From a virus, in IMG/VR virus record IMGVR_UViG_3300044701_002278, positions 1 to 35,927 of that record: a DNA stretch of 35,927 bases; one strand, 5' to 3'. Below the pieces are notes generated by a model. The model made no database searches. It saw only the letters and a program-made list of their open reading frames with translations, and was not told where the DNA came from. Both the position numbers and the translations under genes were made by a program. Of the stretch, positions 1-35,927 are shown piece after piece; the first letter of the stretch is position 1; every line of letters starts with the position of its first letter.

Positions 1-141
1 CGTGGGTCATACGCCTGCGCCAATTCTTCTTCTGAATAGCCGATCGTCTGGCCATACTCGCGAAGGTTATTGCGCGCCGCGTTCCACTTAGCCTGGTCCT
101 TCCACTCCGGCATCTTCTCGAGCAGGAACTGACGTCCCTCC
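1..141. repeat. Left copy of 141-bp terminal direct repeat
   Basis: These bases recur at the right end of the window with only two differences, at left positions 3 (t versus a) and 15 (c versus t). Both differences are synonymous in the scaffolding gene. The repeat most simply reflects a circular or circularly permuted genome whose assembly overlaps itself. A true short terminal repeat is possible, but one lying inside a coding sequence is less likely. Confidence 0.93.
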
Positions 142-803
142 TCGACCTGCTGCCGTAGCGCGGCTTGCTCCTGATGAGAGGCAATTGCGGCCAGACGTTC
201 CTGCTCGGCTCTCGTCGCGGCCAGGCGCTCCCTATAGTCGCGCCACTGCTTCTCAACAATCGGGAAATTGAGAGGATCCTCTCGGTGCAGCTGTTCCCAG
301 TTAGGCTCCTGCGGCTGCATCTGCTCGAGCTGCTGCCTTAGAGCCCCCAGGAGTTGGCCGTACTGAGCCCGCTCCACTTCCACTTGCTGGCGATCCGCTT
401 GAAATGCCACAGCCTCATCACGAAGCCGCTGCATCTTCCGCGAATAATCGGACTGCCTCTGGTAGCCGTCTAAAGCTTCCTTCAGCGTGACTTGCTGGGT
501 CTTGCCGTCGATCTTGACGGTGACCAGCGTGTCAGGCTTCAGGCCGCCCTCGGCCTCCCCTTCAGTGTCCTCGACTTCCCCAGAACCCTCACCCTCAGAT
601 GACGCGGATTGATCCGCTGCCTCGTCACCCTCGGGCATAGTCTCATCGCCCAGGTCCGCCGACGCCTCAGTCTGCTCGACTGCGGCAGAAGCCCCCTTAG
701 TCCTTCCGGCGCTGGGTTCGGGGTCTCCCCCTCCCAGGATGCTGGAAATACGGTCAGCTGCTTCTGTCAAACCGATTTCGCTTGGCTGCGATTGCTCGGC
801 CAT
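1..803 (-). CDS. Scaffolding protein, N-terminal part (gene continues at right end)
   Basis: This is a capsid assembly scaffold candidate. It starts at ATG 803 with AAGGAG nine bases upstream and runs off the left edge after 267 codons. Joined across the terminal repeat to the segment ending at 35567, it gives 1023 nt, a 340-aa protein in one frame. The first 90 residues are acidic and low in complexity, followed by a helical, Gln/Glu/Arg-rich stretch likely to form coiled coil. Composition, size and position between portal and major capsid protein are typical of podovirus scaffolds. No enzymatic motif was seen. The Shine-Dalgarno lies in the last codons of the preceding 88-aa gene, suggesting coupled translation. 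Function is inferred mainly from context. Confidence 0.85.
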   Translation of the reverse strand, partial: MAEQSQPSEIGLTEAADRISSILGGGDPEPSAGRTKGASAAVEQTEASADLGDETMPEGDEAADQSASSEGEGSGEVEDTEGEAEGGLKPDTLVTVKIDGKTQQVTLKEALDGYQRQSDYSRKMQRLRDEAVAFQADRQQVEVERAQYGQLLGALRQQLEQMQPQEPNWEQLHREDPLNFPIVEKQWRDYRERLAATRAEQERLAAIASHQEQAALRQQVEEGRQFLLEKMPEWKDQAKWNAARNNLREYGQTIGYSEEELAQAYDP

Positions 804-809
804 GAATTA

Positions 810-1076
810 TTACTCCTTTCGGGACGCCGTTTTCAAGCGTCGATTGAACTGCGTCACGCTTGGCTCCAAGGCCAAAACCTCGAGCTGCTGTCTGAACGCA
901 ATTACGGCGCGCACCATGTGATACGCATCGTCTCTTTTGCCCACCTCATCGGGGGCCGAAAGCATCCACTCGGCCACATAGCGCGCCTCGAGGCGCTTAA
1001 GCACCTCCTGCGCCGCTCCGTCGCGGTGGAGAGCCCCAGCTGCGCGCCAGAGCTCCTCCTGCTCATATGTAGACAT
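810..1076 (-). CDS. Hypothetical 88-aa helical protein between portal and scaffold
   Basis: ATG 1076 shares one base with the portal stop (TGATG), so translation is probably coupled to the portal. A GTG one codon upstream is a less likely start. The product is charged, has no Cys cluster or membrane segment, and is predicted mostly helical, with a WRAAGALHRDG start and an RRLKTASRKE tail. I do not recognise a family. Small helical proteins at this place in podovirus genomes are common and usually unassigned. It may be a minor head or assembly protein, but nothing in the sequence proves that. Confidence 0.75.
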   Translation of the reverse strand: MSTYEQEELWRAAGALHRDGAAQEVLKRLEARYVAEWMLSAPDEVGKRDDAYHMVRAVIAFRQQLEVLALEPSVTQFNRRLKTASRKE

Positions 1077-3301
1077 CACATCACCCCTGGAGGCATCGGC
1101 ATGCCAGGCATCGCCAAGGGCGGCGCCGGCTGCACTGGGAGCTGATCAGGCAACGGCCCCTGGGCCGTGCCAAACATGGTCTTAAGCTCGTTGCGCTGCC
1201 GATCGACCTCGGCCTTGATCACGGCCATGTCCACCTGCGCGCCATACTTGGCTTGGATCTCGGCCGCCTTGAGCAGCGCGTCGACGTAAAGCTTGTCGCG
1301 CTCGAGATCCGCATCGGCCGCGGCCTTCTGGCGCTCGAGCTCCTGCTTGGCCGCGTTGATCAAGATGTCAGCCTTGACCTTCTCGGCCTCGACCTGGGCC
1401 AGCAGCGTCGCCGGATCAGGCTTGTTTGCCCCCTGCGACATCTGCTGCATGAAGGCCTGCACCTCCTCGGGCTGGATCTCCTTCCAAAATGCACTTGGGT
1501 CTTGGAAGCCAGCCAATTGCGTTACCTGCGCAAGCGCACCGCGCAATTGAACCAGGTCGACGAGGGGGTTGTACGGCCCGTAGGTCTGGATGACCTCCTT
1601 CTGCTGGGCAATGATCTGCGTCAGGAAGGCCATGCGCTGCTCGTCTGAGCCACGGCCCAGCGCGATATTCACGATCATGTCCATGCCGGCGTCCCAGCCC
1701 CGCGGGTCGATCGGCACGAACTTATTGCGCAGGCGGATGATCTTGGCCTTGTCCTGGTGCTGCACGACCAGGCCCAGGAGGCCCTGGAAGCACCGCTTCA
1801 GCCCATCGGCAAAGAGGCGCGCAATCATCTCGATGCGCTCCTGGGAGCTCGACAGCTGCGCTTGAACGGCCGCGCGGGTAGTGGACTGTAGGACGTCCGC
1901 ATCAAGGCCCTGGGAGGCCCTAGAAATGCCCGTGCGCTGGGTCTTAACCTCGTCCAGGTAGGCCATGACGCCGAGGGCCTGCTGGCCCACGAAGGGCTCG
2001 GCCAGGGGCTGCACCATGCCAGGCGCGCGAGCCCTGATGATGGCCCCCGTCTCTACATTCATCACGTCGGCCATGTTCACCTGGTTCTCGACCACCACCG
2101 TGCGGGGGTGGATGGACTGCGCCAGGCTGTCCAGCGTGTTCCGCATGATCGAAGACTTGATCATCTGCAGATCCATTGTCTGGTCTGCGATCGACTGCCC
2201 AAAGATCGTATGCGGCGTCGGATCCGGCGCCAGGATGGCGAAAGGCACCTTCTGCACCACTTCGCTGTGCAGGATGTAGGAGCCATTGCCCACGCTGCAG
2301 ACCTTGTGCAGCTCGGCAATGCCGTCCCCATCGCGGTCAGCGCGGATGTAGCTCTCGACGTAGAAGACCTTGTCGGTCGTCTCGTCGGTGGTCTGCGTGA
2401 TACCAAAGAAGCTTTGGTCCGCCGGATTGCGGATCAGCACCTCGTTGTTCATGTCGAAGCCGCCTGTGCCGGCGTTCTGCTCGATCACGTCGCGGGGATA
2501 GCCCATGGCCACCAGCTCGGAGATCGTCGCCAGCTTGCGCCGGCCGACATAGATCGCGTCGTCCAGGCTGGTCGCCTCGTTGTCAATCAAGAACTGCTCA
2601 GGCGGGATGCACTCGACCACATAGCGCGGATTGCGCTTCACGCGGCGGATGCGCAGATCGGTCTTGGCCTCGCCGGTGGTCATGTCGACCACCTCGGTCA
2701 GGCTCTCGACCTCGACCTCGGGATCCGACGTCAGAAAGGCGATTTCCTCCGGCAAAAGGCCTGAGTAGTCGTAATACTCGACCGCCTCCTCGTCGACCTT
2801 GTACCAGGTGAGCACGCCGGTCTTGCAGATCAACGCGTCCTTCATCGCATCGTGCAGGATGCGGAAGCCGGGGTTCTCCTGCATGAAAACGTAATTGATT
2901 AGGTCGGTGGCCTGCTCCGCGGCCGCAATATCCTCGGCCCCCTTCGGCACGAACTCGATCACCTTGTCGCCGCCGGTGAAGATGCGCAGCAGCGAAGGCA
3001 GCATGGCCAGGACAGTGTCCCGCACCTCGGTCAGGATGACCTGGCTGCGCCCCTCTTCCTCGTTCCCCAGGGGGTCGCCCAGGTAGTAGGCCATCGCGGC
3101 TTCGCGCTCAGGCGCGAGATAGCTGTCGATGTAGGTCTGGCTGTCGGTAATCGCCTGGAAGACGATGTATCGGAACTCCTCGTCATCCATCGGCTCGTTC
3201 TGCGGCAGCATGTAGCCGGTGGCGTCGTTGTAGACGTCACTGCCCACGGGCAGATTTACGACATCGGGGTCATACCGGCCTGGTGTAATGCCTTGAGCCA
3301 T
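1076..3301 (-). CDS. Portal protein, P22-like family
   Basis: This forms the dodecameric portal at the capsid vertex through which DNA is packaged and ejected. The start chosen is ATG 3301, four bases after the methyltransferase stop, with AAGAAGG upstream, giving 741 aa. Upstream in-frame codons lack a better ribosome site. The length and the core segment around IMRNTLDSLAQSIHPRTVVV are typical of P22-type portals. The last ~100 residues contain a long Ala/Lys/Glu-rich heptad helix, resembling the C-terminal barrel helix of P22 portal, then a Pro/Met-rich tail. It lies among terminase, scaffold and capsid genes. Family identification rests on recognition and is well supported by synteny. Confidence 0.92.
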   Translation of the reverse strand: MAQGITPGRYDPDVVNLPVGSDVYNDATGYMLPQNEPMDDEEFRYIVFQAITDSQTYIDSYLAPEREAAMAYYLGDPLGNEEEGRSQVILTEVRDTVLAMLPSLLRIFTGGDKVIEFVPKGAEDIAAAEQATDLINYVFMQENPGFRILHDAMKDALICKTGVLTWYKVDEEAVEYYDYSGLLPEEIAFLTSDPEVEVESLTEVVDMTTGEAKTDLRIRRVKRNPRYVVECIPPEQFLIDNEATSLDDAIYVGRRKLATISELVAMGYPRDVIEQNAGTGGFDMNNEVLIRNPADQSFFGITQTTDETTDKVFYVESYIRADRDGDGIAELHKVCSVGNGSYILHSEVVQKVPFAILAPDPTPHTIFGQSIADQTMDLQMIKSSIMRNTLDSLAQSIHPRTVVVENQVNMADVMNVETGAIIRARAPGMVQPLAEPFVGQQALGVMAYLDEVKTQRTGISRASQGLDADVLQSTTRAAVQAQLSSSQERIEMIARLFADGLKRCFQGLLGLVVQHQDKAKIIRLRNKFVPIDPRGWDAGMDMIVNIALGRGSDEQRMAFLTQIIAQQKEVIQTYGPYNPLVDLVQLRGALAQVTQLAGFQDPSAFWKEIQPEEVQAFMQQMSQGANKPDPATLLAQVEAEKVKADILINAAKQELERQKAAADADLERDKLYVDALLKAAEIQAKYGAQVDMAVIKAEVDRQRNELKTMFGTAQGPLPDQLPVQPAPPLAMPGMPMPPGVM

Positions 3302-3305
3302 CGTC

Positions 3306-3863
3306 TTAGACCTTCTTCCTAACACGCCACCACTGCCAGCCCGCCTCGGACCCGACCTCGTGGCTTGGGAAAAACTCGTTCACAGCCTGCTTTACACCCT
3401 CCATGGGCAGATCGTCACCACCAATTACGCCCCCAGGCTTCAAGCGCGGCCACCAGGCCTCTAAATCAGCGATGACGTCCTCGTAACCATGGCCGGCGTC
3501 GACCCAGATGAAATCGACGCTCTCGTCTGGGAATAATCCCGCCGCCGGCACGGTCGGCATGCGCAAAACATTGGCCTTGGGATACCCAGCGCGACCGATA
3601 TTGGCCAGGAAGAGCTCATAGACCTTCTCGAGCTCGGGATCCTGCTGATGCTCCGGCTCGCAAGAACCGCCCCAATGGTCCACAAAGTAAATCGCAGGCG
3701 TTTTTCCTGCGTTAAGGGCCTCGACCAGTAAAAAGCACGCCGATCGGCCCTTCCAGCACCCCAATTCCACGAAGACAGACCCGTCAGACGCCTCACGAAG
3801 GGCGTCCTTGTAGGGCTTGGTGAAGTTAAACCAGCCCTGGATCTCTTCGTAGTAGTGCTTCAA
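3306..3863 (-). CDS. Class I SAM-dependent methyltransferase (Methyltransf_24-like)
   Basis: A 185-aa Rossmann-fold methyltransferase. The SAM-binding motif I is FVELGCWKGRS at about residues 31-41, and the acidic strand FIWVDAGHGYEDV at about 118-130, followed by a LKPGGVIGGDD turn. This spacing fits the Methyltransf_24 family, whose phage and bacterial members often modify sugars or small metabolites. The start appears to be TTG 3863, overlapping the DUF6496 gene stop (TTGA). The next ATG would remove motif I, so TTG is preferred. It sits beside a glycosyltransferase, suggesting joint modification of a glycan or virion protein. The substrate is unknown. Confidence 0.88.
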   Translation of the reverse strand: MKHYYEEIQGWFNFTKPYKDALREASDGSVFVELGCWKGRSACFLLVEALNAGKTPAIYFVDHWGGSCEPEHQQDPELEKVYELFLANIGRAGYPKANVLRMPTVPAAGLFPDESVDFIWVDAGHGYEDVIADLEAWWPRLKPGGVIGGDDLPMEGVKQAVNEFFPSHEVGSEAGWQWWRVRKKV

Positions 3864-4021
3864 CGCTTCTTCGCCTTACCAGCCTCGCTCATGGCGATCG
3901 CCAGGGCCTGCTTCTGGCTCTTCACCACCGGCCCCTTCTTAGAGCCCGAGTGCAAGGTGCCACCCTTCCACTCTTTCATGACCTGGCCCACCTTCTTATC
4001 GGCCTTCGACATCTTCTTCAT
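3860..4021 (-). CDS. DUF6496-like small basic protein (53 aa)
   Basis: A Lys-rich 53-residue protein containing the pattern KVGQVMKEWKGGTLHSGSKK and then VKSQKQALAIAMSEAG. This is the hallmark of the DUF6496 family found in phages and some bacteria, with unknown function. ATG 4021 overlaps the glycosyltransferase stop (ATGA), and its own stop overlaps the methyltransferase TTG start, so the three genes form a tightly coupled cassette. The high positive charge suggests nucleic-acid or capsid-interior association, but that is inference. There are no membrane segments and no Cys. Confidence 0.85.
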   Translation of the reverse strand: MKKMSKADKKVGQVMKEWKGGTLHSGSKKGPVVKSQKQALAIAMSEAGKAKKR

Positions 4022-4698
4022 GCTGCGCTCTCCATGATCTTGGCCGCGGCCTCGTCCACATCGCTCGGAATATCAGCCCGACACGCCTCTACGTGGTCGT
4101 GCGTGAACTCCATCTTCCCGATGTGCTTCACATCCTTCGACAGGTCGTGATCCACCCACACCTTGAAGCCGTGCGCCTGGGCAAGCTTGCAGAAATAGAT
4201 GTCCTCGCCCACATACATGCCACCGCTCGGCAGATAGGACACGTTGAACCAGGGCTGCGGCAGCTTGCGGAAGACCTCCGTCTTCACCAGCATCGCCCCC
4301 ATGCCGATCGCATCCACCTCCTCAAGGCCTTTGCGGTCGTGCGAGTAGATACACTTCAGCGTCGCGAAATCAGAAAAAGCAACGGTCTTCACCGGCAGGC
4401 GCCTGGTGGCGTAATTGCACGCCACGATGTCCTTGCCGTGCGCCACCAGCTTCTCGAGCAGGTAAGGCGGGAAGCGCATGTCGCTGTCCAGGTACAACAC
4501 ATAGTCCGCGCCCGACGTCAGCGCCATGCGCGCCAGCTTCGCGCGCTGGTCCGCAATCAGCGTCCCGTTGACAATATGGACGTCAAAGCGCGCCCCAACA
4601 GGCGCGGACGCATACCAACGCGCCGACATGATCGCCAGATCGTGCGCAAAACCAGTGGCAACCTCATCGCGCGCGGGAATGCAGATCGAGACATTCAT
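4018..4698 (-). CDS. Glycosyltransferase family 2-like (GT-A fold)
   Basis: A 226-aa putative glycosyltransferase. The N-terminus MNVSICIPARDE is the usual first strand of a GT-A domain, and the metal/nucleotide-sugar DxD motif is YLDSDMRFP (D71, D73). A later segment GMYVGEDIYFCKLAQ carries the acidic ED pair expected of an inverting GT2 catalytic base. It lacks a membrane anchor. ATG 4698 overlaps the upstream stop (TGATG). Position between terminase and portal, with a methyltransferase nearby, makes it a cargo-type gene that could glycosylate a virion protein, DNA base or host glycan. The substrate cannot be read from sequence. Confidence 0.87.
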   Translation of the reverse strand: MNVSICIPARDEVATGFAHDLAIMSARWYASAPVGARFDVHIVNGTLIADQRAKLARMALTSGADYVLYLDSDMRFPPYLLEKLVAHGKDIVACNYATRRLPVKTVAFSDFATLKCIYSHDRKGLEEVDAIGMGAMLVKTEVFRKLPQPWFNVSYLPSGGMYVGEDIYFCKLAQAHGFKVWVDHDLSKDVKHIGKMEFTHDHVEACRADIPSDVDEAAAKIMESAA

Positions 4699-6374
4699 CA
4701 GTACCGCTCCTCCTGGCCGCCCAACAGACCGCCGACGCCAAGACCACCGCCGGCGAGGCCAAGCAGTGGCCGCTCGCCGCGGATCATCATTCGCAGCGTG
4801 TCTTGAGGATCCTCGCCGCGCATGCGCGCCGTGTACTCGACGCGCTCATTGAACAGCTGAGGGAAGGTGCGCGTGGGCGGAGACGCCAAACCCGTCAGCT
4901 GGCCAGCACCGGCCCAGGCCGCCGCCTGCGTATCGGCCGGCGGAAGGCTGAAGCCCTGCCCCAGGCGCGCATAGAGCTGCTCGGCGGCCGCATATTCGTT
5001 ATCGCGCGGCTTGCTCGCCCAGAAGGACGGGATCCCGACCGCCTCGTCCATCGTAAGGCGCCCATCGCGGAACAGCTGCTGAGGGCGGAAGGTGATCTTC
5101 TTGCCGTCAGGCGAGACCTCGCCGTAACGCTGCGCCATGGTCAAAAGCTCGCGATCCTCATCAGCCAGGTTCGCCGCGGCCTTGCCGGTCTTATTCGGCA
5201 CTGAGATCGACGTCTCGAGGAACTCAGGATCGCGCGTCCGCATGCCAATGTTGCGGAAGGCATGCGTGTCGACCGTCACCGGCGTTAGGTTGCCCTGCAG
5301 GTTCTCAGAGAACGACGCCGGCTTCGGGTTCTGCAACACATTAAAGCCGCCATTCTGGATCGTCGCCGCGTTCTGCAGATGCAGGTTCTGCGCCACATGG
5401 CCGTATGGGTAGATCAGATCCTCCTTCGCAAGAGGCTGGCCGTCGCGCGTGTAGTAGAAGCTCGCATTGCGGATATTCGTCGACACGTCAGACCGCGGCG
5501 ACGTCGCCGCGACATAGTCCATATACCGGCGGAAACGCTGGGGTCCAACCTCCGGCCCCAGCTCCGCAACAAAGGCCTGGAGGATCGGATCTGTGTGATA
5601 CCAGCGATCGGCGCCCATATCGACGCCCGACTGAATGCTGCCGCGCACGCCCTCCGTCACGTCAGGGTTCTCAAGCGCACGCTGCATGCGAGGCGACACG
5701 CCACGCGGCGGCACCACACGCTCAAGAGGCGCCTGAGGCGTAGATCCAACGCCGGCAGCCCGAGAAAGATCAATCGGCCCCACGCCTGGCGCCTCTGACG
5801 CAAGCTCACGCAACACAGCCTGCTGCGCCCGCGTGTACTCCGGCCCCTTCACCGCATAACCCTCAGGGGTCACAGGCGCGCGCGCAGTACGGCCACCACC
5901 GCCGGTCACCGCATCGACAGCACGCTGCACAACATTCCGCGCCCCACGCGCCACCGCATCACCGCGCCCAGCCTCGGCCTCGCCAGGCTCCATGCCCAAC
6001 AAACCACCACCAAGCGCCAAAGCCGCACGACCAGCCGCCGGCGCCATACGACCCAGAGGGCCAGCCGCCATCAGCGCGACATCGCCCGCCGTCTGAGGCA
6101 TCAGGAACTCAACCGCACCCGTCGTGCGGCCCGCCCTGCTGGCCACACGATCAGCAGCAGAAGCCGCCATAGCCGGATCAACACCCCGGCTCACCGCATA
6201 GTCATAGGTCTGCTGCCGGATCCGGTCAGGCATCGACAGGAAATAGTCGTAAGCATCGCCAACAGCCTGCCCAGCACGATTGAGATACCCAGCGACACCA
6301 GGCTGCGCAGCCGCTCGCTCACGACGGCGGCCCCTGACCTCTTCATCGTCCTCGCGATCGAGCAGACCAGCCAT
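4698..6374 (-). CDS. 558-aa phage protein with possible HhH-glycosylase-like (DUF7178-like) core
   Basis: The N-terminal ~190 residues are Ala/Gly/Arg-rich, with a weakly hydrophobic stretch near residues 95-125. A more ordered core follows, including YVAATSPRSDVSTNIRNASF and later TPVTVDTHAFRNIGM. The pairing of an AA-x-SPR strand/helix and a D-x-HA-x-R motif recalls DUF7178-type phage proteins with a helix-hairpin-helix glycosylase-like fold, but this is an impression rather than a search result. The C-terminus is Gly-rich. ATG 6374 overlaps the Cys-rich gene stop (TAATG). It could be a virion-associated or DNA-acting protein; function is unknown. Confidence 0.72.
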   Translation of the reverse strand: MAGLLDREDDEEVRGRRRERAAAQPGVAGYLNRAGQAVGDAYDYFLSMPDRIRQQTYDYAVSRGVDPAMAASAADRVASRAGRTTGAVEFLMPQTAGDVALMAAGPLGRMAPAAGRAALALGGGLLGMEPGEAEAGRGDAVARGARNVVQRAVDAVTGGGGRTARAPVTPEGYAVKGPEYTRAQQAVLRELASEAPGVGPIDLSRAAGVGSTPQAPLERVVPPRGVSPRMQRALENPDVTEGVRGSIQSGVDMGADRWYHTDPILQAFVAELGPEVGPQRFRRYMDYVAATSPRSDVSTNIRNASFYYTRDGQPLAKEDLIYPYGHVAQNLHLQNAATIQNGGFNVLQNPKPASFSENLQGNLTPVTVDTHAFRNIGMRTRDPEFLETSISVPNKTGKAAANLADEDRELLTMAQRYGEVSPDGKKITFRPQQLFRDGRLTMDEAVGIPSFWASKPRDNEYAAAEQLYARLGQGFSLPPADTQAAAWAGAGQLTGLASPPTRTFPQLFNERVEYTARMRGEDPQDTLRMMIRGERPLLGLAGGGLGVGGLLGGQEERY

Positions 6375-6880
6375 TACTCTTCCTCCTCGGCACTCATATC
6401 CTCAGAAGAACCGCCCTCAGCCTCGCCGTACTCTTCGCCGCCCTCTTCCTCGTACTCTTCCTCGCCCTCCTCGTCGCCCTCGTCCTTAATCGGACCGCCG
6501 ACAATCCAGGCAGAACACGTCCGCGCGGCCGCGCACTTGAAATCAAAGATCTCGCAGAAACCAAGATCACCCGCCTCGACGACCTCCATCGCATCCTCAT
6601 TCCGGTCGTCAGACAAGCCGTTCTCAATGCACGCCAGCATGCGAGACGTCTGATTGAACGCGCCGCAATTGCCGCAACGCATCGTCTTTGCCTCGTCAGC
6701 CGACACGTCCCAACGCGCCGCCATACGCTGCCAATACTGATCATTTGGCTCGTTGGGGTTCATCGGACCATAGTCCGCCTTGTCAATCGCACGGCCACGA
6801 TTGCGAAGGTTCAACGTCAGATCACCCGTCGCCGCCGGGCAAGCCTCGCCACCCTCAACGTCGTCCATCATCTCGGCCAT
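6374..6880 (-). CDS. Cys-rich putative metal-binding protein with acidic tail (168 aa)
   Basis: Start chosen at ATG 6880, two bases after the preceding stop with AAGAAGGG upstream; the longer open frame above it is the shadow of another gene. Six cysteines lie at residues 69, 72, 84, 109, 116 and 122 (C-x2-C-x11-C-x24-C-x6-C-x5-C), within RCGNCGAFNQ and GFCEIFDFKCAAARTCSAW. This suggests zinc or iron-sulfur binding. The final 35 residues are almost all Glu, Asp, Gly and Ser. Similar Cys-spaced proteins occur in aquatic phage genomes near terminase genes, generally unassigned. Function is unknown. Confidence 0.78.
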   Translation of the reverse strand: MAEMMDDVEGGEACPAATGDLTLNLRNRGRAIDKADYGPMNPNEPNDQYWQRMAARWDVSADEAKTMRCGNCGAFNQTSRMLACIENGLSDDRNEDAMEVVEAGDLGFCEIFDFKCAAARTCSAWIVGGPIKDEGDEEGEEEYEEEGGEEYGEAEGGSSEDMSAEEEE

Positions 6881-6881
6881 C

Positions 6882-7040
6882 TCACTTACCCTTCTTGCGC
6901 GCCGCGCGCAGGTTATCGACCAGGTTCGGATAAGGCCGACCCGCCTTCGCCGCCATCGCTTTCGCCGCTGCCTTCCGGCCAGGCGAAAGCTTCTTGTCAC
7001 CCTTCGTCGGATCAGGCGTCCGCCACACCGGCTTCTTCAT
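6882..7040 (-). CDS. Small basic protein (52 aa), unrecognised
   Basis: ATG 7040 overlaps the DUF6321 gene stop (ATGA). The product is rich in Lys, Arg and Ala, with the segment GRKAAAKAMAAKAGRPYPNL and a KKGK tail. It has no Cys or membrane segment. It sits between two genes of the packaging-proximal cluster and is likely cotranslated. Small basic proteins here may bind DNA or RNA, but I do not recognise the family. Confidence 0.72.
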   Translation of the reverse strand: MKKPVWRTPDPTKGDKKLSPGRKAAAKAMAAKAGRPYPNLVDNLRAARKKGK

Positions 7041-7336
7041 TTCACCTTGCCCTTGTTCCGCGCCGAAATAGCCTTCGCCTTCGACCGCGCATCTGCTTTG
7101 CTCGACGCACCCCAAGCCCGCAAAGACAAAAGGAGCCGCGTCGGCTCCCCATCCTTAAACTCAGGCCCCGGCATATTCCCCATACGCGCCAAAAACGACG
7201 CACGACGCGGGTTGTCGCCGCTCTTCACAGGTGGCTTCAAATCCATGCCCTGAGCACGCGCAGAAGCACGCCCCTTCGCATTCAAGCCACCACTCGGGCT
7301 CTTACCCTCAGCACGCTGCCAAGCCGGCGTCTTCAT
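7037..7336 (-). CDS. DUF6321-like protein (99 aa)
   Basis: Starts at ATG 7336. It contains AEGKSPSGGLNAKGRASARA, then PPVKSGDNPRRASFLARMGN and LLSLRAWGASSKADAR. This order (GGLNAKGRA, then RRxSFxARMxxMxGP) is the signature of DUF6321, a conserved phage and algal-virus-like family of unknown role, commonly found near head and packaging genes. The protein is strongly basic. It lies just downstream of the large terminase, with a 59-bp gap, and overlaps the next gene by ATGA. Confident as a gene and family; no function is proposed. Confidence 0.87.
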   Translation of the reverse strand: MKTPAWQRAEGKSPSGGLNAKGRASARAQGMDLKPPVKSGDNPRRASFLARMGNMPGPEFKDGEPTRLLLSLRAWGASSKADARSKAKAISARNKGKVK

Positions 7337-7395
7337 CCAAGAAAACCCCCGAAATCCACACAGAACCTAATCACCTTGCGCACAGAACGCAAGAA

Positions 7396-8793
7396 TTAAA
7401 CCACACCCCTAATCCCACGCTTCAAAGGCTTACCCGCCACCCAGGCCGTCCCGCGACCGCCCACCAAAGCCGCCTGGCCGGCAAACGTCAGACACAACGC
7501 ATCCGCCAAGTCTGGCGACCTCAGGCCCCTCTTCTTCAGCCCGTCCTTACTCTCGACCACCACCTTGCCGGTCGACGTAAACGAATACCGCGGCGCCACC
7601 AGCTCATGCCTCAACGTCTCATCCTTGGGCAGCTTGACCGACCGCGTACCCAGCCAATCCTTCACGCTCAACCACAGCTCGTCCCTCAGCCGGTGGGCAT
7701 TAGGGTTCATGGCAGAACTCTCCGCCACATTCACGTCCCGCACATTCAAACCCATCTCACGCAGCCGGTCCGCCACCCCAGACCCCAAGCCAATCGTGTC
7801 CACACAGATCTCCGCCGGCGCATCCTTCTTGGCCTCATTGACCACCGCACCCACCGTCTGCATCAAATCCAAGCCACCCCAGTGCCGGATCTCCAACACC
7901 ACATTGCCCTTCCTCTTACACAAGGCCGTGCGGTCAGTCCCAAACCGCGCAACGTCTAAGCCATACACCAAAGGCTCCGTCACCCCCACCGTCACGTCCC
8001 GATCCAGCGCCCCATCCACCAATTCCGCCGGTATCAACGTGTCGTCGTCCGCCAGCGCGAACTCACCCAACACCCGGATCCGAAACGCATTGCTGCTCTC
8101 GCCATACGTCGCACCAATCTGCGAAATAAAATCCTTAGACACCAAAGGATTGTTCGCGCACGACACATGCATCCGATGCCAATCCTGCGCCAGGTCGTGG
8201 TGCGTCTTGTAAAACAGCCCGCTGTTGCGCGTCGGGTTACTGATCAAGATCGTGCTCGCACTATGCCCCGACATCGAACCCGCGGCCGCCTCAAACACCG
8301 CCTCCGGCACAGCCGAGGCCTCGTCGACCACCAGCAGCACATGCTCTGAGTGGACACCCGCCAGCGCCTCAGGCCGCTCGCTGCTGCTGGTCCTCACCGA
8401 GATAAAGCTGCTCTCCGGCGCGCCTTTCAACGCAATCCGATCGCTGAAGACCTCGAAACTATCCCGCAACACCGGCGGCAGCTTGTTCACCCAGGTCTTC
8501 AGCTCCGCATACAACGCATCGAACAACTGCGCAGCAGTGGGCGCCGTGACGACACTCTTCTGCGGATAACGCGTCGTCATGTGCCAGATCAAAGCCCAGC
8601 TGCAGGCCGTGCTCTTCCCCACCCCATGACCGGCACGCACACTCAAGCGCCGCTCGCCCCTGGCGATCGCACGCAGGAAATCCTCCTGCCAAGGCAACGG
8701 AACCGCGCCCAACACGTTCCGCACGAAAGCCACCGGGTCGTTCCGATAGGCCTCCAGAAAGCCTAGGAATTGGTTCTTGTCGGTCTCGCTCAT
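7396..8793 (-). CDS. terL: Terminase large subunit
   Basis: ATPase and nuclease of the packaging motor, 465 aa. The Walker A-like motif is VRAGHGVGKST (about 52-62), Walker B VLLVVDEAS (152-160) and a coupling motif lies around ISNPTRNSG (184-192). The RNase H-like nuclease domain shows acidic residues in YGLDVARFG (D280), CVDTIGLGSG (D332) and SPDLADAL (D428/D431). The start ATG 8793 overlaps the small terminase stop (ATGA). Length and motif order are normal for the family. Whether packaging is headful or site-specific cannot be read directly. Confidence 0.96.
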   Translation of the reverse strand: MSETDKNQFLGFLEAYRNDPVAFVRNVLGAVPLPWQEDFLRAIARGERRLSVRAGHGVGKSTACSWALIWHMTTRYPQKSVVTAPTAAQLFDALYAELKTWVNKLPPVLRDSFEVFSDRIALKGAPESSFISVRTSSSERPEALAGVHSEHVLLVVDEASAVPEAVFEAAAGSMSGHSASTILISNPTRNSGLFYKTHHDLAQDWHRMHVSCANNPLVSKDFISQIGATYGESSNAFRIRVLGEFALADDDTLIPAELVDGALDRDVTVGVTEPLVYGLDVARFGTDRTALCKRKGNVVLEIRHWGGLDLMQTVGAVVNEAKKDAPAEICVDTIGLGSGVADRLREMGLNVRDVNVAESSAMNPNAHRLRDELWLSVKDWLGTRSVKLPKDETLRHELVAPRYSFTSTGKVVVESKDGLKKRGLRSPDLADALCLTFAGQAALVGGRGTAWVAGKPLKRGIRGVV

Positions 8794-9500
8794 GCGCCGT
8801 CAGCCTTTTCTATTTTTGGCGCGGCGGCGCGCTTGGCGCGAGACGGGGGGCGGGGGGGGCGAAGTACCTTTTTTGGTGGGTCTGTAGACGGAGGGGTTGC
8901 CGCGCGCACGGGCGCCCCCCGGTGGGGGGCGGGGCCGGGGGGGTTCTGGCCGGCGGCCGCCGGATCCGGGCCGCCGATCGGCAGGCCAGGCGCGGTCGGG
9001 GCCGGGTCGGCCGGACCCGCGCTTTCACCGTGAAAGGTGGGAACATCAATGATATCAGTGGCTTGGCCCTCGATGTACCCGGTCTTCGTACCCGAGACCC
9101 TGCTCGCGAGCTCTTTCAGCGCCTCCAGGTGCAGCGTGTGCGTGTGCGTCACGGTCGCGTCGACCTGCGTCCGATCGCCGTAGAGCTTGGGAAGTAGCCT
9201 CGAGGCCGTCCATTTCTTCGCGTCGATCGCCACGCGGGCGACGTCGGCCGGGATCTCGCCCCGCACGGCCTGCTCGGCCAGGTCGTCGATCCGCTCGGCG
9301 TGCGCCAAGGCCCGCGACTGTATCGCGCGCGTGTAGTCCTCCTGGAAGGAGGAGTCCTCCGACAGCCATCTCCACGTCGTCGTGTGGTTTGGCATGTCGT
9401 CTTCGCGGCAGATGCTGGACAGAGACCGCCCTTCTGAGATGCGGGAGCAGATTTCCTTTAAGAGCTCCGGCGTTTTAATGCTTGGCCTTCCGATGGTCAT
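8790..9500 (-). CDS. terS: Terminase small subunit with Pro/Ala-rich tail
   Basis: Start ATG 9500 is chosen because it overlaps the preceding stop (ATGA); the longer frame upstream is a shadow. The 236-aa product begins TIGRPSIKTPELL and has a helix-turn-helix at about residues 10-55 (EICSRISEGRSLSSICRE, then TTTWRWLSED), followed by helical DDLAEQAVRGE and DAKKWTASRLLPK. This matches the DNA-recognition subunit upstream of TerL. The last ~70 residues are Pro/Ala/Arg/Lys-rich and encoded by very G/C-rich DNA (see the G-run element). It recognises phage DNA to start packaging. Confidence 0.92.
   Translation of the reverse strand: MTIGRPSIKTPELLKEICSRISEGRSLSSICREDDMPNHTTTWRWLSEDSSFQEDYTRAIQSRALAHAERIDDLAEQAVRGEIPADVARVAIDAKKWTASRLLPKLYGDRTQVDATVTHTHTLHLEALKELASRVSGTKTGYIEGQATDIIDVPTFHGESAGPADPAPTAPGLPIGGPDPAAAGQNPPGPAPHRGAPVRAATPPSTDPPKKVLRPPRPPSRAKRAAAPKIEKADGA
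8845..8947 (+). repeat. G-run tract inside terS (possible G-quadruplex DNA)
   Basis: On the + strand there are runs of six and eight G (about 8845-8859), then runs of six, four and seven G near 8932-8943. Four tracts of three or more G with short loops can be drawn. The matching C-runs encode the Pro-rich tail of the small terminase. This could simply be GC-biased Pro coding, or a structural element near a packaging site. No function is established. Confidence 0.5.
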
Positions 9501-9766
9501 GGCATTGGATCTCCGTGCATGGCTTGGCGGTATTCGCTCAGGCTGACGATGTTTTGTCGTCTGAGGCGCTCGAGGCGATCTTGGCGCAGTGCGTGGACGA
9601 TCGTGTCGAGCAGCTCTTTTGCCCAAGCGGTCGTATCTTCATCCCACGCCGTGCCGCTGTTTTCAAGCGCGCTGAGGCTGGCCTGGCATTCCTTGGCTAT
9701 CTCATCCCACACCTGGGCGCACAAGGCGTCTGCGGCTGCGGGATCGGCGTCAGAAGGGTATGTCAT
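9497..9766 (-). CDS. Hypothetical 89-aa acidic helical protein upstream of terS
   Basis: ATG 9766 lies within the last codons of the 190-aa gene (17-bp overlap), and its stop overlaps the terS start (ATGA). The product is acidic in the first half and Arg-rich in the segment RQDRLERLRRQN, with a helical look and one or two Trp. It has no domain I recognise. Its location at the replication/packaging boundary could make it a packaging accessory, but that is context only. Confidence 0.75.
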   Translation of the reverse strand: MTYPSDADPAAADALCAQVWDEIAKECQASLSALENSGTAWDEDTTAWAKELLDTIVHALRQDRLERLRRQNIVSLSEYRQAMHGDPMP

Positions 9767-10322
9767 CGTCTAGGTCCGCGAATGCTGACTTGGATGGGCG
9801 TTGAACGGTCGCGCCTGGGAACGCGGCTTTGGTTGCCTCTGCGAATGCGGCTGGTTGCCATTGGGACCAGGCCAGGAGGAGCTCGGGCAGCGTGACGACG
9901 GTGTCGGGATGCTTGGAGTGTCGCGCTGCTGCGTCGTGGTCTGCTGGGTCGAGGACCACTGTGTAGGGTTTGCCTTCCCAGGTGATCGACCAGGTGTTTG
10001 GTGGGTTTGGACTGTGGCCGGCTTCGGTCGCGGCTTTGTCCAGGGCTTGCCATCCGCGGTGCAGGACTTGGGCGCGGTGCAGGACGGTGGGCACATCTCC
10101 ATCTCGGATTGCCTCGTCCAGTTTCTGGGCTGCTGATCCGAACTTGTGTGCCAGGTCGAAGGGGACCAGGCGCGGCAGTCTGTTGGCTCCCCACTTGGCT
10201 TCCATGTCTGCTGCCATCTTGTCGAGTGGTGCGAGCGTCGCGGCCATGTCTCTTCCGCGCGTCCAGGGTTCGTTGTTCAGATGGGCCTGGTCTGAGGTCG
10301 AGAGGCGTTTCACTTGGCTCAT
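9750..10322 (-). CDS. Unrecognised 190-aa protein with SSB-type C-terminal tip (DDDIPF)
   Basis: Starts at ATG 10322, just beside the iteron array. The first ~115 residues look helical (for example AQKLDEAIRDGDVPTVLHRA), followed by a small mixed region (SITWEGKPYTVVLD). No OB-fold is evident. The chain ends ADLDDDIPF, and the final six residues equal the tip of E. coli single-strand binding protein, which docks DNA-repair and replication partners. The protein may therefore recruit host SSB-interacting factors to the phage origin or compete for them. The tail codons overlap the next gene by 17 bp, so the motif is kept despite double coding. Function beyond the tail is unknown. Confidence 0.78.
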   Translation of the reverse strand: MSQVKRLSTSDQAHLNNEPWTRGRDMAATLAPLDKMAADMEAKWGANRLPRLVPFDLAHKFGSAAQKLDEAIRDGDVPTVLHRAQVLHRGWQALDKAATEAGHSPNPPNTWSITWEGKPYTVVLDPADHDAAARHSKHPDTVVTLPELLLAWSQWQPAAFAEATKAAFPGATVQRPSKSAFADLDDDIPF

Positions 10323-10339
10323 GGTTCAGATCCTGTTTT

Positions 10340-10464
10340 GTCACGCTCGTGACCGTGACACCGTGACACCCTTAAGGGTGTTGTCACGTTGTCACGCCCC
10401 CTCGAAAGCGTCGCTGTCACGCTGTCACGCTCATGTCACGGTGTTTTGTCACGCTCATGTCACG
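10340..10464. repeat. Iteron-like array of 11 GTCACG hexamers
   Basis: Eight forward GTCACG copies (10340, 10383, 10391, 10416, 10424, 10435, 10448, 10459) and three inverted copies (10348, 10354, 10362) fall in 125 bp. Several are extended to TGTCACGCTCAT or GCTGTCACG. The inner inverted and direct copies flank an interrupted palindrome centred on CCCTTAAGGG. The array fills the gap between the primase-helicase gene and the 190-aa gene and runs into the last codons of the former. This resembles replication-initiator iterons or a multi-site operator. Confidence 0.85.
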
Positions 10465-12647
10465 CTCCTTTCGGTCGTTTCCTTCTCCGTGATCCACCAA
10501 ATCTTCCCCTGGTTGGTCGCCAAGCTGCGGTCCTTGATGGTCTGCTTGGCCCGGTGGAAGGCTTGCCGGCGAGCGTCTCCGTCTGCCGTTGTCTCCTGGT
10601 GGAAGTAGGTTCGCCATGTCTCTTCCTCGACGCATCGGGCTGAGAATGGGATGTGGTTGGACGGGACATGGTCGCCGTGATTGGCGATTGCTTTGCGGAG
10701 CGCCGTCATGGCGTCGGCCAGGTTGCCTTTGAGCTTGGGCTGTTTCCGGGCTGGCTCGATCGGGCCTGCGAGCGGTTCCAGGGCCAGGGACGTGGCGTCT
10801 GGATCCAGGCTGGACAGCTGGACCGTGACCATGCGGTAGCCGATCTCGATGCCGTCTTCGCCGTCCTTCTGCTTGGTCACCTTGAGCTTGCCGATGCGCT
10901 CAGGGCTGTCTTCGTCCGAGATCTTGGTGACCTCCAGCTCGGCGTCCACGGCGCCCAGGAGCGAACTGTGTCCGCGCTGGCCTTTGGCTTCGTCCTTGCC
11001 TGAGTGGTGGACGATGAGGATTGCGCAGCTGAGTGCGTCTTGTAGCGCCCCGACGATGGAGATGAAGGCGCCCATGTCCTCGCTGCTATTTTCGTTGCCG
11101 CCGGCGAAGGCGCGGGCCAGCGTGTCGACGACCAGGAGCTTGGGCGTCAGGCCTTTGTTCTTGATGGCTTGGATCAGGGCCTCGGCGTCTTCCATGGTCG
11201 ATCGCAGGTTCAGCTGCGCCTTGACGAAGGCGATGGGCGTGCTGTCGGGCAGGTTGTGGTGCTGCCGGCAGGCGTCCCAGCGTCGCTTGAGGCCTGCGCC
11301 CCCTTCGCCGGCAAGGTAGACGACGTCGCCCTGGTTGGTAGAACGGGCGAAGGCGTCTGTGCCGTTGGCAATCGCGCTGGCCAGGTAGAGGGCGCAGAAG
11401 GACTTATAGCTGCCGGGCTTGCCGTACAGGGCGCCGAAACCCTTGGCCGGCAGCAGCTGGTCGATGAGCCAGGTGATGGGCTCGTCCTTGAGCTCTTGGG
11501 CCATGATCAGGTGGATGCGCGGCTTGGGTTCTGCCGGGCTTGTGGCGACCTCTGTGCTGGCCTTGGGCGCCGCCTGGTGCTTGGCGTTGATCTGCTCTGC
11601 GATCGTGGGCTCGGGCGGCCTGATGGCCCTCAGGGCGGCCTTGCGGTCTCCGTTGTGCTGGAAGGTGGCGTACAGGTCGAAGGGGTCCGTGAGCTTGCTC
11701 GAGAGCGGGTCTTCGATGCCGTGATGGGAATAGACGCACCAGTGGCCGTATGCGCCCTTGAAGACCACGACGCCGGCCGTGCCTGAGGTCGAGCCTGGCC
11801 TGATGTACCGATAGGCCTCGCCCCCTGGGCCGTGCGGATCGCGGTAGACGAACTTGTAGCCCTGCCCTTCCAGGGTGCTGCGTACCCAGGCCAGGTCGTG
11901 GGCATTGTTGAAGGCGTCGATCGCGCTGGGCGCGTCGGGCGTAAGGACAGTTGTCGGCGCTGCGGTCGTTGTCGGCGCGGCGGTCGAGAAGTGCTGCTCG
12001 ACGGCCTGCTGCTTTTTGCGCTCCTTGTGCCAGGCGACGGCCTTGGCCACGTCCATGGCAGGACCGTCGTGCCGATGGCTCTTGAAGGCGCTCACGGCCT
12101 CCTGCGTGCCGACGCGGGGCATGTACCAGGGTTGAGACCAGCGCCTGTTCTCCGGCACGTCGGTGATGAAGATGCCGCGCGCGTGCAGCTGGTCGACCAG
12201 GTAGGTGACGACCGCGTCGAGCTCTGCCGGCGACTTCATGCGTGCCGGGATAAGGATGCGGTACTTCCAGACGGTTCCTGGGACGTAGCTATGCGTCGTG
12301 TGGGCGAAGAAGCCCACGCCGATGTCTTCCATGGCGGCGATCGCGTCGGGCAGTGGCGGTGCGCCTGGCTGGATCTCGCCGGTCTCGGGGTCGAAGCTGC
12401 TGTCTCCGTCGATGATGCAGAGATCGGCTTCCTTGAGGTTCTCGTCGGCGCGGCGCGGTTCGACCAGGTCGCCGCCTCTGACGTAGTAGCTGCCGTCCTT
12501 TTGTCCGACCTTGGGTACGGACAGGCGCCGGCAGAATTGATCCCAGGGAATATCTTTGACGGACAGCGAAACGTCGGTGCGTCCGTTAGCTGCCAGAGCG
12601 ATTTTCAGTCTGGCATTTTCGTCAGTTGTTGTTATATCTTGAGACAT
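10455..12647 (-). CDS. Primase-helicase: AEP-like primase domain fused to RepA-like AAA_25 helicase
   Basis: A 730-aa replication protein. N-terminal residues ~70-200 look like an archaeo-eukaryotic-type primase: acidic motif CIIDGDSS (D80, D82), then HTTHSYVPG and KYRILIPA. After a Thr/Ala/Pro linker (~220-240) and a middle region, the RecA-like helicase has Walker A LYGKPGSYKSF (~407-417), Walker B KLLVVDTLARAF (~503-514) and the HHSGK sensor (~547-551), as in RSF1010 RepA-type hexameric helicases. The C-terminus resembles a winged helix. It would prime and unwind the phage origin. The gene's 3' end is inside the iteron array. The active-site calls are by eye. Confidence 0.9.
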   Translation of the reverse strand: MSQDITTTDENARLKIALAANGRTDVSLSVKDIPWDQFCRRLSVPKVGQKDGSYYVRGGDLVEPRRADENLKEADLCIIDGDSSFDPETGEIQPGAPPLPDAIAAMEDIGVGFFAHTTHSYVPGTVWKYRILIPARMKSPAELDAVVTYLVDQLHARGIFITDVPENRRWSQPWYMPRVGTQEAVSAFKSHRHDGPAMDVAKAVAWHKERKKQQAVEQHFSTAAPTTTAAPTTVLTPDAPSAIDAFNNAHDLAWVRSTLEGQGYKFVYRDPHGPGGEAYRYIRPGSTSGTAGVVVFKGAYGHWCVYSHHGIEDPLSSKLTDPFDLYATFQHNGDRKAALRAIRPPEPTIAEQINAKHQAAPKASTEVATSPAEPKPRIHLIMAQELKDEPITWLIDQLLPAKGFGALYGKPGSYKSFCALYLASAIANGTDAFARSTNQGDVVYLAGEGGAGLKRRWDACRQHHNLPDSTPIAFVKAQLNLRSTMEDAEALIQAIKNKGLTPKLLVVDTLARAFAGGNENSSEDMGAFISIVGALQDALSCAILIVHHSGKDEAKGQRGHSSLLGAVDAELEVTKISDEDSPERIGKLKVTKQKDGEDGIEIGYRMVTVQLSSLDPDATSLALEPLAGPIEPARKQPKLKGNLADAMTALRKAIANHGDHVPSNHIPFSARCVEEETWRTYFHQETTADGDARRQAFHRAKQTIKDRSLATNQGKIWWITEKETTERSVT

Positions 12648-12685
12648 GCCGCGTGGGTTCCTGCTTCGCGGTGGTTGCCAGACTT

Positions 12686-12716
12686 GCGGCGCCGGTCTTG
12701 CGTGAACCGGCGCCGC
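12686..12716. other. Perfect 11-bp stem hairpin between SSB-like and primase-helicase genes
   Basis: GCGGCGCCGGT (12686-12696) pairs exactly with ACCGGCGCCGC (12706-12716) around a 9-nt loop. It lies in the 84-bp gap between two cotranscribed genes. No T-run follows on the - strand, so an intrinsic terminator is not supported. An mRNA-stability, processing or attenuation element is possible. Confidence 0.75.
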
Positions 12717-12731
12717 ATATCGTTTGAAGGA

Positions 12732-13352
12732 TCAGAACTCGTCAAGCTCTTCCTTCGCCGGGGCCTTGGCGGCGGCCTTCGGAGCTGGCGGTGGGGCCGG
12801 CGGTGCGGCCTCTTCCTTCATCTCAGACGGCGGTGTCACCCAGCTGGTGATGGACCACTTGGGGGCCTTGAAGCGCAGCTCCCCTTCCGGCGTTTTGATC
12901 TTCACGACCTCGGTGCCTTCGATCGTCACCACCGGCACCTTGCCTTGGTTGGCGGGCGCCTGCTCGATGAACTGGTCGTGCAGCGTGTCCACTGCGCGCA
13001 GTACGGTCTTGCTGGTGGGCGTGAACTCGCGCAGGCCGTGCTCCTTGAGGAACATCTTGATGCGCGCCGCCTGCTTATAGTCGTTGCCTGGCTTGGCTGG
13101 AAAGCGTTCGCCTGCCTTCACCATCACGGCGTGATAGTTGGGCGAGAAGGTGATCCAGCCCATCTCAATGTCGTCCAGGGCCATGATGACCTTCACGGGG
13201 AAGGAGATCTCGACCTCGTTCTTTTCCCATGTGCCATCGCCGGCGGGCTCGCGGTTCACGGCCAGCATGTCGCCCGACTTCGCGTCGAACTTCACCACCG
13301 GCAGGAACTTGGAGCCGCTTGCGTTTGTTTCGGTGTTAAATCCCAATGCCAT
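12732..13352 (-). CDS. Putative single-stranded DNA-binding-type replication protein (206 aa)
   Basis: Start ATG 13352 (MALGFNTET) is preferred because AAAGGA then lies eight bases upstream; ATG 13358 would be too close. The first ~170 residues are strand-rich, with FLPVVKFDAKSGDMLAV and SFPVKVIMALDDIEMGWI. A Pro/Ala/Lys-rich linker then leads to an acidic end, KEELDEF. An ordered beta domain, a flexible linker and an acidic tip is the layout of phage SSBs. Position between resolvase and primase-helicase supports this. I recognise the N-terminal ALGFNTE type from phage replication modules but not a firm family name, so the function is inferred. Confidence 0.8.
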   Translation of the reverse strand: MALGFNTETNASGSKFLPVVKFDAKSGDMLAVNREPAGDGTWEKNEVEISFPVKVIMALDDIEMGWITFSPNYHAVMVKAGERFPAKPGNDYKQAARIKMFLKEHGLREFTPTSKTVLRAVDTLHDQFIEQAPANQGKVPVVTIEGTEVVKIKTPEGELRFKAPKWSITSWVTPPSEMKEEAAPPAPPPAPKAAAKAPAKEELDEF

Positions 13353-13402
13353 TTTCATAGTCCTTTGTCTTGATGCCGCTGAACCCCGCGGCCGGGATGT
13401 CG

Positions 13403-13888
13403 TTAGCGCGAGGCGCCCCAATAGGCCATGAGGGCCGCATCAGCGCGGCCGTCCCACTTCTTGAGTGCGAACAGGTGTGCGTATGCCGGGAAGAGCTCGG
13501 CTGCGCGTTGCCGGCTTCCGTCCTTGCCGTCGCGCACGTTGAGATCCTTCTGCCAGCGTTGAGGCGTGACGTACTGCATGGGCATACGCAGTGCGGAGAC
13601 GACGCCTTCCACCATGCCCACGCCGCGGCCGAACTGGAATGTGCTGCTGACCCCTTGGCCAGGCATGGCGCCCACGCGCTCCAGCACGACCAGCGTGATG
13701 GGCGGCGTGCTGAGGCTCACCTGGGCGCGGCCGATGGTCGTGGCCAGGAGGGCCGGCGAGATCTCGCGCTTGGCTTTGCCGCTGCGCTGGACCTCGACGG
13801 TCGGCATGTCGATGATCTCGAGCGTGCCGGCCGTCGTGTCGAAGAATGCGAGTGCGCCTGACGCGCCTGGGTCGATCGCGAGGATCAC
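13403..13888 (-). CDS. RuvC-like Holliday junction resolvase
   Basis: A 161-aa RNase H-fold nuclease. The first strand ILAIDPGASGALAFFD carries catalytic Asp6; the second acidic residue is in VVLERVGAMPGQG; the C-terminal Asp is in DGRADAALMAYW. A GVSSTFQFGRGVG segment matches phage RuvC-like crossover resolvases. GTG 13888 overlaps the preceding stop (GTGA) and starts exactly before the first strand, so it is chosen over the longer frame. It should resolve branched DNA produced by replication and recombination before packaging. Length is normal for phage members. Confidence 0.9.
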   Translation of the reverse strand: MILAIDPGASGALAFFDTTAGTLEIIDMPTVEVQRSGKAKREISPALLATTIGRAQVSLSTPPITLVVLERVGAMPGQGVSSTFQFGRGVGMVEGVVSALRMPMQYVTPQRWQKDLNVRDGKDGSRQRAAELFPAYAHLFALKKWDGRADAALMAYWGASR

Positions 13889-14058
13889 TTCGGCGCCTCC
13901 GGCAGTGGCATCCAGTGCGTGGGCTTGAGCGTGTGATCGCCGTTGCTCCAGCTGAGGCTGAGGACGTTCCAGTAGGCGACGTCGGCGTAGCCGGCCTTGT
14001 CCCATACCAGCACTTCGGTGCCGTCTACGGGCGCGGTTCCGATCGGGCGCCAGGTCAT
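13885..14058 (-). CDS. Small DUF551-like protein (57 aa)
   Basis: ATG 14058 overlaps the HTH gene stop (ATGA), and the stop overlaps the resolvase GTG. The sequence MTWRPIGTAPVDGTEVLVWD followed by THWMPLPEAPK is the recognisable DUF551 pattern (W-x-P-I-x-T-A-P-x-D-G-T then HWMPLPxxP). It is common in phage early regions with unknown function. At 57 aa it is complete for the family. Confidence 0.85.
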   Translation of the reverse strand: MTWRPIGTAPVDGTEVLVWDKAGYADVAYWNVLSLSWSNGDHTLKPTHWMPLPEAPK

Positions 14059-14276
14059 GCTTTCTTGCCCTTCGCGATCTTTAGCGTCAGCCCGAGGACG
14101 TTGCAGTAGCGCAGCGCGGCCCTGAGGCTCACGTCGGTTCCTCTCGCCGCGGCGTACCAGTAGGTGGAATGAGAAAGGCCTGCCCTTTTGCATAGGTCTC
14201 TCTGCGTGATGCCCAAGGCCGTGCGCCGCTCCTCGAGAGCGGCGAACAGCTGTTGGGGGTTGTCAATGCTTGGCAT
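14055..14276 (-). CDS. Small XRE-family HTH regulator (73 aa), Cro-like candidate
   Basis: ATG 14276 with AAGGA upstream. A helix-turn-helix spans about residues 20-60: ITQRDLCKRAGLSHSTYWYA, then SLRAALRYCNVLGL, ending in basic KIAKGKKA. No effector or protease domain is present. It is the first gene after a promoter overlapped by a 17-bp operator, and heads the replication block. Its size and place suggest a Cro-like or secondary repressor that may bind that operator. Whether it or the 142-aa repressor is the main binder is open. Confidence 0.85.
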   Translation of the reverse strand: MPSIDNPQQLFAALEERRTALGITQRDLCKRAGLSHSTYWYAAARGTDVSLRAALRYCNVLGLTLKIAKGKKA

Positions 14277-14296
14277 GGGATGTCCTTCTTTCCCAA

Positions 14297-14325
14297 GACA
14301 TAACCGCCTTGCGTTTTAGGCGCAA
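14297..14325 (-). promoter_or_regulatory. Promoter with overlapping 17-bp operator, upstream of the HTH gene
   Basis: The palindrome TTGCG-TTTTAGG-CGCAA occupies 14309-14325. Read leftwards, TTGCGC serves as -35 and TATGTC (14302-14297) as -10 with a 17-bp spacer, placing the start of transcription near 14290 and AAGGA shortly before ATG 14276. The same module, with matching CGCAAGGCGG spacer bases, recurs at 18803-18831. A repressor bound to the palindrome would cover the -35 and spacer. Confidence 0.78.
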
Positions 14326-14344
14326 GGGGTTGGCGATGGAAATG

Positions 14345-15151
14345 TTACTCGGCGTAGGGCTCGACCTGAGCCCAGGCGGGGACGGAGATCTCGGTGATTG
14401 TGTCCGAGTAGAAGGCGGGCGCCGTGTCGGCTTGCTCCAGGGCGACGCGATAGGCGCGCGCTGCGCGTTCCATCAGCAGGCGCCCAGACTGCAGGCTGCG
14501 TGCGTCCAGGGTGTAGACGCCCACCGCGTAGGGGGCCTCGCTCTCGACCGCGATGAAGACGAAGCGGTCCAGATCCCAGCCCACGATCTCGCGGAAGCCG
14601 GCCGCGTAGTGCGCCGCCTGGACGTGATATTGGAAGCTTGCGATCTGCTTGGCGAAACCGTCTGGGCTGGCGTCGCTGCAGGTCTTGATGTCGAAGATCG
14701 CGCTGCCGGTCATGTAGTCGCAGCGTGCCTTACATGGCAGGCCGTACTGATCCCAGAAGAGGCTGACTTCGGGGTTGCCGTCGCGCAGGCCTTCGATCGC
14801 CACGGGATGCTTGCGCACCGAGGCTGCGATGGCGGAGGCCTTTTCGTAGGCCGTCTCGTCGACGATGATCTTGCCGGCGTGTTCCTGTTCAAACTCTTCC
14901 GCGGCCTTCTTGCCCACCGTCGTGCGCCGATCGAACTTGGGCATGACGGCGAACTCGTCCTTGAACGTGTCGGGCTCGAGGATCATCGCGTGCGTGAGCG
15001 TACCCAGGCGCATTGCGGCGGTGGGTTCGCGCGGCGTACTCTTCGATGAGATGTAGTGCGCCGGCGAGCGCAGCAGAAGCTTGGCGCCTGATGCGCTCAG
15101 GGCTTCGACTGCGTGGTAGTCACTTGCGGGCATCCCGATGTGAGATGGCAT
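14345..15151 (-). CDS. PD-(D/E)XK exonuclease, RecE/DUF3799-like
   Basis: A 268-aa nuclease. Start ATG 15151 (MPSHIGMPASDYH) has GAGAGGA upstream; the longer frame would overlap the membrane gene more. Motifs: LGTLTHAMILEP (~47-58) with the conserved His, then PCKARCDYMTG, SAIFDIKTCSDAS with the Asp and Lys of D-Xn-DIK, and QIASFQYHVQAAHY with Gln and Tyr. This is the order of exodeoxyribonuclease VIII-like/Cas4-like PD-(D/E)XK enzymes. It would resect dsDNA ends for recombination. No clear RecT or Red-beta annealing partner is seen nearby; the SSB-like gene is the closest candidate partner. Confidence 0.86.
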   Translation of the reverse strand: MPSHIGMPASDYHAVEALSASGAKLLLRSPAHYISSKSTPREPTAAMRLGTLTHAMILEPDTFKDEFAVMPKFDRRTTVGKKAAEEFEQEHAGKIIVDETAYEKASAIAASVRKHPVAIEGLRDGNPEVSLFWDQYGLPCKARCDYMTGSAIFDIKTCSDASPDGFAKQIASFQYHVQAAHYAAGFREIVGWDLDRFVFIAVESEAPYAVGVYTLDARSLQSGRLLMERAARAYRVALEQADTAPAFYSDTITEISVPAWAQVEPYAE

Positions 15152-15248
15152 TTTCTCTTTCCTCTCTAGCCATGTGCAGCAGAGCGACCAGGAGCATCCC
15201 GGCGGCAGTGCCAACAAAGGTTCCAATCACGAAGCAGAGCCAATTCAC
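15120..15248 (-). CDS. Small single-span membrane protein (42 aa, DUF3789-like)
   Basis: GTG 15248 overlaps the excisionase-like gene stop (GTGA). One hydrophobic helix, WLCFVIGTFVGTAAGMLLVA (about 3-22), is followed by a charged tail (AREERENAISHRDARK). The helix with GxxxGT spacing and short charged tail resembles DUF3789-type proteins often found in phage early regions. The gene overlaps the exonuclease start by 32 bp. The role is unknown. Confidence 0.7.
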   Translation of the reverse strand: MNWLCFVIGTFVGTAAGMLLVALLHMAREERENAISHRDARK

Positions 15249-15412
15249 TTTTTGCCTTCGACCATTGCCTGGATGTCGTTCTTGCGAATGAGGATCCGGC
15301 GACCGATGCGAAGAGCGGGAAAGAGCCCGGCTTCGATGTAGCTATAGAGGCTTCGCTTACTGATGCCAAGTAGCTTTGACGCTGCTGCAACAGAAATAAA
15401 AAGGGTTTCCAT
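15245..15412 (-). CDS. Excisionase-like HTH protein (55 aa, MerR/HTH_17 type)
   Basis: ATG 15412. The sequence FISVAAASKLLGISKRSLYS followed by EAGLFPALRIGRRILI and KNDIQAMVEGK is the standard HTH_17/excisionase-family pattern: a helix-turn-helix, then a basic wing. In temperate phages such proteins direct excision (Xis) or act as early regulators. It is divergent from the repressor gene across a 119-bp region, the position expected of the first lytic gene. It is not adjacent to the integrase, so a regulatory role is equally possible. Confidence 0.85.
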   Translation of the reverse strand: METLFISVAAASKLLGISKRSLYSYIEAGLFPALRIGRRILIRKNDIQAMVEGKK

Positions 15413-15531
15413 AGTGGTTTGTTGTGCGCGGATTGGGCATCTTGGGATCTAAGTACTATCCCGTGCAAGGGCGTGCGGTGAAAAGAGGCACATTGCGATA
15501 AGATCAGACGTAAATTGCGCTGGATGCACAA
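15413..15531. promoter_or_regulatory. Divergent switch region between repressor and excisionase-like genes
   Basis: This 119-bp region separates the start codons of two divergent genes. It contains TTGCG-CTGGATG-CACAA at 15515-15531, the genome's 17-bp operator with one mismatch in the right arm, ending directly before the repressor ATG. A second imperfect dyad, GGGAT-N9-ATCCC, lies at 15444-15462. No -35/-10 pair stands out on either strand. The layout suggests autoregulation of the repressor. Confidence 0.6.
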
Positions 15532-15960
15532 ATGAGCACGACTAGAAAACACGACAAAAACCACTGGGTGCGCGAAGGGCTGACTGCCAAGGGCTACACG
15601 CAGCGCGACCTGGCGCGTGCGTGGGGCGTGGCGGAGCCTTCCGTGTCGCGCTTCATCTCAGGCGAAGAGGGGGCGGATCCGCCCCTATCTCGTGCCGTCA
15701 CGCTTGCGGTAATGCTGGGGATTACTCTGGAAGAGGTAGCGCGGGGCTTAGGCTTAAGAGGTAGACGGGTTGAGCCTGTGGTGACGCAGGAGGCTGGTGT
15801 GCCTCCTGTCGGCACGTTCCGCATGGACGTGCTGGGCGAGGGGCGCGTGCGTGTTGTGTTGGTGCAAGACGTCGCGCCCGATGTTGCGTCGCAGCTGATC
15901 TCAGTCTTGGGCGGCTCGAGTGACAGTGGGCGCGTCCGTGACCGTAAGGCGCGGGCGTAG
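15532..15960 (+). CDS. CI-like XRE repressor lacking a peptidase domain (142 aa)
   Basis: One of only two clear + strand genes. The N-terminal HTH spans about residues 20-65: YTQRDLARAWGVAEPSVSRF, then GEEGADPPLSRAVTLAVMLG. The C-terminal ~55 residues (VGTFRMDVLGEGRVRVVLV, then PDVASQLISVL) form a short beta/helix segment that may dimerise. No Ser-Lys S24 protease motif is visible, so LexA-style self-cleavage is not expected. It diverges from the excisionase-like gene, with an operator-like site at its start codon. Its last 60 bases overlap the opposing 84-aa gene. It is the best candidate for the lysogeny repressor that binds the 17-bp operators. Confidence 0.84.
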   Translation: MSTTRKHDKNHWVREGLTAKGYTQRDLARAWGVAEPSVSRFISGEEGADPPLSRAVTLAVMLGITLEEVARGLGLRGRRVEPVVTQEAGVPPVGTFRMDVLGEGRVRVVLVQDVAPDVASQLISVLGGSSDSGRVRDRKARA

Positions 15961-16155
15961 GCCTTTGCCTTTCTCGATCGGCTTGTCTTCGGTGAGCGAC
16001 TTGTATTCGCCGCACCAGTAGGAGACCGCCACGCGGTGCGGCTGTGGGTAGCGGTGGCAGGTGCGAGATCCGCCCACCTGGCCCGCGGTGTAACGACAAT
16101 CGCCGCACGATGGTCCGCGCTTATTCAGCGCCGGCGCGTCGTGGTTGATGCTCAT
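15901..16155 (-). CDS. Small Cys4 putative zinc-binding protein (84 aa)
   Basis: ATG 16155 with GGGAGAAAAG upstream, overlapping the preceding stop (ATGA). Cysteines at 17, 20, 33 and 48 (SCGDCRYTAG, RTCHRYP, YWCGEY) form a C-x2-C-x12-C-x14-C zinc-ribbon-like pattern common in small phage early proteins. The C-terminal third is basic and its codons overlap the end of the convergent repressor gene by 60 bp. Function is unknown. Confidence 0.78.
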   Translation of the reverse strand: MSINHDAPALNKRGPSCGDCRYTAGQVGGSRTCHRYPQPHRVAVSYWCGEYKSLTEDKPIEKGKGLRPRLTVTDAPTVTRAAQD

Positions 16156-16526
16156 TTCTTTTCTCCCATTCTTTCAATCCATTCATAGCTAATGCTCTCG
16201 ATAAGCTTTGCCCACTCATCCTCAACACCATCAATGAACGTGACACCTTCACAATAAACAACGGTTTCAACATATCTGCCAATGGCTTCATTGAGTTTCG
16301 CTATGTGTGCTGATTGGCTTTGAGCAATACTCATCCACCGCTCATATTCTTTCTGAAGGAATATACGGTTTTGATCTACCACCTTCATCTCATGTTCAGC
16401 TGTGGCAAAGTCTTTGCGGAGCCTTTCGATTTCGTCGACGGCTTGCTCTAGTAAAGCGCCGTTATCGGCGGAGTATTCGTAAAACACACTCGCGGGGTGG
16501 CGCAGCCGGTCCACAATGTCGCTCAT
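16152..16526 (-). CDS. Coiled-coil early protein (124 aa), MSDIV[D/E]RLR family copy 1
   Basis: ATG 16526 overlaps the 72-aa gene stop (ATGA). It begins MSDIVDRLRH, shared with the 140-aa protein at 16738-17160, and both continue to a [DE]EIE[RK]LR segment. Residues ~25-80 look like a coiled coil (LEQAVDEIERLRKDFATAEH). The C-terminus ends GEKK, with the Shine-Dalgarno for the next gene embedded in those codons. Such proteins are frequent in phage early regions and have no assigned role. Its codons look less GC-rich than the surrounding genes. Confidence 0.78.
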   Translation of the reverse strand: MSDIVDRLRHPASVFYEYSADNGALLEQAVDEIERLRKDFATAEHEMKVVDQNRIFLQKEYERWMSIAQSQSAHIAKLNEAIGRYVETVVYCEGVTFIDGVEDEWAKLIESISYEWIERMGEKK

Positions 16527-16741
16527 TCCTTTTCTCCCAGCGCCGCGCGGGCGTACACGTCGGGCGGATCTTCGTTCTCACCTTCCCACGCCTGGGCTTG
16601 CGCGGCCTTATCGCCCCATTCTGCGGCTTTGTCTTGCGTTGGTTCATACCCGATAGTCAGGATCTCGTTGCCGCGCATGACCGCGGCCATCCAGAGGTCA
16701 CGCGCCGGGTCAAACCCGACGACGATCTGAAGATCGCTCAC
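16523..16741 (-). CDS. Hypothetical 72-aa acidic protein with GTG start
   Basis: GTG 16741 overlaps the preceding stop (GTGA), preceded by GGAGAAAAG. The product starts VSDLQIVVGFDPARDLWMAA and has a strand-rich first half (VMRGNEILTIGYEP), then an Ala/Glu/Trp-rich acidic second half (AAEWGDKAAQAQAWEGENED), ending GEKE. I do not recognise the family. It sits between the two MSDIV-type paralogues. Confidence 0.7.
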   Translation of the reverse strand: MSDLQIVVGFDPARDLWMAAVMRGNEILTIGYEPTQDKAAEWGDKAAQAQAWEGENEDPPDVYARAALGEKE

Positions 16742-17160
16742 TGCTTTTCTCCTGCTTCGATGCGGTCTCTTTCCTCGTCGAGAATTGAGTTGATGAACTC
16801 TTCGTGCTTGAGCCCTTCCAGGAATAAGACACCTTCGTATCCGTAGATAGAAGCGGCCCACTCACAAATCGCCGCCCGCAGTTTTTCGATTTCGTCCTTA
16901 AACGCATCACGCTCGACAATACAGCCAGTATCAACACGAAATTTAATTAGCCGCTTTATCGCTTCCGCAGGCGTTTCATTCGGTCCTATGGGTTCCTGGC
17001 TCCACAGCCCGCCCTCCATTGGGGTTTTTTCTGTGAGCGCTGCATTAATCGCATCCCGCAACTTTTCGATTTCGTCGGCCCCATCTTCTGCCGCGTTGAT
17101 TATTTCGTCGGGGCATTCAGCGGTTTTAACGGCGCGAAGCCGTTCCACGATGTCGCTCAT
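16738..17160 (-). CDS. Coiled-coil early protein (140 aa), MSDIV[D/E]RLR family copy 2
   Basis: ATG 17160 overlaps the preceding stop (ATGA). It starts MSDIVERLRAVK and carries GADEIEKLRDAI and DEIEKLRAAICEW repeats of the same EIEKLR heptad, then VLFLEGLKHEEFINSILDEE, ending GEKQ. It is a paralogue of the 124-aa protein two genes on: the N-terminus and the late (V/T)(L/F)(F/I)(L/D)G segment correspond. Function is unknown; it is probably an early accessory protein. Confidence 0.78.
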   Translation of the reverse strand: MSDIVERLRAVKTAECPDEIINAAEDGADEIEKLRDAINAALTEKTPMEGGLWSQEPIGPNETPAEAIKRLIKFRVDTGCIVERDAFKDEIEKLRAAICEWAASIYGYEGVLFLEGLKHEEFINSILDEERDRIEAGEKQ

Positions 17161-17333
17161 GCGCCCATCTCCTTCTGCGGCAGGAATAGCTTGCGCGCGC
17201 GTTTAATGTGCGGCGACATTTCCTGCGCTGTCGTCAGCGTCTCGATCGTCTGCTTGATCCGCGCCGCGCCCCAGTGATCGCCCTCGCGCTCTGCGATCAC
17301 CAGGTTGTGCTCGAGCCTCTGCAGGAACGTCAT
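17157..17333 (-). CDS. Hypothetical 58-aa helical protein
   Basis: ATG 17333 shares a base with the preceding stop (TGATG), and the stop overlaps the next ATG (ATGA). The sequence MTFLQRLEHNLVIAEREGDH followed by IKQTIETLTTAQEM and IKRARKLFLPQK suggests two or three amphipathic helices. It has no Cys or membrane span. It is not recognised; its coupling to both neighbours supports it being real. Confidence 0.65.
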   Translation of the reverse strand: MTFLQRLEHNLVIAEREGDHWGAARIKQTIETLTTAQEMSPHIKRARKLFLPQKEMGA

Positions 17334-17563
17334 CACAGCTGACCTCCCAAGGTTTCGCGTGCGATCGTCTTCATCTTCATGGCCGTGGACCAGACGACGG
17401 AAGGCGGCGGCATGTGGCCGGCGTCGTCGGTGAGCTCTGCCATCGCGATCGCGTGCAGGCCGGTGCGCAGGCGGCCGTTCTCCTCGAGCAGGAGCCGCGC
17501 TTCGGCCTTCACCTGGACGAGCTCGGCGGTCACGCTGCTGGTGCTGTGGGCGTCGATTTCCAT
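17333..17563 (-). CDS. Hypothetical 76-aa coiled-coil protein
   Basis: ATG 17563 with AAGGA eight bases upstream; the longer frame above lies in a structured non-coding gap and a neighbouring gene. The first half (SVTAELVQVKAEARLLLEEN) forms a likely coiled coil. The second half has GHMPPPSVVWSTAMKMKTIA. There is no recognised domain. Its leader contains the alternative hairpins at 17586-17651, so it may be post-transcriptionally regulated. Confidence 0.68.
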   Translation of the reverse strand: MEIDAHSTSSVTAELVQVKAEARLLLEENGRLRTGLHAIAMAELTDDAGHMPPPSVVWSTAMKMKTIARETLGGQL

Positions 17564-17585
17564 CTTGGGTTCCTTGTTCTGGGGG

Positions 17586-17651
17586 CCTCCGCCGGCTGCT
17601 AAGGGGGAGGGACTTGGCAAACCGGCGGAGGGTTCCGCCACTACGGCGGAA
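17586..17651 (-). promoter_or_regulatory. Alternative hairpins in the leader of the 76-aa gene
   Basis: Four arms share the core CCGCC/GGCGG: CCTCCGCCGG (17586-17595), CCGGCGGAGG (17622-17631), TTCCGCC (17633-17639) and GGCGGAA (17645-17651). Arms 1 and 2 pair over 10 bp and arms 3 and 4 over 7 bp. Alternatively arms 2 and 3 pair (GGCGGA with TCCGCC, 4-nt loop), which excludes both. The element lies in a 101-bp gap between genes of an otherwise overlapping operon, just before a Shine-Dalgarno. This resembles an attenuator or RNA switch. Confidence 0.6.
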
Positions 17652-17664
17652 GGCGTGGAGGGTC

Positions 17665-17922
17665 TCAGCCCTCGAGCTCCTTGACGACCAATGTGGCGTA
17701 TCCCGCGATGTCGCGCCAGTGGTCGATCTCGTGCGGGTTGCCGTGTAGGGCGCGGCTGATCTTGTTCGCGATCATGTCCAGGGCCTCGCGCTGGTAGGGC
17801 GTGAGGCTGTCCCATCCGTCAGGGCAGCGCATCGCGCGCTTCATGTTGTGCGACCAGGTGGCCTGCTCCTTGTAGGGGCCGTGGGTCTTGCCGCGTTCCT
17901 CGAGGATGTTCGAGATGCTCAT
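17665..17922 (-). CDS. DUF6378-like early protein (85 aa)
   Basis: ATG 17922 overlaps the preceding stop (ATGA). The text MSISNILEERGKTHGPYKEQ, then REALDMIANKISRALHG and DHWRDIAGYATLV, is the family pattern of DUF6378: ILEERGxTHG, then EALDMIAxKIxRxLxGxxxxxDHWxDIAGYATL. Members are common in phages. The His/Asp-rich helices recall all-alpha NTP pyrophosphatase-like folds, but that is a family-level guess. It is complete at 85 aa. Confidence 0.85.
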   Translation of the reverse strand: MSISNILEERGKTHGPYKEQATWSHNMKRAMRCPDGWDSLTPYQREALDMIANKISRALHGNPHEIDHWRDIAGYATLVVKELEG

Positions 17923-18110
17923 GCGCGTTGCTCCATGGCTTTGGCTTCCAGCGCGGCCAGCTGACGGCCCAGCTCGCCCAGCTGCTGGTGCAGGCGGAAT
18001 GCTTCGTGGCTTTCGGGGTGGGCCTGCTTGAGAAACTGCTCGAGCACGTCGATGCGCGCGCGGATCCGGCCAGGCGTTTCGGGCCTGACGATGTGCATCT
18101 GCTTCTTCAC
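17919..18110 (-). CDS. Hypothetical 63-aa coiled-coil protein
   Basis: GTG 18110 is chosen because it overlaps the membrane-protein stop (GTGA), the junction style used throughout this operon; ATG 18098 is an alternative. The sequence GRIRARIDVLEQFLKQAHPE then LHQQLGELGRQLAALEAKAM forms two helices separated by a turn, an antiparallel coiled-coil look. The stop overlaps the next ATG (ATGA). Family unknown. Confidence 0.68.
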   Translation of the reverse strand: MKKQMHIVRPETPGRIRARIDVLEQFLKQAHPESHEAFRLHQQLGELGRQLAALEAKAMEQRA

Positions 18111-18214
18111 AGGACGATCGCTCCCACCACAAGAATGAGCAGGATCACGGCGATGAAGCCGATGGTGCCGAGGATCGCCTCGACCCAAAATTTCGGCGCT
18201 TTGAAATCTCTCAT
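18107..18214 (-). CDS. 35-aa single-span membrane peptide
   Basis: ATG 18214 with a strong Shine-Dalgarno (GGAGGAAGAC). A short cationic start (MRDFKAPKFWVEA) precedes one hydrophobic helix, ILGTIGFIAVILLILVVGAI, ending at Val-Leu. This is a complete small membrane protein. Its stop overlaps the next GTG (GTGA). The role is unknown; superinfection or holin-type functions are conceivable but unsupported. Confidence 0.72.
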   Translation of the reverse strand: MRDFKAPKFWVEAILGTIGFIAVILLILVVGAIVL

Positions 18215-18225
18215 GTCTTCCTCCT

Positions 18226-18516
18226 TCAGAGCGCGCTGCAGGACGCGCAGCTGCGCAGATTGCTGTGGTAGTCCAGATACCGTTCGCCGGCGTGAATGGG
18301 CCCTGAGCAGTGCCAGCATGTCCAGCCCTTGCGCGCGGTGCGCTCGACCGGCTCTGGATAGTCAAAGCCCTCGGCAACGAAGAAGCGGTCTTTCGGGTAG
18401 CCCGTCTCCATGTCCCACAGGTAGTCCTGGGCGTTGTCGGGGTTGTAGAAGGTCCGCATCATCTGTTGGGGGCCGTGGCCCCCAATCTCTCTGCATACCT
18501 GCCAGATCTTGGGCAT
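18226..18516 (-). CDS. Putative zinc-binding protein (96 aa, two CxxC)
   Basis: ATG 18516 with GGAGGAGG upstream. CxxC pairs occur at 67-70 (WTCWHCSGPI) and 90-93 (SCASCSAL), a treble-clef or zinc-ribbon pattern at the C-terminus. The first 60 residues (MPKIWQVCREIGG, then YLWDMETGYPKDRFFVAEGF) look like a small mixed domain. I do not recognise the family. It lies near the start of the early leftward block. Confidence 0.75.
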   Translation of the reverse strand: MPKIWQVCREIGGHGPQQMMRTFYNPDNAQDYLWDMETGYPKDRFFVAEGFDYPEPVERTARKGWTCWHCSGPIHAGERYLDYHSNLRSCASCSAL

Positions 18517-18534
18517 GTCAGGCCTCCTCCTGAC

Positions 18535-18756
18535 TTACGACTGACCGACCAGCGCGGCCGGGTCGGTGGCTTCGCGATACATAGGGGAGCTGACGTAGAA
18601 CTTCGGCTTGCCATTGCGCACAAGAACGCCGATCGCGGGATTGGCAGCAAGCACTGAAGCGATCCTCTTTTGCTCGGCTACCACTGCGTAATCACGGCGG
18701 CTGCGCTCGATGCGAGCTTCTGTTACTTGGCGGTAGGTCTTGGGGGTAATGCTCAT
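18535..18756 (-). CDS. Hypothetical 73-aa protein, first gene of the early leftward operon
   Basis: Three in-frame ATGs lie at 18768, 18762 and 18756. ATG 18756 is preferred: GGAG lies six bases upstream, and the integrase leader has the same arrangement. The product begins MSITPKTYRQVTEARIERSR, is helical and basic, then has IGVLVRNGKPKFYVSSP, a short beta hairpin, ending GQS. No domain is recognised. It is the first gene after the operator-promoter at 18803-18831 and therefore probably expressed early after infection or induction. Confidence 0.72.
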   Translation of the reverse strand: MSITPKTYRQVTEARIERSRRDYAVVAEQKRIASVLAANPAIGVLVRNGKPKFYVSSPMYREATDPAALVGQS

Positions 18757-18802
18757 TTCCATCTCCATTGCTCCCTTCGCCCCGATCGGCGTCGGTGAGG
18801 CA

Positions 18803-18831
18803 TACCTAGCCGCCTTGCGGACTAGACGCAA
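18803..18831 (-). promoter_or_regulatory. Early leftward promoter with overlapping 17-bp operator
   Basis: TTGCG-GACTAGA-CGCAA (18815-18831, arms extend one more base each side) overlaps a leftward -35 TTGCGT, with TAGGTA (18808-18803) 17 bp downstream as -10. The CGCAAGGCGG spacer bases are shared with the HTH-gene promoter. It would drive the block of small genes from 18756 leftwards and be shut by a bound repressor. Confidence 0.75.
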
Positions 18832-18891
18832 GAGGGAAAATGCACCCCATGAAAAAAAGATTACGGCCCGACGGAAGGCTAGGAAACCGCC

Positions 18892-18920
18892 TTGCGTGCT
18901 AGACGCAATCCCACTATTGT
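18892..18920 (+). promoter_or_regulatory. Integrase promoter with overlapping 17-bp operator
   Basis: TTGCG-TGCTAGA-CGCAA occupies 18892-18908. On the + strand TTGCGT (18892-18897) and TATTGT (18915-18920) form a -35/-10 pair with a 17-bp spacer, the best promoter match in the window. Transcription would start near 18927, about 21 bases before ATG 18948. Binding of the palindrome would block the -35, tying integrase expression to the same repressor as the lytic promoters. Confidence 0.8.
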
Positions 18921-18947
18921 GCGGGGTACAAACCAATGGAGATGGCA

Positions 18948-20027
18948 ATGAAGGTGACCAAATTTGAGCGTTCCCCTGGCGTCTGGCGGATCCGCATCGA
19001 GACCAAGGACGAGGCCGGTCAGCGGAAATTCAGCACGGAAACGCTGAAGGGATCAGAGATCGACGCGGAAGCGCGGCGCATCGAGATCCTCAAGAGCCAC
19101 CGCGCCGGCGACCTGGTGCAGGTGACAGACGACACCGTGAAGCAGCACTGGACCCGCTGGCAGGCCAAGCGCGTCGCGCTGAAGGCGATCTCAGAGCTCA
19201 CGGCCCAGGGCCAGGCGGTGCTGATGGCCCCCTTCCTGCGCGACTACGGCGCCCGCCCTCTTCGCTCCATCACGGGCGACGACATTGAGGCCTTCTACCT
19301 GGGCCGCATCCGCCAGGTCGCGCCCGGCACGATGACCGTCACGCACCACCACCTCAAGGCCCTGTTCAACCAGGCCGTGGAGGCCGGCGTGCTGACCAAG
19401 AACCCCATGAAGAAGGTGGCCGCGCCCAAGGGCGAGAGCGATCCCCGCAAGCCCCTCGAGAAGCGCCATATCAAGGCCCTGCTGGCCTATGCGGCCGACA
19501 AGCCCTTCCTGTCGCGCATGCTCCGCCTGGCGCTGCACACCGGCATGCGCCGCGGCGAGATGTGCGCCCTTCGCTGGTCCGACGTCGACCTCGAGCTGGG
19601 CGTGATCAACGTCTCCCGCACGATCGTGCGCATCGGCACGGTCGAGTACGAGAAGAAGCCCAAGACCAAGAAATCCATCCGCTCGATCCGCCTGCCCAAG
19701 GTTCTGATCGAGGAGCTGCGCGCAGCTGCCCAGGCGCCCAACCGCCCGGTCCTGGTCACCAAGTGGGGCGATCGGCCCACCCTGTCCTACATGACCAGCG
19801 CCACCAAGGACGCCTTGCGCGCCATCGGCCTGGACGAGGGCTACTGCCTGCACTCCACCCGGCACAGCCACGCCACCCACCTGCTGCGCGAAAAACTGCC
19901 GCTGAAGGCGATCTCTGAGCGCCTGGGCCATGCCAACGTGGAAGTGACCCTGGCGGTCTACGCCGGCGTCCTGACCGGCGACGACCAGGCCCTGGCGGAC
20001 AGCATTGAACGGGTAATGGCGGCGTGA
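18948..20027 (+). CDS. int: Tyrosine recombinase integrase
   Basis: A 359-aa phage integrase for site-specific insertion into the host chromosome. The SAM-like core-binding domain lies at about 55-145 and the catalytic domain at about 160-350. Catalytic residues: R201 (HTGMRRGE), Lys in the PKTKKSIRSIRL hairpin, H302 and R305 (HSTRHSHATH), H328 (LGHANVE) and nucleophile Y338. ATG 18948 is preferred over 18936 and 18942 because GGAG sits six bases upstream and the predicted transcript starts near 18927. The complete active site suggests it is functional. It lies alone on the + strand with the candidate attP just downstream. Confidence 0.95.
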   Translation: MKVTKFERSPGVWRIRIETKDEAGQRKFSTETLKGSEIDAEARRIEILKSHRAGDLVQVTDDTVKQHWTRWQAKRVALKAISELTAQGQAVLMAPFLRDYGARPLRSITGDDIEAFYLGRIRQVAPGTMTVTHHHLKALFNQAVEAGVLTKNPMKKVAAPKGESDPRKPLEKRHIKALLAYAADKPFLSRMLRLALHTGMRRGEMCALRWSDVDLELGVINVSRTIVRIGTVEYEKKPKTKKSIRSIRLPKVLIEELRAAAQAPNRPVLVTKWGDRPTLSYMTSATKDALRAIGLDEGYCLHSTRHSHATHLLREKLPLKAISERLGHANVEVTLAVYAGVLTGDDQALADSIERVMAA

Positions 20028-20235
20028 TTACCCGGCCTTTCGGGTAAAACGGATCAGAGCTCCGTGTAAAGCTGCCACTAACATTCAATGAAATCAAGGC
20101 ACTTGCGAGGGTATCCCACCATCATGTGAGAACCGGACGCGCGTGCTATCTAGTTGATTTTCGTGCAACAGGCGAAGCATCTGGTGCGCCGAAAAGCAGG
20201 GTTTGCGGCCTGTTCGGGTAACGAAAAGAAAATGG
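20028..20235. other. Gene-free region after integrase: candidate attP
   Basis: There is no coding sequence here. The heptamer CGGGTAA occurs at 20041 and 20215, inverted at 20028 (TTACCCG), and once more in the integrase 3' end (20010). The pair at 20028 and 20041 makes a 7-bp stem just after the integrase stop. A second inverted pair, AACAGGC (20167) and GCCTGTT (20208), brackets 34 bp. Such repeats next to an integrase are typical of attP arm sites. No tRNA-like 3' end was recognised, so the crossover core is undefined. Confidence 0.45.
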
Positions 20236-20338
20236 TTGACTTGAGGGCGGGAAGCTTGCCAATGTGCCGCGTGGCGTTCTTTCTCTGTCCTCCCTAATGC
20301 AGCAACCTCCCCGGCCCCTCAAAAGGCCGGGGTTTTTT
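20236..20338 (+). ncRNA. Candidate small RNA with anti-Shine-Dalgarno segment
   Basis: TTGACT (20236-20241) is a good -35, while the -10 region about 17-18 bp downstream (CCAATG/CAATGT) is weak. A transcript from about 20270 would end at the intrinsic terminator, giving about 70 nt. It carries UCCUCCCU (20288-20295), complementary to Shine-Dalgarno sequences. Trans-acting sRNAs with exposed CCUCC motifs are known in Alphaproteobacteria. No open frame explains the stretch. It may be phage-encoded or captured from a host locus at attP. Confidence 0.4.
20309..20338 (+). terminator. Rho-independent terminator
   Basis: CCCCGGCC (20309-20316) pairs perfectly with GGCCGGGG (20325-20332) over an 8-nt loop, and is followed by six T on the + strand. 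It ends rightward transcription from the integrase or the candidate sRNA just before the convergent 665-aa gene. On the - strand the hairpin is present but lacks a U-tract. Confidence 0.9.
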
Positions 20339-20339
20339 C

Positions 20340-22337
20340 TTAGCGCCTCTGGATACCCAGGGTCTCTGCGAACGGATCCGCCAAAAGGCCAGGCACCAGC
20401 TGCCGCGGGCCGACGCCGTAGGCGGCAGGGGGCTGCAGTAGCCGGTCGATCTCGCGCAGCCTGTTCGGCAATTCTGCTCCGGTTCCGAAAAGATAGGGTC
20501 GCAGCGCCTCATTGGTTGCGTTCACGCGGGCGTTGGTGACGCCCATAGAACCCCTCTGCAAAGCCCTCTGCAGGGCGCTGGCGCCGGCAGCGCCAATGCC
20601 GGATTGAGCCGCCTCGCGCAGGATACTCATACCGCCCGTGGCAGCGTTGAAATCCGCTTGCTGGGCCTGCATCGGAGCCGTGGCCGAGATGTTGCGCGTA
20701 GACCGATTGGTGGCGGCCATCTGCGCTTCGCGCTCGATGCCCTGCAGCAGGGCATCAGCAGCGCGGCGCGCCTCTTCGGGCGATCGAGCGGCACCAAGAG
20801 CGGCCTCAATTTGCGCCCGCACGTTGCCGCTGCGGAAGGCAGAGCTGATGTCGCGCCCTTCAATGCCCCGGCCGATGCGCTGATTTACAGCGTCGAGAAC
20901 GCCCACGACAAAGCCCTCGCGCTCCGATGCCGTCATCTTGGCAATGTCGCGGACGCTGGTTTCGGCGCGCTCATTGAAGATCCGCTGCCCAGAGCGCATT
21001 GCATCCATGACGGCAGTCGGCCCAGACCATGCCTCGCGCGCCTGGCGGTACGGCCCCGGCAGCTGATCGGCTTCGGCCAGGATGTCCTGCTTCAGGTTCT
21101 GAGCCCGGCGCCCTTCGGAAGAAACGCGCCCCGTGATGTTGTCCGTTTCCCGCTCAATAATGCGGTCGAGGCCACGCTTGACCATGTCCACATCACGCAG
21201 CGTGTAGTCCCCCACGACCGTGCGAGTACCTTGGGCATTGGGCGCCACAAGATTGGGGAAAATCAGGCCTTCGTAACGTGCTGCATTCCGCGCCTCATCA
21301 AACGCTGCGTCTGGTGCGCGGAGCAGTAACTGATCAAGGCGGCCTGACCGGGCGGGGATTTCGCCAATCTGGGCATAGAGAGGCGCCGCGCTTGCGGAAC
21401 GCGCCGCCTGCAGCGAATCGAGATTGTCGAAGAAGTTACCGCGTGGGCCGCCAAGCGCCTCTTCAAAGCTTCCCATGATGCGCGGCCCTTGCTGGTTGGC
21501 GCGCTCTTGAAGCTGTTCTGCGATCTGCTGGCGGTTCGCGCCAGGCATATTTGCAATGCGCCGCGTTTCCGCCGCGACAGCAGAACCGGGCATCAGGTCG
21601 GCCAGGATCTCAGGCCGCACACCACCCATATCTTGGGTCTGACGGGCAGTGTAGGCCGCGGCAGCGTCTGTAGGCGTCGTGCCGCTTTCTTCGATAATCC
21701 CCTGCATGCGGCGCGCGGCACGCTCTTCTGGTGACGCAAAGGTGCGCCGCACCACGCCACCGACGACAGGCGCAGCTGCGCCGATCGGGCCGCCGACCAG
21801 ACCGCCTGTGAGGGCTTCTTCCGCCGCGCGATCAAGCCTTGCGCTGGCACTACCCTCGCCTTTCAAGAACCCTTCGACGCCGCCTTGAGCAGTGCCTACG
21901 GCAGCCCCCTGCGCAGCGCCTTGTGCTACGCGAGCAGCAAGAGGAGCGGCGCGAGCAGCGACCACGGGGGCTGCAGTGCCGCCGCTCATAAACAGAGCAC
22001 CAGCTGCAGGCAAAATACCGCCGGCAATTTCAGCCGCAACCGTCTGACCTGGCCGCTCCTGCGCGGTCACAGCCATCCGACGACGGACCTCCTCAAGCGC
22101 CTGGTCGTAGGTTTGGTTGCCCAGGCGCGACCGAAAGAAGGCTTCGACCTCGTCACCCGCCCCCATCAGCAAGCCTTGCCCTAAGCCGGAGCGCAGCAGC
22201 ACGTCGGCCACGAAAGACGACTGAGGCTGCATGCCCAATTCAGCGCCACGCCGCGCCACGGCGGCCGCCTGCTGTCTCCCCCCGGTCATTGGCGGGAGAG
22301 CGCGGAGTTGTTCTAGGAGATCAGGTTGGTCCGCCAT
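20340..22337 (-). CDS. Large ejection/internal virion-type protein (665 aa)
   Basis: Starts ATG 22337. Residues ~85-190 are a Gly/Ala-rich hydrophobic region (AAEIAGGILPAAGALFMSGG, then ARVAQGAAQGAAVGTAQGGV) that could insert in membranes. The remaining two thirds are Ala/Arg/Gln/Glu-rich helix. It is the last gene of the leftward late operon, after two other large helical proteins, the place where podoviruses keep proteins ejected with the DNA (as P22 gp16/gp20 or T7 gp15/gp16). Homology to any of these is not visible by eye. Assigned by composition and position only. Confidence 0.75.
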   Translation of the reverse strand: MADQPDLLEQLRALPPMTGGRQQAAAVARRGAELGMQPQSSFVADVLLRSGLGQGLLMGAGDEVEAFFRSRLGNQTYDQALEEVRRRMAVTAQERPGQTVAAEIAGGILPAAGALFMSGGTAAPVVAARAAPLAARVAQGAAQGAAVGTAQGGVEGFLKGEGSASARLDRAAEEALTGGLVGGPIGAAAPVVGGVVRRTFASPEERAARRMQGIIEESGTTPTDAAAAYTARQTQDMGGVRPEILADLMPGSAVAAETRRIANMPGANRQQIAEQLQERANQQGPRIMGSFEEALGGPRGNFFDNLDSLQAARSASAAPLYAQIGEIPARSGRLDQLLLRAPDAAFDEARNAARYEGLIFPNLVAPNAQGTRTVVGDYTLRDVDMVKRGLDRIIERETDNITGRVSSEGRRAQNLKQDILAEADQLPGPYRQAREAWSGPTAVMDAMRSGQRIFNERAETSVRDIAKMTASEREGFVVGVLDAVNQRIGRGIEGRDISSAFRSGNVRAQIEAALGAARSPEEARRAADALLQGIEREAQMAATNRSTRNISATAPMQAQQADFNAATGGMSILREAAQSGIGAAGASALQRALQRGSMGVTNARVNATNEALRPYLFGTGAELPNRLREIDRLLQPPAAYGVGPRQLVPGLLADPFAETLGIQRR

Positions 22338-22352
22338 GTGTGCCTCTCGATT

Positions 22353-23858
22353 TCAGGGGCCGGTGTAGGGCTGAACTGGAACGCCTGATCCCGGTTGAGG
22401 CATCAGACGAGAAAGCTCCGCACGCCTGCGTTGATAGGCTTGAAGCGCCGGTGCCGACAAGGCTGATGGATCAATCCTGTCGAGAGCCGCCATGTCTGCG
22501 CTGTTGATGATTTCTGGCGTCAGGCGGCGCGAGATATCAGTGCGCTGGCGCATCTGCGTGCGTTCACCAAGAAGCTCAGGGTCTCTTCCATCTTGGACAA
22601 TGTTGTCGACATTAAGCTTGTACCGATCAGCCAAGCCTCTGTACCGCTCAACAGTCGAGCCGAAATTGTCCATTTCTTGGAAGAACCGTTGGCGGCCAGC
22701 GTTCACAAGCTGCTGGCGCGCGGTGTCAGAAAGCCTGCCACCGCCGGTCACCGTATTGAACATCGCCCGAATGCTTTCGGGTACACCTGCCGCATTCTGT
22801 GCCGTCGCCGCTTCGCCACCCGTGACCGTCGAGGTCGGGTCGTAGACCTTCATCAAAGACAGAACCAAAGCGATATCCGATGCACCCTCTCCTTGGCGCG
22901 CTAGATCCATCATCGTGCGGTAGGCTGTTTGACGGTCTAAGAATGGAACCGCTCTCTTGTCGAAATCATCGCGCAACGCGTTTTCACGCGTGAAAGATTC
23001 GCCTTCTTGTTTCTCGCGACGATCAATGACCTGTTGGTTGATGCGCATCCAATCCGACATGGTTCGCGCCATCGGCCGATAAAGGGCTTCCTGTTCTGGG
23101 GTTAACGCCCAGCCCGCGGGCCTTCTAGTTGGAGGTGCAATCGTCCCCTCAGTCGCAGGTGCTGTCGCTGACGGCGCAGTCGGGGGGGGAGCCAGAGGCG
23201 AAGCGGGGGGTGCTGAAGTACCATCTGCAGAAGGGGGAGCGATCGCAGGAGCTGTTGCCCTTGGTGCCGTACCCAGCAAACCAGGAAATGCTTGATTGAA
23301 GGCTTCGTCGGCCGCCTGATTTCTCACAAGAGCATTTTCGGCTTCTTGCGCTTGTGCGGCCGTAAGCCGTCCAGAGGCAACGGCCTGCGCGATCTGAGCC
23401 CTGATCAGATCCGCTTGTGCAGGATCGCGCGACAGACGCGAGACTTGGACCTGCCTGAGCGCATCGCTCATTGCTCGCGTTGTCATGCCGGCAAACTGCG
23501 AAAGATCAAAACCAGTCTGGGCCTTGAACGCCTCTGGGTTCTTCCTGAGATCGTCTAAACGCTTCAGCTCTTGGGCTTCACCGCGACGAGCCTCCATCTG
23601 CGCTGTCATGAGCCGCCGCTGCGAGGCGTTGTAGAGATCCGTATTTACACCCGAGGCCGCCTGGCCCAGCTGGGAGAAGATCTGCGCGCGCTGCGCCGGC
23701 ATGATGGGCTGGCCGGCCGCGAGTAGCGTCGCGCTGATGTTCGCCAGCGCATTGACCGCCGCGTCGCGCACGTCGGCCTTAGGAACACCGTAGCGCGGAT
23801 CCAGCTGCGCCATCTCGTTTGGATCGCCGCCGGTGAAGAAATCGAGAAGACCCACCAT
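22353..23858 (-). CDS. Ejection/internal virion-type protein (501 aa)
   Basis: ATG 23858. The N-terminus is MVGLLDFFTGGDPNEMAQLD. Residues ~30-195 are Ala/Gln/Arg-rich helix, ~200-245 a Pro/Ala/Thr linker (APPASPLAPPPTAPSATAPA), and the rest helical with a QQLVNAGRQRFFQEMDNFGS segment. No enzymatic motif is evident. It is located between the lytic-transglycosylase-like protein and the 665-aa protein, forming a three-gene ejection set. The GLLDFF start resembles those of marine podovirus internal proteins. Function is inferred from neighbours. Confidence 0.75.
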   Translation of the reverse strand: MVGLLDFFTGGDPNEMAQLDPRYGVPKADVRDAAVNALANISATLLAAGQPIMPAQRAQIFSQLGQAASGVNTDLYNASQRRLMTAQMEARRGEAQELKRLDDLRKNPEAFKAQTGFDLSQFAGMTTRAMSDALRQVQVSRLSRDPAQADLIRAQIAQAVASGRLTAAQAQEAENALVRNQAADEAFNQAFPGLLGTAPRATAPAIAPPSADGTSAPPASPLAPPPTAPSATAPATEGTIAPPTRRPAGWALTPEQEALYRPMARTMSDWMRINQQVIDRREKQEGESFTRENALRDDFDKRAVPFLDRQTAYRTMMDLARQGEGASDIALVLSLMKVYDPTSTVTGGEAATAQNAAGVPESIRAMFNTVTGGGRLSDTARQQLVNAGRQRFFQEMDNFGSTVERYRGLADRYKLNVDNIVQDGRDPELLGERTQMRQRTDISRRLTPEIINSADMAALDRIDPSALSAPALQAYQRRRAELSRLMPQPGSGVPVQPYTGP

Positions 23859-23870
23859 GATGCTTGTCTC

Positions 23871-24734
23871 CTAGTCCAAAAGGCCGCGCCGGCGTTGAAA
23901 GGGCTGCAAGGGTTGAATGGGCTGAAATTGACGAGGCCCCACCACCTGCGCGCGCAGCTCTGGCTGCTGCATCTGCTGCGGTTGCGAAAGGGATTGAAGC
24001 TGCAGGAAGCTTCTTTGCGCAGAACCAGCAGACGCTAGGCGCGCAGCGTTCTTTGCGTCATCTTCCTTCTGTTGGGCAATCTGTTCTGGCGTCAACGGCG
24101 TGGCTGGATCCACCATGTCAGGAGCAACGTAGTTGCCTAGCCGCCGCAAGGACGTGCCAATGTCTCGAGCGTAGACAGGCTGCGGCATCGTCGTGTTGCC
24201 GGGGTTCGCCTCCGCACCCTGGTATTCAGGTGCGGACGGGTTCATCGCTGCAGGCGCGGCAGGCGCCACCGGCATCGCCGTGTTGCCAGGGTTTGCTTCC
24301 GCTCCCTGGTAGGTGGGGCTACCAGGCGCACCAAGACCAAAGCGCGACGCGGTCTCGCGGCCGATCTGCGTGATGGGCTCCACGCCGCCGGCGTTGCGCA
24401 CCGCATGCCAAGGCGTCACGCCTGAGCGCATGCGATCGAGGCTGAAATCCACCTGCTGCTGCCAGTTATCGCGCGAGGGAGGCGCGCCGAAACGCTGCTG
24501 GAACTCGTAGGCCATCCCGCCGGGCGCGATGCGGCGCGGGTCGCGCGATCCAGAGAACAGCTGAAAGGGGCCGAAAGAATAGCCGCGCGTGTCGACGTTT
24601 CCGAATGTCGGAGAGTTGAGCGTCCGCTCGTTCAGACCCTCCCGGCTGGCAATCCCCAGAGCCAGGTTTGGATCTACGCCACGGTCGATCGCGCGGCGGT
24701 AGATGTAGTCCGCGATCGTCTGCATGTCAGCCAT
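23871..24734 (-). CDS. Virion-associated lytic transglycosylase-like protein (287 aa)
   Basis: ATG 24734 (MADMQTIADYIYRRAIDRG) overlaps the preceding gene by 8 bp. The N-terminal ~120 residues resemble a lysozyme/SLT fold: NLALGIASREGLNER with the likely catalytic Glu, then YSFGPFQLFSG. The C-terminal half is Pro/Gln-rich and holds two copies of YQGAEANPGNT[AT]MP about 30 residues apart. Phages carry such domains in ejected proteins to open peptidoglycan during infection. The context among internal virion proteins fits. The enzyme class is by motif, not by search. Confidence 0.82.
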   Translation of the reverse strand: MADMQTIADYIYRRAIDRGVDPNLALGIASREGLNERTLNSPTFGNVDTRGYSFGPFQLFSGSRDPRRIAPGGMAYEFQQRFGAPPSRDNWQQQVDFSLDRMRSGVTPWHAVRNAGGVEPITQIGRETASRFGLGAPGSPTYQGAEANPGNTAMPVAPAAPAAMNPSAPEYQGAEANPGNTTMPQPVYARDIGTSLRRLGNYVAPDMVDPATPLTPEQIAQQKEDDAKNAARLASAGSAQRSFLQLQSLSQPQQMQQPELRAQVVGPRQFQPIQPLQPFQRRRGLLD

Positions 24735-25995
24735 TGTTGAGCGCCTTCCGCATCGGGCCAAAGCCCAGGTTCACCGCCTTGCGGCCGGCCACTTCCGTCA
24801 CCTGGCCTGGGTATTTCTTCTCGATCTCCTGCGCCATCGGACCCACCACCTTCGGGTATGTCTTCGGGTCGCCCTTGTACCGATAGGCGTACATCGTGAG
24901 GCCGGTCTCGTCGTCCTTACCAACCTTCTCGACGTCCGTCTTCATCCGCTCGTCAGAGAGCCCAAGCAAAGGCGCGAGGGCTGCGAAACCAGAAGCCGCA
25001 CTACCAGCCGCACCAATACCGGCAAGCAGGTTATTGCCTCGAGGCACGAACTGCGAGCCGCTAGTGGTCGTGCCATAGGGTGTAGCAGTAGTCGCACCAA
25101 GACGCAGGTTTAGCATTTCAATCGGATAGTTGAGTTGCTCTTGGTAGCGCGCATAAGCCTCGTCGAGCGCAGCCTGGTTCATTGCCTGCCGCTGCTGGCC
25201 GATGCTTTCAAGGATCGCCGCATCCTGCTGCCGCGCGTCTTGATAGGTCGTGCCAAGGTTGCCCAGCATTCCCGCAGCCGCCAGGCGCTGCTGGGAGCCC
25301 TGCAGGCCGGCTGTCTGGTTCGCCAGCTGCGCTTGCAAGGCCTGGCCCGCATTGACCTGAGAGGCCGTCAGACCCGCCTGCTGATTAGCCAGCTGCGCCT
25401 GCATGGCGCGCTGCTGATCCGCCTGGAGGAGCTGTGCCGCCTGGTTGTAGCCTTGCGAACGAAGGTTAGCCGATAGCTCGCCGGCAGAACGGGTCGCCTC
25501 GCCAAGCGCGACGCCCTCCGCGATACCTTGCCGAGATCCGCCGAAAGCCCGCGCCGCAACAGCCTGGTCGCCCAGACGATTGACCGCCTGCTGCGTTGCC
25601 CCTTCGAGGCGCGAGAGCGCAGCATTCTCGACGTTCTGAATGTAGGGGTTCATGTAGGCGCTGACATCGCCCTGCAGGAAATTGGGCGCGTTCACGCTCT
25701 GGTAGCCGATCTGCGAGGCATTGACCGACATCGGGTTGTACTGCGCTGCCTGCGATGCCGTATCTATTGCCTGACCAAAGATAGGCTGCGTCGCGCCGAC
25801 CCCGGCCTGCGCATATTGGAATGCAGCCTCCTGCTCAGGCGTGAACCCGGCCTGCAGCTGCCCCGTGTAGGCTTGATAAGGACGGTTGCTAATTGCATCC
25901 GCCCGCGCCAGGTTCTCTTTCGTGACGCCTTCCAACCACGCGGGAAGCTCAGTCTTCTGCGTGACCGTCTGTGCCTTAGGTGCGCTACTTCCCAT
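24727..25995 (-). CDS. Internal virion-type protein with C-terminal S74-like chaperone domain (422 aa)
   Basis: ATG 25995. Residues ~40-330 are Ala/Gln/Asn-rich, with repeats of the type QANQQAGLTASQVNAGQALQ and QLANQTAGLQGSQQRL, like other podovirus internal/tail proteins. The end carries SDERMKTDVEKVG (Ser347 onward) followed by TMYAYRYKGD and VVGPMAQEIEKKYPGQV, a short version (76 residues) of the peptidase S74 intramolecular chaperone also seen in the fibre gene. The chaperone probably aids trimer assembly and may be cleaved off before the Ser. Role in the virion is inferred from position. Confidence 0.82.
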   Translation of the reverse strand: MGSSAPKAQTVTQKTELPAWLEGVTKENLARADAISNRPYQAYTGQLQAGFTPEQEAAFQYAQAGVGATQPIFGQAIDTASQAAQYNPMSVNASQIGYQSVNAPNFLQGDVSAYMNPYIQNVENAALSRLEGATQQAVNRLGDQAVAARAFGGSRQGIAEGVALGEATRSAGELSANLRSQGYNQAAQLLQADQQRAMQAQLANQQAGLTASQVNAGQALQAQLANQTAGLQGSQQRLAAAGMLGNLGTTYQDARQQDAAILESIGQQRQAMNQAALDEAYARYQEQLNYPIEMLNLRLGATTATPYGTTTSGSQFVPRGNNLLAGIGAAGSAASGFAALAPLLGLSDERMKTDVEKVGKDDETGLTMYAYRYKGDPKTYPKVVGPMAQEIEKKYPGQVTEVAGRKAVNLGFGPMRKALNNG

Positions 25996-26320
25996 CTGGT
26001 GTGTACTCCATCATGATCATCCGCCGCTTCCAGCCTCTAGCCTTGAAGATCGGCTCATAGCCCGGTCGAACACATGCTCGAGCGAACTCGCATCCTTGTT
26101 CTATCGCCCACTTCTCCACCTCGTCCATGAGCTTCAAAACTGCATCGAGCTCGCCGGCCGAAATAAAGCAGTGAAGGAACTTGCGCCTAGGCGACTGCGA
26201 GATCTCGGTGACGATGATCGCGCGATCGTTGTAGTGCGCCTGCATCTCCCCTCGTCTGAGGGCTTCGATGACGTCTTCTAGGGTGTGCGTGTCGCTGCCC
26301 AGGCGCAGCGCCTTCCGCAT
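25985..26320 (-). CDS. Small virion-region protein with GNAT-like features (111 aa)
   Basis: ATG 26320 lies directly after the preceding stop (TAG then GATG). A TTG at 26350 is possible but would overlap the preceding gene. The sequence AIIVTEISQSPRRKFLHCFI, then VEKWAIEQGCEFARACVRPG and FKARGWKRRMIMMEYTP has the strand-helix-strand rhythm of the C-terminal half of an N-acetyltransferase, as suggested for T7 gp13-type internal proteins. The acetyl-CoA loop is not obvious, so activity is doubtful. Confidence 0.72.
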   Translation of the reverse strand: MRKALRLGSDTHTLEDVIEALRRGEMQAHYNDRAIIVTEISQSPRRKFLHCFISAGELDAVLKLMDEVEKWAIEQGCEFARACVRPGYEPIFKARGWKRRMIMMEYTPDGK

Positions 26321-26321
26321 C

Positions 26322-26552
26322 CTAGTAAGGAGGAGAGCCTGTTTGTCCAAGGGCCACCGCCGTTGTTACCAGGTTCCCACTGTTATCTACCGTTACCTTA
26401 TATACAGAACCGTCCGGGCTTTGAAGCAAAACCGACTCGACCGCCTCAATTTTGACCACCGCCTGGCCGATGATCTGGTCTAAGGCCGAGAAAGCCCGCG
26501 TGAAATAGCCTGGGTCATAGCCCGCGGGGGCCGGAGGAAGGTTCGCCCTCAT
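26322..26552 (-). CDS. Small structural-module protein (76 aa)
   Basis: ATG 26552 overlaps the nozzle gene stop (ATGA). An N-terminal segment PPAPAGYDPGYFTRAFSALD is followed by a helix and a beta hairpin (LLQSPDGSVYKVTVDNSGNL). Small proteins of this type occur beside tail genes in aquatic phages and are unassigned. It may be a tail-tip or nozzle accessory. Real gene judged by coupling on both sides. Confidence 0.72.
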   Translation of the reverse strand: MRANLPPAPAGYDPGYFTRAFSALDQIIGQAVVKIEAVESVLLQSPDGSVYKVTVDNSGNLVTTAVALGQTGSPPY

Positions 26553-28510
26553 CTGCGCCCCTTAGGAACGAAATCAATCCGCATCTCGCCTATGCTCCAC
26601 TCTGCGTCCTCAGTGGCCGCCACCTTGATACGGAAATCCCGCCCTGTCACCCGCACGTCGGTGTATCCGTCAGACCGAGGGTTATAGGGGCCTGAGGTGG
26701 TCTCAGAGCCCTCCGGCGTAAAGGAGGAGAAGAAGGTCAGCTGCGTGCTGTCGTACCCGTAGCCGCTGTCCGTAAGCGCCTGGCGCACGAAGGAGATCGC
26801 ATTGCCGTTCTGCAGGTTCAGCGACCCGGTCTCGGCGTAGCGATCCTCCTCGATCGGCGTGCCGGCCGCGGTCCAACCGTTCTCCTGGTAATAAAGGTCG
26901 TTGTTCTCGTCGGCCGCCAGGGGGAACTTGAACACGCCGGCGCTGCAGGCGGCCGTGCGCGTCATCGTGTTGCCGATCCCCCACCAGCTCTCCTGGTAGT
27001 TATAGAACACCGACAGGTTCGGATAATCCTCGCCCTGCGACGGGAACCAGAACCAAACCTCAGGAAAGACGCCGTTGTCGGATCCGGTCGCGTAGAGAGG
27101 GCCAGCGTCTGGGTCGATGTTGTCGAAGACGTAGGCGCCGACATCGCAAGCCAGAGGCTTCACGACGCCGCCGTCGTACATCCAGAAGCTTTCTTTACCC
27201 ATCCAGATGCAGCGCCCGGCCGTTGTCGCAAAGGACCGGGGCGACATCAGGCCGCACCCAAAGCCGATGCGCTCGATCGAGTAAACGTAGGGCAAACCGA
27301 TGAAGCGCATCAGCCAGGCTTCGCTTTCCGTCCAGATCAGCGTGCCTTCACGCACCGGCGCGCACATAATCAGCCGGCTCTCGGTGTCGAGATCTAAATA
27401 CCCAGCCGTGTTTGACGTGCTGGCGAAATCCCAATCCGTATAGTTTTCGCGTGAGCTCCACCCCACGCGGCGCGGATTACCACCCACCCCCAGCAGCACT
27501 GCATGGCGCTCTGGCGTCACAATCACGGCGCGGTTGTTGGTCGGAATGGTTTTGGTAGTTGTTACAGAACCACCAGTGCCGGTCGTATCTGTACCAGATG
27601 AAGAAAAGGTGAAGCTGGTGTCATTTATGACGGCGACCACCGTCTGCGTGCCATTAAAACTCCCGACCGAGTTACCGGAAATGACGACACTCTCAGCCGC
27701 GGTGTAGCCGTGGTGGTCTTCGGTCGTTACTGTCGCCACGTTAGAAGAACGCACGATGTTGACGATGTCGCTTGTCCCTACAAGCGAAGCTTCTGGCTCG
27801 CCGACGCTCCAATGCAAGAGCCTGCCATCGCTCGAGGACACGGCCAGAAGATCGCCGCCCCAGTTGTCGAAGGTCCACGAGAACGAAGGCGCGAAGATCA
27901 TATCTTCCGGCCGCCGATCGGCCACCGGCAACGCAGCTGTGCCACCAGAAGATGACGCATTGCTGGCCGTTTGCGCGTAGGTGAACGTCGTGGAAGACGG
28001 CACGCTGGCGATCGTGAAGGTGCCGTTGAAGCCAGTATCTGTCACGCCCGCGATTAGGACAGACATACCCACAGGGAAACCGTGAGCATCTGCCGTCGTG
28101 ATGGTCACGACGTTGGACGTTCGTACCGCCGTCGTGATTGCCACGGAGGCATAGTCAAGCCCGTAGAGAAGCTCACCGTAGTCATGAGAACCGTATGCAC
28201 CGTATTGCCCCTCATCGGGGCCGATATAGCCTGCAGGCGTCACGTCCATGAAGGTCGACGCCTCGAGGACATACAGCTGATCATTGCAGCCGATCGCCGC
28301 GTAAGGCACGCCGCTGTTAGAGGACCAAGTGAACAGGCCGCGCACCATGCTGTCGAGAGGCGAGCTCGTGACGCGCTGCCAGCCGCCCACCGGCAGCAGC
28401 TTTCCAGAGCGCCACCGCACCAGGTTCGCGTCCCAGTACCGCCCCTTTACCTGGAGCGGCGTCGCAGGCTTCACAACACCAGCCGGTAGGTTCAGAGCGG
28501 CGAGAGGCAT
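26549..28510 (-). CDS. P22 gp10-like DNA-stabilisation/tail nozzle protein with two FCCH-like inserts
   Basis: A 653-aa beta-rich protein. The start MPLAALNLPAGVVKPATPLQ, then YWDANLVRWRSGKLLPVGGW and later NRAVIVTPERHAVLLGVGGN and RVGWSSRENYTDW, match the gp10/nozzle-type beta-propeller proteins of P22-like and marine podoviruses. Two homologous inserts, ~126-193 and ~249-318, share R[TS]SNV.T[IV]TT.[DE].HG then FNGT.T[VI]; this is the pattern that database tools label E1 FCCH-like. It closes the tail and retains packaged DNA. It is coupled to the endolysin gene by TGATG. Confidence 0.82.
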   Translation of the reverse strand: MPLAALNLPAGVVKPATPLQVKGRYWDANLVRWRSGKLLPVGGWQRVTSSPLDSMVRGLFTWSSNSGVPYAAIGCNDQLYVLEASTFMDVTPAGYIGPDEGQYGAYGSHDYGELLYGLDYASVAITTAVRTSNVVTITTADAHGFPVGMSVLIAGVTDTGFNGTFTIASVPSSTTFTYAQTASNASSSGGTAALPVADRRPEDMIFAPSFSWTFDNWGGDLLAVSSSDGRLLHWSVGEPEASLVGTSDIVNIVRSSNVATVTTEDHHGYTAAESVVISGNSVGSFNGTQTVVAVINDTSFTFSSSGTDTTGTGGSVTTTKTIPTNNRAVIVTPERHAVLLGVGGNPRRVGWSSRENYTDWDFASTSNTAGYLDLDTESRLIMCAPVREGTLIWTESEAWLMRFIGLPYVYSIERIGFGCGLMSPRSFATTAGRCIWMGKESFWMYDGGVVKPLACDVGAYVFDNIDPDAGPLYATGSDNGVFPEVWFWFPSQGEDYPNLSVFYNYQESWWGIGNTMTRTAACSAGVFKFPLAADENNDLYYQENGWTAAGTPIEEDRYAETGSLNLQNGNAISFVRQALTDSGYGYDSTQLTFFSSFTPEGSETTSGPYNPRSDGYTDVRVTGRDFRIKVAATEDAEWSIGEMRIDFVPKGRR

Positions 28511-29046
28511 CAGGCGACCTCCGATGTAGCTAGGACAGAGGCGACAGCCTCCACTTCATCCACACGACGCACCCACCCGCGCCCAAAGGCGTCAAAGGTG
28601 GGCAGGCTGCGCAAGAAAGCCTCGCGCGCCTCCGAATAACTCGCGATGAAAGCCTCGGTGCCGTAGGCCGCAACCGCGTCGTTGATCGCCGCCAGCGTCT
28701 TAGGCCCAATGGCACCATCTTGCGTTGCGCCCGCAATCTTCTGGGCCAAGATAACAGCCCTCTTCGGGCCGGAATTGATCGCCGTGTCGAACATGGCGTA
28801 GTCCACCCCAGAGGGCAGATCATCGCCTCGGATCGCGTCCCAGTAGCGCGCCTTGTAGAGAGGCGCCACATCTGCCGGCGTCAAGGCGCGCATCTCTGCT
28901 TCGTCTACAGGACGACCGACCCAGCTTTCCCACGTCTTCTTGGTGCATCCAAGGTTGGTCATGCCGCCTGGGTCGCGCGGATGGTTCACGAAGCCGCCTT
29001 CGTGCTTCAGAACCGCCGCCAGCGCCTTGTCGAAATTGTCCTTCAT
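28510..29046 (-). CDS. Endolysin, glycoside hydrolase family 108 (178 aa)
   Basis: ATG 29046 overlaps the holin stop (ATGA). The catalytic domain begins VLKHEGGFVNHPRDPGGMTN with Glu16 as the GH108 general acid. The C-terminal segment DGAIGPKTLAAINDAVAAYG is the PG_binding_3 domain typical of the family. No signal peptide is seen, so it depends on a holin for release. It cleaves the MurNAc-GlcNAc backbone of peptidoglycan at the end of infection. Length is normal. Confidence 0.94.
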   Translation of the reverse strand: MKDNFDKALAAVLKHEGGFVNHPRDPGGMTNLGCTKKTWESWVGRPVDEAEMRALTPADVAPLYKARYWDAIRGDDLPSGVDYAMFDTAINSGPKRAVILAQKIAGATQDGAIGPKTLAAINDAVAAYGTEAFIASYSEAREAFLRSLPTFDAFGRGWVRRVDEVEAVASVLATSEVA

Positions 29047-29564
29047 CGACCTGCCTTCATCGCCTGGTTCAGCGCGTCCGTCTTTTCCTTAGACCCCGCG
29101 CTCGAGCCAAAGTAATAACTGATTATCGCGCCCCATGCAGTACCTAATGTTCCCAGCATCACCAGCATGGCCTCACCGCCGTGCTGAGGCAAACCATAGG
29201 AGATCATATAACCGAGGACGCCAAAGAAACCTAGCGTCACGGCGCCAGCCAAGGCTTTAGGCGTGTAATCGCCGGTCTTGACCTCACGCTCCCTGGCCGA
29301 CGCCCGATCGGCACTGGCAATGCGCTCGAGGTCGATGTCGAGCTCGCGCATCTGCACCGCGAAGGATTGCTCGGCCTGCTTCAGCGCCAGCAGCTGCTCA
29401 GGGGAGGCAGAAGCAGCCGCGCGCTGCAGCTCCTCCTCTGTCCCCTCCGGTTTGCCCAGGAGGGCCTCAGAGATCGCCCTAGTCGCCATGCCGGCCAAAG
29501 GACCACCGACCGCCGAGGCGATCGTCGGCGCGACAGTCCTAACGAGATTTAGAAGGCTTTCCAC
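29043..29564 (-). CDS. 3TM-type holin (Holin_3TMs-like, 173 aa)
   Basis: ATG 29564. A hydrophobic N-terminal segment (VRTVAPTIASAVGGPLAGMA) is followed by a charged coiled region to ~100, then two membrane helices, ALAGAVTLGFFGVLGYMISY and MLVMLGTLGTAWGAIISYYF, ending GSSAGSKEKTDALNQ. The C-terminal WGAIISYYFGSSAGSK pattern is characteristic of the 3TM-type phage holin family. It lies directly before the endolysin, to which it is coupled (ATGA). It would form inner-membrane lesions that release the endolysin. Confidence 0.87.
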   Translation of the reverse strand: MESLLNLVRTVAPTIASAVGGPLAGMATRAISEALLGKPEGTEEELQRAAASASPEQLLALKQAEQSFAVQMRELDIDLERIASADRASAREREVKTGDYTPKALAGAVTLGFFGVLGYMISYGLPQHGGEAMLVMLGTLGTAWGAIISYYFGSSAGSKEKTDALNQAMKAGR

Positions 29565-29910
29565 GGACAGGCCCCTTTTTCGGCTTAGGTTTCGCGGGCT
29601 CGACCTTAGCGACCGGGCAGGCCTTCTCTTTCCTCATGGCCAGCACCAGGTAGGTGATCGCGATGATGGAAATCGAGAAATCCTTAAACACCCACAAGGG
29701 CAAGTCCGCATCCGATGCGCTGTACCCAGTAAATAGAAATTGCAGATTTCGTCCTGCCTGGGCCGTGAGACCGATGCAAGCGAAGACCAAGCCGACGCGA
29801 TGCCAGACCGGGAACAATCGCCACTTGTCTTTCACAAGCCCCGCCGCGATTACCCCAGCCCCCACCAGGTCGATGATCGTGACGAAAGTGAAGAAGGCAA
29901 AATCAAACAT
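29539..29910 (-). CDS. Three-span membrane protein of the lysis region (123 aa)
   Basis: ATG 29910 follows AGGAGG with five-base spacing, better than GTG 29916. Membrane segments: FFTFVTIIDLVGAGVIAAGL, HRVGLVFACIGLTAQAG and FSISIIAITYLVLAMR. A Lys/Pro-rich cytoplasmic tail (KPKPKKGPVRGKPSKSR) ends the protein. It overlaps the 3TM holin start by 26 bp. It could be a second holin or antiholin. No specific family is recognised. Confidence 0.8.
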   Translation of the reverse strand: MFDFAFFTFVTIIDLVGAGVIAAGLVKDKWRLFPVWHRVGLVFACIGLTAQAGRNLQFLFTGYSASDADLPLWVFKDFSISIIAITYLVLAMRKEKACPVAKVEPAKPKPKKGPVRGKPSKSR

Positions 29911-29912
29911 CG

Positions 29913-30308
29913 TCACCTCCTGTCGCGTTGAACAGGAGGCCGCTGTTCAATCCCTTTGGTTTTGTTCCTAAGCTCCGCCGCGACCTCGAAGATGTCCTTC
30001 TTTTCACGCGCAGCGAAGAAGTTTGCAATGAAGTTAGTGACCGCGATAACCGCGATCCCCAAGATGAAGCCGACCCCCATAGTCGTATCGACGTCTTGAA
30101 TGTCCATGCCAAGCTGCCGGCAGATGATGCCCGTCAGCACAAAGGAGGATCCGACAGAAATACCGCCGACGATCCCACCTGCGACCAGAGAGCCGTGCTG
30201 CCGGATCTGCTCGGGCTGCCAAAAGACCGAGAGAGAAAGGCCGCCGATAAGACCAGCTGCGGCGGCCATAAGCTTACTGACAGCGAAGGCTTGGTAAGGG
30301 TCCGACAT
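29913..30308 (-). CDS. Putative holin-like membrane protein (131 aa)
   Basis: ATG 30308 shares a base with the preceding stop (TGATG). Three hydrophobic stretches: LMAAAAGLIGGLSLSVFW, SLVAGGIVGGISVGSSFVLT and MGVGFILGIAVIAVTNFIAN. A charged C-terminus (AAREKKDIFEVAAELRNKTK) follows. Size, topology and place upstream of the endolysin are those of class I holins, but two neighbours have similar claims. The Gly-rich helices suggest tight packing in the membrane. Confidence 0.8.
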   Translation of the reverse strand: MSDPYQAFAVSKLMAAAAGLIGGLSLSVFWQPEQIRQHGSLVAGGIVGGISVGSSFVLTGIICRQLGMDIQDVDTTMGVGFILGIAVIAVTNFIANFFAAREKKDIFEVAAELRNKTKGIEQRPPVQRDRR

Positions 30309-30547
30309 CACCCCCGCTCCTTATCGGCTTTGCGCTCAAGCCGCTCAAAGATTGCCTTACACATATCTTTGAGCTCTTGAATGTCCGCGCGATAGTCGTC
30401 CTTCGTCACATACTTGGTATGGATCTCGCGCTCGATCTCCTTCATGTCACCTTGAAGGGATCGCACGCTTTCCCACAACACTTTAAGGATCCAACCCCCA
30501 GCGGCGCTGCTGACCCCGATGAGGATGTTGTAGAGATCTTGCGACAT
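30308..30547 (-). CDS. Small membrane-anchored coiled-coil protein (79 aa)
   Basis: ATG 30547. One N-terminal span, LYNILIGVSSAAGGWILKVL, then a charged coiled coil (SVRSLQGDMKEIEREIHTKY, then IQELKDMCKAIFERLERKAD). This layout (short span, GGWxLKxLW, coiled coil) is common in phage lysis regions and is sometimes called a putative membrane or spanin-like protein. No lipobox is present, so an o-spanin is unlikely. Confidence 0.8.
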   Translation of the reverse strand: MSQDLYNILIGVSSAAGGWILKVLWESVRSLQGDMKEIEREIHTKYVTKDDYRADIQELKDMCKAIFERLERKADKERG

Positions 30548-30562
30548 CCATGCAGAAACCTT

Positions 30563-30892
30563 TTAGGCGGCCCAGGGCAAGGGCGGCGTGACCACAGGCG
30601 GATTGATCTGCGCTTCAATCTGCTGATCAAGGTTCGCAGCCAGTTGCGCGCATTGATCAGGCCCAAGCGCAGCCTGCACCCAGCCAATGACTTGCTCTTG
30701 CGTCAGGCTGGCGTATGGCGTGAAGGGCGAGCCGGCGGTGTAGGTAAGGGCCACAGTGCCGTACACAGTGCCGTTGTATGTGCCGTTGGTCGCGTTCTGG
30801 CGCCAATGCACAGTGATCACCACATCGGTCTGGCCGTCTTCTTGAGGCACGCAATCCATCGCCTCAATGACCCAGGTGTAGGTATTAGCCAT
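30563..30892 (-). CDS. DUF7936-like small protein downstream of the fibre (109 aa)
   Basis: ATG 30892 overlaps the 48-aa gene end by 8 bp. The start [20 protein letters not shown], then VVITVHWRQNATNGTYNGTVYG and QVIGWVQAALGPDQ, is a recurrent accessory protein in aquatic tailed phages, placed just after fibre genes. It appears to be a small beta sandwich followed by a helix. A virion-decoration or fibre-assembly role is possible but unproven. Confidence 0.78.
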   Translation of the reverse strand: MANTYTWVIEAMDCVPQEDGQTDVVITVHWRQNATNGTYNGTVYGTVALTYTAGSPFTPYASLTQEQVIGWVQAALGPDQCAQLAANLDQQIEAQINPPVVTPPLPWAA

Positions 30893-31031
30893 TTTGTTGC
30901 TCCGTGCTTTGCACCTGCGCCTGCGCCTGGGTGCGGATCTTCTCCACGAGCTCAAAGACCTGTGCGTATGGCGCATTGCCCAACGCTTGCAGGATCACGT
31001 TGACATCGTTGATGGTGAGTTCAAGTTTCAT
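30885..31031 (-). CDS. Small 48-aa protein between fibre and DUF7936-like gene
   Basis: ATG 31031 overlaps the fibre stop (ATGA). The product [20 protein letters not shown], then [20 protein letters not shown] and STEQQNG is a strand followed by amphipathic helices. The [ND]xNxIL.AL...Py..V..L...I..QA pattern recurs in small phage proteins after tail genes. It is a real gene judging by overlaps at both ends. The role is unknown. Confidence 0.75.
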
Positions 31032-32410
31032 GGGTGTGCTGCCTTATATGCGTCAAAATCTCCTTTGAGTTCTTGAATGGCTGCGACAAGGTGAACAACG
31101 ACCTTGGAGTAGTCAACGCCTTGCGGCTTGATGGAGCCGTCATCGTTCACGGCATCTTTTTCGCCTGTCACAGCCTGCGGAATTACCGCCTGCAATTCGT
31201 GCGCGATAAAACCTTCGCCGTAGCTGTTGTCAGCGTTCCACTTGTAGGTGGATGGCTTGAGCGCAGCGATTGTTGAAAGCCCAGAAAGCATGGGCTGAAC
31301 GTCATGCTTCAGACGGTAATCTGAGGAGGTGTTGTAGGCTGTAGTAGTGCCGGTAACTGAAATAGTCCCTGTAGTTGTTCCATTTCTTGCAAAAAGTGCA
31401 ACGTTACTAGCACCAGTTCCAGCGGCATTGTTGTTAATGCCAAACGGTAAATAAATGGTTCCATCTTCTATGGTAAAGCGGCAAGTTGTTCCAGTGGCAG
31501 CCGCGTTAGTCGTGTTAATCTGAACATTGCCGCTGGTATCAATGCGCATAGCTTCTGAGGTGCCAGTAAAAATCGCAATCGCGTTGTAAGCGTTATTGTC
31601 GTTGTTGATACCGTAAATCCCAGCATAACCAGACGCCCGCTGAATACGGATACCTTCTTGCGCTGTGGTTCCACCACTTAGCTGTATAGCGCCGCCAACT
31701 GAAGCAAACTTGCCGACAGGCGAACTCGTCCCAATCCCGACGTTGCCGCTGCTGTCGATACGCATACGTTCGGTGCCCGCATTCGTTGAGAAGGCAATCG
31801 CGCCATCTGTCGCACCAGCGCCGCGGTGGAAATTGATCGTCGCAGCTTCGCCTGTTCCAATGTAGTAAAGACCTAGCACCCCCATCTTGGCGCCGCTCGA
31901 GCCGGCCACACCATTGGCGAAGCCAAGACGGAAATTGAGATCATCGACGCCTGTGGTGAAAAGAGCGTTGATTGCATTTGCGCCGGTTCGGTAGACGTCG
32001 AGGCGGGTAGCAGGCGTAGTCGTTCCAAGAGCGACGTTGCCGCTGGTGTCCTTGTACACCTGGCCGCTGCCGATGTTGATCACCGACGTGTCGCCGGTAA
32101 AGCCATTGATCGCCGGGTTGGTTAGCGTCTTGTTCGTCAGCGTCTGGGTGCCGGTGGTCGTGACGATCGTCGCACCGCCCGCAGTCGCCGCAGCCGGCAG
32201 CGTCGCAGTGCCAGAAACCGTTAACGTGCCCGCCACCGACAGCGTCTTGCCGGATCCGACATTCAACCCGACCGACGTGCCACTACCTGCCGCGGCGAAA
32301 ACCGCGTCGACCTTGTCCCAGTCCTCGTTGGTCTTGGTCCCCCAGGTGTCGCGCGACGCGCCGACCTCGGGCTTGGTCAGATTGAGGTTCGTCGTATAGG
32401 TATCGGCCAC
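31028..32410 (-). CDS. Tail fibre/spike with C-terminal peptidase S74 chaperone (460 aa)
   Basis: Starts at GTG 32410 with AGGAG seven bases upstream. The N-terminus ([20 protein letters not shown], then [11 protein letters not shown]) is the usual virion-attachment motif of fibres. Then come short beta-repeats such as [15 protein letters not shown] and [14 protein letters not shown]. The end has [12 protein letters not shown] (Ser363 of the S74 site), [16 protein letters not shown] and [13 protein letters not shown], the intramolecular chaperone that trimerises and then cleaves itself off. It likely mediates host recognition. Confidence 0.92.
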
Positions 32411-32420
32411 AGCAGCTCTC

Positions 32421-33185
32421 CTAATTCAGTACGTTCCACGCCTGTGAGGACGTGGGCTTAGGGGTCCAGATCTCAGAGGGGAGGCTGGTCGGGGTCCAAG
32501 TCTCGGGAGAGACAGGCTCCGGCTCCCACAAGTACCTCGCATTGGCTGTCATCGCGGAGGTAATCACAATCGTCTCTGCCCCTAGCCTTACCCGCAGCAC
32601 AGCTGCCGTCATGTCTGAGGAAGCCGGGATAGTTTCTAGGGCAGAAAAGACCGCATTGCCAAGGAAAATCGCATTCGACTGAGCGGCGATCGTCTCGACG
32701 CCAAGCCTGACGCGCTGTGCATCTGCCGTCATGCCGGAGGTCGCGGAGAACGTCGCGCTGTTGAGGAAGACTACGTATCCGTCAGCCGTGGCGTCTGAGG
32801 TCGAGGCTCCGGTGCCGCTGACCTGCATCACGGCCTGGCCGTTGAAAGAGGCCGCAGACTGCACCGAGATCGTCTCGGAGACCTCGCGCACCCTCTGCCC
32901 AGCCGCGGTCAGGTTTGCCGCCGCCGCAATGGTCATGGCCGCGAGCTCGGTATTCGCCGCAGCCGCCATCATCGAAGACGTCGCCGCATCGAGCCAGGAA
33001 GCCGTCCTGACGCGCTGGGCGGCGAACGTGGCGTCAGACGTGCAGACTATCGTCTCAGAGGCGCTGGCGGTCTTGACGGCCGCCGCAGACGCCCCAGACG
33101 TGGCGGCAAAGGTCGCAGCAGCCTCCAGCACATAGCCGGAGCCGTAGAGACCTTCGCCGTAATCTGCGACGCCGTAGTCAGCCAT
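32421..33185 (-). CDS. Repeat-rich structural protein (254 aa), fibre or baseplate-like
   Basis: ATG 33185. After an N-terminal [20 protein letters not shown], the chain is built of ~30-residue repeats with the signature RVR...[SA]ETI..[QT]S...A, for example [27 protein letters not shown] and [14 protein letters not shown]. This suggests a regular beta-solenoid or elongated domain. The C-terminus ([20 protein letters not shown]) is Pro/Trp-rich. It lies between the 130-aa tail protein and the fibre. It could be an adhesin-like connector. No family name is known to me. Confidence 0.75.
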
Positions 33186-33191
33186 GGACTA

Positions 33192-33584
33192 TCAGTCCAG
33201 CGTCAGGTCGAGAGAGCCGGCGTTGAAGCGCAGCACGTCGCCGCTGTCGATCGTCTTGGACGTGTCGAGGTTGGCGAAGGCCAGCATGTTGCCGGAGGTG
33301 GAGGCGTCGAAGATCGCTGCCGCGACCACCGTACCCCAGGAGCCCGTCGCCGTCGGGAACTCGATCGCGGCGCTGTTCGTCGCCTCGGTGGGCGCAGTGC
33401 CGGAGACCGTGAAGGTCGCCGCCTGGCGCGCGTAGGAGCCACCAGACACCTCAGTGCCGCCACCGCCTTCGCCAGGCGCCACCGTGTAGAGGGCGATGTA
33501 CCACGACGTCGGGCGCGTTGCGCTTCCGGTCGTCAGCAGCCATGTCAGGACAAGGTTTTCACCGTAGTTTGAAAAGCCAGCCAT
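33192..33584 (-). CDS. Phage tail fibre-like small protein (130 aa)
   Basis: ATG 33584 shares a base with the adaptor stop (TAATG). The pattern WYIALYTVAPGEGGGGTEVS, then YARQAATFTVSGT, FPTATGSWGTVVAAAIFDA, SGNMLAFANLDTSKTIDSGD and FNAGSLDLTLD is that of a widespread small beta-rich family annotated as phage tail fibre protein. It is complete. Two stop codons in a row (TGA TAG) end it. It is probably a structural decoration near the tail. Confidence 0.85.
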   Translation of the reverse strand: MAGFSNYGENLVLTWLLTTGSATRPTSWYIALYTVAPGEGGGGTEVSGGSYARQAATFTVSGTAPTEATNSAAIEFPTATGSWGTVVAAAIFDASTSGNMLAFANLDTSKTIDSGDVLRFNAGSLDLTLD

Positions 33585-34201
33585 TAGTAGAACCTCCTGG
33601 TGCGAGCCACCAACGGAGAGCCGCTGGTGAGCGATTTCTGGGCTTCATCATTGAGCGCCTGCACGCGCCCGCTGTAGAACGAACCAAACACAGGAATGCG
33701 CTGATCGTCCACAAGAAAAGGCGCGGCATGCGTCAGCGCGCCATAGAGGTAAACATCCGGCGCCTTGGTCAGCAGCCAGTTGGTCGTGTTGCTGTCGGAA
33801 AGGGCCGGGATCTTCCCGTAGTAAATCATCTCGATGTCAACGTCGTCAGACGGCGACGGCACGAGCTCGATCGCGCCATTCATGAGCGAGTAGGCGGCGA
33901 CGCGCTCATAGCGCCGCTCCTTCACGATGATGTCGGCCTCGTCCAGCGTCACAAAACGCAGGGGGCTCGTACCGTCGACGATCTGCAGGTTGATGGCTTC
34001 AAGCCAATCGCTGGGCAGCTGCACGAACTCGTTGTCGCTCGTCGCCTCGGCGCGAACGATCTGCTCTCGGCAGCGCAGTCGCGTGTTCAGATCTGCCTCG
34101 CAGAACTGAATAAACATCGGGATCTGCGCCGTCAGATCCTGACGGTTCAGATAGTCCGCGATCGAGCTCTGGAGCGTCGCGTAATTCGTGATCGTCGCCA
34201 T
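33584..34201 (-). CDS. Head-tail adaptor protein (205 aa)
   Basis: ATG 34201 shares a base with the preceding stop (TGATG). The sequence TNYATLQSSIADYLNRQDLT, then QIPMFIQFCEADLNTRLRCR, LPSDWLEAINLQI, IEMIYYGKIPALSD and LLTKAPDVYLYGALTHAAPF is characteristic of the family annotated as phage adaptor protein, a helical ring protein beneath the portal comparable to P22 gp4 or T7 gp11. Position after the capsid gene fits. It connects portal to nozzle. Confidence 0.88.
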   Translation of the reverse strand: MATITNYATLQSSIADYLNRQDLTAQIPMFIQFCEADLNTRLRCREQIVRAEATSDNEFVQLPSDWLEAINLQIVDGTSPLRFVTLDEADIIVKERRYERVAAYSLMNGAIELVPSPSDDVDIEMIYYGKIPALSDSNTTNWLLTKAPDVYLYGALTHAAPFLVDDQRIPVFGSFYSGRVQALNDEAQKSLTSGSPLVARTRRFY

Positions 34202-34527
34202 CAGCTTTTCATCCAGCTCGTTCTAAAAGGTTGCGCCTCTTCGCTCGAAAGCCACTTACGCATAGCGGGCCGATCGTCGAGGATGCCCCTCTGCTTGAGA
34301 TCCAGATAGACCATCATCGGAAGGCTCGCGACCTTCACCATGTCGCCGCTCTTCTGCGTGCGAGAGGTCTCGTTCATCTCGGCCCTGGCGCGCTCTGCAA
34401 TAGTGTCGATCTCGCAGGTGGTCTCGAACACCAGCTTCTGATCAGACGTTATGTGCATTTTCTGCAGCGTTCCGGTCAGGCTGTCGTAAGCCAGGTTGAA
34501 CGAAGCAGGAGCGTATTCGTCAGCCAT
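34201..34527 (-). CDS. Hypothetical 108-aa protein between capsid and adaptor genes
   Basis: ATG 34527. Mixed charged helical protein: DQKLVFETTCEIDTIAERAR, then LPMMVYLDLKQRGILDD and PAMRKWLSSEEAQPFRTSW. The motif [DP]..[ML]RKWL...[ED]...FRT at the C-terminus recurs in small proteins after capsid genes of aquatic podoviruses. The role is unknown; head completion or capsid accessory is a contextual guess. It is separated from the capsid gene by a strong hairpin. Confidence 0.75.
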   Translation of the reverse strand: MADEYAPASFNLAYDSLTGTLQKMHITSDQKLVFETTCEIDTIAERARAEMNETSRTQKSGDMVKVASLPMMVYLDLKQRGILDDRPAMRKWLSSEEAQPFRTSWMKS

Positions 34528-34547
34528 TTGCGTTTCCTACACAAGCT

Positions 34548-34571
34548 GGAGGGCGCCTCGCGGCGCCCTCC
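34548..34571 (-). terminator. Strong hairpin after the capsid gene
   Basis: GGAGGGCGCC (34548-34557) pairs perfectly with GGCGCCCTCC (34562-34571) over a 4-nt loop, eight bases after the capsid stop. No U-tract follows on the - strand, so it may act as a partial terminator or mRNA-stabilising structure, raising capsid expression relative to downstream tail genes. Confidence 0.65.
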
Positions 34572-34579
34572 TTCTCTTA

Positions 34580-35560
34580 TCACGACGGGATAAGGTTTGC
34601 GATAACCGCGTGAGCCTTTTGGCTCTTAATACGCAGGCCGTATTCCACGACCATTTCCTTCTTGTCGCTGTCGCCGGTCTTGGCGATGTCGAAAGTGCGG
34701 AACGGACGCAGGTAGGCCACGGACGCGTATTCCGGGTCCAACACGAAGGCAAAGTTTCCGGGTTGGAACCTATTCGGGACTATCGCCACTTCGCCGAAAT
34801 CACTTAAATAGACATCAGCCGTGGCGACAATCGCGACCGGCTTCACCTGGTTGTAGGTGACGCGGTTCGGCGCGATGCCGACGAAGGAAGACGCGACGGT
34901 CTTGTTGTAGGCGTTCACCATGAACACCTTCGGATCGCCACCCTCGGTCCAGACTTGCTGGATCGCGGTCTTCAGCATGGTTTCCGTCAGCGCCACGTCG
35001 GTCGAGGTCGAAAGACCCGTCCAGGCGGTGTCGGGATAGCCGTTGCCATTGGCGCCAGACATCGCGGACACAGTCGCCGCATTGGCCTGGTAGTTGTAGA
35101 GCAGCCAGGTCGGCAGACCGGCAGTCTTGCGCGCCGTGCTGTTGTTGCCAGCCACGCCAGCTTGGTTGCTGAGGAGGATGGCTTCCATGTCGCGCTTCAG
35201 CTCTTTCGCCTTTTTCGCGGTCTCGTAAGCCATTAGGGTGCGCATCCCTGCGGTGTTCACCGCATCGGCCGTGCCAGACACAGAGACCACCTTCTTGGAG
35301 ATCTGCGTGTAGTTGGCAACGCGCACCGTCGCCACGAAATCGGCGTCGCCGGCGTCAGCGCCTTCAATCACCGCGTTCGTGGTGTCAGCCGCGGACAGCT
35401 CGTCCGTCTGCCACTCGAAGTAGGTGTTCTCGGCCGTGTCGCGCCCGACGTTGGACATGAAGGGCGTGTCGACGGGGCTGATGTCGTAGATGATGTTCGA
35501 CAGGTCTTCGCGGATCGCGTTGACGTTGTCGTAGGTTGTCGCTTTGGTAACCGCGGTCAT
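34580..35560 (-). CDS. Major capsid protein, SU10/DUF5309 family (326 aa)
   Basis: Forms the HK97-fold shell. ATG 35560 with AGGAG upstream, the Shine-Dalgarno lying in the last codons of the scaffold gene. The start TTYDNVNAIREDLSNIIYDI followed by SPVDTPFMSNVGRDTAENTY and FEWQTDELS is the DUF5309 signature. Later conserved parts are TQISKKVVSVSGTADAV, LLSNQAGVAGNNSTARKTAG, DPKVFMVNAYNKTVASSF and YLRPFRTFDIAKTGDSDK. Complete, normal length. Directly downstream of scaffold and coupled to it. Confidence 0.94.
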   Translation of the reverse strand: MTAVTKATTYDNVNAIREDLSNIIYDISPVDTPFMSNVGRDTAENTYFEWQTDELSAADTTNAVIEGADAGDADFVATVRVANYTQISKKVVSVSGTADAVNTAGMRTLMAYETAKKAKELKRDMEAILLSNQAGVAGNNSTARKTAGLPTWLLYNYQANAATVSAMSGANGNGYPDTAWTGLSTSTDVALTETMLKTAIQQVWTEGGDPKVFMVNAYNKTVASSFVGIAPNRVTYNQVKPVAIVATADVYLSDFGEVAIVPNRFQPGNFAFVLDPEYASVAYLRPFRTFDIAKTGDSDKKEMVVEYGLRIKSQKAHAVIANLIPS

Positions 35561-35566
35561 AGCGGG

Positions 35567-35927
35567 TTATCTCCTGTTATCGAGTAGACCGAATAGCCGC
35601 GCCGCATCTTCGGCACGACCGCTTGCTTTGAGACGCTGTCTCATTCGCTGGACGTCGGTCGCCTGTTTCGGAGAGGAAGCATTCGACCCGGCCCTCATTG
35701 GCTTCGGTCCTTGGCCCTGCGTGGGCTTTGGCCGGTTAGCCATAAGAGCGTCGTATCGACGCGCCTTTTCAAGCACTAGAACCGCTCGAGGGTCATACGC
35801 TTGCGCCAATTCTTCTTCTGAATAGCCGATCGTCTGGCCATACTCGCGAAGGTTATTGCGCGCCGCGTTCCACTTAGCCTGGTCCTTCCACTCCGGCATC
35901 TTCTCGAGCAGGAACTGACGTCCCTCC
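35567..35927 (-). CDS. Scaffolding protein, C-terminal part (gene begins at left end)
   Basis: Continuation of the gene that starts at ATG 803. The frame is open to the window edge, and the segment encoded in the terminal repeat is identical in amino acids to the left copy. It ends ARLFGLLDNRR at TAA 35567. The C-terminal ~60 residues are basic, with Arg/Lys/Pro and a predicted helix (DVQRMRQRLKASGRAEDAAR), as scaffolds often have for coat-protein binding. The AGGAGATAA that ends the gene serves as the capsid gene's ribosome site. Confidence 0.85.
   Translation of the reverse strand, partial: EGRQFLLEKMPEWKDQAKWNAARNNLREYGQTIGYSEEELAQAYDPRAVLVLEKARRYDALMANRPKPTQGQGPKPMRAGSNASSPKQATDVQRMRQRLKASGRAEDAARLFGLLDNRR
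35787..35927. repeat. Right copy of 141-bp terminal direct repeat
   Basis: Matches bases 1-141 except at 35789 (a for t) and 35801 (t for c). The two synonymous differences show that the copies come from slightly different molecules or that the assembler collapsed population variants. Confidence 0.93.

Follow-up and report, generated by a model that had tools for sequence, protein, structure and literature searches.

A heptamer-hairpin array behind a RepA-type phage helicase gene as a probable replication origin read by the helicase's own predicted winged helix

What could a dense cluster of short repeats be doing directly behind a replication gene in a viral genome? The question is raised by the IMG/VR record IMGVR_UViG_3300044701_002278, of which the whole stretch of 35,927 nt is called here the window, and all positions given are window positions. 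As an earlier note on this DNA had counted, 11 copies of GTCACG are present, 8 on the plus and 3 on the minus strand, all inside 10340-10464 (Table 1). Its judgement that such a density lies beyond chance was borne out, as 200 shuffles of the whole window, each preserving dinucleotides, never packed more than 3 copies into 125 bp, and a whole-window scan found no other heptamer cluster of more than 4 copies. Ten of the 11 copies belong to the 7-mer TGTCACG (plus strand), which is CGTGACA on the gene strand (minus), and the remaining one is CGTGACC; the functional unit of the array is this 7-mer, not the hexamer. On the gene strand, five forward heptamers are followed by an 18-nt spacer, two forward heptamers, the palindrome that the note had recognised inside the array, two inverted heptamers, one degenerate inverted copy and one forward copy. 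The core matches its own inverted copy at 83% identity, and its inward-facing heptamers flank the hairpin CCCTTAAGGG.

Table 1. Features of the repeat array and its neighbouring genes, in window positions.
Feature	Position	Strand	Basis or remarks
Candidate origin array: 10 exact TGTCACG/CGTGACA and 1 CGTGACC	10339-10464	both	motif positions, shuffles
GTCACG starts, plus strand	10340, 10383, 10391, 10416, 10424, 10435, 10448, 10459	+	
GTCACG starts, minus strand	10348, 10354, 10362	-	
Repeat block A, five forward heptamers directly at the helicase stop codon	10415-10464	-	
Block A heptamers	10458-10464, 10447-10453, 10434-10440, 10423-10429, 10415-10421	-	
18-nt spacer, block A to core	10397-10414	-	similar spacer in L006, L010, L011, L015
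Core: two forward heptamers, hairpin, two inverted heptamers	10354-10396	both	
Core forward heptamers	10390-10396, 10382-10388		
Core inverted heptamers	10362-10368, 10354-10360		
Central palindrome/hairpin ACACCCTTAAGGGTGT	10366-10381		in relatives sequence varies, pairing kept (core CCCT-nn-AGGG)
Outlying forward heptamer past the core	10339-10345	-	outlying copy also in L006, L010, L011, L015, L033
Replication protein of 730 aa: probable primase at the N-terminus, helicase of RepA type, winged helix predicted at the C-terminus	10455-12647	-	
N-terminal residues 1-345, in which DGDSSFDPETGE and HTTHS-like motifs are invariant	11613-12647	-	AEP-like by the invariant acidic motif alone
RecA-fold helicase domain, residues 376-631	10755-11522	-	closest solved structure RSF1010 RepA
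Candidate heptamer reader: residues 642-719 at the C-terminus, predicted winged helix	10491-10724	-	pLDDT about 85-95, coevolution
Recognition helix predicted within the winged helix (residues 691-706)	10530-10577	-	correlates most strongly with the heptamer
p190, conserved unannotated 190-aa protein	9750-10322	-	follows array in most IMG/VR relatives

The start of the array coincides with the stop codon of the gene for the 730-aa replication protein. The array had been thought to run into the end of this gene and to create repeated SVT codons there; it does reach the stop codon, but a single SVT only is found. The sole Pfam match of the protein is AAA_25, and its nearest PDB entry by sequence is RSF1010 RepA (1g8y, E 1.7e-7), with which the AlphaFold2 model of the helicase superimposes with a Z score of 23.4 over 221 residues. 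Residues 642-719 are predicted to form, in order, a helix, a strand-helix, a helix and two strands, which is the winged-helix (WH) pattern; a sequence profile of this domain retrieved no relative from PDB or Pfam. The motifs of the N-terminal domain recall archaeo-eukaryotic primases (AEP), and the domain is likely a primase, a name kept at that strength because PDB, Pfam and profile-profile comparisons returned no match to confirm it.

We fetched 74 IMG/VR loci as helicase relatives, 75 with the window, and called an array where a heptamer cluster within 2.5 kb behind the helicase gene was reached by no shuffle. Arrays were called at 59 of the 75 loci (window counted), with 24 different heptamers, and 52 of the 59 sit within -60 to +260 of the helicase stop codon. 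The layout recurs in the relatives: a block of forward heptamers, a spacer, and inward-facing heptamers flanking a hairpin. The heptamer is lineage-specific (CGTGACA, CGGGACA, CAGCACA, CGACGGA and CGTAAGA, among others), and within one array all copies switch together. CGTGACA is kept in the window and in its 92% and 75% identical relatives, the spacers of which differ. At the loci L011-L014, with a helicase 73% identical to that of the window, CGGGACA stands in place of CGTGACA at all eleven exact copies, and the array of L033 is made of 11 copies of CAGCACA. This simultaneous replacement of every copy is as expected if one DNA-binding protein reads them all.

Some relatives depart from the pattern. 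In L020, L068, the L074 group and L080 no array could be called, the repeats being either missing or too weak, and loci without a callable array make up about a fifth of the viral set and two fifths of the bacterial-genome set described below. In L015, L018, L019, L024, L044 and L202 it is displaced by about 0.3-2.1 kb from the helicase stop (by 1-2 kb in all of these but L015) and stands directly ahead of the gene for p190. In five loci (L026, L035, L037, L041, L042) one heptamer lies inside the locus's own WH coding sequence, about 49 nt before the helicase stop. The primase module varies in front of a constant helicase, WH and array: it is of the unassigned window type, a Prim-Pol (L037, L040, L069), a TOPRIM/zinc-ribbon module (L035, L045, L053), or a separate gene (a TOPRIM gene in L211).

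A second set of 80 loci from bacterial genomes, 79 of them testable, was collected after its criterion had been fixed, namely that the count of the top heptamer within -60 to +400 of the stop exceed that in 40 shuffles and be at least four. Here again an array was found, at 49 of the 79 loci and with 30 different heptamers. By comparison, four copies were reached by 26 of 595 control windows taken at these loci (Fisher test, p = 1e-34) and by 2 of 74 windows centred on other non-coding gaps. Conservation of the repeats with changing sequence, the check proposed in the earlier note, is what both sets display. Among isolate phages, a window-like layout was identified in Roseobacter phage CRP-831 (repeat TGTATAAA), Rhizobium phages 16-3 (heptamer GCGTGACA, 10 copies) and RHph_N65 (GCGGAGA), Idiomarinaceae phage 1N2-2 (CGGTACA), Vibrio phage 1.076 (CGGACA) and Burkholderia phage BcepGomr (AAAATAA), each array standing behind a gene whose annotation reads RepA-like helicase or primase. 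Four plasmids, from the hosts Methylobacterium, Xanthobacter and Caenibius, share the layout, and M. currus encodes its primase apart, in a TOPRIM gene immediately upstream. The arrangement was not found in Caulobacter GB2A, Gordonia Trine or Polaromonas pPNAP03. This helicase gene is followed closely by such a site in numerous viruses, prophages and plasmids.

The hairpin was tested in an iteron-anchored manner, by comparing the stem in the gap between inward-facing copies with the expectation from the composition of that gap. The stem is longer than composition predicts (p<0.05) at 37 of the 46 viral loci and 42 of the 47 bacterial-genome loci examined for it, p-values that are somewhat optimistic because the best gap was picked. 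Its sequence is often CCCT-nn-AGGG, elsewhere AACTCTATAAGAGTT, TAAAAACGC(CGGT)GCGTTTTTA or ATTACGTGTAT(ATATA)ATACACGTAAT, and at some loci the heptamers themselves make the stem. The odd loops argue for a hairpin over a plain dyad. A hairpin could also act in RNA, as a terminator or attenuator, or the next gene's translation could be governed by coupled short peptides, as the earlier note had supposed from ATGA overlaps. With DNA parameters, a single strand of the region indeed gives a better fold than shuffled sequence does (z = -3.0), and ATG/TGA overlaps are present in the array region. The hairpin carries no T-tract of a terminator, however, and no Rfam family reached its gathering score. 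The peptides exist on paper, but their ATGs are missing from the 92% and 75% identical relatives, the differing spacers of L006 and L010 lacking them. The occurrence of heptamers in both forward and inverted orientation points to double-stranded sites, and an RNA element is scarcely credible.

What lies beyond the array bears on two further readings. The note had placed the array between the primase-helicase and packaging genes; the helicase side of this holds, but the next gene, that of p190, is not a packaging gene, and the terminase genes come after it. The start of the small-subunit gene is 0.7 kb from the array, and the repeats might be a packaging (pac/cos) site read by the small terminase. 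The array nevertheless stays behind the helicase in plasmids and in phages with no annotated terminase in the examined stretch; because it persists in plasmids and away from terminase genes, a packaging site is excluded as a general explanation, and we regard it as the least probable reading of all. Alternatively, a repressor, perhaps the replication protein itself, might bind the heptamers as a large operator controlling the downstream gene, the second possibility raised in the earlier note. The array does lie between two co-directional genes and overlaps the expected promoter region of the p190 gene, and iterons often autoregulate too. Against this, no sigma-70-like promoter was found in 10000-10800, and the conserved features are the position 3' of the helicase and the hairpin, with no promoter. 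Arrays are also present in Rhizobium phages 16-3 and RHph_N65 and in the Xanthobacter plasmid, where the following annotated gene runs in the opposite direction. Because arrays persist without a co-directional following gene, the operator reading is weakened and seems to us very unlikely as the main function, though the array may have a side role in autoregulation.

The cumulative GC skew, also suggested as a check, was uninformative, turning at about 8.75 kb, at the TerL/TerS junction and 1.7 kb off the array. At 8750-9000 both GC and AT skew flip sign while the flanking genes remain on the same strand, possibly a module boundary. The window also encodes an integrase (PHROG 1) at 18936-20027 (plus strand), an SU10-type portal and an Sf6-type small terminase, from which the phage looks temperate; a tRNA scan found none.

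Which protein reads the heptamers? Heptamer distances, computed free of shift and strand over 84 distinct loci, correlate with distances between WH domains at r = 0.53 and with helicase distances at 0.31. In partial correlations over the same loci, the WH given the helicase retains 0.45 (p = 0.0005), and the helicase given the WH -0.01. When the protein was cut into 15-residue segments, the highest correlation (0.54, N = 84) fell on residues 691-705, the predicted recognition helix, followed by the other three segments within 646-690 (0.40-0.44), all helicase segments being at or below 0.33. A set of 36 loci gave the same outcome. Among the 26 closest viral loci, the WH partial correlation is weak (0.13, p = 0.09), and the heptamer correlates near equally with the helicase, the WH (0.36-0.39) and p190 (0.33-0.37). 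Mutual information between residues and bases picked no WH residues, deep clade differences at one heptamer position dominating. The heptamer, a kind of password, and the protein segment predicted to read it change in step, and we infer that the WH of the 730-aa protein binds the CGTGACA heptamers. The primase is unlikely to be the reader, because arrays are kept when its modules are exchanged (Prim-Pol, TOPRIM, window type).

The main remaining rival is that the array is an origin read by another protein, either p190, as RepC stands beside RepA in RSF1010, or a protein of the host. No match to p190 was found in Pfam, PHROG or NCBIfam, and its family counts 64 matches among the fetched loci. 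Its C-terminus, DDDIPF, resembles the SSB tip, and many members end in DDDIPF, DDEIPF or NDDLPF; the helicases of L019 and L022 likewise end in DDIPF/DDMPF. That p190 follows the array in most IMG/VR relatives, that displaced arrays usually still precede it, and that its correlation in the 26-locus set comes near that of the WH would all suit such a role. However, among annotated array carriers the p190 profile matches in just one plasmid out of four and two phages out of seven, and a host reader would leave lineage-specific heptamers that track the WH unexplained. We therefore consider another reader unlikely.

The array, its fixed place behind one helicase family, the iteron-hairpin layout, the concerted change and the correlation of the heptamer with the WH and not the helicase were all computed directly. 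The array presents clustered direct repeats beside a candidate initiator gene, the arrangement by which an iteron origin is recognised, and its interpretation as the phage replication origin, first offered in the earlier note, is strongly supported by the comparison with relatives. It is likely, and we hold this with some confidence, that the origin is read by the helicase's own WH and that the helicase loads there. The origin would then lie in cis, immediately 3' of its initiator's gene. The WH would bind both the forward block and the pairs of heptamers that face each other across the hairpin, and so gather the RepA-type hexameric helicase, which would be loaded without a separate loader, rings assembling on the two inward-facing sets of heptamers. 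The hairpin core could be where the DNA first opens, or a recognition site of the exposed strand, and the fused or neighbouring primase would make a primer for extension by the host polymerase.

More broadly, and with more reserve, we favour the view that these loci represent a widespread class of self-contained replicons, apparently not described before, which occurs in phages, prophages and plasmids, for the most part those of Proteobacteria. In this class, a fusion of an RSF1010-type helicase and a WH would read its own rapidly diversifying heptamer-hairpin origin behind its gene, load itself and work with primase modules that can be exchanged, be they of the window type, a Prim-Pol, a TOPRIM or the product of a separate gene, the heptamer defining the incompatibility group. 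A search of the open-access PMC literature turned up no account of origins of this kind behind phage helicases of the RepA type. If this is true, the origin could be placed, with no need of an experiment, in numerous phages, prophages and plasmids where a "hypothetical" gap comes after a RepA-like helicase, and more than 80 natural pairs of heptamer and WH recognition helix would be material for a DNA-recognition code. It would also offer a possible account of how a RepA/DnaB-like ring helicase reaches double-stranded DNA without a loader. One might further suggest that co-infecting phages coexist or exclude each other according to their heptamers.

Several known systems resemble parts of this arrangement. 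In SaPI Rep and SCCmec Cch2, short iterons lie directly downstream of the gene for the initiator helicase and are read by its C-terminal domain, a self-loading helicase is proposed, and for Cch2 the iterons are AAGTG in three copies, the inverted repeats being dispensable for its binding (PMC7581432, citing Ubeda et al. 2007). The window iterons are likewise directly 3' of a candidate initiator gene, the protein of which has a predicted WH that appears to coevolve with the heptamer; the helicases differ, being of the Primase_Cterm/D5_N or DUF927 kind in those elements and of the RSF1010 RepA type, with AAA_25 the only match, in the window. The IncQ plasmid RSF1010 has an oriV, iterons for initiation and short hairpins (ssiA/ssiB) that are exposed for priming and recognised by an AEP primase, all served by RepC, RepA and RepB' (PMC4234260, PMC4538821). 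With it the window shares a homologous helicase (E 1.7e-7, Z 23.4), iterons, a hairpin and a probable primase next in line, but RSF1010 employs three separate proteins, RepC reading the repeats, whereas the window has one polypeptide with a WH, and repeats of 7 nt. Searches with the proteins encoded near the array in the window gave no RepC match.

The alpha protein of P4, the helicase of which belongs to another superfamily, is similarly a single multi-domain protein; its primase is TOPRIM, which the N-terminus in the window is not and that of some relatives is. Primase, helicase and a repeat-reading DNA-binding domain are joined in this one protein (PMC4234260). In pRN1, ORF904 combines an AEP, an SF3 helicase and a C-terminal WH with an essential 3' stem-loop, the pairing of which is conserved rather than the sequence, and phage examples have been proposed (PMC4234260). 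The window also has a stem-loop 3' of the gene, with a shorter stem, conserved pairing and varying sequence, but its helicase is of the RepA/RecA fold, and the pRN1 stem-loop is about 100 nt long and without iterons. Phage NrS-1 unites a prim-pol and a helicase in one protein that forms an AAA+ ring, and an 8-nt sequence is recognised for priming (PMC8775771). The likeness lies in a phage primase and helicase within one protein and in a short recognised sequence; the difference is that in NrS-1 the prim-pol/helix-bundle part, through residue Y261, does the recognising. By analogy, the mechanism proposed here would join in one replicon features documented separately in SaPI Rep/Cch2, pRN1 and RSF1010.

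Follow-up and report, generated by a model that had tools for sequence, protein, structure and literature searches.

A palindrome recurring over phage promoters as the probable operator of a 142-aa XRE-type lysogeny repressor

A palindrome, TTGCG-N7-CGCAA, recurs over predicted promoters in the window, the whole 35,927-nucleotide (35.9-kb) stretch of IMG/VR virus record IMGVR_UViG_3300044701_002278 that was analysed, and its recurrence is confirmed. Comparison with related phages indicates, with good though not full confidence, that the palindromes are the operators of the phage's own lysogeny repressor, a 142-aa XRE protein encoded at 15532-15960 (+ strand). The window is gene-dense, with 8.6% intergenic DNA by the gene set of this analysis, and carries terminase, RuvC, primase/helicase, exonuclease VIII, excisionase and integrase genes.

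Six exact copies are present in the window, against a mean of 0.06 in dinucleotide shuffles, and six were reached in 0 of 100 shuffles. The pattern read backwards had no match in the window. Four copies lie between genes (7376, 14309, 18815 and 18892) despite the small intergenic share (P = 7e-4), and two lie within genes (1517 and 28720). An earlier note on this DNA had placed copies at 14309-14325, 18815-18831 and 18892-18908; these positions are correct, while the site at 7376-7392 and the two genic copies had been overlooked. The inner bases, said there to converge on CTAGA, do so at two of these three sites and read TTAGG at the other. The copies at 1517 and 28720 were ruled out as operators, being genic and without a promoter. 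A probable counterpart of the former in the record of relative L026 is accounted for by the protein sequence.

At each intergenic operator the TTGCGY arm forms the -35 element and a hexamer starting with TA follows after exactly 17 bp, as the earlier note had observed for 14309, 18815 and 18892. TA at +17 was found at 4/4 intergenic operator sites and after 0/100 non-operator TTGCG words on both strands. The centre of the palindrome is at about -27 relative to the predicted promoter. A protein bound at this position would block polymerase, which fits a repressor and not a classical activator. A generic scan of the window for sigma-70 consensus promoters found none, and promoters were therefore called from exact register and conservation only.

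The operator TTGCGTGCTAGACGCAA at 18892-18908 overlaps the predicted integrase promoter TTGCGT-N17-TATTGT (18892-18920, + strand), called by register and conservation, ahead of the gene for a 363-aa tyrosine integrase (18936-20027, + strand). A strong terminator-like hairpin with a T run is present at 20309-20332, between the integrase gene and a convergent gene ending at 20340. The second operator, the exact palindrome TTGCGGACTAGACGCAA at 18815-18831, lies in register with the predicted leftward early promoter PL, TTGCGT-N17-TAGGTA (18803-18831, - strand), which would serve the leftward early genes 18768-15901. Transcription from PL (15901-18803), unless terminated, would run antisense through the repressor gene (15532-15960) and on into the excisionase (xis) and exonuclease genes; transcriptional interference with the repressor gene is possible.

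The operator TTGCGTTTTAGGCGCAA at 14309-14325, identified by palindrome, register and relatives, lies between the gene for an exonuclease VIII-like protein upstream (14345-15151, - strand) and a 73-aa HTH/RuvC/primase operon. The predicted promoter TTGCGC-N17-TATGTC (14297-14325, - strand), called by register, would drive this replication operon, the first gene of which (14055-14276, - strand) encodes a 73-aa XRE/HipB-like HTH protein (HTH-73). The fourth operator, TTGCGCACAGAACGCAA at 7376-7392, is recognised by its palindrome and conservation. It lies between the terminase large subunit gene terL directly upstream (7396-8793, - strand) and the next leftward gene, over the predicted late promoter TTGCGT-N17-TAGGTT (7364-7392, - strand; register).

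A variant copy, TTGCGCTGGATGCACAA at 15515-15531, abuts the ATG of the repressor gene (15532), as had been noticed earlier; L011 has TTGCGCCCGATGCACAA at the equivalent place. Judged by this position, autoregulation of the repressor is probable. The copy had been described as carrying one mismatch, a label that probably does it less than justice: CACAA occurs at the conserved integrase promoters of relatives, where the third-group site is TTGCGTCTAGCGCACAAG or a close variant, and is thus probably an accepted arm. Another TTGCG-N7-CACAA variant, at 34528-34544, covers the start and ribosome-binding site of the leftward gene 34201-34527, with an offset from the start codon equal to that of the copy at the repressor gene. 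No orthologue of this site was seen in the record of L026.

Relatives of the window phage form three groups: L005-L009, which are near-identical, a second group (clade B; L010-L012 and L020-L027) and a third (L032-L050). Repressor identity is 81-83% in the second group and 63-64% in the third where the protein is present. The HTH-73 and integrase sites were found in all three groups (for integrase, clades A, B and C), and many members also have the terL site. In diverged relatives these three sites keep their orthologous places with altered inner bases. The terL-adjacent operator is conserved in L025, L026, L032, L037, L044 and L045; its inner bases vary freely across relatives (TTCTGTG, TCTGTGG, TTGGTGC, TTGAGGA, TTACACG) without any change in either arm, the -35 or the distance to the -10. 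At the integrase promoter, the -35, the spacing and TATTGT/TATTCT are retained in clades A and C; clade B retains the operator, with CTATCC as the hexamer at +17. At the PL site of clade A/B relatives the -35 arm is constant and the other arm carries one change (CGTAA, CGTCA). A single change in this second arm was seen in L005, L008 and L011, and the arm is broken in most clade A/B relatives. In L045 and L042-L043, of clade C, an extra degenerate half-palindrome (TTGCGCCCTAGGCG...) is seen roughly 25 bp ahead of the main HTH-73 operator, which suggests that tandem operators may exist there.

The candidate repressor has an XRE HTH domain (PF01381, 31.2 bits against a cut-off of 23) at residues 11-72, with a predicted recognition helix at 35-43. 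AlphaFold2 gave a five-helix HTH followed by a small beta-beta-alpha C-terminal part of about 45 residues, with two strands and one helix (mean pLDDT 74.7, nine sequences). Lambda CI and other S24 repressors undergo RecA-induced self-cleavage through a C-terminal S24 peptidase domain. No Pfam match to this domain was obtained for the 142-aa protein, which leaves cleavage of the lambda type unsupported, and a look at ten early proteins turned up no induction protease. The hits of a PDB structure search were generic HTH proteins only (DdrO, C-proteins, 434), all with E values of 1e-3 or higher. In the bacterial genomes searched, only distant XRE proteins were found, hence no host is indicated. 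The repressor gene lies in a lysogeny module, with the gene for an excisionase-like 55-aa HTH protein (15245-15412, - strand; TIGR01764 above cut-off) divergent from it at 15412. The module keeps one gene order across clades A and B as well as L044, L045 and MW202496.

phiM5, MW202496, MJing1 and L013 encode repressor homologues that share about 45% identity and resemble the 142-aa protein in the recognition helix; sites accompany those of phiM5, MW202496 and MJing1. phiM5 has TTGTG-N7-CACAA at 23171 (upstream of the integrase gene) and 34411 (upstream of the repressor gene) and TTGTG-N7-CGCAA at 43261. MW202496 has an exact site at 27342, just upstream of the repressor gene, and one at 35794 after terL, TTGTGT-N17-TATTAT. 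MJing1 has seven TTGYG-N7-CRCAA sites, five of them with their centres between genes (intergenic share of the genome 4.7%; binomial P 4e-6), and no homologue of the 73-aa protein. Conversely, the 39.7 kb of MW202711 (terL 80% identical, syntenic 73-aa protein, no repressor) contain no site, whatever the spacing, and no site was found in the records of L028 and L031 (73-aa protein 54-59% identical, no repressor). The earlier note had left the choice between the two HTH proteins undecided; these distributions favour the 142-aa protein. That one regulator would control integrase, the leftward early block and the HTH/replication operon, as proposed there, is the best reading and has comparative support; its own gene is probably included, and the late promoter after terL, overlooked before, joins the set.

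The strongest competing explanation has the 73-aa protein binding the sites, instead of the repressor or alongside it, and acting on the same operators in lytic growth in the manner of Cro. One of the sites lies directly ahead of its gene, its HTH motif shows strong conservation, and it occurs in nearly all site-bearing relatives, including those without the 142-aa repressor. In lambda, CI and Cro use common operators. However, it is absent not only from MJing1 but also from L063, which has one site; its presence in MW202711, L028 and L031 is accompanied by no site in their records; and its identity falls to 30-40% in clade C, with no change in the operators there. A part for this protein is hence plausible but, on balance, somewhat less probable than its absence.

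Several relatives retain sites in the absence of a repressor. L026, L033, L035, L037, L046 and L049 have no repressor homologue anywhere in their records and keep two to five N7 sites; L033, L035, L037, L046 and L049 carry the integrase gene. The second arm in repressor-less genomes is broken in L028 and L046 and kept in the others. In L026 a natural deletion (8516-8930) removes the repressor gene together with the 5' portion of xis, and the integrase gene and three conserved operators remain; L026 is probably a virulent derivative. This loss resembles the natural repressor deletions known in integrase-carrying relatives among cluster A mycobacteriophages, such as D29 and MissWhite (PMC6550527). 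Recent loss of the repressor in these phages would explain this, as would use of the sites by a further protein, or the 142-aa protein may not bind them at all. Recent loss and continued use by a Cro-like 73-aa protein fit the data alike. Among repressor carriers, L061 (repressor 64% identical) has only a weaker TTGCG-N7-TACAA site, L063 a single site, and L104 (36%) none.

The half-sites occur at two spacings. Across all loci, which are partly redundant so that the counts are descriptive, TTGYG/CRCAA pairs number 71 at a spacing of 7, 25 at 5, three at 6 and one at 8. TA at +17 is present at 24/128 N7 and 5/45 N5 oriented sites, and at 0 for the other spacings tested. N5 sites flank the MJing1 repressor gene. 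The phiM5 late promoter site at 2612, after terL and the next gene, is of the N5 type (TTGTGG-N17-TATTTC); L049 has an N5 site in place of N7 at PL (6649); and L101, a distant repressor relative, has three N5 sites (4014, 5166 and 5582). The window has no N5 site. TTGYG-N5-CRCAA was recorded at 2612, 39647 and 43499 in L085 and at 8363, 8877 and 9005 in L088; N5 sites are often intergenic and sometimes in exact promoter register. It is conceivable, though rather doubtful at present, that one repressor family in phages of very different hosts reads the half-site TTGYG as N5 or N7, and not N6 or N8, directly on integrase, early, replication and late promoters, and that spacing and choice of arm determine in what order the integration, replication and late genes are freed from repression.

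Could the element be a phage promoter class only, with a TTGCGT -35 and a conserved spacer read by host or phage-modified polymerase, and no operator at all? Every conserved site of the window family is indeed a promoter with fixed 17-bp spacing, and both arms persist in relatives without the repressor. Against this, the element is palindromic, its arm spacing alternates between 5 and 7 while the -35/-10 spacing remains 17, and no -10 is found at +17 for the copy at the repressor start and for several phiM5 and MJing1 copies. Moreover, two orthologous promoters of L028 retain the TTGCGY -35 with the second arm lost. We regard this explanation as quite unlikely. Binding by a host regulator instead of a phage protein is less likely still: the sites track a phage gene family through phages of Sinorhizobium, Microcystis and unknown hosts, with 57-71% G+C, and a related phage that lacks the repressor gene has none of them. 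A chance or coding-driven origin, which the copies at 1517 (probably kept for its protein sequence) and 28720 might suggest, is negligible for the set and ruled out for the four intergenic sites by the shuffles, TA at +17, intergenic placement, exact promoter register and recurrence at orthologous places.

The proposed operators share features with several known systems. Like lambda CI, an XRE-type HTH repressor, the 142-aa protein would use 17-bp operators lying over promoters; in lambda, however, OL and OR are clustered and tripartite, and the integrase promoter is driven by CII and is not a direct CI operator. The earlier note had called an integrase gene at the repressor operator unusual compared with lambda, which is fair; the arrangement is not unique, as phiM5 has a palindrome just upstream of its integrase gene and BPs offers a further case. 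phiM5 (MF074189) encodes a homologous repressor, gp48 (47-49% identical), and a terL product 71% identical, and has TTGTG-N7-CACAA/CGCAA upstream of the integrase gene, of the repressor gene and in other intergenic regions; it differs in that its arms are mostly TTGTG/CACAA, some of its sites are 5-bp spaced and its late site is N5. It has been described as temperate (PMC10386132) and listed as virulent in another paper (PMC12429752). No operators described for phiM5 were found in the literature. In mycobacteriophage BPs, a single repressor acts on four promoters and in five regulatory regions, and an operator sits between the -10 and -35 elements (PMC4557955). Its gp33 is similar in being one repressor with few dispersed operators at several promoters, and different in its 12-bp palindrome with a variant half and in integration-dependent immunity, with attP inside the repressor gene and the integrase gene cotranscribed with it; in the window phage the integrase gene lies 3 kb from the repressor gene and has its own predicted promoter at 18892. 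Cluster A (L5) phages also have many repressor sites along the genome, but L5 stoperators are asymmetric, number 20-30 per genome and are mostly not at promoters. The C repressor of Rhizobium phage 16-3 has operators ACAA-N4/N6-TTGT with two spacings, a parallel to the N5/N7 sites that we treat as a lead only.

The sites are best described as the putative operator set of a new phage repressor family with a logic that is already known. The operator and its repressor family appear undescribed so far, and the two spacings are possibly a new twist. In the model that we prefer, a dimer of the 142-aa repressor would sit across the -35 hexamer and the adjoining half of the spacer, keeping RNA polymerase off. 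In a lysogen, occupation of the operator at 18892 would thereby silence the integrase gene, that at 18815 the leftward early block, that at 14309 the HTH/replication operon and that at 7376 the late genes beyond terL, and the variant copy at 15515 would probably curb the repressor's own synthesis. With these sites, an uncharacterised repressor family of temperate LUZ24-like phages, including the cultured Sinorhizobium phage phiM5, gains an operator code that can be tested. The model predicts direct repressor control of integrase and late genes, and the site pattern helps to spot relatives that have lost their repressor, such as L026, and that should behave as insensitive or virulent variants.
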